DNA of 64,000 nucleotides from Asterochloris sp. CNOR1. Taxonomy: Eukaryota > Chlorophyta > Trebouxiophyceae > Trebouxiales > Trebouxiaceae. Shown here piece after piece: positions 1 through 64,000 of the stretch (position 1 is the first letter of the stretch; each line of letters begins with the position of its first letter). Below the pieces are notes generated by a model. It searched no databases. It worked only from the letters and a program-made list of their open reading frames with translations, and was not told the DNA's origin. A program made the position numbers and the translations under genes. The DNA is taken from NCBI GenBank assembly GCA_963969365.1, contig OZ017750.1, forward strand, positions 620,001-684,000, read 5' to 3'.

Positions 1-3000
1 GCGGAGGCTTCCCATACCTTGGCACCAGCCACTGCTGGCAGCTCGGCAGGGGCTGAGCCTGCCTGAGGATCAACTGCTGGGACTGACGTGTCCTCAGTAC
101 CCATGGGCTCGTCCTGGTCACCAGGCACCTGCTGCTGCTGACTTGTGCCTGTTCCAGCACTCCTGTTGTCAGCAGCAGCTGGCCCCAGACACGGCTCCTG
201 GCCACTCTGCACCGGCTCTGCAGCCGCTCTCTCTGGCTGAGCAGCAGCAGCCGCTGGTGCTGTCTGGCCTACTGTTGGCAGAGCAGCAGCAGCAGCCTGG
301 GTGACAGGTGGCTGCTGATGCTGCTCCTGGGCAGCACGAACTTCTTGAGCATCTGCCAAGCTGTTAAGCTGGGCCTGCGCCTGAGCAGCGCTGCTCATGC
401 TGGTGCTCAGGTGCTGAACTGGCTCAAATTGCTCGCTGCGCTCATAAAACAGCATGTATGCACTGTTGGGGCGGTCAAACTCCTGCAACTGCAAGGCAGG
501 GGGCCATAGTCAGCTGACGGCCTCATGATTGCACTGCATGCAGTCCCTGCAAATGAAAGGGGCATCCCTATAAAGCTTTGCCCCGCCATCATGTCAGACA
601 GAACACCAGAATGGCCTACCAGGAAGTAGACTGCCCAAGAGAACAGCCGCACAAGTCCACCTCAAGGATAGCTTCCCTCAAGCGATACAAAGCTTGAAAG
701 CCAATGCCCGCCAGCCGGCCTGACCTTGAATTGGTCATGATCGAGGGTTGTCTTGCCGCCAAAGCAGTCCTTCTCCAAGTTCTTGACGTCCCAATTGTCA
801 ACATTGACATCATCAAAGATCAGCCACTGGCTTGGCTTTTGGGGCTCACTGGCCCGCACCTGCACAGCAACACCTTAGCCTTTCTACATCTATGTGCCCT
901 GTTGGGGACAGGACAGTGACACCACTCAGGCTGTCAACAGACAATGACATTCAGAAACACAGCCTTGCCCAGCTTGCAGCTGATGCACTCATGCTTGTGT
1001 GAAGTAGCCGTCACGACGCTGACAAATACTAGGCTCAGCCAAACAAGGCATCCCGGCTGAGCTCACGCTGCTCACGACGTAATACTCCATGATCATGCCT
1101 CAGGGCAGCCTCAGGGCAGTATGTTGTATGGCCTGCTGTGTAGGGTGCCGTCGGAATGTGACCAAAAGGGGAAAACGAACGCGCATCAGCTCACAAGAGG
1201 CAAGCCAGAGACTGCCTGCCACATCCGTACCTTTATATATGAATAGTAATGGCCTGCGAACGCTGTGCCTGAGTGCACGACAACCCCCTTCAGCTCATAC
1301 AGGTACAGCGCCAGGTTCTGGTGCTTGGCAACGCCACTGGCACCAGCGTCAGCTGCAGAGAGTGGGGCGCCAGTGGCCTCAGCCTCTGCCAGCCCGTCCA
1401 CAGTGTATTTGTACATGTCCAGCTCCATGGGGAACTCGAACCTGGACAGGAAAGCTCCGTCTTGAGAGGAATCTGCATCTCAGGTGCATGATGCAAGACA
1501 TTGCCTGGGGCAGGCTGCAGCGGGGTCAGAAGTTGCAGCACAGGCGGGCACACTTCAAGCTACTACAGGCTGCAGCTCCTGCAACTAGGGAAAGCATGCA
1601 AAGGTCATGCCGTGGTCCCAATGGCGCATGCTGTCTCAGTCAGGGTCAGACACCGCTCACCTGTCCTTGACCTTCCAGCGGGACATGGTCTCATAGTCAA
1701 ATTCAAAGCGCTTGAGGTGAATCACAAGGGTGTGGGGCAGCGTCTTGAAGCAGTTGCGCTTGACAGCATCCACCTGCAGCGCCACAGCAGATGTGCACCC
1801 AGGCCCACCCAGTATATGCTGTGCAGGGGCTGCAGAGCATTGGCATCCCCCGACCCCTGACAGAAAGCAAAGCGATGCAAAGCTCAGGCCATTGCCAGAG
1901 CGCTGGCACAGTGGCTGGCAGGTCAGGCTCTGCCTGCAGGCCCTGCCAGCATGCCACATGCCAGAACAGATCCCACGCAAACAAAGTGCAGACACAGCCA
2001 GAAGTGGCTGACAGGCAGCAAGAGGCTGACTGATCTTGCCTTCTTGCCGGCCTTCTCACAGAAGTACTGGTTGTCCCCCTCCATGAGCTCCCCCTGGACG
2101 TACAGGTCCAGCGACTCGTGCAGGTTGCGCTTGCCGCGGACATCCAGGCTGACCTGAACCGGCACACAAGCAGGAGATGAGGTGATAGCTATGCTGGACT
2201 GCATGCCTCAGAGGCCTGTGTCACAGAGGAAGTCTGCCCATGCAGGTGCAAGCACTGCTTGGTCACAGAGGGGTTGACAGCTTGCTCATGCACCCAGCAT
2301 GCAAGTGACCCCAGATTGGCTACATGCAAGCAGCAGCTGAGGCTCCTGCCTTGAAAAGCGAAAGTGAGGCCTTGACACAGCAGGGCAGCTGAGGCTCCTG
2401 CCTTGAAAAGTGAAAGTGAGGCCATGACACAGCAGGGCCACCACCGCTGCTGAGAGTGGGGTGCCATCAGGAGCACTCCAAAAACAGGAGGTGGCAAGTG
2501 ATAGGCCACTGCAGTCCAGACTAGCTTGCTCTGGTGCTCCACAGGGCTTCAAGACCCCGCCTTAGGCACAACAAATGCAAGGCAGCACAGGACAAACGAG
2601 TGTTATATGAAGCCAAAGGGATCTTTGGCATGCCAAGCATGTGCTGTTACTTGACCTGCCGTTGCATGACGTGGCACAGACTGTGCCGCTGCTTCTCAGC
2701 CTGCAGACACGGCAAGCTGCCCAGAACATGCAGTGCTTGCCTGGTAGAACTCCTCTTCCTTCTCGCTCTGGTAGTCCACGCTCTTGCAGATGATCTGCTG
2801 GGCCATCTTGCCACCAATGACAGCCTGCATGACTGGCTGCAATTTGCGATCTTGGAGGTACTGATCCAAAGTGTCCTGCAGGCACAGCACAACTGATGTT
2901 TGGTGGTATAGGATGTAGCCAGCCTGATATCTGTCATAACAGGGCCGCTGCCATTCTGTCTCCAGCCTTTGCAGCAATGCAGGGGCCATGCAGCACGTCC

Positions 3001-6000
3001 CTCAGCTGTCTGCAGGGAAGAGCATCTGCTGGTGCCAAGATGGGGGATTGACATTGGACCAGTGACCTCAGAGCTGAGGGGTCTCCGTCTGCAGCAAGCA
3101 CAGCCAGGCAGCACTGAGCGCAAAAAGTTACCAGAGACGCCCGGCAATGGGCTAGAGCTCAGGTGCATAAGGCCTGTCCAAAGGTGTGGCAACAGCAGAG
3201 AGGCTTGCCTGCAGGCGAGTGAAGAACTCGTATGCATCCTGGTGCTCCCGCAGGTCCAGAGGCGAGCCGTCGTAGTCTCTGAATGCGTTCCAGAAGCCCC
3301 TGGGTATGCACCACCCATGGTTGCCAACTGCCAGCTCAGCAAACACTTTCTGCAGGTGGCAGATGAGGTCAACAACTCTTCTGCGGGGCGCAGGCACGGC
3401 GCAGCCTCAGCAGATGCATTCTGCATGGGCAGTGGGGTCCAGACCTGCTACCACTCTCTGACACCACAGGGAGGTGAGGTCACACGAATACATGAACAAC
3501 ACTTCTTGCAAGGGCCAGGAAGACGCAGACCCAGCGCGCCTCCAGCAAGAGATGGGCAAAGGGTCTGCACAAGCCCAATGCGGGTAGTTCAGACAGCTAA
3601 CACAGTGGTCAGTAAGCCCTATGCCTCGCCACACATAGACAGCAAGCCAGATGCCCTACCTGGAACTGAAGGAAGAGGTTCTCTTCAGGTGGGGCAGTGG
3701 GGGGGTCCTCAGCTGGCACAGCCAGAAGCAGCTTCCTGATGGATGGCTGCATGAAGAGCTGCTGGAAGACGGCGTTCATGTAGCAGGTTGCACCCCCATT
3801 CTTGAGCCCAATGTAGCTCCCTGTCTCCCTGCAAGGGGCACAAGAGGTGACTGCAGGTTCAGACTCACAGCAGCACGGCTGGGGGGATGCGCACAGCAAA
3901 GCTGGCGCCAGTCTTCCTGTGGAGAGCGCAGGCTGCCAGGTGTTGGTGACGGCAGTCGCACACCCACAGCACAGCAATCTCCAGCAAGGGTATGATGATG
4001 ACCTGAGATGCCCTGTCTGTGCAGCGCTGCCTCACATGGTGGCTGCAACTGATGCAAGCCCACAGCACACACTGAGACGCATGCTAGGCGCTCAAGCTGA
4101 TGGCAGATGGGGCACGCTGAAGCATGCTGCACCAAGAGCCCACAGCAACTATCAGCAGGTACCTTCGCGACCTACATAGTGCGGCAGACGCACACTGGAG
4201 CAAGCAGCTTATAGCCTGCCCATGATTAGCAACCAACAACTTGCCTGACTGAGACATCAGGGAGTCGATTGAACATCATTATGGGTTGCCTGTCTGACAG
4301 GTGCAGCTGCAGAATGAGCTCCAGGCCCTGTCGTAGATGTACAGAGCTGTTGCACATGAGCTTGCTCAGCAAAGCTAAGCCTGCCTGCCTGGCACTTTGG
4401 TGCCTGCAGCACAGTAAGGTGGCTGCTGGACGACTGCATCTGCTTGACTACTGCTTCAGAACCAGCACTGTAGCTTGAGGCAACAGCAATTTGGCATGCC
4501 CACACAGGCACATGCTGGAAACAACCAATTTGAACAGTGGCTGCTTTGCTTTTACCTGCATCGTGGCTGCAGCTGCTCCTGTGTCACTCTTGGCACTGCC
4601 CGATCTGCATGCTGGGCCTCACACCATGCCTCAGGAAAAAGATACTCTGCAGCAGCCAGAAGACATTATGCTGATCTGCAATTGCCTCCTTGAGTCTTCA
4701 AGAGCAGCTGTGGTAGATGATCACCTGGTGGTGGCTGCTTGCAACTGCCAACATGCATGTCCATCAGCTTTCCCATGCAGCTTGGCACTCACATGCATTA
4801 CCCTCACATGAGTCTTGCTCTCAGATTGCGGGCTGAGCAAGGACGACAGCCATTCAGAGCAGCAGAGCATCTCCCCTGGCGGCAACAGGTGCATCAGGCT
4901 GCCACCAGGTGCAAGCCTTGCACTTCGAGCTGCAACGGGCACCAGTGTAGGTGCCCTGCTTGGGACGCTACTTGACGCCAGGGTGACTTCCCAGCGCAGA
5001 CACCAGATGTGAGCGCTGCCTGGACAGCAGCCATGCAGGGGTGAACAGGGCAGCTCACCTGTCAGCAGCAGGTGTATGAGGCTGCGCCTGCCTGACCCAA
5101 ATCCGTCAAACTTTTGCAGCTCAGATATCAGGGCCTCCACCAGGCGCAGCTTGCCCTCAACACGCTGGTCCCTGTCATGCAGCGGACGCAGCTGAAAGAG
5201 GCTGGCCACCACCTTGTCCAGGCACTCGTGCATGGCTGGAAGGAGAGCAGCAATCTGCAAGCAGCAGGGGACTCGCTGGTGGAGAGCTTTTGGCATGCAG
5301 GGCAGACAGCATACTGGCTGCAAAAGCAGATGGCAAGAGCGCAGCAGCCTGCAGAGCAGCGGGGCAGACAGTCATGCATGGCTGGCAGAGGGGGCAGCAG
5401 TCTGCAGGGCAACAGAGGAGGTGCTCGCGGTGAGCATGTAGCATGCAGGCCATCAGCAGGGCAGAAGGCAGAATGGCTGGAACAGGCCCTGTCCAAAGCA
5501 TGGCAGCCCCCAGCACAGCAGGGCGGGCACTGTTGTGTGTTGCCGGAGGGCAGCAGCATGCAGGTAAACACAGGAGCAGGGAAGGATGCTGATCGGAGAG
5601 CAGCAGCATGGCGGACAGCTGCGGAATGCAGGCTGCATGGCAACAAGGCAGAACGTGCGTGGTGGAACACAACTGCAGAGCAGAGCAACAAGCACCAGTC
5701 AGATGCTGGCTGTGGAGCACCACATGCTCGCACATTCTGCAGCATGCAGGGCAGCATGGCTGCAGCTGAGCTTGACGTAAATGCAACAGGCTGCGAAAGC
5801 GCAGGACAGGCAGCGGTGGAACAGGCTGAAGAGCAGCAGACCGACGCGCACCCCTTTATTGTGTCTGCGACAGAGCTGGCGGCTGTTTGCAGCTAGATCA
5901 ATGAACCTAGGCTGACCATCCTGGGCAAGGTGATCCCTCCTCACAGCATGCAATGCATCCCGGTGCCCAATAATGCAAGAGCAGGCAACTGATGCCCAGG

Positions 6001-9000
6001 AGCAAGGGCACACCTGGACTTGTGAATACCGTTTGACGCAGATCACAAATGCGCGGTAGAAGAGGCCACACCACTCAGGCCTGTCCAGCGTGTAGGGCTC
6101 AGCAGCCACAAACAGCTCAAAAGCCCACTCATAAGCTTTGGGCAGAATGTCAGCCATCATTTTCTCGGCATGCACCTCTGCCTCAGGCCTGCTCAGAAAT
6201 AGGCTGGCCAGTAGCGGCCCAAAACCTGCACAACAGGAAGCCAAGGCATGGCTGGCATACGATCAAGCATTGCTACAGGTCCCAGTCGACTTGCGGCACA
6301 GGGGTAATGCCGCAGGAAAGTAGGGCAGCATAAGGAAAGTAGGGCAGCATCCAAAGAGCCTCTTTGGTCAAGACTCACCTGACATCTGAAGCAGTGGCTT
6401 CAGCATGGCAGGATGGTGGAAGATCAACGTCTGGCAACAGTACAGGCCCCAGATGGCATCCCATTCCTTCTCCTGCAGGAGAAACGGGCTGCATGTACCT
6501 GCTGCAAAGCCAGGACATGCAATCCAGAGGCAGCCACAGGAAACATAGCGCCACCATGCAGACAAAGCAACTGCTACACACAGAGGCAGCATGGCTCCAA
6601 GGAGACACTGCCAAGGAGCGCACTGTGAGTGTGTGAGATCAAGACAGGCTGCAAAGCATGTCAGCACCTGCCTGCCAAAGCAGGTGGATGTGACTGGATG
6701 GGCAGACCTGCCTCACCAATGGGACTGCGCTGATGACACAAGTGTTGGAAGGGGGTGTGCAGGACTGCCACCTGGAAGCTTGGACAAAGTAGTGCAGTAC
6801 AGATGACAAGGTGTCAGTGGTCAGCTGCAGCTTCTGGAAACGAACAGGCATGGCAGGTGCTGTGGCCACAGGAGCCATGGAGGTCTGGCTGTCTGGTACC
6901 ACAGCATCCTGGTCCGCAGCAGCAACAGCCACAGGGGACATCTGTCGCTGCTGCTGCTGTTGACAAAATGGACCTGCTGGCTCTGGGCCAGTGCCGTCAG
7001 GTGAGGCTGTGGGGGTTGCAGAGGACGGCGATGTGTCCTGCAGGAGCAGGACGTGCACCTCTTGCGTGCAGCCTGAGAGGGATGGTCAACATGATGCTAC
7101 CAGCCCACAGCTCCTCAGCACTTCACTCATCAGAGGCAACCCTGAGCCTGGCACTTGCAGGAATTACCTAACACATTGACCCAGTGTTGCCCCATATGTA
7201 CATTCGTCAGAAAATGAGCCAAAAGTCACCGAAGCATGAGCAGCTAGAAGCAAGAAGTCACTCTCTGAGGTAAGCAGGATCACCGCGCACCTGCATCTCA
7301 GCATCGCCTTGCACTGAACCAGACACAGCTGGGCTCAGCATTGCCCCGCCCACGGGGGCTGCCCCCGCCTGGGCCATGCTGGTCCTTTCCTTCTGCTCGG
7401 CAGCCACTTCACCTGGCGCCACGCTCTCTGTCAACGGCAAGGCTGCTGAGGAGAGCTGGTGCAACATCTCTCGGACAGTGCCCAGCAGATGGGACACATT
7501 GTTTTCGTTGCACTCATCTGCATTCAAGGCAGGCCAGTGGGATTGCAGGCATGTCAAGCGCCAGGTCTGCCTGCAGGAACTGCAGCTAGGCCAAATTGCA
7601 TTGTGTTGCAGGCTGTGCATGGCATAACACATGATGTAGACTGCGTGACTGCCCGTCAGAGCTGGTGCATTAATCTCCAGGTGGCAAGCTACTGTGTGGC
7701 TGCAAGCTGCCCAACACACCCCCAAGGTAGAGCCACAGTGCCAGCATCCCGAGGAGTCAGGGCAGCTGGCAGTTCAGCTACAGGCTGTCACTGTCACAGA
7801 TCAGAGACACACATTTGGCTCAGCCGTGCCATGCAATGGCACATCGGCATTGCGCGGAAGCTCTTATGTGAGATGTTGCTGACCAACGGGGCTTGCCTGC
7901 CCTTGACATTGGGCGCCTGCCGGCAATGTGCAGAACTTCCTGGACAGCGCTTCCACAGGCAAAGATGCGCACAGAGAACCTTCCACCTTCTTAGCAGACG
8001 GAGGGTGCTGTCCTAACAAGGCTGCAGCAGCGTTTGAAACTAGTTGATCAGCCTCTCAGCGGCCACAAGGCGCTGACCTGGCGCTGCGGCAGTCACTGTC
8101 CTGCTGGCGACCTGCAGTAGCTCCTGAAGGGCGCCACTGCAGGCAAAGGCGTTGCGCAGCTGCGCACTTATGGCCAGCTCCCCGTCAGCCTCGGCCACAT
8201 CCACTGGCACCTCTACATGTAGGCCCAGGTTGGGCTGAAAGAGGTTGTGACAGACCTGCAGGCAAGCCATAGAGTCAGCTACTCCACGCTGCTCAATTTG
8301 CAGCCTGCCTGACAAGCTCAGCCAACTGCAGGGAGGGCAGGAGTGATGCTGCGCCAGACCAGACTCCACGCAAAGGGAAATTTGCTCTGCAGACTGCCTC
8401 TGCTCGGCTAGGCGAGCAACGCTGCCACACATAAGCTCTGCTGAAGCACACTTACCTGCACAAGGTAGCGCAACCTGGCCGGGGGCAGTGCGGCGCTGCC
8501 AGCTGGCTGCTCCAGCATTGCAGCAAATGCTGGGGCTGGCTCCTCTGCGCTGAGGGCTGCCTGCACCTGGGCCTGCATGCCCTGGTCTGTAGGCAGCTTC
8601 ATAAGCAGCTGCCCTGCCACGTCGCGCAGGCTGCGGTCCGGCGCAAAGTCCGACAGCCACAGCAGCAGCTTGTAGACGTCAGGATGCTGCAGCAGACAGC
8701 CAGCACAGCCCTTCGGCATGGTACATTCAGTAGCACCTGGCTCTGACAGTCCGTGCCAGAGTCTGGCGACAGCTGCCGCTTCCAGGCTGCATCAGAGCTT
8801 GGGGCCAGTCAAGCAGCATACAATGCTTCAGCATAGTGCTTGCCCACGCATGCCCACAGCTTATGCAGTTACGTCCCAGGGCAGCAGGCAAGAGTGTGGA
8901 GAACAGTGTTGGCAGCTGTGTCAGCACTGTGCACCAATGACATATTGGGGACTGCAGAGCAGAACACCATGTCAAAGTTGATAACAACCATGCTCAAAGG

Positions 9001-12000
9001 GTGTTGTGTGCAAAAGGAGCTTTGACGAGCACTATGCATCAATATGAAGCTGCTGACATACCTGATCAACTAGGATGGGGGCAACTGCCATGGCTTCGCG
9101 CCTCTCCACAGCCTCTGGCGTTGTCTCCCACTCCGGCAGCCCAACAGGGCGATGGGCTGCTTGGAACGCGACTGTGTTGGAGGGACAAAACACAATAGCA
9201 CCCAACGAGTCACCATCAAACTGCAGGTCACGTCCTGCAGGCACTTTGCTTTGTCAGACCAAACCTGCAGGCACTGGACCCTTCCAAGCCTCCCATGTAA
9301 CACTGGTGCTCACTAGGCATCGTGTTTTGCGCTGAGAGCAGCAGCTGCTGCGGGCACTGTCTATGTTGGCTCTGCAGGCACAGTCCTGCAGGCCCCTGCC
9401 TGCCCAACAGACCTATGCCTAGCTGCACCTGTTGAGCCCTGTCAAAGGTGAGCAGGCAAGTATCCTGTAGCATGCTGCTCAAAGGCAATCAGCAGCTGGT
9501 AGGTGGACTCTGCGACAAGATGGTACATGGCGCTCAGGTCAAACTGCAGCACCTGTGGGTCTTCTGGCCCCATGCAGGTGCTGGGGCAGCTGCCCGTCAA
9601 ACTTGTGCAGACTGTGCTGGCCAGGCAGGTAAGGGATCTAGCTCAGCTGTGCAGGGTGATAGATGTATACTGACAATAGATTGCCAGGCAGGTGAGCTCA
9701 CCAGCACCCATGAGGCGGGTGTGCTCTGGGCCCAAGCCAGTGGCCTTGGCCACCTGAGACCGCAGCTCGCCAATGTTCGTGTTCCTGTGGCAGTGCACGG
9801 GCTTGCGCAGGATGCCCTGCACCTCCACCGTCAGCAGCCCGCCCTGGCTGCTGTGCTCATGGGGCAGACGCCTCAGCCGCGCCTTGCCCTGCAATGCATG
9901 CAACAGGCCTGAGCCGCCTTGCAGGCGCAGCCCCAGCAGCAGTGGGCATACACATGGCAACGAAGGGGCACTAAGATTTGATCATAAGCAGCACACAGCT
10001 TGTGGGCACAGGGCAGCGATGGGGGCCACGTGTAGCAAGCAGCCAGCAGATCTCAGCAGCTGCTAGTGCTGCGGGCCATGCAAACTCTGACAGCACAGCA
10101 CCCACCTGGCTTGCAGTTGCTGCCAGCAGCAGTAATTGGATGCACCGTGAAGCTCGTTGCACAGCCTGCGCCTGCTGGAGCTCAATGCTGTCACCAGACA
10201 GCTGAGGAGGAGCTTGCCAGGCCTCCGTGTCTGCCTGCCGCCCCGCCAGCTGCTGTGCAGATTGCAGCAGGTACATCATACAACGCCTGCAGGCAGCAAA
10301 CCATGACTCTATGCAAGTTGTAGTGTGGCACCCTTCAATTGAGCTAGAGCATTGACTGCCAAGACAAACAGGCACACACCAGATTCCAGTAAGGGAACCT
10401 GAAGCAACAAGGTTGCTTGCCAATCCTGCACATCTGCCTGGCAATCGGCCTGCACTAGGCTGTGCACAGTACAGGTTTCTCTAAAACCTTCTGTGGGTGA
10501 GCACACTTGCCTGACAAAAGCCTGGCGATCAACCTGGGTTGGCCTGTGCATTATGCAGATCTCCACTAGAAGATCTGCAGGCGAGCGCTGATCTGTGTGC
10601 AGCAGCAGGGCCTGATTTGGATGATCCAGCACAACACGCCACATAAAGTCCAGCCCTGCAAGCACTGCGACTGACATGTCACACCCTGGCCGGTTGAATG
10701 GGCACCAAGATGTGTGTGCTCTGTCTGGCTTGCCAGGAACCATCAGCACTGTTGCACGCAGTTCGTTGCTTCAGCTAGCTGTGCATGTTCAGCAACCAAT
10801 GTCAACACATGTGTGCGCAATACGCTGACTGAAGGCTGCTCCTCACCTGGATGTGAGCTTGCATCATCCCGTTCTGAGAGCTGCAGGTCACAGCAGCAGC
10901 AAGGTTAGACCGTGGGCAAGAGTGCACAGGAGCCTGGATGCATAGGGCCTTTGCCATTCATGTTTGTCTGCATGGCGAAAGCCCTTGGTCGACCAGTAGG
11001 CCGTTCCGAAGGCAGCCATACATATGCATAGCTCCTTGCTTGGGTGCCGTCGCCCGCACTTGAGGGCCATGGCACCTAAGCTGCTTTGGAGATGCTCACC
11101 CAAGCCACCACTTCAATCAGCAGCTGCTCAAGTCTGTTTAGACACATGGCCAGAGTGCCTGCCAGGCAGCTCAGTCAGGCTGTGAGGAGCCTCATGCAGC
11201 TCGCTTGCAGACCTCTTTCAGCAGGCTATATGTACAGCCCACCCACCACAACTGGCAGATTGCTCTCAGCAAGTGGTCTGTGCAGCCGCCTCACCACAAC
11301 AGTGAGGAAGTCCAGGAAGCAGCGATAGGCTGGTCTGGACAGCTTCTCAGGGTCCTGGGCAGTGATCTTCAGCTCCAGCATGTTGACCTCCACCTCGCTG
11401 CTTAGGACAGGCGGTAGGCCTAGCCTGGCATCGTGCCCCTCCTTCATGGCTTGCAGGAACCACTCAAACCCAGCATCGCGGTCTGACGGGGTGACTGGTC
11501 TCTCCACAAGGGCGCCCCAGAGCCTGTAGGGCAGCAGAGAAGCTGGCGCTCACAAGAAGCCTGGGTGTCAAGACACCTCAGGATTGTGAGGCAGCGGTAG
11601 GTGGGGTAGACCTCATGACCAGCATTTGTGCCCTCGTGCACAGTCCAGACCTTCTGTAAAGAGGATCCCACCTTGCCTAGGTCAGCAGGGCTGCTGCTGG
11701 GCGGCTGCAGCTGTTCTGCTTCCACACAGCAGCTCCCAGGTGCAGGGGCATTGTTGACATCATGCACAGGCTGAGTCCATCCAATGGCCCACTCCGCTTG
11801 GGGCAGCTCTCACCTGCTGGCATGACTCCAGTCCAGGGAGGTGTCCCTCAGCAGCGCCAGTCGCAACAGGAAGCTGGTGAACACCTCCACAGTCATCTCG
11901 TGCTTAAGGCGCCCACCCAGCAGCTCAAAGGCCTCGCGCTTGAGCTCCACCTGCTCAGCCTTCTTGTGCATGTACACCTAAAGGGTGCAGGACTTTGTTT

Positions 12001-15000
12001 GCCGGCGTCGACCGAGCCAGCTGACATGGTCATGACCTGGCCGCATAGTCAACGGCACAAAGCGTCTGACGTGGGGCTGAACAAGCCCCCAGCAGCAGGG
12101 GAGGGCACCCACACTGCAGCAACGTGCTGCGGCATTGTCGGCAGTGCCCCATCGGACTGCCGGGCCAGCCTCTCTGGTAAGACTTAAGCAGGGCTCACCT
12201 CAAGGCTCCGCAGGACCACAGCAAAGACATCAGGCTTCAGGTCGAGGCTAAGGAAGACCTGCAGTAGTCAGGGTAGCTGTAGGGCAAAGCCGTTGTAGAA
12301 CATACAACCTCACATTGGCACAGAGCAATCGAGACTGGGCCTGCCAAGCAGTGGGATTCAATGCAGCAGCCCAGGCAGACAGTGGCTGTATGCTGTGCAG
12401 AGACAGCCATCAAGCTGGCCTTGAGGATGATGGCCTGTGTGATGCCGCCAGCCTGCACCGTCATGGATTCATGTAGGATGCCCGAACAAGTTCTGCACCC
12501 ATATGTCTCTCTGCAGACCTGCCAAGGATGGGCCCTCTGCACTGCTTGCCAACCCAGACTGGTGCAGTCCCTCACAACCCCGGCACACCTCGCGGCGGCT
12601 GCAGACGCAGCGCAGCGCCCACATGGCTGCCGTGACATTGCCATTGTCCTCAAGCTCCCTGATGAGCCTCAGGATGCAGCGCTTGGCCTGAGCTTGCTTC
12701 CCTGGGTCCTCGTCCACGGTCCACTGCATCAGCATCTCCGCAAAGGACTCCACAGCATGCTGACCAGCTGTGGGTATCTCAATCATGATTCGCCACAGGA
12801 GGTTGCTGATGCGCTCAGCCGCCTCGGCCTGCATGCACAGACATGCGCAGTGCTGTGCAGGCAGCGTAGCTTCTCTGGGACCAGCCAAGGGGAGGCGGCA
12901 CTTGGCCAGTTATGCACAGTGTGGGCATGATTGATGGGCATGAGTACAATTCTGCTGCAATATACGAACCTGCAGAGCAAGCTGGCACCAGCACAGGCAG
13001 GCTTCACCGCCGCCAGAAGGCAAGGTCTCAGCCTTCCAGGGCCCTGAGAGCTCCGCTGAAAACCCCCACGCAATGTCAGGGACCACAGCTTTGTTGAGGC
13101 TGTCAAGGCATGCACGATGCTACTGCAGAACCCTGAAACCAAGCAAGTACCAACTGGTTGATGCACTCACCCTGGCAGGACCTGACAGTTTGAAGAGCAG
13201 CTGCATGATCTGGAGATGGTCTGCTTGTGGCTTGGCAGCTGATGCTTCTAGCTTAGCAAATAACGTGTCTAGCTGGCGCCCCTCGAAGTGCTGAGCCAGG
13301 GACGCCAGCAGTGCACCAGCATTCTCCCGCACCGTCTCAAAGGTATCGACCTGCACATTACGTGCAGGCTGAGGACAAGTAGCAAACAGGAAGCAATGGA
13401 GAGCTGCCTACGATGCAGCTGCTGCAAGAGCAACCTCTTCAGGATGCAAAGGACGCCAGTGGGCGCACAGCTGGGCAACTCCCCATATCTAACATGAGCA
13501 CTGTGACTTCACTTTATGAGGCTAGTCCTCAGCACCTGTCAGGCTTAGAGTCCACCAGGCTTCACATTGGCAGTAATGCTTTACCTTCTGGGTAAGGTCC
13601 CACAGCAACTCAACATGCTCTCCCTCCAGCCCATCTGACTCATTCAAGATCTTCAGTACCTTGGCAACCTGCAGCAGAGAAGCTTCTTTACCTGACTTGC
13701 AAACAAGTAATTGTAAGTGCTTAGACACTCTGTAGACACCGTGGCTTCGCCAGCCACCCATCCATGTGCGAGCCAAAAATGAAGACGTCAGACACTTTGC
13801 CACCCTGCAGAGGATGAAGGGGAACACAAACTGGGTTGTCCAGCCCTGTGCAGGCCCTGAGAGCATAGGGAGGCAGCACCTTGCTACAAGAGGGCAGCAC
13901 ATAGCTGACTAGAGCCTGGCTCATCACAGCAGTCAGGATATGCAGGTGCGTGACGCTGCCAACAGCCCATATTCAGGGGGGTGCCATACAGGTCCAGCAG
14001 AGGCACTGGGGCAAGCTTATGACATTGCCTCAAGACTGCGTACATCCTAAGCCTGCTGTGACCCTCACCTGCTCTACATACTGCTTCTGGTGCAGATTGG
14101 AGCGCAGCAGCTGTTGCACCACAGAGTGCTCCTGCATCCAGCGGATGTGGCTGGACATGGGTAAGGCCTGCGTTGGACCAGTCTCCTGCTTGCTGACGTG
14201 CTGGGTGGCCCACAGCATCGCATGCGTCTCGCGCACAGCAGCCAGGTGCTTGTTGAAGTTGGAGAAGCCCAGCATGCGCCGGATGAAGGCACGCTGTGCC
14301 TCAGTCACCTGCACACGGCATAGTGGCTCAGCACAGTTAAGTGACAGGTGATCAATTCTGCGCAATGGAAGGTGCGCTGAGCCTTATTCGGCTGCAGCTG
14401 TGCAGGCTGGTTCAGCACAGCTGCTGACGTTGAGAAGGAGGTGTATTGTGCCTCAGCCAACTGCAGAATGTGCCGTGGCTCAGCATGAGGTAGTCAACAT
14501 CGCACATCAGCTGTGCTGTAGTCAAACACAGACAACTGCCACGACTCCAGAATGAAGATGTATCGTCTTTGAATCTAAGCTGCGAATCCGCTGTGCCCCG
14601 CAGCTCAGCATGATCGTCATGCACCCCTGTTCTGTGGGCAGTCCCTGATGTGACAGACATACCTCCAGTGCTGCAAGCGCCTCGGCCAAGCATGTGGTTG
14701 CAGTGTAGTGCACACATGAGCCCACCATTGAATCAGCCGTGTAGGGCTCATCCACCACATTGGGCAGCAGCGTCTTGAGCCAGCGAAACATGCGTGAGAG
14801 GTAGCTGTACTGCTTGTCAGAGCTGCTGTCAGCCAGCACCTCTACATCGTCTTCCAGGGTGACCTGAATCCAGTCCACCAAGTCAAGCAGCTCCTGCAGG
14901 GCAGACCAGCAGGCATGTCAAGGCTGGGATGCTGCACCTTGACTGGCATCTGAGTGAGCGAACGGCGTCAGAGATGGCAGTCTGCATTGCTCAGGGTTTG

Positions 15001-17580
15001 CCAACATGAGGTGGGGTCCTCTTGTAAGTGTTTGAGGCTGTGAGCAGTCCAAGCACAAAGCTTGGAGCAGCCGGCTGGTCGAAGACAGAGCTACATTGCA
15101 GGAACTGTTAGCCACAGCCAGGCAGACATCTGATGCAGAGGTGTGATTGAGGCCATCAAGAAGCTGCGTGGGGGGCCTGGCTACCCACCTTGGCAAACAT
15201 GGCAAACAGGCGGTCCGTGGCCAGCTCTCCAGCCTCCAGCAGAATGCGCAGCGCATCGTGCAGGACCTGCATAGAGTATTTGGGGCGCTGCCGGAAGACC
15301 TGCAGTCAGAGGTGAAGGGCAACTCAGAGCACCAGCCTGGGATGGTGGGTTTAGTGCAGGTAGCTGAATGCACCTCTTTGGGCAGGGCAAGGCAGAGCCT
15401 CCAATCTATTAGAGCCGTATTGAAAAGGTAAGGAATGCAAGGCAGGTCCCCTTAGCGGTGCATGCAGGTTGTGAGGGGACCCTGTCTGATTCCGAAAGCA
15501 GCAGGCTGCCACAGGACTGACCTCCCGTAAAAACTGAAACCCTCTTCTGTGGGCAAAGTAGTTGATCAGGTATGCAGCCTGCGCAAAGAGCTCCTCCTCA
15601 ATGGGCTCAGCCACCCCATCTGACACGTCTGACAGGCTGTCTGACGACTTTGGCCTCTGGGGCTCTGCCATCAGGTGCTTGCCCAGCTGTTTCTGCTCCC
15701 TGACTGGGACACCTGCACCCAAGGTGTATGCATTCATGTTGATGCACACCAGACAGACGCCTTGTCTGTTAGTTAGCTGATAAAGATGGCTGAACAAGCC
15801 TGTGGCTGGCTTGGCCCTACAGGGTGCTGCACATGAGAAGTGCTGTCTCGCTGGCAGCCTGGAAGCCATGTAGGGCACAGCAGCATCCTAGTGACAGGCA
15901 AGATGCCAGGACCTCTCAGGCTGACCAAGAGCAGTTCCTGCCCTGTACCAGCCTCAAGCAAGAGAGTCACCTCGCTCTTTGTTGTGCTGGTGGTAGATGG
16001 AGGCGCGGTTGAACACCCAGTGCAGAGCCTCAAGCAGGCACTGCAGGTCCGTCTGGTGCTCTGCAAACTCCTCCGCTGTGCTGCTGTCATGCAGCCAGTT
16101 GAACATCTGCGCATACGGCAAAGACACTCCTTTTGACACCCTAGGGGCAATCAGCCAGTCTGGGATGCACTGCTGAAGGATGCAGCAGCTGCTTCCACAG
16201 CACATCAGGACAGTGAAGAGCAGCCCATGCTCGTGCATCATGCTGCCACATGCCAGGCGTGCCATTAGCTTTTCAGGCGCAAGGATGAGAGGGCGATATG
16301 GCCTGGCGGACTCCCACACTCATGCAGCGTGCTCCTGCAAAGCCAGGCACGTCATACCAGCGCAGTCTGCTGCATGGCCAGACTGCCTGATCACGGGCCC
16401 TGCGGCCAGCCGCCTGCTCCAGCTTGGCTGTGGCCAGGTCACTGAGCTAACATGCTGTTGCCATGACTGCCTGGCTCCTGTTCAGCACTGGCTTACCTGC
16501 TCCAGCTTGGCTGTCGCCAAGTCCATCAGCTGCAGGCTGGCGCTGAAAATGTCATCCTGCACCTTCTCCGTCCAGCTACGCACAGCCTTCTCATTGTAGA
16601 GCTTCTCAAAGGCATCCACACAGGCCTGGCGGATGAGACACCGCACATTCTCGAGATCCTTCATGCCGGCCCTGCAGCAAGAGAAGGCAATGGTACACGC
16701 CCAACGAATGCAGCGCAGTACTCCTTCTCCAGCATGCCAGCCCTGCAGTCTGGCTGCCGACTGGAGCAGTGTGGCCGGTGCAGGCTGTGCTGCAGCGCAC
16801 AGGCTTAGCTGGTGAGCCATCACACAGCCTCCAAAAGCGCTTCGCACCAGCCCTGCAGCAGCAGCATGCCGTGGCTGCCCCGACAGAGCTCGCCTGCCCC
16901 GTGGCCTGCTCCAGCTTGCAGGCCTTCCACAGCAAGTGTGCCGTCCTGTGCAACTAATGCAACACAGTCATGTCTGCCCTGTTGAGCAGCAGCTGCAGCA
17001 CAGCATGTTTTCCTGCGTGTCCACAGCATCCTGTGGCTGACAGCACAGCAGCAGAGCTTGAGTTGTCCCAGCAGCTCTGCAAGGTGATCAGGGAGACCGG
17101 CCTGGCCGTCAGGCTGGCAAGGCAGCCAAGCCTTGGAAGCTGCTGCGCTGTAAAGGCATCCGTTCGGTTTGTATGCCTGCTCAAGATGTATGGTTGACCA
17201 TCAGGACATGCATGCATCAAGCATTGAGGGCCATGCCGCTGCGTGGCAGGTCCAAAGGTACCCGTACATCTTTGGCAGGTTGTGCATGCATCGTCAGAAG
17301 GCATGTAAGGCATGCTTGCACGGTCAACATGTACATGCCACACCTTTCTTGGTTTCGTAGTACGCATGACGCTGCCTTGAGGCAATCTGCCAGTTCTGAC
17401 GGCCACACAGTCCAGCTCTGGCGCCACAGGCCCTCCAGCTGCCTCTGCATGAGCTGATAGGGGAACAGGCTGTCGCCGCTGGACTTGCTGGAGTAGCTTG
17501 GCGAGGAGTACTCTGTCAGCATGGAGCCCTCCTCCTCGCTGGTATCTGAGTTGTTCATGGTGCTGGCCAGCGCGCAAACC
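1..17580 (-). CDS. USP9X/USP24-type ubiquitin carboxyl-terminal hydrolase, C terminus cut by window edge
   Basis: Giant cysteine deubiquitinase on about 28 exons read from high to low coordinates. Seen: the Cys box [12 protein letters not shown] in exon 3660-3828; next the exons 3209-3382, 2741-2880 (about), 2040-2150 and 1660-1775 carrying the rest of the USP fold ([24 protein letters not shown]); and the His box [12 protein letters not shown] at about 1230. A WLIFDD...[11 protein letters not shown] segment (700-865) follows, as downstream of the USP domain in USP9X/24. Upstream exons (about 5.1-17.6 kb) are helical, armadillo-like, for example [10 protein letters not shown] near 13.6 kb, and about 9700-9930 encodes a ubiquitin-like stretch, the USP9X order. 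The last exon runs past base 1 as Ala/Gln/Pro-rich sequence. The first in-frame Met I see is at 17558, but a plausible acceptor lies just upstream, so the true start may be further out. Three successive USP-domain introns use GC donors. Expected role: removing ubiquitin from substrates; targets cannot be read from sequence. Confidence 0.88.
1200..3828 (-). other. USP catalytic domain, Cys box to His box
   Basis: Six exons spell the complete peptidase C19 fold in the USP9X order: nucleophile Cys in NGGATCYMN, the QDAYEFF box, a region corresponding to the Zn-finger strand ([15 protein letters not shown]), the [13 protein letters not shown] strand, the CEKAGKK segment where the family has a CxxC pair, [13 protein letters not shown] and finally [12 protein letters not shown] with the catalytic His. 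In CEKAGKK the second Cys of the usual CxxC is replaced by Gly, so zinc binding at this site is probably lost; the fold can survive that in other USPs. Exons join in phase only if the donors at 3208, 2740 and 2039 are GC. Confidence 0.85.
2334..2437. repeat. Two tandem copies of a 52-bp unit in a USP intron
   Basis: CAGCTGAGGCTCCTGCCTTG begins at 2334 and again at 2386. The copies differ at about two positions (AAGCGAAAG versus AAGTGAAAG; GGCCTTG versus GGCCATG), so the duplication is recent. Confidence 0.95.
5213..5760. repeat. Degenerate copies of a USP exon start in the upstream intron
   Basis: The exon start at about 5250 (minus strand, CAG then [13 protein letters not shown]) reappears at about 5360-5418 as [13 protein letters not shown] after its own CAG, about 147 bp upstream in the transcript. 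Weaker GCAGGGCAG-rich echoes continue to about 5760. Confidence 0.65.
9690..9935 (-). other. Ubiquitin-like segment inside the USP9X-type protein
   Basis: One exon of the deubiquitinase encodes [20 protein letters not shown] followed by [12 protein letters not shown] and ends at a GT donor. The spacing of a short beta strand, an N-T-N-I-G-E-L-R turn and an amphipathic helix resembles the ubiquitin-like domain between the helical repeats and the catalytic domain of USP9X-group enzymes. The assignment rests on pattern and position only; a structure prediction would settle it. Confidence 0.5.
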
Positions 17581-18848
17581 TGCTGAGGACTGCCTTTGAT
17601 CTCGCCCTTGGACGACGTCCAGCACTTGCCCCAAGCAATGCAAACAATCTATTGCAGATGCTGCGTTGCCTGGGAGCTAGATCCTGCGGAAGAGGCCCCT
17701 CCGGTCATAAGGCCTCACTTGTGTCAGCATTTTCTTGGAGCTGGTTCATGCATGAGCCAGGACCAGCACGGGCCAAGCTGCCCTGCACAGAAAGACACGG
17801 GATAGATGGCTACTCTTTTCTTCTAGCTGCAAGGTGGGATTCTGGCCGCTGGCATGCAAAGTCTTTGGGCGCTGGCATGCAGGGTAAGAGAGTGTGACTG
17901 CAGACAAGCGCCTGGCAGGCTATGAGTCTGAACTGCTGCAGATCTGCTGGCTGCATGTGTATTGCTGCGAGTTCTGGCTGTAGCAGACCTGCGTAATGTG
18001 GGGACACTGGACTGCCCACAGCTCAACAGCTCATGTCTTTTGCTCTGACTGGGACATGTGCTGTCTGTTAACGCTTGCAACCGGAGGCTCTGACCACGCT
18101 CAGTGCCTGGGACAATGCTGAGTCTTGCATGACACTCCTGTCAGGTCTCTGGCGTCATGTTGCTTTCTGTGGGGCAGCAAACCCCTAGCAGGCCAGCAAC
18201 ATCTTGAAGCAAGTCGGGAAAGCCCAGATTGCGTGTGACCACTTGTCTGGTGGAATCAGATTGCCAAACCTGATCTGCGCCGGCAGCAAGTTGCCTTGTC
18301 TTGCAGCGGCCTGTCTTGTGTGACACACTGTCAAGCGCCTCTCCCATCCTGGACAGGCAAAACATTATGGGTCCCCCTTTACATGCTTGGGATGGCTGGC
18401 GGATGCCTTTCGCTGGGACAGCAGCCCTGGTAGGCCCCTGTGGCCGGCTTAATGTAAGATGGCAAGCTATCAGCTTTGTCACACACAAGGAGCTCCCATG
18501 CTACCCTCCTTTTCCCCCAACCCCTCATGTTGCAAAACGGCCTTACCAGAGCACAGTGAGTACAAGTACAAACGTGCCATCCAGCTTGGTGCCATCACAC
18601 ATAAGCCGGGTCTCATTCGCCTTTTGGGGCCAAACCCATGGGGCCAAACCCATAGGGCCAAAGCCATATGCCCGACAGCACACAATAAGCATGGTAAAGT
18701 ATAGATGCTGAGCACAGTGCACATGTCACTCCTCCTGCAATTTCAGCCTGCCTCAATAGATTGGGATCTGCAGTTGTGCTTGTCGCGAGAAACACATGAA
18801 AGAAATAGGAAAATCAAAGAACGCAGCTCACTCACGACATTGCAGCTT
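17581..18848. other. Region between the two divergent 5' ends; possible extra upstream exon
   Basis: This separates the last clear deubiquitinase exon from the start of the small membrane-protein gene. It should hold both promoters. One minus-strand stretch (about 18150-18290) reads open as TRQVVTRNLGFPDLLQDVAG and could be a further N-terminal exon of the deubiquitinase, but no homology was recognised. A 14-bp tandem repeat lies at 18627-18667. Nothing else stood out. Confidence 0.4.
18627..18667. repeat. Three tandem copies of a 14-bp unit
   Basis: The unit GGGCCAAACCCAT plus a spacer base occurs at 18627, 18641 and 18655, with one substitution in the third copy. It lies in the shared 5' region of two divergent genes, about 180 bp upstream of the membrane-protein ATG. 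It may be a promoter element array or simple slippage; the sequence alone does not decide. Confidence 0.8.
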
Positions 18849-19680
18849 ATGTCTTCTGCTGCCATCACCGCCCGGGTGCAGCAGGGGAGTGACCAGGCTG
18901 TCCTGGCCAAGTCTGCCAAAGAAAAGAGGTGACCACACTTGGTCTGCAGGCTGTCTGCATTCCTGCCACATTCCTGCCACCAACCAGCCAGCAGCTGGGC
19001 CACAGAGACAAGCTCTGTCTCTGTCCTGTGACAGGCCCGGGCAGCTTCAGCTTCAGGGACAGACCGCCCTGCCAGCCTTTGTGGTGGTTCTCACTGCCCT
19101 TGGCGGGTTGCTGTGGTGGACCAAGCGCAGTCAGAGACCCAGGAAGGGAGGCAGCGGTTCCTCTTCGGGTAGGAGGAGCAAGTTTGAGTTTCCCCGCGGC
19201 AAGCGGCAGGTGTGTAGGGCAGATGCACATCCTCTCTGAGGCCACGCTCTATGCGAACTACTACACAGGTCATGGCTTGCTGCAGGCAGATGACACCAGT
19301 GCGACAGATGCCCTGCCAAGGTGGGCCTGTCACCACTTGATTTTCCATGTTTCTGCCTTCTTGGTGATGTGTTCTGAGCGGCTTGGGTTTGTGCTGCGCA
19401 GGAATAAGCAGGCAGCCAACAAAAAGAAGAGTAAGGGCAAAGAACACAAGGAAGAGATGCAGAGACGAGCCGAAAAGCGGGCCAAGTGGGTGTCTCTTTG
19501 GTGCAATGTGTGCACAAGGCCATGCATGAAGGGTCTCCCTGCTGTTGCAGGTCAGAAAAGCAGTTGCCCAAGGTTACACAGCAGTCCACCGAGCCAGTGA
19601 CCTTTCAGCAGACCTTTAGCCATTACCATACCGGAGGGACCGGCCAGAAGCTGTCTAACAAACAGTTGAAGCCTGACTGA
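18849..19680 (+). CDS. Small single-pass membrane protein, about 156 aa, unrecognised family
   Basis: Four exons are proposed: 18849-18928, 19035 to about 19211, 19402-19485 and 19551-19680, together 471 nt. Seen: a short polar N terminus (MSSAAITARVQQGSDQ), one hydrophobic helix (LPAFVVVLTALGGLLWW, about residues 38-54), then a strongly basic tail with KRSQRPRKGG, a GSGSSSGRR linker, KKKSKGKEHKEE and a C terminus ending KLSNKQLKPD. The layout, with a single anchor followed by a long Lys/Arg-rich region, suggests an ER or other endomembrane protein with a cytosolic basic tail, but I do not recognise the family and assign no function. The junction between exons 2 and 3 is uncertain: only a donor two bases after the obvious CAG keeps the frame. 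It converges with the minus-strand gene ending at 19844. Confidence 0.6.
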
Positions 19681-19843
19681 ACCCTTCATGACTGGTGCTG
19701 TTTCAGAAAGCAAGCCTGGGTCCAAGACGGCGCTGCTTCAATAATGTGTGACTTCAGTTGCCAGACAGAGTGACAGCTGGATGCGAAATGCTCAAAAATT
19801 TGATTCAAACCAGGTTCATTCAGGACACTTTTGCTGCTGAGCA

Positions 19844-22800
19844 CTAGGCAAGGTCTGTGCCCTCATCGCCAGTGACATCTGCATGTCGGGCCTGCAGGGC
19901 ATCGAGGCATGCTGCCGCCTCGTACATGCTGTCAGGATCTCCATTGTCTGCCAAGTCTTGCAGCGCTGACACCACTGTGGCTGCTGAAGGCACCTCCCCA
20001 GGACCGTGCTCCAGCGCAAAGCGCGCAGCCTCCCCACTGCTGCCCACCAGCAGCACCAGCTGCAAGCAGCAGGGACAGGGATGTTGCGTGAACCGGATTG
20101 GCAGTGCATGTTGGCTGCATCTGGGATGCACACCTGCAGCATTGCTGCAAACACAGTGCCCCAGGCAATGCTGAGCAGCCTGAGGTTTGTGCCCTTGGGG
20201 GCTGTGTGAGACTGGGTCTTTATGCCGCGATGTAGCCTACCTTGTAAATGAGCTTCAGGTTGAAACAGTGTTGCTTGACATGATTCCCCAGGCTGGCGGC
20301 CGGGCGTTTGTCTATCAGGCGCGTGTGCAGCGCCCTGCAGGCACAGAAGAGGTGACCCTTGGCCCCCGCCCCTGCTGCAGCTATCAGGCCATGCACACAG
20401 CAGCAACACGGCAAGCTGCGGAGCTGAGTTTCCATCACTGGGTGCCAGCTGCTTGTGGCACCAGCAAGGGGAGCTGCAGTGAAGGCCGCAGCCAGGTGGA
20501 TTGTCTGCTTGCATACATGGATGCAGCATGAACCTTTGACAGAACACCGGCTATCCAATTTGGGGCACAGCTTGTGCAGCCTGCCAGCAATGCTCCTACA
20601 TCATCCTCATGATTAGCACATGACATGGTGCACTCATCAGAGCACATCTTGACGTATCAGCGCCTGGATCAGCAACAGGGCCGCTTTAACCAGGCTGGTT
20701 GCAACAAGTCTAGCTTTGCTTGAGCAGTCTCACTTGCAAATGTCGGCCAGAAATCCCGTCTGCTCCGGCTGCTGGCTAACATCCAGCTGCGGGGAGGGAA
20801 GTAAAGCATCGCGTGTCTCAGCATCCTCCAGAAGCACAGCCAGGCCAGTCAGGCCCTGCCGGATGGAGTACTGCAGCAGGCAGCACAGGTGGCTCATCAG
20901 CAGTGCTCGACGTGGAAGGGGTTCTGCCAACAAAATGTGCATCAGGCGTGCAATGAGAAAGTAGGGCACGGGACACCCCCTTGCTTATCATGGCCAGGAT
21001 CCCAGTTGCGTTGGAGGGGCCCCTGATATCAGCATGAGGCCGTGAGCCGTAGCAGCTGCCACTCACCGTGTTGAGGCTTGCTGCACCAGGCGCATCGGGT
21101 CGCATGCAAGGCGTCCTGCTAAGGCACAGAGCTGCCGCAGCATGGTTTCACAAAGCTGTCGACACTGCACCACAGCTGAACTTCAAGGGGTGATGTCCCA
21201 GGCCTAGGGCCTTGCAGAGGGCTGCCAGCAGGCTGGGTTGTGCATGAAAAAGCTGGCAGTCACCATTTTCAAACAGGACGCACTCGTGGGCTCTGGTTCA
21301 GGCCGGCACGCCTGCACAGAGCTGCCAGCAGGCTGCGCCGAGTGCCGTCGTCCTCCAGCAGCATGCTGCGGGTGGTCTCGTCTTGCAGCAGGGCGACTAG
21401 GATTCTGCCTGTCTGCCCAGAGCAGGCCCAAGTTGATCTGGAGCCGCTCCCCCGCCCCAAGATGAAATGGAGCCATTCCCTGGAACCTGCAAGAACAGCT
21501 CCAAGGCTGCTGCGGCTGTTGCTGCTTTGTTGCAAACTTCTTAGTGCCCTTGTTGAACAGCACCATCAGGCATGGGACTGCAGCACCCTGCGCTTCTGCA
21601 CTGGCTGTGCCTGCTGCCAGCTGCTGTGCAGCTCATGCAGGGCCTGCCATCAGCCCCTGTGACATCCCCTGGTCACGCACCCCTCTGGTCGCCAGCACCC
21701 TGAGCTGCAGGCCTGCCTGCACGCCTGCAACCGATGGGCCATGCTGGGACCCTCAGGACCTTGTCAGCAGGTTGTCCACTGCAGGTGTGACACATACCAA
21801 AGTGGCTGGTCCCTGAGGTGTCTTGCATCATGAGATGCAACTTGCAGACACCAAGCAGCTAGCCAGATGCAACCATTACATGCACATGCAGAAGACTTGG
21901 TGGGCTCCTGCCATAGTCAGTCAAGCTGCAGCTGTGTCCGAGGCTGGCAGCAGCAGGAAGGACGCAAAGCCAGATGCTCACGTGCCACGTCCTGCCTCAT
22001 GTCAGCCGCTGCCTCCTTTGCATGCCGCCCTGCGAGGTACACATGGTGTCCCCTGTCCTGCTCAGTGGGCGGGTCCAGCCCAGTGCTGAGAATGGTGGCT
22101 GCAGGCATGCACGCCACCTTTCAGGCATTCAGGGGCAAAACAAGGATAGGGGCACCACAGAGCTCCAGCTGCCCCCGAGGCTATGCATGAATTGACTCAG
22201 CGGTTGGCCTGCAAAGGTCACGACTCCACGTCAATTTCGGGCCATGAGACTGCTATGCCTGCAAACTGTTGCCTGCTTGCCAGACCCAGCCTGCAGGCAC
22301 ACGCCTCGTGCTGTGGCAGCTCACTGGAGACACGACAGCATCCAAGAGCTGTGTGGGAGCATGTCGTGCTCACAAGCCGAGCTGGACACAGGTCTGCATA
22401 CCTGTGAGGTCCATGGCTGCAACTGCCGCCTCTGATGCTCCCCGTGACTGCAGCTCCAGCATCTGTGGCAGCAGCTGCTGGTCTGTGCACACCTCTAGCA
22501 GGGAGGCACGCACAGGAAGTGCTCTCTCCCCAGCCCATACCTGCGGCGGGCATGCTCAAGCTGAGAGGCAGCACCTGGATTCTTCTGTTGCACATCCTAC
22601 CGTGTCCAACCTCCTAACTTGCGCAGCAGGCTGACACATGCTGACAGCGTGCCAGAATCGAGAATGCTGCACATGGCCAGCCCGGGCTCCGTCCCGCCCC
22701 GCATTGGGCAGCCCTCTGCAGACAGCAAGCACTGGGTGCATTACGCCCCATCTTGCTTCCCCTCACTAGAAGCCCCCAGCCTCATGCAGCATATGCATCG

Positions 22801-24726
22801 ACTGTTTGAAAGCTTCGCCAAAGCTGCAGCTGGCAGTCATGCACCACCTGAGCAAGCCTGGTGGAGCGGTGCCAATGGTGGACGCTAGTGGCGATTGGGT
22901 CAACAGTGGACAGGTTACCGCACACCAACAGTGGACTGCAATGTTGCATGGCCGCCAGGCTGAGGCGCGCACAGCATTGGCCTCAAGACAGGCGGCGACA
23001 CCACCCACCTCTGTGCTTACCTCTGAGGGCTGAGGGCCGGGCCCTGGCGTTGTGTCGCACAGCATCTGCACCACAAGCTTCGCCAGCTGGCCACACTTCT
23101 TGCGCACGCTGGGGGACAGTGCGCGACTGCTCACTGCCTTGATCAGCGCTGCAGCGGCACAGCAGACGTGTGAGCATGTTGAAACACAGTGCTGTCACAG
23201 CCTGGCAGATGATAAGGCTGCGCACCCAAGCAGCATCAGGTAGGAGGGCAGCCTGCAGGCGGAAATGCGGCCAGCTTCAGCAGCGACAGAGACCTAGTCA
23301 TGCACTCTTAGCCAGGGCTGCCAGTGGCCCTGCAGTGCAGCAGCCAGAGTGATACAATGACAGACTCCTGAGCCTGTCCACATCAAGCTCAATGTGGTAC
23401 TGGCAGCCAGGAGTCCCTGATGCTCCACGCACAAGGCCTACTGCCAAGTTGACTGCCCACAGTGGGGCTCCAAATAAAACATGCCAAACTGGTGAAGACG
23501 CTCAATGCAGTGCTCCTCCCAGCCTGACAAAATCTGCAAAGTTCAGCTTAGTGGCAGCCGGCAGATGCTGCATCAGCACGAGTCTCTGAATGCGTTCAGC
23601 AACTGCCTGGCCCCATTAGCCAGAGCCATAAGATCGCACTGCCCGGCATTGTCACCTGACAGGACGCTCTGTGGCAGGTGCTCTAGCCAGTCCCCCTTGT
23701 TCTCCTCCTGGAGAGCCTCAAGCAGCATGTCTACAGTCTCATCATTGAGCGCTCCCTGCAGCCGAAGATGATGACGTCACCCGCGAGGCAAGCTCAACCC
23801 ACTGAGTGCATTCTGCACAGACATTAGAGCACAACGCCACCACCGTGAGCGTGATGCAGCATTGTGTCGTGCTCATGGCTCAGACGGATCTGGTGGCCAG
23901 TCAAGCCCTCGCGACTTGTCACAAGGCGCGGCTGCTTGCCCTGCTGTGGCGCAAGCCACCGTCAGAGGGATCAGCTGGTATGTTCATATGCAGGCACGCT
24001 GCAGTGATCATCAGAGCGGCCTGCAGAAGGCCTCAATGCGCTCACAGCTGCCTGCTGCACACCTGCATGCTCTGGGGGAACCAGCACAGCTGAAGTCTGT
24101 GAGGACTGCATGCAGTCTGCAATCGCAGAACAGCCCCACTGGTACTCCATCAGCTGCAGCTTACTAAGACAATGTGGGTCAGCAGCGCCGCCCAGAAGGG
24201 CTCCCACAGGTAACTGAGTGCTGCAGGCACTCTGCAGCACAGGTAGCAGCATTCATGCCACCTTTGGTTGCTGGTGCAGGGCCCCATCTGAGCAGACGGT
24301 GCTCATGCATACCCTCACCTGCACGATGTGGGCCAGTAGCAGCGCCCAGAAGGGGTCCTGCAGGCCGCGGAAGGCTGTGGGCATGACCAGAGGCGGCGGC
24401 GGCTGGGCTGCCCGGGGCTGCATGAGGCTGAAGGGCGGCGGCAGGGAAGTCAGCTCAGGCTCCTGCGGCGCGGCGGTCACCACCTGTGGCGACGGCGTGC
24501 AGGTGCCTGCCTGCAGCGGACTGGGTGGGGAGGGGTCCCCAGCCCTGGCAAACTCGTCAGACGCCACAGGTGCAGCACCTGCCTCTTTGAGCGAGGCGCC
24601 CCCTGACAGCCCATCAGTCTGCACCGCATCGCATGTTCCGATAGTCCAGGATTTTCCAGAGCCCAGATGCTGCACAAGGTCACACATGGTGTCATGGATG
24701 GGGCTGGGGTGCTGTACAGTGCGCAT
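19844..24726 (-). CDS. Unrecognised helical-repeat-like protein
   Basis: About nine exons with convincing coding character but no family I can name. Clear pieces, in order: 24726-24320 (starts MRTVQHPSPIHDTMCDLVQ, then Pro/Ala-rich, ending FWALLLAHIVQ); about 23756-23665 (LNDETVDMLLEALQEENKGD, WLEHLPQSVL); about 23130 (VRKKCGQLAKLVVQMLCD); about 22705 (GLAMCSILDSGTLSACVS); about 22535-22405 (RASLLEVCTDQQLLPQMLEL); about 21405-21310 (GRILVALLQDETTRSMLLED); about 20965-20740 (Leu-rich helices); about 20335-20243; and 20060-19844 ending TGDEGTDLA and a TAG stop. The many amphipathic Leu-rich segments suggest an armadillo/HEAT-like solenoid. The first exon is preceded by ACAG, so its Met may be internal and the gene could begin further upstream or even be a continuation of the FAS1 transcript. 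A distant HUWE1/UPL1-like resemblance was considered but no HECT domain follows. Confidence 0.45.
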
Positions 24727-24952
24727 CTGTGAGGAGCAGTAAGGCCGTAGAGTGCAGGTAAGATGGACATGCTGCCAATGTGGGCCCTACCAGGGGAGGC
24801 ACCAGGCGCAGAACAAATGCCACAAATTCAACCGCTGCACTGGCGTGAGCAGATCAGCAGTGTCTTGGGAAGGTACAGAGGCATTGTGCAGGAGAGCACT
24901 GGGTTACTGAGACGATGGCCTGCAGCATGCAAGACACATGCGACAGTAGCCT

Positions 24953-27900
24953 GAGTGTGCCTCACAGGAGCTGGCCGGCCAGCAGCCCCCAGTGCGCGGA
25001 TGCCCAGGGGCTGCTCGTCGCTGACGGACGGTACGGCATCCGTCCTAGCTTCGGCAGCCGCAAACATGCGCGCAATGCCGGGTCGCAGGGACTCCACGTC
25101 TGTGATGCCTGCAGCAAGAGGGCAGGTGCTGGCTGACTATTGCTGACTGAAAGGCACAGCACTGAAAACATTCTTGAGGCAGGCTGTGCATGCAGATGGA
25201 CCTGACACGTATATGCCGTTGTCACGAGCCGCAAACTGTCATGACTGGACAGGTATGGCTTACCCACCCCTGCTCTGTGGCCATGGCACTGCAGACCTGC
25301 TGCAGTGCTGCTCTGAGGGGCGGACCATGGCCCTTAGAACACTCGACGCCCAAGGCAGTGTGACATGGCAGCGGCCCTACGCCTTGCTGTCATGCACACA
25401 ACCATTGCCCAGCTGTAGACACATCCATGCCCCAGCTGCAGCCTACAGATTCTCAGCCTTGATTGCTGCACACCCACACTACACATTCATCCTGGCTGCA
25501 CCGTCAGGCCTAAAGCCTTGACCCCTTTCAGGCAAAGGCATGCCGCCCTGCACAGCTTTGCAACACAGACATGATGACTGCCCACCTGCAGCCTGCAGTG
25601 CCTCCGCCTTGATCTCCCAGCAGCCTTTGCGGTACTCCCCAATCTCCTTGATCTTTCCGCGCACCCACTTCTTCACCAGGCCCCTGTCAGGGTATGCCTC
25701 CACAAAGCTGTCCTGGGCCTGCAGCAGCATAATGTCCTGGCCCAACCCAAGTTTTGCTTATTGCAGGGCAGGACTGATGCTGTCTCTCCTCAGCTGTGCA
25801 CCTCTGACATAGAATTGCAATTGAAGCACCTGCAGCAGCAGGGCACTTCTGATCACATGCAGCGCAGTTGATGTGTGCTGCCGGATGGTGGTCCCTGCTG
25901 AGCCCATGACTCATCAGGCAGCAAGATTGACGGGCATGCAGACCTCACTCAGCTGTCATAGGCAGCCCCAGGGGCATGTGCTGTGAGTGAGACAGTCAGC
26001 CCTGCAGGCCAATGCACTGCCAGCAGCGTTCTAAGAATGGCTGTGAGTGAGACACAAATTTGCTTTGCTGGTCGATTCACTGCCAGCAGCAATCGAAGAA
26101 TGGCTGCTCCGCATGTGCTGAGCAGTATATGGCACCATATAGGCTGTACCATGCCAGGGGGCCCTGTTGTGAACTCAGCTTGACTTCAATTGACCAGCGG
26201 CGGGCTGTCTAGCCCAAGCAAGGAGTGCGGGTGTGTGTGCCTCACTTTGCTCCACGAAGTCAGGTCTGGCCTGGCCAGCAGAAACTTGATCAGCAGCGGG
26301 ACCAGCAAGTCCTCATTCTTCTGAGTGGACGAGCGGCCCCGATGGCCTGCAGCTGCAGATAGAGCCAGGGGTTGGCTCGTGTTGTTGATGCTGATGGTGC
26401 CACTTCTGCTGCAGTCCTGGCTGGCCAGAGAACCATCTGCTGCGTGACTGGCTTGGTGGCAGCCTTGGAATGCCAATCTAGCGTGCAGTGGGCCAGTGTC
26501 TGAGCCACTGACATGAGTCAGCAGCTGCTGCAAGCCATCTAGGCAGCGTGCTGCTTAGGATCTCTGCATGCTTGATTGCAGGCCAGTCTCTGTGCAGTCA
26601 CTGCATGCGCCAGGTCACCTTGTGCTTGAGTAAGGGCCTCAGGCTGTGGCTCCAGGCAACCCTCAGCTGCTGTGGCTGGCGGCACCGTAACAAAGAGGCC
26701 AGGTTCCAGCACCTGCAAGTGCGCCCGTCAATGTGGGCACACGACTGACTATTTAGGGCATCGGCCTTGACAGCGCCTGCTTACAGCATACTGTCAAGGC
26801 TTTGCGCGCACACTTCCATGGGCAGCCACAAGGGTCCTGCTGGCCAGGAGCAGCTGCAAAGTGGTACAACCATGTCAGCTCTAATCGGGGAAAAAGGTTT
26901 TCCAAGACTCCACCTGGCAGCAGCAGGTGGACATGAGCCTGAGCTGTAGACAGAGCTATCCCGGTGGACACAGCTCAGCAGCTGCCAAGTCAATGTAGCC
27001 CTGTAATTTCGCAGCAGGAAGCCTTTGATGGACTAGCCCTTACCACATCTGGACTGCTGTCAAGCCCAGCAAGCCAGCATGCAGGGCCAGCCCAAAACCG
27101 ACACCCCAGGTGCCCCATCTACCGTCACAGGCCACATAGAAAAATAGAAGTCAGGCAGCACTTTGCTACCAAGCATTGTGCAGGATCAGCGCTTGCAGCA
27201 ATGCACTCAGTGCAGTGCACCCCACCACACGCACTGCCTCCGCCACAGAACGAGAGGAGAGGAGAGGGGGTGTTCACAGTCGCACAGGCAATACCTCACG
27301 CTCCCCGGGGCACACCTGCACATCCAGCGCCTTCAGCGCTGCGCCTGCGAGTGTCATGCAGCATCTTGGATTCCCCCCCGAGTGTGCTGCCAGGCTGTAC
27401 AGGCAGTGGCAACCCACCTGCATCTCCAGCGCCTGCAGCACTGCACCAGGCAGCACCATGCATCCAGGGTGAGCCCCCTCGTCCGTGCTGCCAGGCAGGC
27501 GGCAGATGACCAGGGGCTTGTTGGCTGCCCGCGCCCGCTCCATGGCCGCCCTCAGCTTCAGCATGTTGGGGCAGGCCGGCACATGCTCTGCTGGGCTGAC
27601 CTGCCTTGCTGCTGCGGCTGACTGAACCTCCCCTGCAGCAGGCAAGGGCATTGCAGATCAGCCTGACTGGCTGATGGGGAGCCATGCTGCTTCCACCAGT
27701 TTCCATTGCAACTCAAAGGCATCTGGCGACTTGTGTCAGTCATGACACAGAGCAGCATGGCTGCTCCAGGGTTCCAGATGCACCTGCACAACGCCGCGCC
27801 CCTTCTTTTCTTGCCAGAAGGTGTCTTGAGAAGGTGCCCGGCCATGTGTGCCCAGTGACGCAGTGTGGCCAACTTCACCTTTCAGCCATGCGCTGGCAAA

Positions 27901-30900
27901 CCGAAAGCAGGATTTCCAGATATTGAAGCTTGAGTTTGCACTGGGTGGGCATCCCTCAAGGGAGAGTGCAATCATCAGTAAGACAGCTTGCACCTTCCAG
28001 CTCCGTGTTGAGCTCCTCTGGGTCCTGGAACCCCTCGCTGTCGCTGAGGTGGCCATCCGCCACCACAAATCCGCTGGCCGCAGACTGCTCAGGGTCGCTG
28101 TCATCCTCCTCCAAGTCGTCATCCTGTGGGAAAAGCGCTTCACTTCTCTGGGGGCCAGTGAGGTGATGATCAGAGGGCAGACTGACAAGCATGCGCTTCA
28201 GAGCTGGCAGAAATGACGATACACAGACAGGCAGGCATGTCAGAGGACACATGGCCAGTCATCCCGCAACTTGGACAGATCAGCAAGTGTGCAGCGGTGA
28301 CCACAGGCCACCATCCACAGACTCAAGGTGCAAGCACTGCACGTGGGTACTGTGGAGGCCATTGTGCACGCAATCTTGCCCTCTCAGAAGTAAACCCCTC
28401 CCTCCATTCCTTTGTTCATGTCCCACCTCACCAGTTGCCACCGATTACAGGAATGCTTCAGACAGACCAGCTCACCAGCAGGTCCTCTCCCTCTGGCTCT
28501 GCTTCCCACTCTTCATCACTCATCACTTCATAGTCTACCTCAGGATCCTGAGCCAGAAAGCGCCTGGGCTTCACCACCGCACTGCAGCAGATCTGCCTGT
28601 CTCTCAGCTGCACAGGAGTGAAGGCATGCATGCAGACTCTAGCAGGGCACAAGACAAGAAGACCCCAGGCGGGCCTTGAGAGCGCTGTGCGGATCTGAGT
28701 GCCATGTCTGAGCTGTGGAGAAGTCTTTATGTGTTTCTCTGGTCAGTGGGCGTGCAGTAGCAAATCTCAGCCGCAGAGGGGCAGATGCATCTGGTTCAGG
28801 CGAGAAAACAGGCAGCAACGCTACTCAGCCGCACAGAGCCAGCTTACACGTCAGCAGCATGCCTGAAGGCCCAAATGACTCCAAGGTTCACCTGTCTGGC
28901 GCTCATGTTGCAGCACACAAGTGCTCAGCACGGCTGCGCCATGAGCAATCTTGCAGATGCCCACATCGCAGCACAGATGCAGACCACGGCTGCAAGTTGA
29001 GCAGGGAGTAGTAGCAAAACCCTGCCTGGTGCGGGAGAAGCTGCCATAGTATGCTGGCCGCTCGGACTTTGTCTCTCCCCTCATGTCACAGACTGGCAGG
29101 TGCAGCAGCTTGCGCCGCCAGCACCTGCCACCCAGCAGGTTCATGGCTCGCAGGCGCTCCTCTGCGCCCTCCCTTTGGGACCATGAAGGAGGCAGCCCTG
29201 CAAGAACAGCACTCATCTAATACCAGTGGCCTTGTGACCAGCCTGAATCTGCAGCAATGTTGGCATCAGAAGCGCCACGGTGGGGGCACTGCACGATCAG
29301 CGGTGGAGCAAGGCAGCCCTGCAGGACAGCAGTCACTTGACGCTCCTCCGCCCCTTCACTTCTAAACTGTGAGGGAGGCAGCCCAGCAGGGTCCAGCAAT
29401 GCTGATGTCAATGAGGAGACTGCCTGGTTGGCTATGGCTGGCACAGGTCTGGACGAAGAGGGAGGCAGCCCTGCTGGACAGCATTGCACTGAGGCAGGAA
29501 ACCCCTAGACAGGCTACATCAGTGTGCAGGCTACATCGATACTGCTTCCTACCACCCGTTGTGGCAGCTGCAGGTGCCCTGACCACGACCATGTTGTGTG
29601 GCATCACTACAAGCAGGCCACAGAGAACATTGACCATTTGGAAACAAGTTGTGAGCGGGATCATACATGTCTGCATGCAAGCATGAGGATGCTTCCTGCC
29701 CTGTTCAGGAGGACAACATCATGCAGCTGCTGGACTGGCCAGGAGTTTGTGGCCAATGTGACAGTGTGACGACAGGGGCTACACCACTTCAGCCACCACA
29801 AACCTTCACCTGGCAGCCTTCAAGAGAGCCTTGGCCGTTCAGCCCTGCAGGCTGACCGTGAATAGCTGTGTCACATATGGCTCAGAATAATTTCAGACCC
29901 TCACCTGGCAGGCATCATGGAGGCTGCAGCCCTTCACCCTTGCGAGCTGCCCCTGAACAGCACTCCAGCCTCATAAGGCACGCTCAGCAGGCAGGTGCTG
30001 AGGGAGCCCTCTGCCCTTCAGCACCCAGGCAGCTCCTGGACAGGTTCTGTAGTAGCCCCACAATGGTTCCATGCTCTCACCTGGCAAGTGGTGAGGGAGC
30101 GCTCGGCGCTTCCAGCTCTGCAGGCTGGCCCTGAACAGCTCCTCCACTGCCACTGCGCTCAGAGTGTTGACAGGCGGCTCCTCCTCAGTGGCTTTGTCGA
30201 ACAGCGCTGGCTGGCGTAGCCTGCAGCATGTCAAGGCTTCACCCTGCCTGACTTTTGCAGACTGCAGCAAACCCCCATGGCCTATCAGAAAGTGCAGGCA
30301 TGCTTGTCTGCAGCATGCCAAAGCCTGCATCAGTCGTCAGTGTTTGCATGCTCTTTGCAGGCTGCCTGACCAAGGTGCAGGCATGAGTACCCTGCAGCAT
30401 AGCAGGAGCCGCTTCAGCCCATTGTGTGGTCCCATGCATGGTGACAAATGGCCCGAGATGCTGGAGCGTGGAGCCTGCTGGGTGCTCTTTGGTGGAGAAG
30501 CGCTGGACAGAGGAGCAACAGGAAGTGAATTCCTAATTTGTCACTTACGCATTGCGCTGACATGCCACAGAAGAGGGCCTCATATTTTTGTGGGGATCAA
30601 TGTCACCTCAAGCCAGCTGGTGGGGGCGAGAACATGTCGTGGTAGGGCAGCCGCTTGCTGCCGCTCTCCTCAAGGGAGGCTTTGCGCTTTGAGCCAGCCA
30701 GGGGAGTGCTGCCTGCAGCAGCTGCGCCTCGAGCTGCAGCGCTCCCTTTACCAGGCGTTGCCTTGGCAAGGAAGCTCTGCAGCATGACACAGAAGGAAGT
30801 AGGTGGCTGGGGGCTGGCAAAAGCAGAGGCCCATACAGGCCACTCTAGCCTTCATGCATGATCTATAAGAAAGGGAAGGAACAGATGGCCAAGCTTAGAA

Positions 30901-33900
30901 GTATGTCATTGCATTTGTGCTGGCCAAGCAAGTCAGAGATTACATATGCTTTTGCCTGCAGGGATGAGCATGAAGGGGCATCTCAGACCTGCACCTGTTG
31001 CTGACCTGCATGATGCTCTGTCCCCTCTTGAGCTGCTTCTCAGAGGAGAAGGTTGTAGCTTTCTGCAGCTGCAGGCAGGAGAGTATCTGAGGCCTGGCAC
31101 GGCCCCAGCATGAGCATGCCCATGTGGGATGCAATGTAGGCACTCTGCCACCGATCGTGCAATGCAGCCACAGGCAGGGTGCGGCTTGGGCAGGAGCTGC
31201 AGTGTGCCTGGCTGGCATGCAGTGCAGTCAGCAGCCCTGCGACAAAATGCAGGATGCTCGCTGCAGTCTGCATCTGCAGGCACAGGCTGGCTGCTGCTAT
31301 GGGTCACAGCATGGCCACAGCAAGCACGGATCTGCAGGCTGCATGCACTGGACCCAACTGGTGCCAGGCAGCACTTGCCTCCTTCTCCTTCTTTTGAGAC
31401 TCCTTCAGGGCCTTGGCACGCTGCTTTTCAGTTTCTCTGGCAACCCTGAAGGACACGAAGGCGGTTCAAGTGCTACTTCTGAACCAAGCAAGACCTGCAC
31501 TGCACTGGAGACATGTTGAATGCCTGAAGCAGGCGGTGAGGAAGGCTGCACCTGGGCATGTACCATGTCGTACAGGAACAGAGCAGTGTGGTGAGGCACA
31601 TGTTGTGCATGTGCCTTGTGCAGAGCTGGTGCGGCTTGATCCCAGCCAGCTGGCTTACACGTAAAGTGCTTGCCACACACTGCCTTGCAGCACTTGCCTG
31701 AGCCTCTCCTTCTCTGACTTTGCCTCGGCCCATACAGCCTCCTTTTCCGCTTTGCGTGCAGCCTCAGCCATCGACGTGGGCTTGCCTGGTGAGGTAGCAT
31801 CCCCTTGCCCAATCAAAGGTCCAGTCTGGGAAGCAGCACCCTGTGGGCAGAGAAGTTATGCTCAGCCGCATGCCCAGCATGTGTAGCATCGGCTCTTTCC
31901 TAGGCCAAAACACATAGGAAGCCCTCTGTCTGTCAGCTGCGCTGTTGATGGCCAGGGTGGCTGACAAGCACAAATGTAGTGATGTGCTGAGTGGCTCCAG
32001 CAGTGTTGTGCAGAGACAATGCGTAAGCCTTCCCTGGTGCAAGCATAGCGGCCTCAGCGGGTTCAGGCGCGGAGCCATCTAGTGGGCAATATCAATCTCA
32101 GCTCGACAGCTTGGCCACCCATCCTGGTGTACACACAGCAGACCAACTGCTGCTAGGGGCCAGGCCTGGCTGTCAGGCTGGGCCCACCTTGCGTGTGACA
32201 GTGTGAGGCTGCCACTCCTGTGCCCTGTCAGGGGCTGGGCCTGACTGCCAGGCATGCACGAGAAGCCCCTCTGTGACTACGCCTGACCGCCTAAGTAAGC
32301 ATGAGGCCCGCATGGGACAGCACCAGGCCGCTGCTCCTGGGACTACACCTGACCGCCTAAGTAAGCATGAGGACCCGCATGTGACAGCACCAGGCTGCTG
32401 CACCTGAGACCAGGCCAGACTGCCAAGCTTGTGCAAGAACTCACCTGTGCCGGCGCCAGCGTGCTGCTCCTGTTGGCTTCGCCCTCTAAGCAGTCCACCT
32501 CCATTGCCACCGGCTCCTCAAGCACCTGGCCAGCCGGCTGTTCTGAGCACCCCTGGCTCTCAGCAGCCTGTGCTGCCAGCTGGGAAGGGCCTGCTTGGTC
32601 CTCAGCAGGCGGTGCTGCAGCAGCTGTCACTGCAGCAGGCTGCGCATCCTTCAGGGGCTGAGCAGCTGTCTTGGACAGCTTCTCCAATGCCTTGGTCACC
32701 TTGTTCTGGGCAGCCTTGGTGGTGGCGGTGCTGCGCAGCGCTGTGCATGCGTTGTGCAGGGCGGTCAGGCGGTCCCGTACCTGCATCAAGGGAATGCTGC
32801 TGCAGCCAGGCGCAGCAGGAAGACGGCTTGTGATTGCTGTGACAGACAGTCATTGCCACCAGCAGCATGCCCCATGGGAGCCAATTCTCTGCTTTCTGTG
32901 CCCGTCACCAAGCAAGTCACATGCCTGAGACCAGGGTGTCAGGCTAGACTGGCACCTCTCCAGGGGCCTACTGACCCTCTGCATGCGCTTCTTCATCGCC
33001 ACAGCCTCCTCCCTCAAGCCCTTTGGCAAGACCTTGGCATCCCGCACCTCCCATCGCCACAACGCTGCGCCGCTGGTGTCTTCTGAAGCATCCAGAGCAT
33101 CTGCTGAGCCTGCAGGGCAGCCCAACATTTGTTGCCGGCGGAGTCGATGCAGAACAGTGTGCTTTCACAAATCTGCTTCTTACTGGCATCCACTGGGCTG
33201 CCTGCTGCTAGCCAGGAAGGTTGTGATCAGAACAGCCCACCTGTGCAAGCCTTTGATGCGCTGTCATTGCTGTACAGACGACAGGGAAGTGACACACAGG
33301 CTGCCCCTCAGCGGCGGGGTGCTCCTTCTGCACTGCTCAGCCCCTCACCATATTTTGCAGCAAAGCTCTTGCGGGCTGCCACCTCAAAGATGCAGCTTGT
33401 CACGGCCGTCTTGCTGAGGGTCGCTGTGCCAAAGATGCCCTGGATCTGCTGGGCCAGCTCTGTCAATGACTCTGCCTTTCCAGCCACCCACTTGGCCACC
33501 TGCAGCAGGGTGGCTTGTGATGACACGTTTCAGCGTACTCCTGGTGAGGCGGCCCAACACCCGGACAAACCCCAATTCAATCCTTTGCATCAGGCCCAGG
33601 ATTGAGCCGCCGCTGACAGAAGATGTGCTGCTGCCACAAGCTCCAGTAGCGGCCCATCATGTTGTTCAGCAATCCATTCCAGTGCTGCAAACCTACCTCC
33701 GCCTTCACCAGCCCCTTTGCCTTCTGTGCATCAGTGAGTGCGGCTGGCAGTGCAGCCAGGGGACTTATGGCGGCTGCATCCTTGACCAGCTGGCCGATAT
33801 CAGCTTCCAGCTGCTGCAGCAGGGCAGCCTTGGCCTCGGCACTGCTGGGCAGTGTCACTGCTGCAGCAGGCGCAGCATCCTGCTTGGCCCGCTTGGCAGG

Positions 33901-35452
33901 CGGCTGACTGTCTGCTGGGGCTGCCTCGCCAGCAGCGGCCCGCTTCGCAGGTGGCTGTGCCTTGGCTGAAGCTGCCTTACTGGCAGCAGCCTGGCTGCCT
34001 GCTGTTGAACCAGCTTCAGCAGCAACTCGCAGGGCCGCATTGCCTGCCATGGTGAGATCGGGAGTGCTAGTCCCTGGCAGAGCAGCTGCTGGTGGAGCAA
34101 CAGGTTGCGCTTCAGCTAGGTAGTCTCTTGCCTCCTTACCTGCCGCACCTGCAGCATGGCATGGCCAATTGAGCTGATGGGGGTTGTGGAGTGGACAGGC
34201 ACCAAAAGCATGCACTGCAAGCAGGTGCACATTTGAGGCATGCTGCACATGCTTTGAGAAGCCTGACACCTGCTGCATGGCATGCAGTGGCCCTCTGCGT
34301 AACGCTATCCATGCTACGCGCGTCACTTGCTTTACCTGTAGGGGCCTCTTCCAAGACTGCGCCCCTGCTACCTGTAGGGACCTCTTCCAAGGCTGCGCCC
34401 CTGGCCGCTCCCTGGCCACAGTTGCTGCCCCCCAGCTCAGCCCTGACCTTTGCACCCTCAGCTGCGGTGGCGGCCGCCTCGCCTCTCACCACAGGGCTTG
34501 CTTGGGCACAGGCAGCCTGCTCCATCAGTGCCTCACCCTCACCCGTGCTGGGAGACTCAGTGGGCTCATCAGCTGAGGAGCCCACGACAAGTGGCTGTGC
34601 TGCCGTGGCTGCGGTGGCTGCTGGCTGCTGGCATGCAGCAGGACCTGCCTGGCTGGTGTTCAGCTTGCCCACAGCAGGGCCGGCAGCTGCAACAGGTGGT
34701 CTCTCGTCGGCTGATTCAGGAGCCTTATCAGCCTGACGCCTGCGCACAAACCAGTCTGACACCTGCAGGCAGGCAGCGCCGCAGTGTGCAGTTGTTGTGG
34801 AGGAAGTGAGACAACAATTCAGGACACTCAAGAACTCCCCTGCTCCCCCAGCCCATCATGTTTTCCAATTTCCAAGCAAGCAGGACGCTGCCGGCTGCTT
34901 TCAACAGCATGCTGAGGATGCTGCTCCGGTTTCACTATGAGACTATGAGAGTATGAAGTGGCGCGAGCACCTGCTTGTCTGTCAGGCCCAGCTGCTGCGC
35001 GAGGGCCCCCCTCCTCTCCATATTAGGCTTGCTGACACTCTGATACAGGTCCTCCAAGGCATCCAGCTGGGACTGAGTAAAGTGGCCGCCACGCCTTCGT
35101 TTCTTCTCAGGCTGAGCAGCTGCTCCCTGAAGACAGCAAAACATGTGGGAGACTCAAGCCTGGTCTACTTTGCTTGCCCGACATGCAACAGAGCTGACAG
35201 TACATATTGACACAAGCCATGAATTGCACTGACCTTGCACTCCTCTACCGTTTCCAGCTTCACTGGCTGCGCTGATGTTCCTGGAAGGGCTTGTGGTTGC
35301 ACTGATGGCTTGCCCTCTGCCAAGCGGTCTCTGCTGCTGAGGCTGGCCTCGCCATCATCGGCACTGCCTCTAGGCCTTGCCTCTGTGCCATCCTCCTGCT
35401 TGGGCTGCATTGCAGCAGCCCACATACTGGTTAGCGAGTTCTTGACTGCCAT
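24953..35452 (-). CDS. FAS1: CAF-1 large subunit (FAS1/p150) with N-terminal homeodomain
   Basis: Replication-coupled histone chaperone subunit that deposits H3-H4 with PCNA. Exons (high to low): 35234-35452, start MAVKNSLTSMWAAAMQPK; 34971-35126 and 34336-34762, the homeodomain (residues about 81-140: FTQSQLDALEDLYQ, LGLTDKQVSDWFVRRRQ) then an Ala-rich linker; an exon from 34148 down to about 33610; 33349-33499 and 32976-33109 (LWRWEVRDAKVLP, as LWCWETRDLKMMP in Arabidopsis FAS1); 32445-32780; 31698-31840, 31379-31445 and 31006-31062, the basic-acidic KER region; 30776 down (SIMQSFLA PIP-like). Next come the SWKRRALP exon, PAYYGSFSRT and DPEVDYEVMSDEEWE with EPEGEDLL, the acidic DDDLEEDDSD, VICRLPGST, and a C-terminal winged-helix-like part (FVEAYPDRGLVKKW). 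Exon phases join the homeodomain to FAS1 without a stop. The 3' end is uncertain: the last exon with FAS1-like character ends near 24965 at a weak GT donor, so a further exon is possible. Several introns carry GC donors and exon-edge copies. Confidence 0.85.
25981..26104. repeat. Two tandem copies of a unit of about 60 bp
   Basis: CTGTGAGTGAGACA starts at 25981 and 26041. Both copies continue through CACTGCCAGCAGC and end AGAATGG. They are diverged in the middle and lie in a FAS1 intron. Confidence 0.9.
27312..27495. repeat. FAS1 exon-donor segment and a degraded downstream copy
   Basis: The real exon end (about 27414-27495; minus-strand HPGCMVLPGAVLQALEMQ) has a copy at about 27312-27395 reading NPRCCMTLAGAALKALDVQ, offset by about 102 bp and lying in the following intron. 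Both ends carry a GTG after the CAG. Confidence 0.75.
29150..29485. repeat. FAS1 AGLPPS exon start with two or three degraded upstream copies
   Basis: The real exon start (29150-29212, AGLPPSWSQREGAEERLRAM) is echoed at about 29341-29396 (AGLPPSQFRSEGAEERQ), about 29431-29485 (AGLPPSSS) and about 29281-29332. Spacing is about 80-100 bp. The copies lie in the preceding intron. Confidence 0.75.
29803..30145. repeat. FAS1 SWKRRALP exon end with three degraded downstream copies
   Basis: The real exon end with donor (30074-30145) has similar blocks at about 29981-30045, 29899-29966 and 29803-29868. Each keeps the TGCCAG/GTG-like edge on the minus strand and the GCTGTTCAGGG-like interior. Confidence 0.7.
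32272..32402. repeat. Two tandem copies of a unit of about 66 bp in a FAS1 intron
   Basis: CTGACCGCCTAAGTAAGCAT occurs once in each copy, at about 32283 and 32349, followed by GAGG, a short indel, CCCGCATG and GACAGCACCAGGC. Identity is high. Confidence 0.93.
34723..35105 (-). other. Homeodomain encoded across two exons of the FAS1 gene
   Basis: KKRRRGGHFTQSQLDALEDL opens a 60-residue homeodomain whose third helix follows the intron at 34763-34970 as KQVSDWFVRRRQADK. The core Leu16, Trp48, Phe49 and Arg53 positions fit. Position 51, nearly always Asn in DNA-binding homeodomains, is Arg here. Plant DDT-type (RLT) homeodomains also lack Asn51 (WFCHRR). DNA binding may therefore be altered, or the domain may be used for protein contacts. 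Confidence 0.8.
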
Positions 35453-35720
35453 CAGCTGGACTGATCTCCTATGGCGCCAAGACGATAGCTAAGTCCATTT
35501 CATCAGGGAGTCTTGAAGGTCCTGGGGTATCCTGCTGGGCCCCAGATCGGGTTCATGCATGCGATGGTGCCTTGACCTTTGCCCATGACTTTGCTTTAGA
35601 GTTCCACCTGGATTTGACATCGCACGAGCATTCCGATCCAGCTGCTGCTGGCCTCAGTTCAAACCTGCTGTAGACAGCTTGGTCCCCAGCCTGCGTCTGC
35701 ACGAGGGTCAAACTTGCTGC
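35453..35720. promoter_or_regulatory. Bidirectional promoter between FAS1 and the SRA E3 ligase, with E2F-like site
   Basis: The start codons of the two divergent genes are 268 bp apart. On the minus strand at 35472-35481 the sequence CTTGGCGCCAT contains CTTGGCGC, seven of eight matches to the E2F consensus TTTSSCGC, about 20-30 nt upstream of the FAS1 ATG. Both genes act at replication forks in known systems, so joint S-phase control is plausible. The 5' UTRs must be short and are not resolved. Confidence 0.5.
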
Positions 35721-38700
35721 ATGGGGGAAGACATGGAGGCACCAGCTGCAGGGGAGCAGACCCTGGCAGCCAAGATTATGGCGATCCAGAGGGACCCCAG
35801 CCTGACTGATGAGGAAAAGGCCAAGAAGCGCCAGGAGCTGATGTGTGGAAACTGGAAGGCTCAAGCAGGAGCGGACGAATCGGATGGAGGTGTTCTGGGA
35901 GTGCACTGCTGCAGCTACATTGTTGTGCTGGGCTGCTGCCCTGGGTGGGATGGTTCAGATATGTCTGCCCATGCTGAGCAACTCCTCCTCACATCGTAAT
36001 GCTGCATGAACAGCTGTGGCACCCTTAAGACGTGAGAGCTGCAGGAGAAACTTCTTGCACAGTCCAGGCAGTCAAAACATCAGCATCTGTTTGCCCTGCT
36101 GGGCTACTGTCACTTGCAAGATGGAGGATTCTGCTTGCACCCAAGGGGAACCTGTGCATGTCTTGCAGCTATTTCAAGTGCCAGATCAGGGAGCCAACTG
36201 AGTAGTAATCTGTCCATGGATCTCAGTTAAGAGTTTTCTGCTGCCGCTGCAGAAGAGGAAGAGGCTGAGGAGGCCGCTGCTGAGCCCCCGCCAATGTTTG
36301 ACGACAACCTGAAATGCGCCATGTGCATGGAGCTCTGTGTCAGGCCAATCACGGTGAGCACGCTGTGCATGACGACGCAATGTGTTGAGTAAAGACGGCC
36401 GCCCTTCCTGCCTTGAACCGGTTGCCAGGGGGGCAGAGCCTGCTTCATGCTGACGGGCTTGTTGCTGACTTGGCTGTTGATGGGGTCCAGTGCTATGTGT
36501 CTGCCTCCAGACCCACAGTGATGGGCTCGTAAGACCCTGGTGGTCACAGTGGAGCTCATTGGCAGGTGCAGGGGCACGCCCACCATCACATCGACCAGCA
36601 CTCACTGCCACTGCTGCAGGCCCCCTGCCAGCACAACTTCTGCCTGGCCTGCTTCAAGCGCTGGGTGGCCCAGGGCAAGAAGAGCTGCCCCACCTGCCGC
36701 CACAGCTTCCCTGCTAAATTTGCGACCAACCCCCGCATCAACACGGCGCTGACAGTGGCCATCAGGATGGCCAAGCAGGGCGTGCGCAAGCCGACAGCAG
36801 CCCAACAAGAGCGCATCAGAGACAAGGACAGGCCGGACGAGGCCTTCACCACTGACAGGTGCACCAGCACGCACCTGTCAGCTCAGTAATAGTCTTCCAG
36901 CTAGTTGCTGCCATTGAGCCGCTGCCCAATGCTTGACAGGATCTGCTGATAGGCTGGTGCGCTGCCTCCACCAGCCCAGAGCTCTTGAAAGCTGAAGCAG
37001 GGGGGTGCTGATGCTAGCTTGATCTCCTGCAGGGCTGTGCGCAATGGCAGGGCCAATGCGGCCAGTGGGCGCATCATGGTGACTGTGCCCAACGACCACT
37101 TTGGGCCCATTCCACCCTCAGCAGACCCCAGAGGCACGGTGAGGCAGCATCTGCAGCGCGTGGAATATTCTTTCACTGGGTCCTCATGGCTATGCTGTCT
37201 GATATGCGACAGCTCAGCGGAGCACCCTATGGCTCTTTCCAAAGGCTCACAACACTGCGTGCCGCATTGTAAGCTAGCAGGCTGCCAGAGGGGTCTCACC
37301 TGTGCAACTGTGTCTGCAACAGTGCATGAGGGTTGCCAAATCCTTAACAGCGGCCCCCATTGCCAGCCTGCAAGGCCGGCTGCAGCAGGAGGGATCCCAG
37401 GTCCTGGGCTGCTGGCGCCCCTGTATTACAGCCTGTGTTCTGTCTGCTCTGCAGGGTGTGCGGGTCGGCGAGCACTGGAAGGACCGCCTTGACTGCAGGC
37501 AGTGGGGCGCACACTTTCCCCACGTTGCTGGCATTGCAGGGCAGTCAGGCGTGGGCGCCCAGTCCGTGGTGCTGTCTGGAGGGTGAGATACCTGCATACA
37601 AGTGCCTCATCAGCAGTTAAGTCTGCTTGGGCAGACTGTCTGGCATGAGCCAGCTGCGAGCAAGTTCAGATTTCCTGCTGTGAGACAGGCTATGCTGCTT
37701 CACAGCCCTACCTGTCTCAAGTGGAGGATGCAGCCTGTGCTGTAAAATCTGCACTGCTGCATGGAACGCTGCCCAAGCCGGCAGTGAACCTGGTGTTTGC
37801 GAGCTTGTGCTGTAGGACATATGGGAACAGTCCTGCAGTGCTGTTATGCACGGAGCACGTAGCCTCGTGCAGGGGCACCCCACTTGTCCTGTGAGACATG
37901 CGATGCTACATGACAGGCTGTTTGGCTGCAGGTATGAGGACGACAAGGATGAGGGGGAGTGGTTCCTGTACACGGGCAGCGGCGGCCGAGACCTCAGCGG
38001 CAACAAGCGCACCAGCAAGGTGGGGCTGCAGACATGCTGTAAGCAGTTGTGCTGCCATTTGAAGTTCTGCGCTTGCACTGCCCTGTTCTGCAACAGGCTG
38101 GAGCTGGTGCTGGAGAAAGCTGCATTCGCAGTCCAGCAGACTTTGGCATGCAGGGGCTGACTCATGTGTATGCTGGCATCTGTGTGCAGGTGCAATCCTT
38201 TGACCAGAAGTTCGAAAACATGAACAAGGCGCTGTTACTGTCATGCCAGAAGGGGATGCCGGTGCGTGTGGTGCGCTCCCACAAGGTGAGACTCATTGTG
38301 CTGCATCCCTGAATTGCAGTTATGGATCTCTGAGGCAAGTACGTGCTGTCACGCATGATGAGTGCTGGACTGAGCCCACACCACTGTGCATGTGGCAGCA
38401 GGCATGTGCATCAGACCCTCACAGTGTTCAGCCCAGGAGCAGGCAGGTCCATGCATGATGCTCTGAGATGAGCTGTCACTGGTCCTCTCCAAGCAGTGCT
38501 CTCAGGAAACATCCTCTGCGCCCAGGCAATCTGCTGTCAATGTCATGTTTCTGCCCTACAGCAGGCAGCGGTTGGTCACCGTGCTTAACCCAGGACCAGC
38601 CTTGCCGAACGCAGACATGCTTCCCTGCATTCCTCATAGTGCCCGCAGGAGACGCAATCTGCCTGCGCGCATGTGCAGGGGAGGGCATGGCGATGCAGCC

Positions 38701-41700
38701 CCAGCAAGCCTGCTCCATGCTGCCTTGTAAAAGAAGCCCGACATAGACAAAGCAGCCATGCTGACACTCCCTGCACCCTTCATCGAGCCCTGCAGGATCA
38801 GCCATCAGCCTATGCAAGGAGGCAGTGGTGAAGCAGTACCAGCAAGCTTGCACGTGGCTGCTCTGCAGGAGAAGCGGTCAGCGTACGCGCCCACCCAGGA
38901 CCAGCCGGTGCGTTACGATGGCATCTACCGCATCACGCACTGCTGGCGCAAGGCAGGGGCCCAGGGGATGCTTATGTGCCGCTACCTCTTCCGGCGCTGT
39001 GACAATGAGCCGGCGCCCTGGTCCGTGGAGGGTGAGCACTGCTGCAGATCCTAGCGCTGTCCCTACATGCGACCCGGCACCTGCCAGGGCCTTGATGTGC
39101 ACAGCTGATGCGTCCAGCCTTTGCAGAGGAGCTAAAAGAGACCTGCGCAAGAGCCCGTGCTGTATCAAGCCCATGGCTCACTTTCGCTACCGGTCCACTT
39201 GACCGTGTAGCCATCTGGAGCAGCTGAGCTGGAAGGCTCAGACTGTGTACAGACGCAACATTGGGCCTTTAGCAGGCTGCAAGGCATGGCCACAGCAGCC
39301 ATTCTTTGGCCATCAGGCTGCCAAGCGTGAAGGCTTTCTGTACTACAGATGTGGGTGACAAGGAGCTGAGCAAGGAGCCGCCTGTTGAGGCTGCAGCGGA
39401 GATCAAGCAAGCCAAGGGCACAGTCTATCAGACCGTAAATGATGCCTGGTGGTGAGGGAGCCCAGCAGCACCTGCCCTGCCCGCTCCGCTGTGGCCATTG
39501 CACTGCAAGGCTGCAAACCCGGCCCAAGGCTGGCAGCATCTGCCTGATTTGCTGCAGCTCCATGCAACTGCGCTGGCTGTGTTGGTGAAGTACAGGCCTC
39601 TATCACATGAAACAGCAAGAAAGCTTCTGCGCTGCTGCCCTTGCTGGTGCACATCTGCACTAAGTCCCTCTCTGCAAGACAGGCTGAAGTCGGCAGCAGC
39701 AAAACCCTGCACTTATGCCCGCAGCAATGTTGTTTCATACAGATCTGTCTGGCGCCTGTGCAGGGACTGGAGCGAGGACAAGCAGGAGTGGGGCTGGTCT
39801 CGGGAGCCACCTGTCAGCCAGCAGCGCGGCGGAGATCCCAATTCTCCCAAGAAGATCCGCAAGAAAGTGGGTAATTTCTTCTTCTTGGATCTGGCAGCAG
39901 CATTGGATAGTGGGGGAAGGGATGGATCTCAGGTTATTGAGTGCTGCTGGCTAAGCGAGCTGTAGTCCGGTCCACTTTGCGACACACCAAAACTGCTCAG
40001 TCAACTCTTGGCTGCTGTCTGCATGCTGTTCACAAGCTGCCTCAGTACTGTGTGCCCAACTCCTGGGGGATGGCTGTGCACGGCAAACAGAGCCGTAAGA
40101 TGCAAGTGCCTACCGTACTGACCGCCTGGCAGGGTTTCCTCTGTAGCCAGACGAGGTCAGCCCAGGCACCCAGCACCGGCACACCCTGCGCTGCAAGTGG
40201 CAGCTGCACTGTGACTATAGCCTGACACCGCGCCCTGGCCGCAGATCAGCGAGGAGCAGCGCGCCCTGCGCGACATGGCCTGCCTGGTGTGCAAGGGCGT
40301 CCTGAAGGACCCGGTGTCCACCCCCTGTGGCCACCACTTCTGCAAGCCCTGCCTGGAGAAGAGGTTTGCGGTGAGGAGCTTCTCTGCAGGGCTGCTGGCT
40401 CATGCCGCCACGGCAGGGCACATCATGATCACCAAGGCTGGGAGCCCTCTTGCAGCTCCATTCGGGCTGCTGGTTGCGCTTACCTAAGGCAGGCTTTGGG
40501 GAAGATGGGAGATCACACACAAGATCTCGCCCCCAGAGGCATCTAACTTTGTTTGTGCTCACAACAACTGGCTGCCCCGGTACCTGCAGGTGCTGGAGTA
40601 GTTCGACGACCGCAAACTTGCATGCCCCCTTGTTATCATGTTTGTGTTCAGTAGACCCGTCCATGATCCTCCGCTGAAAGTGTCTGGGAGAGGTGGACGA
40701 CCGCACACTTACATGCCCCAAAGCTTGCCCACGCTGATCGTGTTCACAGGTCTCGTCCCGCCCCTCTTCCTGTAGGGTCTGGGAGACTTGGACAGCCGCA
40801 CTGCCCACGCCAGCAGCAGGTCCCTGCGTGTGCGCAAAGTGGTGAAGCCCTGCCCCTCCTGCAAGGCAGACATCGCGGACTTCCTGGGCCACGCCCAGGT
40901 CAACAGGTCAGCCGGTGCTTGTTGCATCACGTGTGTCCTTGTATGGCCTTCTGTGGCTGTTGCGGCCCCCCTGCAGCAGGCTTTGTTGTCTGAGGTCTCT
41001 GCTGGTTCAACAGGCACTGCAGGAGCCTACTCTGCGCTGCACCCTTCCAGAACATAGATGTCAGCCACCTGTGCGTGCTGCAGCTGCTGCTAGCTCTGCT
41101 GGGACGCAGCTGTTGCAGGGCCTGCATGTTGCAATTTATATGTCCAGCCTAGCAGCCGTTGTGCAGGGACATGGCGGCTGTCATCGCCAGGCTGCAGGCT
41201 AGCATCGCTGCCAAGACGGCCGAGGCTGCCAGCGAGGTGGCTGCTGAGGCAGAGGGCGTTGCCGAGGCTGCTGTGGCTGAGCTGGAGGCCATTGTGGAGG
41301 AGGAGGTGGGGACCCCAGTACCTGCCCACTGTGTGCCAAGCTGCTGCTGCTGGCAGACCCTTTTTGCCATCAAGGCAGTCATAGGGCTGCCCGTCTCAGC
41401 CTTGATGGCCACTTGCTATCTGGCACTGGCAAGCCACGGTGCAGCGACTGCAGAGTGGTTTGCACCCACGTACAAGCAACATGTCAGCAGGGGCACTGTC
41501 TGCCGATGCTGCCTACAGCGGGATGCGCCCCCTGCAGGTCACCGGGGGTCTTGCAAGCACTCAGTGCGTGCCTTGAAGAAGAGCAAGTGCAAGGCAACAT
41601 CTCTGCTTGCTGCTGCTGATGCAGGTGGACCCTGTCACAGATGGTGACGCAGGTGCAGCAGAGGCTGCCAGCAAGCCTGCAGATGCTGCCGTCCCTGAGG

Positions 41701-42431
41701 CAGTCAGCGTGCCAGCTGGGCTGGAGGAGGAGGCTGACGGTGTGGCTGGAGTGTCAGGTGGGAGTTCATTCGCTAACCTGACACTCACAGCAAGCAGATG
41801 CGTACAGCGTATGCAACAAGTGCACCTCATTTGGAGGCCAAAGGCAGGGGGCCGCGTGCCTGCTTGTTGGCAGCTGACGACCTCAAGCCTGCTTAGTAGG
41901 CAAGCCTGTGCTGACCCAGATTGTGTGCACGTGCAGCACTGGAAATCACGGAGCTGACGAAGCAGTTCCCAAGCATCGACAGGTCCCTCATTGAGGGCCT
42001 GATTGAGGACCAAGGTGGAGATGTGCCGGAGGTGCAGGCTACTCTGAGGGTGAGCTGGCAGGGCTCAGGGTGCTCAGCTGTGCTGCTGTGAGGTGTGCCA
42101 TGTCAGAGGCTGCTGCAGCAAAGTTGGCCACAGTCAGCTGTGACATGCTTGCCTGCAGAGAATGATCAAGCAGGAGGCAGCTGCCGCAAAACGGGCGCAC
42201 GCAGAGGCAAGGAAGGCATCAGCGGCTGCAGCAGCCGGTGAGTTCCTTGGACTTCAGCAGTGCTCTCAGATTGCTTCATGCTGTTTGCCCTGACTGAAAC
42301 AGCCTGGTGATGCAGATGGAACAGACATCAAGGTGGATGCAGATCCAACACCAGCCAAAGGCGTGAAGCGTGGTGCAGGAGGCAGCTGCAGCAATGCTGC
42401 CAAGCGTGCCAAGGTAGCATCTCTATCCTGA
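35721..42431 (+). CDS. ORTH: ORTHRUS/VIM (UHRF1-family) E3 ligase, RING-SRA-RING with C-terminal CUE-like segment
   Basis: Seventeen exons (35721-35889, 36253-36353, 36620-36858, 37033-37138, 37455-37582, 37932-38019, 38190-38285, 38869-39031, 39349-39451, 39764-39870, 40245-40370, 40775-40906, 41167-41305, 41624-41757, 41937-42049, 42159-42237, 42316-42431) total 2139 nt, 712 aa. RING1 at about residues 78-115 ([22 protein letters not shown]). SRA/YDG domain at about 170-385, with [14 protein letters not shown], the pocket motif [24 protein letters not shown] and YDGIYRI. RING2 at about 436-515 ([24 protein letters not shown]). An acidic Ala/Glu-rich stretch follows, then about 611-650 resembles a CUE domain ([20 protein letters not shown]), and a short Lys-rich end. 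VIM proteins bind hemimethylated CpG through SRA and maintain CG methylation. No PHD finger is visible before RING1, unlike VIM1-5. It shares its promoter region with FAS1. A TGTAA word lies 102 nt past the stop. Confidence 0.92.
38556..38915. repeat. Acceptor plus exon-8 start of the SRA gene and an upstream degraded copy
   Basis: The real edge at 38863-38915 (CTGCAG then GAGAAGCGGTCAGC to CCAGGACCAGCC) resembles 38556-38609 (CTACAG then CAGGCAGCGGTTGG to CCAGGACCAGCC). A weaker block at about 38700-38750 shares the CCAGCAAGC lead-in. Confidence 0.65.
40589..40811. repeat. Acceptor plus exon-12 start of the SRA gene with two upstream copies
   Basis: The real exon start at 40775 (GGTCTGGGAGACTTGGACAG) is echoed at 40681 (TGTCTGGGAGAGGTGGACGA) and at 40589 (GGTGCTGGAGTAGTTCGACG). 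The period is about 92-95 bp and the flanking intron bases are similar too. Confidence 0.8.
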
Positions 42432-42639
42432 GCCCCTTGAAGTGTCAGTCAATGAATGAATCTTTTGGAAGCAACCCTGTCTCAAACGTGAATGCATGCG
42501 CTACACGAACAGATGACAACCCAATTATCAAATGTAATTGATGAGCAACTGTGATACATGAAGCTTGGTTGAAGCTGAAGCAGGGCAGAAGACAATTCGC
42601 AAGGGGCAAGCTCCATGCATGGAACAGGGGTGGGGGCAG

Positions 42640-45600
42640 TCACGTTGCATGTTCCAGGATCCAGGGGTGCTGCAGCACCCCCTCGAGTGTGAGCCTGTCG
42701 CTGGGCTTCTTCTGTAACAGCTGCACATCAGGAGAGGCCTCATGTCGGCGCTCCAAACAAGGCCCTTTCTGAGCAAGCGCCAGCCTATGAGCAAGAGACT
42801 GCTCACCTTGGCGATGAGGTCCTTGGCACCATCTGAGACCTTGAATCGGCCTGGGAAGACAAGATCAACCTTGAGGATTCGCCTGCAGCCAGGGGCAGTA
42901 AAAGCTTGTGTAGCAACCTTGAGTTGGCAGCCACTACACAAAATGAAGTACAGCCAAATTAGAGACGGCCATGGCAGAGCAAGCAGGTGCCTCAAGACAT
43001 CTGGCAGCAGCTTGAAACACAGCCTGCCTGTATGTGTTTGAATGCCCCTCTGCCTCAAAGGGTGGACTGCCAAACAAGAACTCATAGCAGAGCACCCCAA
43101 GACTCCACACATCCACACGGCTGTCGTGGTCCTGCAGGGGGCAACACATACCGATGAGCAGTGGGGCGTCAGATGGAGGCCTGCAAGCTGTCAGAGGAGG
43201 AGGGCAGGCAAGGCAGACCCGGTCTGTTGGGCCGGCAGCCACATCACCACATGCCTGTGCAATCTCTGCACAAGGCACGCCCTCCTCAGCAAGCAGAGAG
43301 TGGCCCGCCTGCCCCTTTACCCATCTGAAGCGTCGGGTGGTCTGCAGTGGTCAGGCAAAGCCCACAACTTCCTGCTCAGCAACCATGCCAACAATTCCAT
43401 ACAATGCACCATCCCCTCCACTCGTTGGACAGCAGGCAAAGCCAAAGTGAGCTGCCAAGCCTCCCTGATTCACTAGTCCCTCTAGGGACCCTTCTTGGGC
43501 GGCAGGACGCAAACACAGTTGAGCACAATTGTCTGCAGCCAGTCAGTCGACTTCCACCACCTCGAGGGGCCAAAGCCCAGCCTCTCAGACCAACAGGTAC
43601 AGGCTCACGCCTGGAGGCTCTTCATGTGCTCATCACTGTTCCTGCTACCACAGCGCACCTGCCCCTCCACCATCTCAGGCGGCAGGTAGTCCAGCGTCCC
43701 GCACAGCGTCTTGCGCCGGCTGTTGGGTGCATGCACGCTCCACCCAAAGTCAGCAATCTTGATGGCGCCGTCAATGCCAATCAGCAGGTTTTCCGGCTTG
43801 ATGTCTCGGTGAATCACGTGCTTGGAGTGGCAATACTGCAGCGCATGGGCCAGAGAGGCAATGTACCTGCAGTCCACAGCACCGGCAGTGCTCAGCGCAT
43901 CCACTGGCTGGTGGCAATGCTGCAGCACGGATGTCAGAGCAGCAGTTTCTTAGAGGGTAGAACATCACAAGAGAACCGCCTGCCCAAAACCCAGTCAAAA
44001 GGGGCAGAGTCTCTGCAGCCACTGCCTGAACTCAGGCTGCTAGATCCTGGAGTCCTTCTAGCGCTGGGGGGCGAGTCTTCCATATATGCGCTCAGAGGTC
44101 GCAGCACTGATCTACCATGCAAAACAGGCACCATATCTGCAGGTCAGGACAGCACAGGCAGCAGCAATCAGCATGGGAGCTGCTGAAAGGGAGCATGGCC
44201 GCACAGTGCTGCCGCCGACATCAGGCAGGCTGCTGAAGGCCCGCTGTAGTGGATTGCACAGCACGCCAGTCGAATTGGAGGCAGGTGGAGGCCCCCACTG
44301 CCCAGCACAGTCCAGGCAATGTTGCTCAGCTCCTGGGCCAGCTGTGCTGCATGCCGCAGGGCGCAAACCTGGCAGTGAGCTGGCTGGCTGCATGCTGGGA
44401 GCTGCATGGCGACCTATTCCCCTAAGAGGGAATCAGGGTCTAGGGTTTTTATACCCCTTGACAGGGATAGCTGCAGTGCTGACGCTTTCCACGCCGCTGC
44501 AGAGGCCGCTCACCTGGCTGTACGGTCCTCAGGGAAGACATTGTAGCGCTGCAGCTCCCGGTACAGCTCCCCCTTTGCTGCATACTCCAGGATCAGGTAC
44601 ACCCTTGTCTGCAGCACAACCGGTCTCAACCTCAGCTCAACATGCATGACAATGTTGTTGCCAGCATGTCTTGCCAGACATCTTGTTCAGTAGTGGACTC
44701 TATCACAGGCAAGGACGGGCTGGCTTGACATGTATGACACATGTGGCGCTCTGTGGCGCTCAGTGTTTGAGCAATGGGCTTGGTGTGGCTATCTGGAGGC
44801 CATGCAGGGTAGGAGCACGGAGCATTGTGCATCTGAGAAGTTGCACCAGACCTGTGCTGTGGCCCACCTCATCATAGAAGTAGCCGTACAGCCTTAGGAT
44901 GTTGGGGTGCCTCAGGTGGGACTGAATCTCCACCTCCCGCCGCAGCTGATGTTCCACGTTGGACTGCTGCAGCTGGGACTTGAACAGCACCTGCAGAGCG
45001 CATGTTGGACAGTGTGTGCAGGGAATGGCGCTCCACATTGGTATGCTGCAGCCGACTTTGATGAGGCCACTGCAGCTGGGGCTGGGACACAACAACAAGC
45101 CTACAGATGGGAAGCCACAATGAACTGCTTCTGCAGGCAGGGCAACATCCTAGTGCGACGCTGCAGCTGGCATGCAGCAGCAAGCTGGAGGACGGAGTGG
45201 ACCAGAGCTGCACCTGCAGATTTTGTCAGCACATGTTGCAGCATGTACTGGGCTGCTTGTAGTCAGCAGCATGGGCAATGTCAGCGTGTGCGGGCCTGAC
45301 AATGGCAAGCCTTCTCAGGCGCCCCTAAGCCTTGTTGCAGCAGGTACTTCACCATGGGCCCTGGGCTGGCCCATGCTGCAGCAGTGAGCTGCGGCATGAC
45401 TACACTGTCTGCTGCTGCTCAGAACTCCTTGGATGCTCGAGGCCTGACTTAGCACCACGGGCACACAGTGCAGCACGCATTCAGCCAGCAGCAGCAAGAA
45501 GCTGCACCTTGAGCGCGACAATGAATTTGCTCTTCCTCTCTCGTGCAAGGTACACGTTCCCAAACTTCCCCCTGCCCAGCGGCTTGCCAATGTCAAAGTC

Positions 45601-46140
45601 AGACAGCTGCCACCTGCGTGCGGGTGCCTTGTCCCCAGATGTGCGCTGAACAGCTGCCTGCAGAAATCAGCACAAGCATGGTGTGCAGTTCAACACCTCT
45701 TGCAAACAGGGGCCTGAACAGAGCAGGCCAGGGTGGACATGGTGACATGCTGCGCTCATGAAGATCAGGGCAACTCCTGATCAGAGCAAGTGTCACCTGC
45801 TGCACTGCTGGCACGGTCGATATCGAGCTGGGTCGCGGCTGTGGGACCGTCAGGGCCTTCTTGACGGGTTGCTGCGGTGCGCCGGCATTGATGTTCTGGT
45901 TGTGCCGTGTGCTAGGACGGAGTGGCGCTCTTACGCCCAGGCCTTGACCCTGCTTGGCAGCCTTCTCGGGAGGCTGACCTTCTGCCAAGCCAGCTGCCCG
46001 TTTGGCTGCAAGGGTGCCAACGGCTTGCAGGTTCTCCTGCATAGCGCTGACTGCCCTCAGCACCAGCCCTGCATGCCAAGTCTGCATGCGCCACAACAAT
46101 TACTCACCTTGTTCTCGGAGCCGTAGACCTGCAAAGGCAT
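42640..46140 (-). CDS. AUR: Aurora serine/threonine kinase
   Basis: Nine exons (46108-46140, 45797-46036, 45508-45657, 44868-44990, 44514-44608, 43659-43866, 43028-43131, 42807-42882, 42640-42720) total 1110 nt, 369 aa. Residues 1-100 form a polar, Ala/Pro/Gln-rich tail. The kinase domain shows the glycine loop [12 protein letters not shown], the Lys in VALKV, the alpha-[15 protein letters not shown], the catalytic loop [12 protein letters not shown] and [10 protein letters not shown]. The activation loop [16 protein letters not shown] is the Aurora signature, and the domain closes with [20 protein letters not shown] and HPWILEH near the C terminus. Aurora kinases control chromosome segregation and cytokinesis through histone H3 and chromosomal passenger substrates. 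The intron after 43028 uses a GC donor; the split Arg codon and the family match confirm it. It diverges from the MATH gene and converges with the SRA gene 209 bp away. Confidence 0.95.
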
Positions 46141-46406
46141 GGCTGCCTAGGGCCCCCTTACCTTGGTAGCAGAGCACAAACACACCACAAGTCGCTGACC
46201 GGGACCACAATATGGCATTAATTGCTCTTTATAGTTAGCCGTGCCTCTGCTGACTTGCCATCAATGTCTGTCAGGGAGGGGCATGCAGGTCTAAGTATGC
46301 CATCTCAACATTAAGGCAGCCACAATCTTCACAGCAAGGACGAGAACTGGCCTGGAGAAGATCACGCAGGCCATAGGACTGAACTGGACGCCCTGAGGCC
46401 TTCGCA
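46141..46406. promoter_or_regulatory. Bidirectional promoter between Aurora and the MATH gene
   Basis: 266 bp separate the divergent start codons. On the minus strand TATAAA at 46228-46233 lies about 88 nt upstream of the Aurora ATG and is a reasonable TATA candidate. No clear element was seen for the plus-strand gene. Confidence 0.4.
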
Positions 46407-49400
46407 ATGGTTGCACAGTCCATGACCTCCCAGCAAAGGCTAAGAGAGGCCCTCACTGGCACTGGGCCTGGCAACACCAAGGAGAAAGGCACTCCCAAGG
46501 CTGATGGGACACTGACCAAGACGCCAGATACGCAGGAGGCTCAGGAGTGGAAGAGCAGGCGTTCCCCTATCGACTCTGCTGGGGCGTCCTCTAGCTATCT
46601 GCAGGATGCAGGTGATGTCCCTGCTGCCAGGGTGTGAACCTGCACAGCAAGAGGCTGCTGCTTGCGCACTCTGTCGTAATCAGCAACCTTGGTATGTGCA
46701 CCTTGTGCTCATTACAAGGCATGTGCTTGCTGGACATACTTGCTGCTCTGGCAATGGCTGCCTTCTGGTGTGCAGGCCTGACACCAGACAGCCTGTACGG
46801 CAAGTTCACATGGAAGATTGAGAACTTCGATCAGGTCCAGAAGCGGGAGCTCAGGAGCGACGTTTTTGTTGTGGGCGATTACAAATGGTCCGTTGCCTTT
46901 GTGTGGCACTGCCACAGGCAGAATCGGCACATCTGCTTTGTGCCGCTCAGGCTCCGTCAGCTGTGGCACCATTGCCCCTGTGTCAGCAGAGCATGTGATG
47001 GCTTACTGCCAGCGACATCTATATATAGATGGCAGACTGCAAACTTCCATTACAGAGCAGATGCATGTGGCCTCAGCTACCAGGCGCCCAACAGCCGTTC
47101 CACTGTCTGCATGTTAGCTTGAGCAGGCCAAAGGTATGCTAACTCTGCCAGTGAGCTCCCCCTTTGCATGCAGGTACATCCTGGTCTACCCCCAGGGTTG
47201 CGATGTGTGCAACCACCTCTCCCTGTTTCTCTGTGTGGCAGACTATGACAAGTTGCTCCCAGGCTGGTGCCACTTTGCACAGTTCACCATTGCTGTGGTT
47301 AACAAGGACCCCAAAAAGTCCAAGTACTCAGGTGGGCCTGCTTTGCAGGCAGCCTCAGCATCTTTGTGAATTCTACCTGAGCTGCAGCAAGCTGTCATGC
47401 TGTTTGGCCATTCAGACGTCTTGAGGAGTTGCCTGTTGTGTGCTGCGCCTGAGCTGCAGCAAGTCCCCTCACTCCAGGCGCTGCGCTGTCTTGCTGGACT
47501 GAGGAGGATTAGACATGATATAATAGTTCTGCAAACACTCCCTGACTTGAATCGTCTGCTGCAGACACCCTGCACCGCTTCTGCAAGAAAGAGCATGACT
47601 GGGGTTGGAAAAAGTTCATGGAGCTGTCCAAGGTGCTGGAGGGCTTCACTGTGGCCAACACACTGGTCATCAAGGCCCAGGTCCAGGTCATCAGGTCAGC
47701 ATAAGGGTACCCACGGCATCGTGCTGGTGCCACTGTCCTGGCATGGCGTGCCAAGTGCGCGTGTCAGTTTGCATCCTTTGCTGGGCTTCTATTGCACTGC
47801 GAGTCCTGGCAGGCAGTTATGCCTGTACTCTGAGAGTATCGTGGAGCAGCTGGCATGTGCGCGGGTCCCACAGCCAGACAAGGGTAAGGCAGGCAGTGCG
47901 TGCCCCAAGGGGTTTGGGCTTCCAGTGTCATGAGAGACTGAAGTTCTTCAATGGTCCCTGATGTCTTGGCTGCCGCAGGCTCCTGTGCACACATCCATGC
48001 CTTGAAGTTTGTCGAATTAGCATGCCTTCAGCAGCTGCCGTCGACTCAGCACAGAAACCAGCAGCCCTGCAGGAGCTGCTGTGCACCACCAGTCAGCTGC
48101 CCAGTTTCACGCGTGCCCCTTGTGTTCAGCAGAGGCCGCAGCACAGAGTCCTTTAAGGCCTTGGACATGCTTTCCCACTCCTGGTGCAGCAGGCTCAATC
48201 GCCCACAGACCTGTGCCCCTCCAGGGACTGACATCACACTTCCAAGACAGCCTTTGACACCCCAATGCGACTTCTGCCCTGCAGGGACCGCAGCGCCGCC
48301 CCCTTCAAATGTCTGGATGCGCAGTACCGCCGGGAGCTGGTGCGAGTGTACCTGACTAATGTGGAGGGCATCTGCCGCCGCTTTGTGGAGGAGAAGCGGG
48401 AGCAGCTTCTGCAGCTGAAGAAGAGCATGGGCGCCTTCCAGATCTTCTGGGACAGCCAGACTTCCCAGCAGCGGGCGGAGCATGCCACCATGAAGGGCGA
48501 TGAGGTTCACAAGGTGGGCAAAGAGACTGCATGGTCTTTGGCCCAGTCTCTGCGCCTGCTTCTGGCCTGCCCTGTTAATGTGCACCTTGTGCTGGCAGGC
48601 ATTATCCCTGGCAGGCTGCCTGCTCAGGTGCTCTGCTGCAGGGCAAGTCATGATGCCATCTTATGTGCAAGCCTCCTTGCTGTCAGCATGTTTGCATTGA
48701 CCTCAGCGTCATTCACCTTACCAGCAGCATTTCGAGTGTGGTGGGCCTCAGGGGAGACATGCTTGCTGCCCCTTTGGTTCACATTAAGCAACCCTTCCAG
48801 ACCCATTTTGGCTGTCCAGGGCCTGGTGAAGCACTTCTTCAACGAGAAGGAGGTGACCAGCACACTGGTCATGGATGCCCTGTACAGCGGCTGCAAGCAG
48901 GTCGAGGAGAATGGGCGTCTGCACACTGCCCTGAAGGTGCGCACCCTGCTCCCAAGGACTCTTGACTGCTGAGTGGCCGTCTGCACACACCGCTCTCCAG
49001 GTGTGCGGCCTGCTGATGCTATGTTGCACAGAGCAGGCTTTGCTGGCAACTGGGCAGAAGCAGCTGTTGCAGTGTGCACCAAGGGACTGTTGGGGTGGCC
49101 TGCTTGCATCTGGCTGTTCAAGTCGCATGCTGCAGGACGGTGCACAGCTTGCAATGCTTGTCCTCTGCCTGCATGCCCCTGGCTGCAATCCAGTCTTAGG
49201 TTGCACATCTGAAGCTCTCATGCAAATGCTGCTGGTGGTCCAGGGCAAGCGTAAATCGGCCTCCAGCCCCATGGTGACCATCAATGCGGCTCGCAACACC
49301 TACACCCTGGCCTCAGATGTGGCAACCTTGCTGGAGCGGGCTGCAAATGAGACCATCCCCGCCTTTAGAGACGACAAGCCGGCTGACTCGCTCGCTGCCC

Positions 49401-52400
49401 GGCATGCGCAGGTGGAGCAGACCGTCTGCAAGAATACCGCCCTGCGGTCTGTAATTAGCCTGCCTGAATGTTAGCTGGACCAGAAGGGGCTGTAAGCAGG
49501 GCAGCAAACTGCAGGCGATCAGCTTCCGTTGTGCAATGACCCATGCAGCCCCATTTCAGGCTGCCCCAGATTGGCATTGCTGTCCAGAATGCTGCCTGAC
49601 CCAGCAAGGTCAAGTCGTTGGCATAAGTGCGCTACCCACAACTTCAGGCAGCTCATCAATGGTGCACTGCTGCTGTGCAGAGGGTTCAGGAGATGGATGA
49701 CTATGGGCGTGACTTTGTGGAACGCGACGAGAAGCGCCTGACGGAGCTGGGCAGGCGCACTGTGGAGATGTATGTGACTGCTGCCATTGTCAGCTACCTC
49801 CAGGTGGGCTGCACTGCAGCATAAGTGTGGCTTTGCAATTGATATTTACCCAACCCGACCATATCATCTGCTGCCTGTTCCTCGGCAGTGACAGTGTGCC
49901 TCAAAAGCTTGCCTGCTGTCAATGGCGTCCTGCGTGAGTGCAGCAGCAGCCACCAAAAGTGGAGGTCCAGAGAAGGAGAGGAAGTGGTGCATCTCTGCAA
50001 ACAGCGATTCTGGTTTGACTCGAGCCTACCTGTGTCGCAGAGCAGCTGCAATGAGCTCAGAGCCAAAGTGGCCCTGATCTGCATTGCAGACCTGCCTGCA
50101 GAATGTCAGGGGCTAAACCACTTTCCACATCTCAAACACCAACAAGAGCTTGTGCTTTTGCTGCTGTAGGGCTGCATGAATGAGTATGAGAGCATCAAGC
50201 GGCAGGATGCCCTCATCCTGGAGGAGGAGCTGGCCACGCGGCAGACCAGCGACAAGCTGGCTGCACGGGCAGCAGCTGAAAAGGAGAAGAAGCAGCGCAA
50301 GAAGGTCAGCAGTGCTGCTTACCCAATGCCTGTGCAGCACTTGAAACCAGAGGTGCAGGCCTTAGCCCATGCTGCCAGCAGAGCCTGGAACATTTCAACA
50401 TTATGGCAGGCCTTTCCAGGAGGACTGGCAGCGCTGTACAGGCTGCTGTAGCGTGCCGACATGAATGTCTGCTGCAGTCTGCACCGGAGTGGGCCTCAAG
50501 AGGCCCACTGCAGGGTGTAGGGTCACGGATGACAGGCAAGCCTTCCCTTCCAGGTATACAACTAATGCAGGCCCCTGAATCTTTGCAGGAGCGCCGTAAG
50601 GCACGGGAGGAGGCAGAGGCTGCCAAGCGGCAGCAGCTGGAGGTGCAGGAGGCTGCTCAGGCGGCTGAGCGCGCTCAGAGGGAGGAGCAGCAGCGTGCAG
50701 AGCTGGAGCGCTCAGAGGCGCAGCTGGCCAAGCGGCGCTGGTGAGGAATGCCCCTGCCTGACAGGAAACCTTTGCCTTGCAGTGCTGGGCGCAGACAGCC
50801 CCTGCAAGCCACCAACATCTCCAGGGTAGTTGGGCACATTGAGTCCTCTGTACTGATCAAAAGGTGTATGCACTGCTGCTAACATCCTGTGTGTCCCATG
50901 TACATGCACTACTGCTTGGTCAGCTCACTGCTGGGTGGCAGCAGAGCTGGGTGGCAGTCTTGCTGTCTGCACACCCCCCCCCCACCCCCCCCCGCCCCCC
51001 TGTGCATTGCTTGTCTGAAGACTCAATGCTGTCGTACTGACAACGTTGCTCACGACAGCATGAGTGCGCTGCAGGATGGCGGAGGCTCAGGCAAGGGAGC
51101 AAGCGGAGGCTGCAGCTGCCAAGCAGGAGGAGGCCTGGCAGCTGGTCCAGCTGGAGGAGTCCGCTGCTGCTCCCAGGAGCAGCAGTCATGCCTCAGAGCA
51201 GCCGTCCTCTGCTGCCAGGACCAGCAGCGGGCATGCCAGCATCTCCCTGTGTGGCTCTGCTTTGGGAGTTCAGCTCAATGGCAGGTGAGTTCGGTAGCGG
51301 GACCGCCACAAGGTGCAGCACAAAGGCAGCTTTTGGGTGCAAGCAGATCACTGTGCCAGCCATGTCAATGTGAGGGTCATTTCCCTCACTGTTGTATCCC
51401 AACAGCATGGCATGACGATTGCAGTCAGTGCTGCCTGCGTGAGGTCATCTGCTGCCATGCACAGTCCCTTTGTGTTCGCCTGTACAGTCATTCCACCTGT
51501 CGTGCACAGTCCCCATGTGCTCGCAGGGACTCCTCTGAGCCTGTGCCAGGCATCATTGGAAAGTCTGCTTGGCAGGGAGAGGCGCCCACATACAGCAAGA
51601 TTGTCTCAGTGGGCTCTGGAGGGTTCCCGCCCACTATGCGGGAATCATCTTCCTCCCCCATTCCGACCGGTGCCAATGGACCCATGCAGCATCAGGCGCA
51701 CCCAGAGGCAGCAGGCAGTCTGCGGACCAATGGCCCAGAACCGCAGGAACACTGTTTGCAGACGCGACAGTCTGCAGAGGAGTCCAGTAGTGATGTCAGC
51801 AGCTGCGAGGTGAGCTCAGGGAATGAGGGCATCAGTCTGAAGGCATGTAGTGCAGGTCTCCCTGGCAGTCAGCCACATCAAGTACAATGGACTCCACTGG
51901 AATGCCTGTAGCTGGGTAGGCAGCTGACTCATGGTTCATTCGCAGTGTGCCGTGATGCTTTATGTGAAGCACACACATGCCATCAGATTCACCATTTGTT
52001 GACTGCTGCACACAGGCCATCGTTTTGACAGGCATTGCAGCAGACCTTGACGGCTGGCTCTGGCTGCAGTTGTCTTCGAAAGCTTGTTTGCAGCTAACTC
52101 CCATTGTGTGCACACAGAGCTGCATGACACTTGAACGGTGTCTGCCTTACGAAGTCAGAGGCTGTGCGCCTGTTTGATGCATCATTTTTTCTTTCAGGAC
52201 ACAGGGAGACTGCCCTTTCAGGAGGACCAGGAAACTGCCCTTTCAGGAGAACCAGGAGGCTGCCATGTCAGGCAGAGATAAAATCTTAGGGAAGTCCAAG
52301 GGGATGGTTTGGATCCTGTCCTCCAAATGATCTGCGTCAGCCTTCCTTAGTTCAGCACCTCTGCCCCTACTGCAGGACCATGAGGAGGCTGGCACCTCAA

Positions 52401-55400
52401 CCACCTCTGCAGCACGGGAGGAGCAGCAGCGCCTGGAGGCCCAGCTGCAGCAGACAGAAGGCAGGCTGCAGCTGGCAGAGCTGCAGCTGGCTGCCACACG
52501 GGCAGACCTGCAGCGGGCACAGGCCTCACTTGCAGGGGCCCAGCAGGTGGGTCCCTGCTGCTGCTGTGAGTCACACTTCAGTCCAAGTGCCTGGGAGGTG
52601 GGCTTGCGCGTATGCCGCTATCTTGCCTGTCTGTTCAATTGTTGTGCAGGTAAGATCCCATTGCATCGCTCTATGCTGCCTGCTTTCTCTGTGAAGTGCA
52701 GGTGCACAGCATCTTTCTAGAGGTGGCAAAGCTTGAAGCACAGTCTGATGTCCTTGACCCCTTCCTGCCAGCAGCAACAGCAGGTGGACTCCTCTGGGTC
52801 AGCCAGTCCTTGACCCACTGCAGGCGCTGGGTGAGCGGGACGCCACTCTGCTCCAGAGGGATGCTGCCCTGCTGCAGCGGGATGCCACTGTGCGTGCACT
52901 GGAAGAGCGGGCTCTGGCAGCAGAGGCGGAGGTGCGGGCGCTGCAGGCCAGCCTGCGCGCAGAGCGGGCGGCCGCAGCCCACAGCCTGGGCAGCACGGGC
53001 CTGGGCAGCACGGCCAGCGTGCAGAGGTGGGCTCTGCACTGCATGAGAGTCTCTGGATGTTGCAGTGTGCCAGCGTGCAGAGGTGGACCCTGCACTGCAT
53101 GAGGCAGGTTGCTGTCTGGCTGCATGATTTGCACAATGCGTTGTGGGTCAGGGGCAGCCCGGCGAGCGTGCACAGGTGGGCATTGCTTCACTCGCAGTTG
53201 TTTGAGTGTTGCTGGTGCACATGGTAGGGCAGGACTGCGACACATTGCAGGCCAGGGCGCCTGCAGCCTGGGCCAGCAGTTCAGGCAGTGTGCAGAGGTG
53301 GTGGTCGAGACAGCAGATACTGCGCATCTGTTGCAAAACAGAGGGAATTCGGCAGGGCTACCATGTGGTGTGAAGCTGGTGATGAGGGCAGTCTTTTGCT
53401 TGTCTCATCGACATCATCTCTAAGGTCAAATGGGGTGTAGTTGCAGTGCCGTGGAGGGCGCTGAGGGAACCAGCTCACGTGCCGGCAGCGAGGCGAGCGA
53501 CTCCCTGTCCCATGCCGAGCCCCTCAGCCGCGCCAGCAGTGTGGAGCCGCCACAGGCGCACCACAGCGCAGGGTCGGGCAGCCACCGGCTCCTGCACTGG
53601 CACCACCTGCGCCCACCTGGCGGGGGCTTGCAGGAGGACCGCCTGTCAGATGGGCTCAGCCAGATGCAGAGCACGGGCAGCAGCGATGGTGGTTTCAGCG
53701 GAGAGTGTTCCACCAACCCCCTGCACAACGGCTTGTTGCTGGAGCGCATCAAGACAGCGGCCAAGGTACGAGCTGGGACCATGTGCAGCTGCATACTCTG
53801 GGGTTCCAGCGGAGAGTGTTCCACCAACCCCCTGCACAACGGCTTGTTGCTGGAGTGCATCAAGACAGCGTTCAAAGTGCGAGCTGAGACCATGTGCAGC
53901 TGCATACTCTGCGGAAGGGGGAGGCTCTGCCTGGGTGTCGCTGCACACTGGCTGCACTTCTAGGTGTCTGGTTGTGTCTTCTTGTGGGGCAAAAGAGACT
54001 TGTGATTCAGGCTGGCAAAGTGGTGTTTGTTTCTTCTATACTTCCCCTAAAGCAAGCTGGGTTTTGCTGGTGGTGTGCACTGCCTGCAAGCAGCCAGAGA
54101 CCTGGCAGATTCATGAAGAATGCCAATCTTGCTGCCCTCAGCCTGTCAAGTTCTGCTGTGGAGGGTGGGCAGGCCTTTGATCTGAGCCAAGCACTTGCCG
54201 CGGTGTGCAGGGCTACTCCAGCAATGGATCAGGGCATGGCAGCCGGGGCTTGCCGGCAGCTGCTGACCTGGATGGGCCCCGAGGCAGCAGCCGCAGCACA
54301 GAGAGGGGCAGCACAGTGCCAGCGCCAGGCACCCCCTGCAGTACAGCCTCAGACGCCGCTCAAGCAGCTGCGTCTGGGAAGCACAGGGCAGCTATGGTGC
54401 GGGCAGGGGGTGGGGCAGCCGGCGCCACTGGCCGGCATGGCAGTGGAGGTGCGCTGCATGCCCAGCAAGCCGAGTCGTCGCGCCCGCCCGTGTGCTTGGT
54501 GTGTTTGTTACGATGAGGGGGCTGCTGCACGAGAGATTGACCATGACTAGCAGCACACCCCCATGAGAAGGTGGCAAAGCCGGCAGCGAGGATGTTTGTC
54601 TGGCGTCTGTTTGCAGGCCTGGCTGGGGGGGACAAGCAGCTGCAGCAGGGGGGCCTGCAGCCAGTCCAGCCGGCATCGCCGCAGGCCTCCACGGCAGGTC
54701 GCAGCAGCAGCAGCACGCCGCTCGCCCCCCAGGCGCGTGGTCTGAATGGGAACGCGGCTGCCTTCGTGCCCGCGGCGGCCAGTCCTCTGGCTGCTGGGAC
54801 AAGTGGCAGGCAGCCACCCCCGAGCACCAGCCAGTCAGTGAAAGCGGGAAATGTCTTGTCAGGCACCGGACTTCAGGCGGCGGCTGCGAGCACAGGCCGG
54901 CCGGTTGTGGCAGCCAATGGGCTGTCTGGCAGTGGAGCGCATGCGCTGTCATATCGCAGCAGCACTGCGGCTGGGGCCTCTGCTGCGCCATCTGAGCAAC
55001 TGCCCAGCACGAGCATGCCCCTGAGCAGCACATCATCTGCTGGCCTGCCTCTGCCAGCTGGGCTGAACAGCAGGCCTGGCTCGGGGGCTTTCCTCCCCTC
55101 CACATCATCGCCCCTGTCCAGCCCCACACAGGCTGATGCAGCACGGCAGCATGTGGGGCCTTTCTCGACAGGATCGGGGCAGCAGAGCAAGCAGGGCTTC
55201 AGCACACCACCCCCATCCAAGGTGAGGGTGTCCCCTCACAGCCTCTGCCTAGCGAATCTTGGCAAGTGCTGTGCCTGCCTCCTTTTGCTGAGTGCCTGCA
55301 ATCAGACTGAAGAGCCTCCTGCTGCAGAAGCCTGAGCATCTTGGTCCTGAGGACAGCCCTGGCCTTGATGGCTTTGCCCATATGGGCCTCATCAATGACC

Positions 55401-55414
55401 TCCTGGACCCCTGA
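46407..55414 (+). CDS. MATH-domain protein of the TRAF1a/b (MUSE13/14) family
   Basis: Eighteen exons (46407-46611, 46776-46887, 47174-47331, 47565-47694, 48285-48513, 48820-48936, 49244-49411, 49681-49803, 50170-50304, 50589-50740, 51075-51284, 51527-51809, 52375-52546, 52824-53026, 53447-53765, 54211-54498, 54617-55221, 55328-55414) total 3696 nt, 1231 aa. The MATH domain is at about residues 75-200 (KFTWKIENFDQVQKRELRSD, YILVYPQGCDVCNHLSLF, LPGWCHFAQFTIAVVNKDPK, KKEHDWGWKKFMEL). The conserved region after it (YRRELVRVYLTNVEGICRRF, KHFFNEKEVTSTLVMDALYS) is diagnostic of Arabidopsis TRAF1a/b. Coiled-coil-like Glu/Ala/Gln-rich stretches span about 420-530 and 680-800, a Ser/Gly/Ala-rich disordered stretch about 800-1200, and the C terminus ends GLINDLLDP, close to the plant INDLL ending. 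In Arabidopsis these adaptors act in autophagy-protein stability and NLR turnover; the algal role is unknown. Introns after exons 6, 14 and 15 contain exon-edge copies. Confidence 0.92.
48909..49014 (+). repeat. MATH-gene exon-6 end with donor, duplicated 62 bp downstream
   Basis: GGGCGTCTGCACACTGCCCT with CTGAAG/GTGCGC (48909-48950) is followed by GGCCGTCTGCACACACCGCT with CTCCAG/GTGTGC (48971-49014). The copy keeps a usable-looking donor. Confidence 0.85.
50975..51001 (+). repeat. Poly-C tract
   Basis: About 27 bases of almost uninterrupted C lie in the intron before exon 11 of the MATH gene. It is low complexity with no other meaning seen. Confidence 0.9.
52203..52273. repeat. Short tandem repeat of about 27 bp
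   Basis: GGAGACTGCCCTTTCAGGAG, GGAAACTGCCCTTTCAGGAG and GGAGGCTGCCATGTCAGGC follow one another in the intron before exon 13 of the MATH gene. The preceding pyrimidine-rich TTTCTTTCAG looks like a strong acceptor, but the frame behind it closes. Confidence 0.9.
53013..53304 (+). repeat. MATH-gene exon-14 end with donor, in up to four copies
   Basis: GCCAGCGTGCAGAG/GTGG, the exon end and donor at 53013-53047, recurs at 53070-53104 with only two differences in 35 bases, then more diverged at about 53161-53190 and 53285-53304. All copies keep the AG/GTGG edge. Confidence 0.9.
53691..53911 (+). repeat. 110-bp tandem duplication across the exon-15/intron boundary of the MATH gene
   Basis: 53691-53800 and 53802-53911 are near-identical and contain the exon end (GAGAGTGTTCCACCAACCCC and on), the donor and the first intron bases. 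In the second copy the donor CCAAG/GTACGAG has become TCAAAGTGCGAG. Confidence 0.97.
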
Positions 55415-55570
55415 ACAGTGAACCAATCATTTCTGCTCCATGCAACCACCAGTGCGGTGCTACTCTGCACTTTTTTGAGAAGACTTCTGAAGTTTCAATT
55501 TCGTGCTATTCATGATCAATGATGGGATAGCTATGAAGGCGTCTTGAGGACGAAATTAGGCAATAGCGTT

Positions 55571-56423
55571 CTACTTCTTGGCCCTCCTGATCAACGCGCC
55601 CAGCTCCTCCCTCTTCTTCTTTGCCCGGAGATGTGTCCCCAGCTGCATGCACAGGCACCAGACGCTTTTACATCTGTGACCGCAACTTGCTTGCTGAAGC
55701 AAGGCAGCAGGTACGGGCGGTGGCAGAGGCACAGTGATTTTGTGGTGGTCAGGCACACACACACTTGATGCATCACCTCAAACAAACAATATCGGTGCCA
55801 GACAGGTCACAAGGATCAAGCAGGAATGTAACACGCTGTCTGGCTGGCGTCAAAGTTGCTCTGGCACCAGATATGTAAGGTAACGGCAACATGGCAACTT
55901 CTACGGGATCCTGCTGTACAGGTGCAGAGCTTCCCAGGGTGCTTGCATGCAGTGCAGACGTAGCCAGATGCAGCAGGTTGGGGACCACCATGAGCAGAGG
56001 CAGAAGCCAGACAGACCACCAGCGGTTGTGTCATGATGGCACAGCAACCAGCTATTTCTGGTCGTTACAGCCCAGCTGACAGCGCTCACCTTCTTCTTGC
56101 ACAGCTTCAGGGCGCGCTTGTCCCTGCCAACCTTGAGCAGCTCAGTGACGCGCCTCTCATAGGGAGCCATGCCGGCAACCTCCCGAATGATCTCCCGCAC
56201 GAATTTTACCTGTGTGCTGGCCCTCTGCAGAGGTGAGGAGGGGTGTCAGTGTGGCATTGCGGGAAAGACTGAATTTAGGCAGAGCCCAGCACGCTCTCCA
56301 GCGTTGCTGGACAGAGGCGCTCACCCCCTTGCGCTGGGCTGGCCTCTGCTTCTGCTCACGAACTGTCACAACATGGCCCTTGGCAATGCCGACAGCCAGA
56401 CCAGTCTTGGCCTGCTTCACCAT
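55571..56423 (-). CDS. RPL36: 60S ribosomal protein eL36
   Basis: Three coding exons (56325-56423, 56090-56209, 55571-55642) total 291 nt, 96 aa, close to the usual 97-105. It starts [20 protein letters not shown], then the hallmark [20 protein letters not shown], and ends [16 protein letters not shown] with TAG. It is a component of the large cytosolic ribosomal subunit. The ATG lies three bases after a CAG acceptor, so a 5' UTR intron is likely, with a candidate donor CAGAG/GTGAGG on the minus strand near 56553. That places the transcript start around 56.6 kb, close to the divergent isomerase gene. Confidence 0.96.
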
Positions 56424-56712
56424 TGCCTGCAAATGGGCACCTAACGTCACTTCAGGTGCTCCAGGGCAGACTGACGCACTGAGGGTACAGGGAAGCCTAG
56501 CGGCAGAGCGAGGGCATGCAGATCAGACAGTAGGTCTCACAAGCAGCCTCACCTCTGTCCTGGCCGCTTAGAGGCTCCCAGTAACTGCTTCTCAAAAATC
56601 AGCTCCCTGCGCCGGCGCAGACGAACTGACCATGTTTCGTTTGCTTTCTAGCTGATCTACTTGAACGGGAATATTGCACCCGCTGCTGAGCCTGGGCCTG
56701 TAAAACCCAGCT
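56424..56712. promoter_or_regulatory. Bidirectional 5' region of RPL36 and ribose-5-phosphate isomerase
   Basis: 289 bp lie between the divergent start codons and probably hold the RPL36 5' UTR intron plus both core promoters. A GC-rich inverted sequence (TGCGCCGGCGCA) sits at about 56606-56618. No confident TATA box was seen. Confidence 0.35.
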
Positions 56713-58203
<1,491 letters not shown>

Positions 58204-59416
58204 GGCTGCAGCTCACATGAGGGTGAGGTGACCATGAAAGGGCTCCACATGTCTACCAGTCAATTTTGGGGGCATTCCCTCTAAGAACTTTGTTGTTGCT
58301 GGCTTTCTTGACCAGTCTGACCATGTTCAGTGACATTTTTGACTTACACAACTTTGAGCTTCAAAGCAGCATTCAGACCAGCAAGGAGACCTTTCCTGAA
58401 GACACGTACAAACAAGGCCTCCACCCCATCAGGTGGGGGCCTGTCATACCGTGAAAAGCTTCTCAATGATGCTGTGCACTCGTCTGTCGGGGGAAGGAGG
58501 GCTCATGATGTCAGACAAAGTCAGTGATCAACTGAAAGAGAGTGGGAGTCTGCAGTTGCCCTGCGCTGCTCGAAGCAGGTGTGAACATGAGGAGCAGCGC
58601 AATGCACCGACTTTCCACCCTTCCAGCAGTTGGTGGCCTCCTCTTGGTGGTGGGCAGCAACAGAGTGGCCCTGAGGATGCCAATTTCAGAACGGCAACCA
58701 CACTGATGCGATGGATGTGATGCCAAGGCACTGTGGCTAGCTACAGAGCCCACTGCAGCAGCACTGCCACCATGCAGCGAGAAAGGAGCATCTGACTTGA
58801 TGCACTGGGACCACTTTAGCTATAGCTATGGCCTTCCTGCAGCTGCCCTTCAACCTCTGCTCTTCACATGGTAATGCTGGAGGGGCCAGCATGAGGGGTG
58901 CTGGCAAGCAGCGCCTTGCACTATGACAACATGGGTGCCTGAGGCCTGGCACTGCATAGACTTGGCTGTACAGAGGAAATGCAGAGGAAGCGCATGTCCC
59001 ACCTCAGGCCTGCTTCCACTGTGCTGCCAATCACTGGACTGGGGATCCATCGCAAAGAAATTAACCAGCAGTCAACTGTGGTTCACCGCCGTGCACACCC
59101 AGCTGGGGTGTCATGCAAAATAGCTTCTGAATTCGAGGGCAAGCCTTGTCTAGTCACGAGTGACATCATGCACACTAGGTTTTGCAAGTTTATCTGACAC
59201 TTACACTCCGAGGATTCGGCGATCTCCTCTGTGGGAGCTGTTGCAATTGCTCACAGTCCTTTCTTCAAGCTGGCTGGGCTGGCAGGGCTGCTGAGCATGG
59301 CTTTCTGACACAGCAAAAAGTGCTTTCATGCCGGCGGGGAGGGACTCCCGCCCCAGCAGGGAGGCATCCATCTCAGGGCAGGATGGTGGTGCAAGGTAAA
59401 GTCTCACTCTAGCACC
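58204..59416. other. Intergenic interval with no recognised gene
   Basis: This holds the 3' UTR of the isomerase gene and the promoter of PEX10. Short open frames occur on both strands (for example 58266-58454 plus) but none has family similarity or splice context I can support. An alternative PEX10 first exon could lie near 59382 (ATG GTG GTG before a GT). Confidence 0.5.
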
Positions 59417-62400
59417 ATGATAAGAGTCACAGTGCCTTGCTGTCCAAGCCTGTCTCAGAGCAGACCTGTCTCCTGCTGCAGCGCACCCTGGCCTCTGTTG
59501 CCTCCCGCTGCACAGCCTGACGTGGTCAGGGCTGCCCAAAAGGTGAACCCTCATAGCAAAGTTTTCTCTGCTGCAAAGATGTTACTCCAGCAATCTGCTC
59601 AGACACATCAAAGAACAAGTGTATGCTGCCTCTCTCTGACTGAGCCATGCAGCCATTACAATACAGCATCGCGCTGCATGCATCACTGTGCAGCATGGGG
59701 CCAGTCAATGCCATTCTCTTTGTGTATTCGGCCAACCATCATGCTGCAGCAGCGCCTGCTTGCTATGCAGGATGAACTATATCGCCAGCACCTGACAGAT
59801 GCATGTCATGATGCTGTCAGGCAGCTGCTGGGCCCTCGCAAAGCCCTGCTGTGGAGTAGGCAAGTGAAGGGCTGCTTACCGCAAGTGGTTGCCTGCTTCA
59901 TGCTGCTGTTTCCACCTGTTTCTACCTGGCATGGACGGGGTGTGACGAGCTCTGCGGACAGCAATGCAGGCTTGCTGGTGCAGCTGACGCAGTGCCAGAG
60001 CGCCGACACCATCTGGGTTGAGGGCGTATGCCTGAGCCGTTTGGCCGCCTGTGCTGCCAGGGGTGTCGCTGCAAGCAGTGAAGTCTGACACGCCTCACGC
60101 TGCGCTGTGCCGGCCTTCTGCAGGGAGACTCGCCTGGTGGCAGAGCTGCTGTTCCATGGGGTGTCCACAGGGGCGGGGGTGCAGACCCTGGGGGAAGAGT
60201 ACTGCGACATCCTGCAGGTGGCAGGTGGGCATGCAATGCAACTGCACCAGCAGGGGCGACTCATTCCAGGCCACAGCTGAGGCGTGAGCAAATGTTTTTT
60301 GGTGGTGGCGTAAAGACATGTTGTCTGTACACATGGGACGTCCCCTCACCAGTCCTGGTGTGTGACTGTGGCATCCTGCATGCAGCAGGTCATCTGCGGG
60401 TGCCTGTGAGGTGTACAGGCAGCATACAGTCTGTCAACTACGAATGAGCCAACCAGAAAGCCCTCATCTGTCACACTGCGGCCCAGACGAGGTGCTGCTT
60501 ATGTGTGCAGCAGGGCCATGGGCATGGCCATCAGCCCCCTCCACAGGGTCCTGACATGCCTGACCAGAGCCTGCCAATCAGGGTAGACTGCTGGCGAGGG
60601 TGCTGAGGCAATGTTGGCATGGAGTTGCAGCTTGGACGGCAGGCCTCCGGCTGGGCCACCTGCCCCTCACTGGCGCCTGTTCTGCTGCTGCAGGGCGCAT
60701 AGGCACCGCCCCCGGTGCCGGACGTCGCGGCCTGCTGGTCCTGCTGGAGTGCATGGCCCCCTACCTGGCCGAGCGCGTCTCCCAGAGCGCAGATGCCGAG
60801 CTGGGAACGGGGGGTGGGCGGGCGCCCACCTGGGCTGCGCCTGCCCACTCGATGGGGGGAGCGCTGGATGACCTGGACATGGAAGCTCCTGCTTCCCTGA
60901 GTGGGTGCTGTTTCATGGCTTGCTTGTTTTCGCTCGCCTCCAGCTGAGGTGCTTTGCTCGACGGATGCCACTTTTGCACCAAGAAGCCCCGATGCCCTCA
61001 GTGTGTCACAGCTGTCTGGGGTGCTCTGTCGCAGGCTTTTTGGGCTCCATACTTCCTGCCTTGTGGGTTCCATCCTTCATGTCGTTGCTTGGTGCATGCC
61101 GATGTCTGGGCTGGTCTCCATCTGCTGCCGGATCTGGCAAGCTCCAGCACCCGCACGGATGTGGGGAGCCAGAGTGCATCTGCCACCCTGTGAGTGCAAG
61201 CAGCGAGCCCAGCAATATTGGTTTGCACCAGTGCAGTCGTAGCCTGGCTGGCAGCTGCAGGAGACCACCACGCTGAGACCGGATCCTGGTTTCTTGCTTC
61301 TGCAGCGGCCTTAGAGAGCACTCACTCGGGAGAGCACTCCCTCTGGGGCGACACTGCAGCGACAGTGGTGCGCCAGGCGGCTGAGCGGTGGCGGGGGTTG
61401 TGGGAGGTGCTGCTGCAGTACTCCAGCGAGGCCACGCGTCTGCACCTTGCGCTGTTCTACTTCTATGGCATCTACTACCAGTGGTCCAAGCGCTTGACAG
61501 GTGGGGGTTCATCGCTCATCTGTTGAGCAAGGGTGTCTCCACACAGAGCTTCTCTGCTGGCAGAGCATTGGTCTCGGTGAAGAATCTAGCACTGGGTTGC
61601 TGCCGCGGGGTGTGCAGCAGGGGACTGCGCAGAGGGTGGACAGCCTGTCAGCAGCTCCTGTGCTGGCGTAATGAGTTGATCCTTTGCAGTTTGACTGGTC
61701 CTGTCAGCTTGTGCAACACAAGTGATGGCACTGCTGCCCTTACCACACCCCAGCCTGGGCTGCCTTGCACCACTTGAGCTTCGATCATGTCGGCCAGCAC
61801 TTGCCCAGGCTGCCATCTGCCACAGCCTGCTTGTATTTCTTGCCACAGCATCTGGTATGGCTGCCCACAGGCTGCAGCGTGCACTTGCTCAGCCAATAGC
61901 TGACACAACACTAGGCCATTTTGGCCTGAAACATCTGAATGCCGTCATCCAGGCTCCGCTCCCCTGCAGGCGTGCGTTATGTGTTTGTGGGGAAGCTGTT
62001 TGAGAGCCGCCCCAGCTACCACCTGCTGGGCCTGCTGCTCTTTGTGCAGCTGGGCATCACCAGCGGGACATGGGCCGTGCAGCAGCTGGCATCCTCCCTG
62101 ACCCCGCAGGCCAAGCCTCAAGGGCACGCCCAGCCCCTGCATGGGGGCAGGCAGACAGCCAGCACTTCCAAGGGCCTGCCAGTCATCCTGGAGGTGGGTC
62201 GCCTGGCCTCACTTTCCTTAGATGGAACGCCAGTCTGCTCTGCTGCCTTGCCAGTGTGCTGTGCTCTGTTCCGCATGTACTGTGCTTCATTGCCGTTTGC
62301 TATGCTGCATTGCCCATCTGCTGCGCATTATATGTATATATATGTGCTGTGCTGTGACATGAGGAGTTCCCCGGGTGCTTCACGTCTGCCGTGGCACTTT

Positions 62401-62925
62401 GTTATTGTCTACACGTTGTGCACTTGGCATCGATAGCTGCCATGTGCTAACAGGCTTGACAGGTGCCAGCTGTGTGACCTTGGTTGTGTAGAGCTATCTG
62501 CCTGTTACAAGCATCTGCTTCCTTGAAATGCCGGCAGGCGCTCTGTTTCCTGCCACATCTGCTGACAGGCTAGGCACAGTTCAGACCTGAGCCCATACAG
62601 ACATGGTGCATGCCTGAATTCTTGATGGGCATGCTTGCAGGAGGATGGCGAGGGGATTGCCACCCCCCCTGACAGCCAGGCACAGCAGCCTCCTCGGAGC
62701 CATGCTGCAGCCACGCAGGATCATACTGGGGACACGCCACATGAGGCCACCAGCAAGTGTCCATTGTGCCTGTCCGCCCGAGAACTTCCCACAGCCACCC
62801 CATGTGGGCACGTCTTCTGCTGGCAGTGCATAGCAGAATGGGGGAACCAGCGCAAGGAGTGCCCCCTGTGCAGGGCGCCTTTCAAAATAGATCTGCTAAT
62901 GTGTGTGGAGCATGCTGACTTCTGA
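59417..62925 (+). CDS. PEX10: Peroxisome biogenesis factor 10 (PEX10), RING E3 ligase
   Basis: Seven exons (59417-59542, 59771-59859, 60124-60224, 60694-60900, 61306-61500, 61970-62193, 62641-62925) total 1227 nt, 408 aa. It is part of the PEX2-PEX10-PEX12 complex in the peroxisome membrane that ubiquitinates the import receptor PEX5. The N-terminal motif [18 protein letters not shown], then [13 protein letters not shown] and membrane-spanning segments such as [14 protein letters not shown] and [14 protein letters not shown] match plant PEX10. The C-terminal C3HC4 RING is at about residues 354-391 ([34 protein letters not shown]). The intron after 59859 has a GC donor, and the split Arg codon keeps the frame. 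The start codon is chosen because it gives an in-frame first exon; the first 25 residues have no family support, and an upstream alternative exists. Confidence 0.92.
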
Positions 62926-63424
62926 CTTCGAACGTGAGCGAGAGAGCTGATTGTTTAACTTGCATCTGGTGTACACCTGTGCTGCTTTGCGAGTGTTGAG
63001 CGTGCGGTCCCACGAGCTGTCCCTCATTGAGTCTAGTCAGCGTCAGTTTGTCCATACCCAGCAGTACCTTAGAGACTGTCCCTGACCCCTGAAAGCATGT
63101 TGCCCCTCTCAACATTGTTTGTAGAGACATTATCAGATCCAGCACAGCACAACTGGAGGTATTCAGAGTGGGACAGGGCAAACAGGGGCCAGGCGAGAAT
63201 TCAGGACACTGTACGGCCATAGGAAACACCTGCGGAGGCAGCATCACTGTCAAAGGCAGCGCTTACACTGTGGGCCAAACCCCATGCTGGTCAAGCAGGC
63301 ATCCGCATCGAGCCACATCACAACAAAGTGCAGGGACTGGACAACTATGTGGCGCAGTCCACGTTGCGGCACAAGGAAGCAGAGGCACTGAGTACTGACT
63401 GCAGGGAGGACCTCAGGGACTTGC
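62926..63424. other. Convergent 3' region, no recognised gene
   Basis: This lies between the PEX10 stop and the first supported exon of the minus-strand gene. It probably contains the PEX10 3' UTR and the 3' end of that gene; I see no open frame with family similarity. Confidence 0.45.
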
Positions 63425-63586
63425 CTGCAATGTACAGGTTTTTGGCCCACTTGTCCTTCACATGAGTGCTTGGGAAAGCAGAGGTACGCAGCGTCTCCTG
63501 GGTCTCATCCATGGGGCGGCGTCGGGGAACACTCAGCACGAAGGCGGCCTGGTCAGGGGTGGCGGCACAGGCAGTGATGCGGAAGC
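63425..63586 (-). CDS. One exon of an unrecognised minus-strand gene continuing off the right edge
   Basis: A 162-nt open exon (54 codons) starts after ATGCAG and reads FRITACAATPDQAAFVLSVP, then RRPMDETQETLRTSAFPSTH and KDKWAKNLYIAG. At 63425 it meets GCAAGT, which would be another GC donor; reading straight through instead gives a stop at 63345. Codon use resembles the neighbouring genes and the charged/aliphatic mix looks real, but I do not recognise a family. The sequence from 63.6 kb to the edge is repeat-containing and probably intronic. Confidence 0.4.
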
Positions 63587-63667
63587 CTGCATGCAGGCGA
63601 GTGCGTGGTCAGGCAGGGCCAGGAGATGAGTGAGGCTGCAGCAGAGACTGCTCAGAGGTGGCAGGGC

Positions 63668-63940
63668 TGGCACAAGATCCAGCAGCCCAGGCATTATGAC
63701 CCGTTTTTGTTTGCAATTGCCAGACAGCAGGCCAGAAGAGCTGCTGCACATCAATCAGACCATGCAGCGGCCGCCACTGACCAGACTGCAGCGCCTGTTT
63801 GCAGCAAAAGGGGCCCGGCATTTGCAGCAGCCTGGTCTGGCACGACTGGGATAGCAACCCGCAGCATAGGCATTCTGACCCAGCTCTGTTGAGACCTGCC
63901 AGACAACAGGGCTGAGCAGCTGCTGCACAACTTCCAGCCA
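63668..63940. repeat. Two diverged copies about 172 bp apart near the right edge
   Basis: 63668-63760 and 63838-63940 share TGGCAC, GGCATT.TGACCC, TGCCAGACA.CAGG and GAGCTGCTGCACA-like blocks in the same order. They probably lie in an intron of the edge gene. Confidence 0.7.
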
Positions 63941-64000
63941 GAGCACAGGGCTTGCCACCCGCCAGACCTTTGCTGCATGTAGCAAAGGCGTCTGGCCTTC

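Follow-up and report, generated by a model that had tools for sequence, protein, structure and literature searches.

Does CAF-1, the complex that packages freshly replicated DNA onto histones, carry a homeodomain, the fold best known from gene switches, in its large subunit? The question arises from a locus on the minus strand of a 64,000-nucleotide stretch of DNA (the window) from Asterochloris sp. CNOR1, an apparent green alga, in which the original prediction placed exons of 219, 156 and 427 nt, carrying a start codon and a homeodomain, ahead of exons encoding a CAF-1 large subunit. These exon lengths, and the matching of their splice phases into exon 4, are exactly as claimed. Judging from the sequence, we conclude that the locus probably encodes a single polypeptide, in which a homeodomain is spliced in frame onto a plant-type FAS1/CAF-1 p150.

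The predicted message begins with exon 1 (35234..35452, 219 nt), which has its start codon at 35452, encodes 73 amino acids beginning MAVKNSLTSMW, and gives a coding score of +16.8 in frame. Exon 2 (34971..35126, 156 nt) carries the homeodomain as far as residue Q44, and exon 3 (34336..34762, 427 nt) supplies its remainder (VSDWFVRRRQADK) and then an Ala/Glu-rich linker. At the end of exon 3 lies a 36-nt near-repeat (30/36 identical), with the donor region repeated as well. Intron 3 (34149..34335, 187 nt), the critical intron for the fusion, is non-coding in all frames and is followed by exon 4 (33697..34148, 452 nt), which contains further linker, an NLS-like PPAKRAKQ and the onset of FAS1-like sequence (LEADIGQLVK...). 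The outgoing phases of exons 1-3 are 0, 0 and 1, the entry phase of exon 4 is 1, and the joined frame is open across exons 1-7 and onward into exon 20.

The homeodomain in these first exons is confirmed by profile search. An 80-aa spliced stretch across the exon 2/3 junction matches PF00046 with 53.5 bits (E 2.1e-14), compared with 47.7 bits in the full protein model and 38.3 bits for exon 2 alone. The domain occupies approximately residues 82-141 of the model, its coding sequence is interrupted by an intron at the ancestral 44/45 position, and the residues F8, L16, Y20, L40, V45, W48, F49 and R53 are kept. Conserved homeodomain positions, as given in PMC5575656, include R5, W48, F49, N51 and R53, and Asn51 is also treated in PMC8329861. 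The algal domain carries G5, D47, V50 and R51, so that the R5 and N51 of a canonical DNA reader are both absent; alignments with DUX4 likewise set this R against an N. Because of these four residues, canonical reading of TAAT-type sites is unlikely, and protein contact or non-specific DNA contact is more likely than sequence reading. The DNA-binding side of the DNA- or protein-binding module originally proposed is thus weakened by the unusual positions 5, 47, 50 and 51.

Two class assignments were considered and rejected. In a TALE-class homeodomain, helices 1 and 2 would be expected to be separated by three additional residues, and here 52 residues align with 52 PF00046 positions with no net insertion; Homeobox_KN scores 23 bits on the homeodomain stretch against a cut-off of 24, and a genome search with this profile gave no match but was silent on its control as well, so that it does not establish absence. 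A DDT-class protein was set aside, the full model having no DDT match at E up to 1.

Downstream, the body of the protein was predicted to be the CAF-1 large subunit, and the domain searches bear this out: the full model matches PF12253 (CAF1A_dimeriz) with 53.8 bits (cut-off 25), placing it among CAF-1 large subunits, and among PDB sequences it matches human CAF1A (7y5k, E 4.5e-12). Exons 5-7 (32445..33499: 33499-33349, 33109-32976 and 32780-32445) contain the LWRWEVRDAKVLP block, and this block together with what precedes it from exon 4 presumably resembles Arabidopsis FAS1. Exons 8-10 (31006..31840: 31840-31698, 31445-31379 and 31068-31006) encode a charged, KER-like stretch, read by eye as AEAARKAEKEAVWAEAKSEKERLR...KKEKE and ending QSIMQ, and exons 11-12 (30081..30776: 30776-30607 and 30220-30081) open with SFLAK, which completes a PIP-like QSIMQSFL. 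The dimerization domain and an acidic region lie in exons 13-15 (27994..29197: 29197-29026, 28581-28476 and 28123-27994). Exons 16-20 (24963..27632: 27632-27418, 26712-26619, 26346-26246, 25718-25586 and 25108-about 24963, where the 3' end is uncertain) encode a C-terminal region that may resemble the winged-helix C-terminus of plant (Arabidopsis) FAS1. GC donors directly follow exons 8, 9 and 13. QSIMQSFL fits the PIP consensus Qxxhxxaa (PMC9570017) except for the L at position 8. The FAS1 N-terminal part gave 0 matches to PDB sequences at E up to 10, and the C-terminal region gave no Pfam match at E up to 1. Sub-threshold matches of the model to MLKL_N (18.9 bits, cut-off 27) and YdaS_toxin (15.4 bits, cut-off 30) are taken as chance.

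Whether the two parts are made as one chain turns on the join. With Markov models trained on FAS1 exons 5-20, exons 1-4 scored positive and best of the three frames in all 12 tests (four exons at three Markov orders), and introns 1-3 scored negative in all frames. Trained only on the UHRF1-type gene, a small set of 972 nt, the models gave negative values for 10/12 of the exon 1-4 scores, yet the proposed frame was still the best of three in 10/12. The acceptor of intron 3, at 34148, scores 14.3 bits, the highest of 19 leave-one-out values; acceptors as strong number 15 in 128 kb of both strands, 34148 among them, and none occurs at the 1965 positions of coding exons 5-20. If intron 3 were not spliced, translation in the homeodomain frame would have to run through all 187 nt of the intron, which score as intron-like (-33.1 bits), before halting at the stop codon at 34136. 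The fusion is favoured, then, because only by reading that intron-like sequence would the homeodomain frame meet a stop ahead of the opening of the FAS1 frame, and because the acceptor is the strongest of the 19 and the homeobox is split at its ancestral site.

Exon 4 also holds an in-frame ATG at 34048..34050 in the context CTCACCATGGC, which by the usual Kozak rule is better than that of the ATG at 35452, and FAS1-like sequence begins about 80 residues past it. In exon 4, the 96 nt ahead of this ATG are codon-neutral (-0.1 bits): among 76 true coding windows 97% score higher, among 441 open intron windows 96% score lower, and the coding score climbs just past the ATG. The in-frame spliced fusion is the best reading of the DNA, on phase and open frame, although a separate FAS1 start codon, of the kind that would count against it, does exist as sequence. 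With its good context and the codon-neutral stretch ahead of it, this ATG leaves room for a FAS1 product that is separate or additional, and an alternative 5' exon could join acceptor 34148; the locus might in that case yield both the long fusion and a conventional FAS1 starting at 34050, made from a promoter within the gene or by way of a different first exon, with the homeodomain present on only some CAF-1. We regard such a two-product locus as unlikely, though it is the strongest of the competing explanations: in the spliced message 11 ATGs, the first one included, lie ahead of 34050, so that it would rarely be reached by scanning alone.

The same features could instead mark two neighbouring genes on one strand, or else a bicistronic message, with the homeodomain protein ending at 34136 and FAS1 starting at 34050. 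The stop sits 85 nt upstream of the ATG with the good context, and green-algal bicistronic genes have short gaps between reading frames, with medians of 183 and 40 nt (PMC11291117). This version needs the 187 nt of intron-like sequence to be translated and the highest-scoring acceptor to go unused. A second version draws on the next best acceptor, 33499 (18.3 bits), since joining donor 34336 to it would yield a short homeodomain protein that terminates at 33384. In the same paper, the first reading frames are short (median 291 nt in A. protothecoides), against about 1 kb here, and a bias against ATGs before the second frame is reported, against the 11 that precede 34050 in the spliced form. 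Two genes, or a bicistronic message, seem very improbable. The TGTAA poly(A) signal is absent from 35452 to 31660, and equally absent past the FAS1 end down to 21881; as a gene-end test it is weak, because the end of FAS1 itself has no TGTAA nearby.

Upstream lies an ordinary neighbour, a divergent UHRF1/VIM/ORTHRUS-type RING-SRA gene on the plus strand (35721..42432, limits by eye; SAD_SRA 167.6 bits, zf-C3HC4 26.7 bits); its start codon and the fusion gene's lie 268 bp apart. An assembly or gene-model artefact, in which a remnant or misjoined piece accounts for the homeodomain exons, has next to no likelihood given the intact open frames, the coding statistics, the good splice sites and the single contig shared with this neighbour. 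Across the 56.4 Mb genome, an exon-by-exon search, whose counts are lower bounds, found at least one CAF1A_dimeriz match and at least one homeodomain over cut-off, both of them in the fusion gene. Of the expected CAF-1 partners, an MSI1-like protein is indicated by a CAF1C_H4-bd match over cut-off, and a FAS2-like locus (CAF1B/HIR1 propeller, PF24105) reaches 79.3 bits against a cut-off of 80.5, none of the 31 matches to this profile exceeding it. Scans of a viral contig collection with the homeodomain, the FAS1 N-terminal part and the dimerization alignment gave 25, 29 and 173 pattern stretches, and scans of a prokaryotic genome contig collection with that alignment and the first 513 residues gave 484 and 112, none confirmed by tblastn in either case; being viral and prokaryotic, these collections are uninformative for algae. 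A literature search found, among the papers listed, no report of a homeodomain-CAF-1 large subunit architecture, the CAF-1 p150 of animals, fungi and plants is not known to carry a homeodomain, and the term 'chromatin assembly' is absent from PMC4901127 and from the available parts of the algal homeobox papers PMC6476727 and PMC6219170.

Returning to the fusion, we propose that a single-copy gene would be spliced and translated into one chain of about 1,185 residues, with a calculated mass near 120 kDa (near 90 kDa from the start at 34050). It would be made up in order of the homeodomain, a linker of about 240 residues that is low in complexity, rich in Ala and Glu and contains an NLS-like stretch, and a plant-type CAF-1 large subunit. 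The protein would most likely act as an ordinary CAF-1 scaffold, the PIP-like motif that follows KER contacting PCNA, KER itself contacting DNA, and the acidic region handling H3-H4 alongside FAS2- and MSI1-like partners. Since its usual base-reading residues are changed, the homeodomain would most likely be an extra module of the N-terminal region, serving as a non-specific DNA or nucleosome contact or as a protein docking surface. A bolder proposal, that behind the fork the homeodomain steers nucleosome deposition to given sequences, DNA shapes or partners, the fusion being old and kept in a green-algal clade, is unlikely. CAF-1 is usually viewed as sequence-blind, brought to DNA by PCNA and generic DNA contacts (PMC10335832 and PMC9570017). 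If the fusion is real, it would be a natural case of a targeting or docking module added to the CAF-1 scaffold, would test whether the p150 N-terminal region can steer the placement of new nucleosomes, and would show a homeodomain retained outside transcription control.

Among known systems, the plant DDT-class proteins RLT1/2, partners of ISWI, likewise place a homeodomain within a chromatin-assembly protein. A candidate HD-DDT protein of the algal genome also lacks N51 (AWFTHKRR) and, by eye, has KPN, LA, LT, QV, WF and R residues in common with the fusion, but the intron in its homeobox falls after QVQ (again by eye) rather than at 44/45, and the fusion differs from the class in having no DDT match. 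Human p150 is similar in carrying an N-terminal extension with accessory contacts, and its N-terminal PCNA-binding domain is described as dispensable for replication-coupled assembly in PMC9570017, in whose text the word 'homeodomain' does not appear. The closest likeness is to FAS1, CHAF1A and Cac1, with which the algal protein shares the dimerization domain (Pfam and human CAF1A matches), the acidic region and, as judged by eye, probably a KER-like stretch ending in a PIP-like motif and, presumably, the N-terminal block and C-terminal region of Arabidopsis FAS1; the algal gene differs in that its FAS1-like part is preceded by a homeodomain of about 60 residues at the N-terminus, followed by the linker of about 240.

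The CAF-1 gene was modelled as 20 exons on the minus strand, running from 35452 to about 24963, with the joined reading frame free of stops through to the final exon. The first three exons (35452-35234, 35126-34971 and 34762-34336) have the lengths and phases of the original prediction, in which they carried a homeodomain spliced in frame onto the CAF-1 large subunit. GC donors occur in 3 of the 19 introns (GC-AG sites at 31697, 31378 and 29025, minus strand). Exon 3 ends in a near-exact tandem 36-nt repeat (34407-34336, minus strand, 30/36 identical) that copies the splice donor region, so an in-frame splice variant of 12 residues is possible. The 3' end of the model is uncertain: exon 20 either reads to a stop near 24828 or is spliced onward. 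Beyond it lie more coding-like minus-strand stretches (24726-19842), into which exon phase would permit the CAF-1 frame to continue; the pieces scanned gave no Pfam match over cut-off.

Judged from sequence, the dimerization domain marks the product as a CAF-1 large subunit, one that carries an added module. CAF1A_dimeriz matches the full model at 53.8 bits, human CAF1A structures match it with E 4.5e-12, and exons 4-7 and the C-terminus presumably resemble Arabidopsis FAS1. Searches of the genome (56.4 Mb, 21 contigs), which by gene content would be that of a green alga, turned up a single match to CAF1A_dimeriz and a single locus matching the N-terminal part of FAS1. An MSI1-like H4-binding match is present, and the 31 propeller matches found, none of them over cut-off, include a FAS2-like cluster of four pieces on C7 (best 79.3 bits, against a cut-off of 80.5).

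The refuting case named in the original prediction was a separate FAS1 start past the homeodomain, and an in-frame ATG does exist there, at 34050 in exon 4 (34148-33697); its context is better than that of the initial ATG at 35452. Two separate genes, a homeodomain gene followed by FAS1 from its own start, are nevertheless disfavoured. The homeodomain frame has no stop upstream of 34136, and getting to that stop would mean translating intron 3 (34335-34149, minus strand), which scores -33.1 bits as coding sequence and is negative in every frame, as are the other introns. The acceptor at 34148 also ranks first of 19 under leave-one-out scoring, in which it was never part of the training set used to score it. 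Sites as strong number 15 in 128 kb on both strands, itself counted, and none of 1965 positions in coding exons 5-20 scores as high. Donor 34336 is unremarkable (7.3 bits, with 209 equally good in 128 kb). Some results point the other way. The stretch of 96 nt that separates acceptor 34148 from the rival ATG is codon-neutral (-0.1 bits); 97% of 76 true coding windows score higher than it, and 96% of 441 intron windows with an open frame score lower. Trained on an independent but small set of UHRF1-type exons (972 nt), the coding model gave exons 1-4, including exon 4 with its FAS1-like sequence, negative scores in 10 of 12 tests, although in 10 of 12 the proposed frame outscored the other two. 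TGTAA does not occur between homeodomain and FAS1, but it is also missing past the FAS1 end down to 21881, and thus has no discriminating value.

A bicistronic message, with a homeodomain ORF ahead of a FAS1 ORF, was also considered. Bicistronic genes are known in green algae (PMC11291117), but the first ORFs described there are short, and ATGs tend to be avoided ahead of the second ORF. In the present gene the first ORF would span about 1 kb, and 34050 would have 11 ATGs, counting the first, upstream of it in the spliced form. We consider a single fused polypeptide the likely product, and a short FAS1 may be produced alongside it. From donor 34336, 30 alternative acceptors score above 6 bits down to 33020, leading to the FAS1 frame of exon 4 (13), the frames of exon 5 (1) and exon 6 (2), the stop at 34136 (2), or different frames with early stops (12). 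The 12 with early stops include acceptor 33499 (exon 5, 18.3 bits), use of which would leave a short homeodomain protein that stops at 33384, so truncated forms may also be made.

A plus-strand RING-SRA gene (35721-42432) is the divergent neighbour of the CAF-1 gene, the two start codons lying 268 bp apart; it has a RING match, a SAD_SRA domain (167.6 bits) and a second RING recognised by eye. The RING match and SAD_SRA domain place it in the UHRF1/VIM/ORTHRUS type, whose members also work at replicating chromatin. A shared promoter, perhaps an S-phase one, is possible for these two replication-linked chromatin genes; it would put the promoter of CAF-1 ahead of the homeodomain exons, as would fit the fusion.

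PF00046 matches the spliced homeodomain stretch at 53.5 bits (E 2.1e-14) and the full model at 47.7 bits. Among the best 60 of 188 solved-structure matches, animal DUX4 and PRD-like homeodomains come closest in sequence (E 4e-8 at best), and PDF2 (3.7e-5) is the one plant protein recognised. The junction of exons 2 and 3 falls after residue 44 (numbering anchored on W48), the ancestral 44/45 position, which independently supports both this splice and a genuine homeobox. F8, L16, Y20, L40, V45, W48, F49 and R53 are retained, while G5, D47, V50 and R51 are unusual. PMC5575656 gives R5 in 99 of 106 Drosophila homeodomains, with W48, F49, N51 and R53 highly conserved, and in plant WOX homeodomains Asn51 is described as the residue that specifies an adenine (PMC8329861). 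With core residues retained but the unusual ones set against the conserved R5 and N51, the fold should form and the usual base readout would not be expected; the basic arm (KKRRRGG) together with R51-R53 could still allow non-specific DNA contact.

A homeodomain-CAF-1 fusion would be surprising if confirmed; it is known here from the DNA of one genome, and the usual reading residues of its homeodomain are lost. Our literature search, with most subscription papers outside it, found no report of a homeodomain module on the CAF-1 large subunit. The only other homeodomain signal found in the genome (C2:1315533, on contig C2; 19 bits, under cut-off) lies about 4 kb ahead of DDT matches and reads KPNPTLDERRALAERIDLTEQQVQ then AWFTHKRRQQTK. 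The candidate HD-DDT (RLT-like) protein there spans about 2890-3260 and 7100-8300 of the locus L012 (C2:1312500-1322000). Its homeodomain has AWFTHKRR, with H in place of the usual N51, and so resembles the fusion homeodomain in being without N51, whereas its homeobox intron follows QVQ and that of the fusion falls at 44/45. The two homeodomains may possibly share a common origin. In the CAF-1 part, the KER-like charged stretch terminates in QSIMQSFL. In yeast CAF-1 the KER is among the main parts that bind DNA (PMC10335832), and PMC9570017 places the PIP of CAF-1 at the C-terminal end of the KER, the same place that QSIMQSFL occupies in the fusion.
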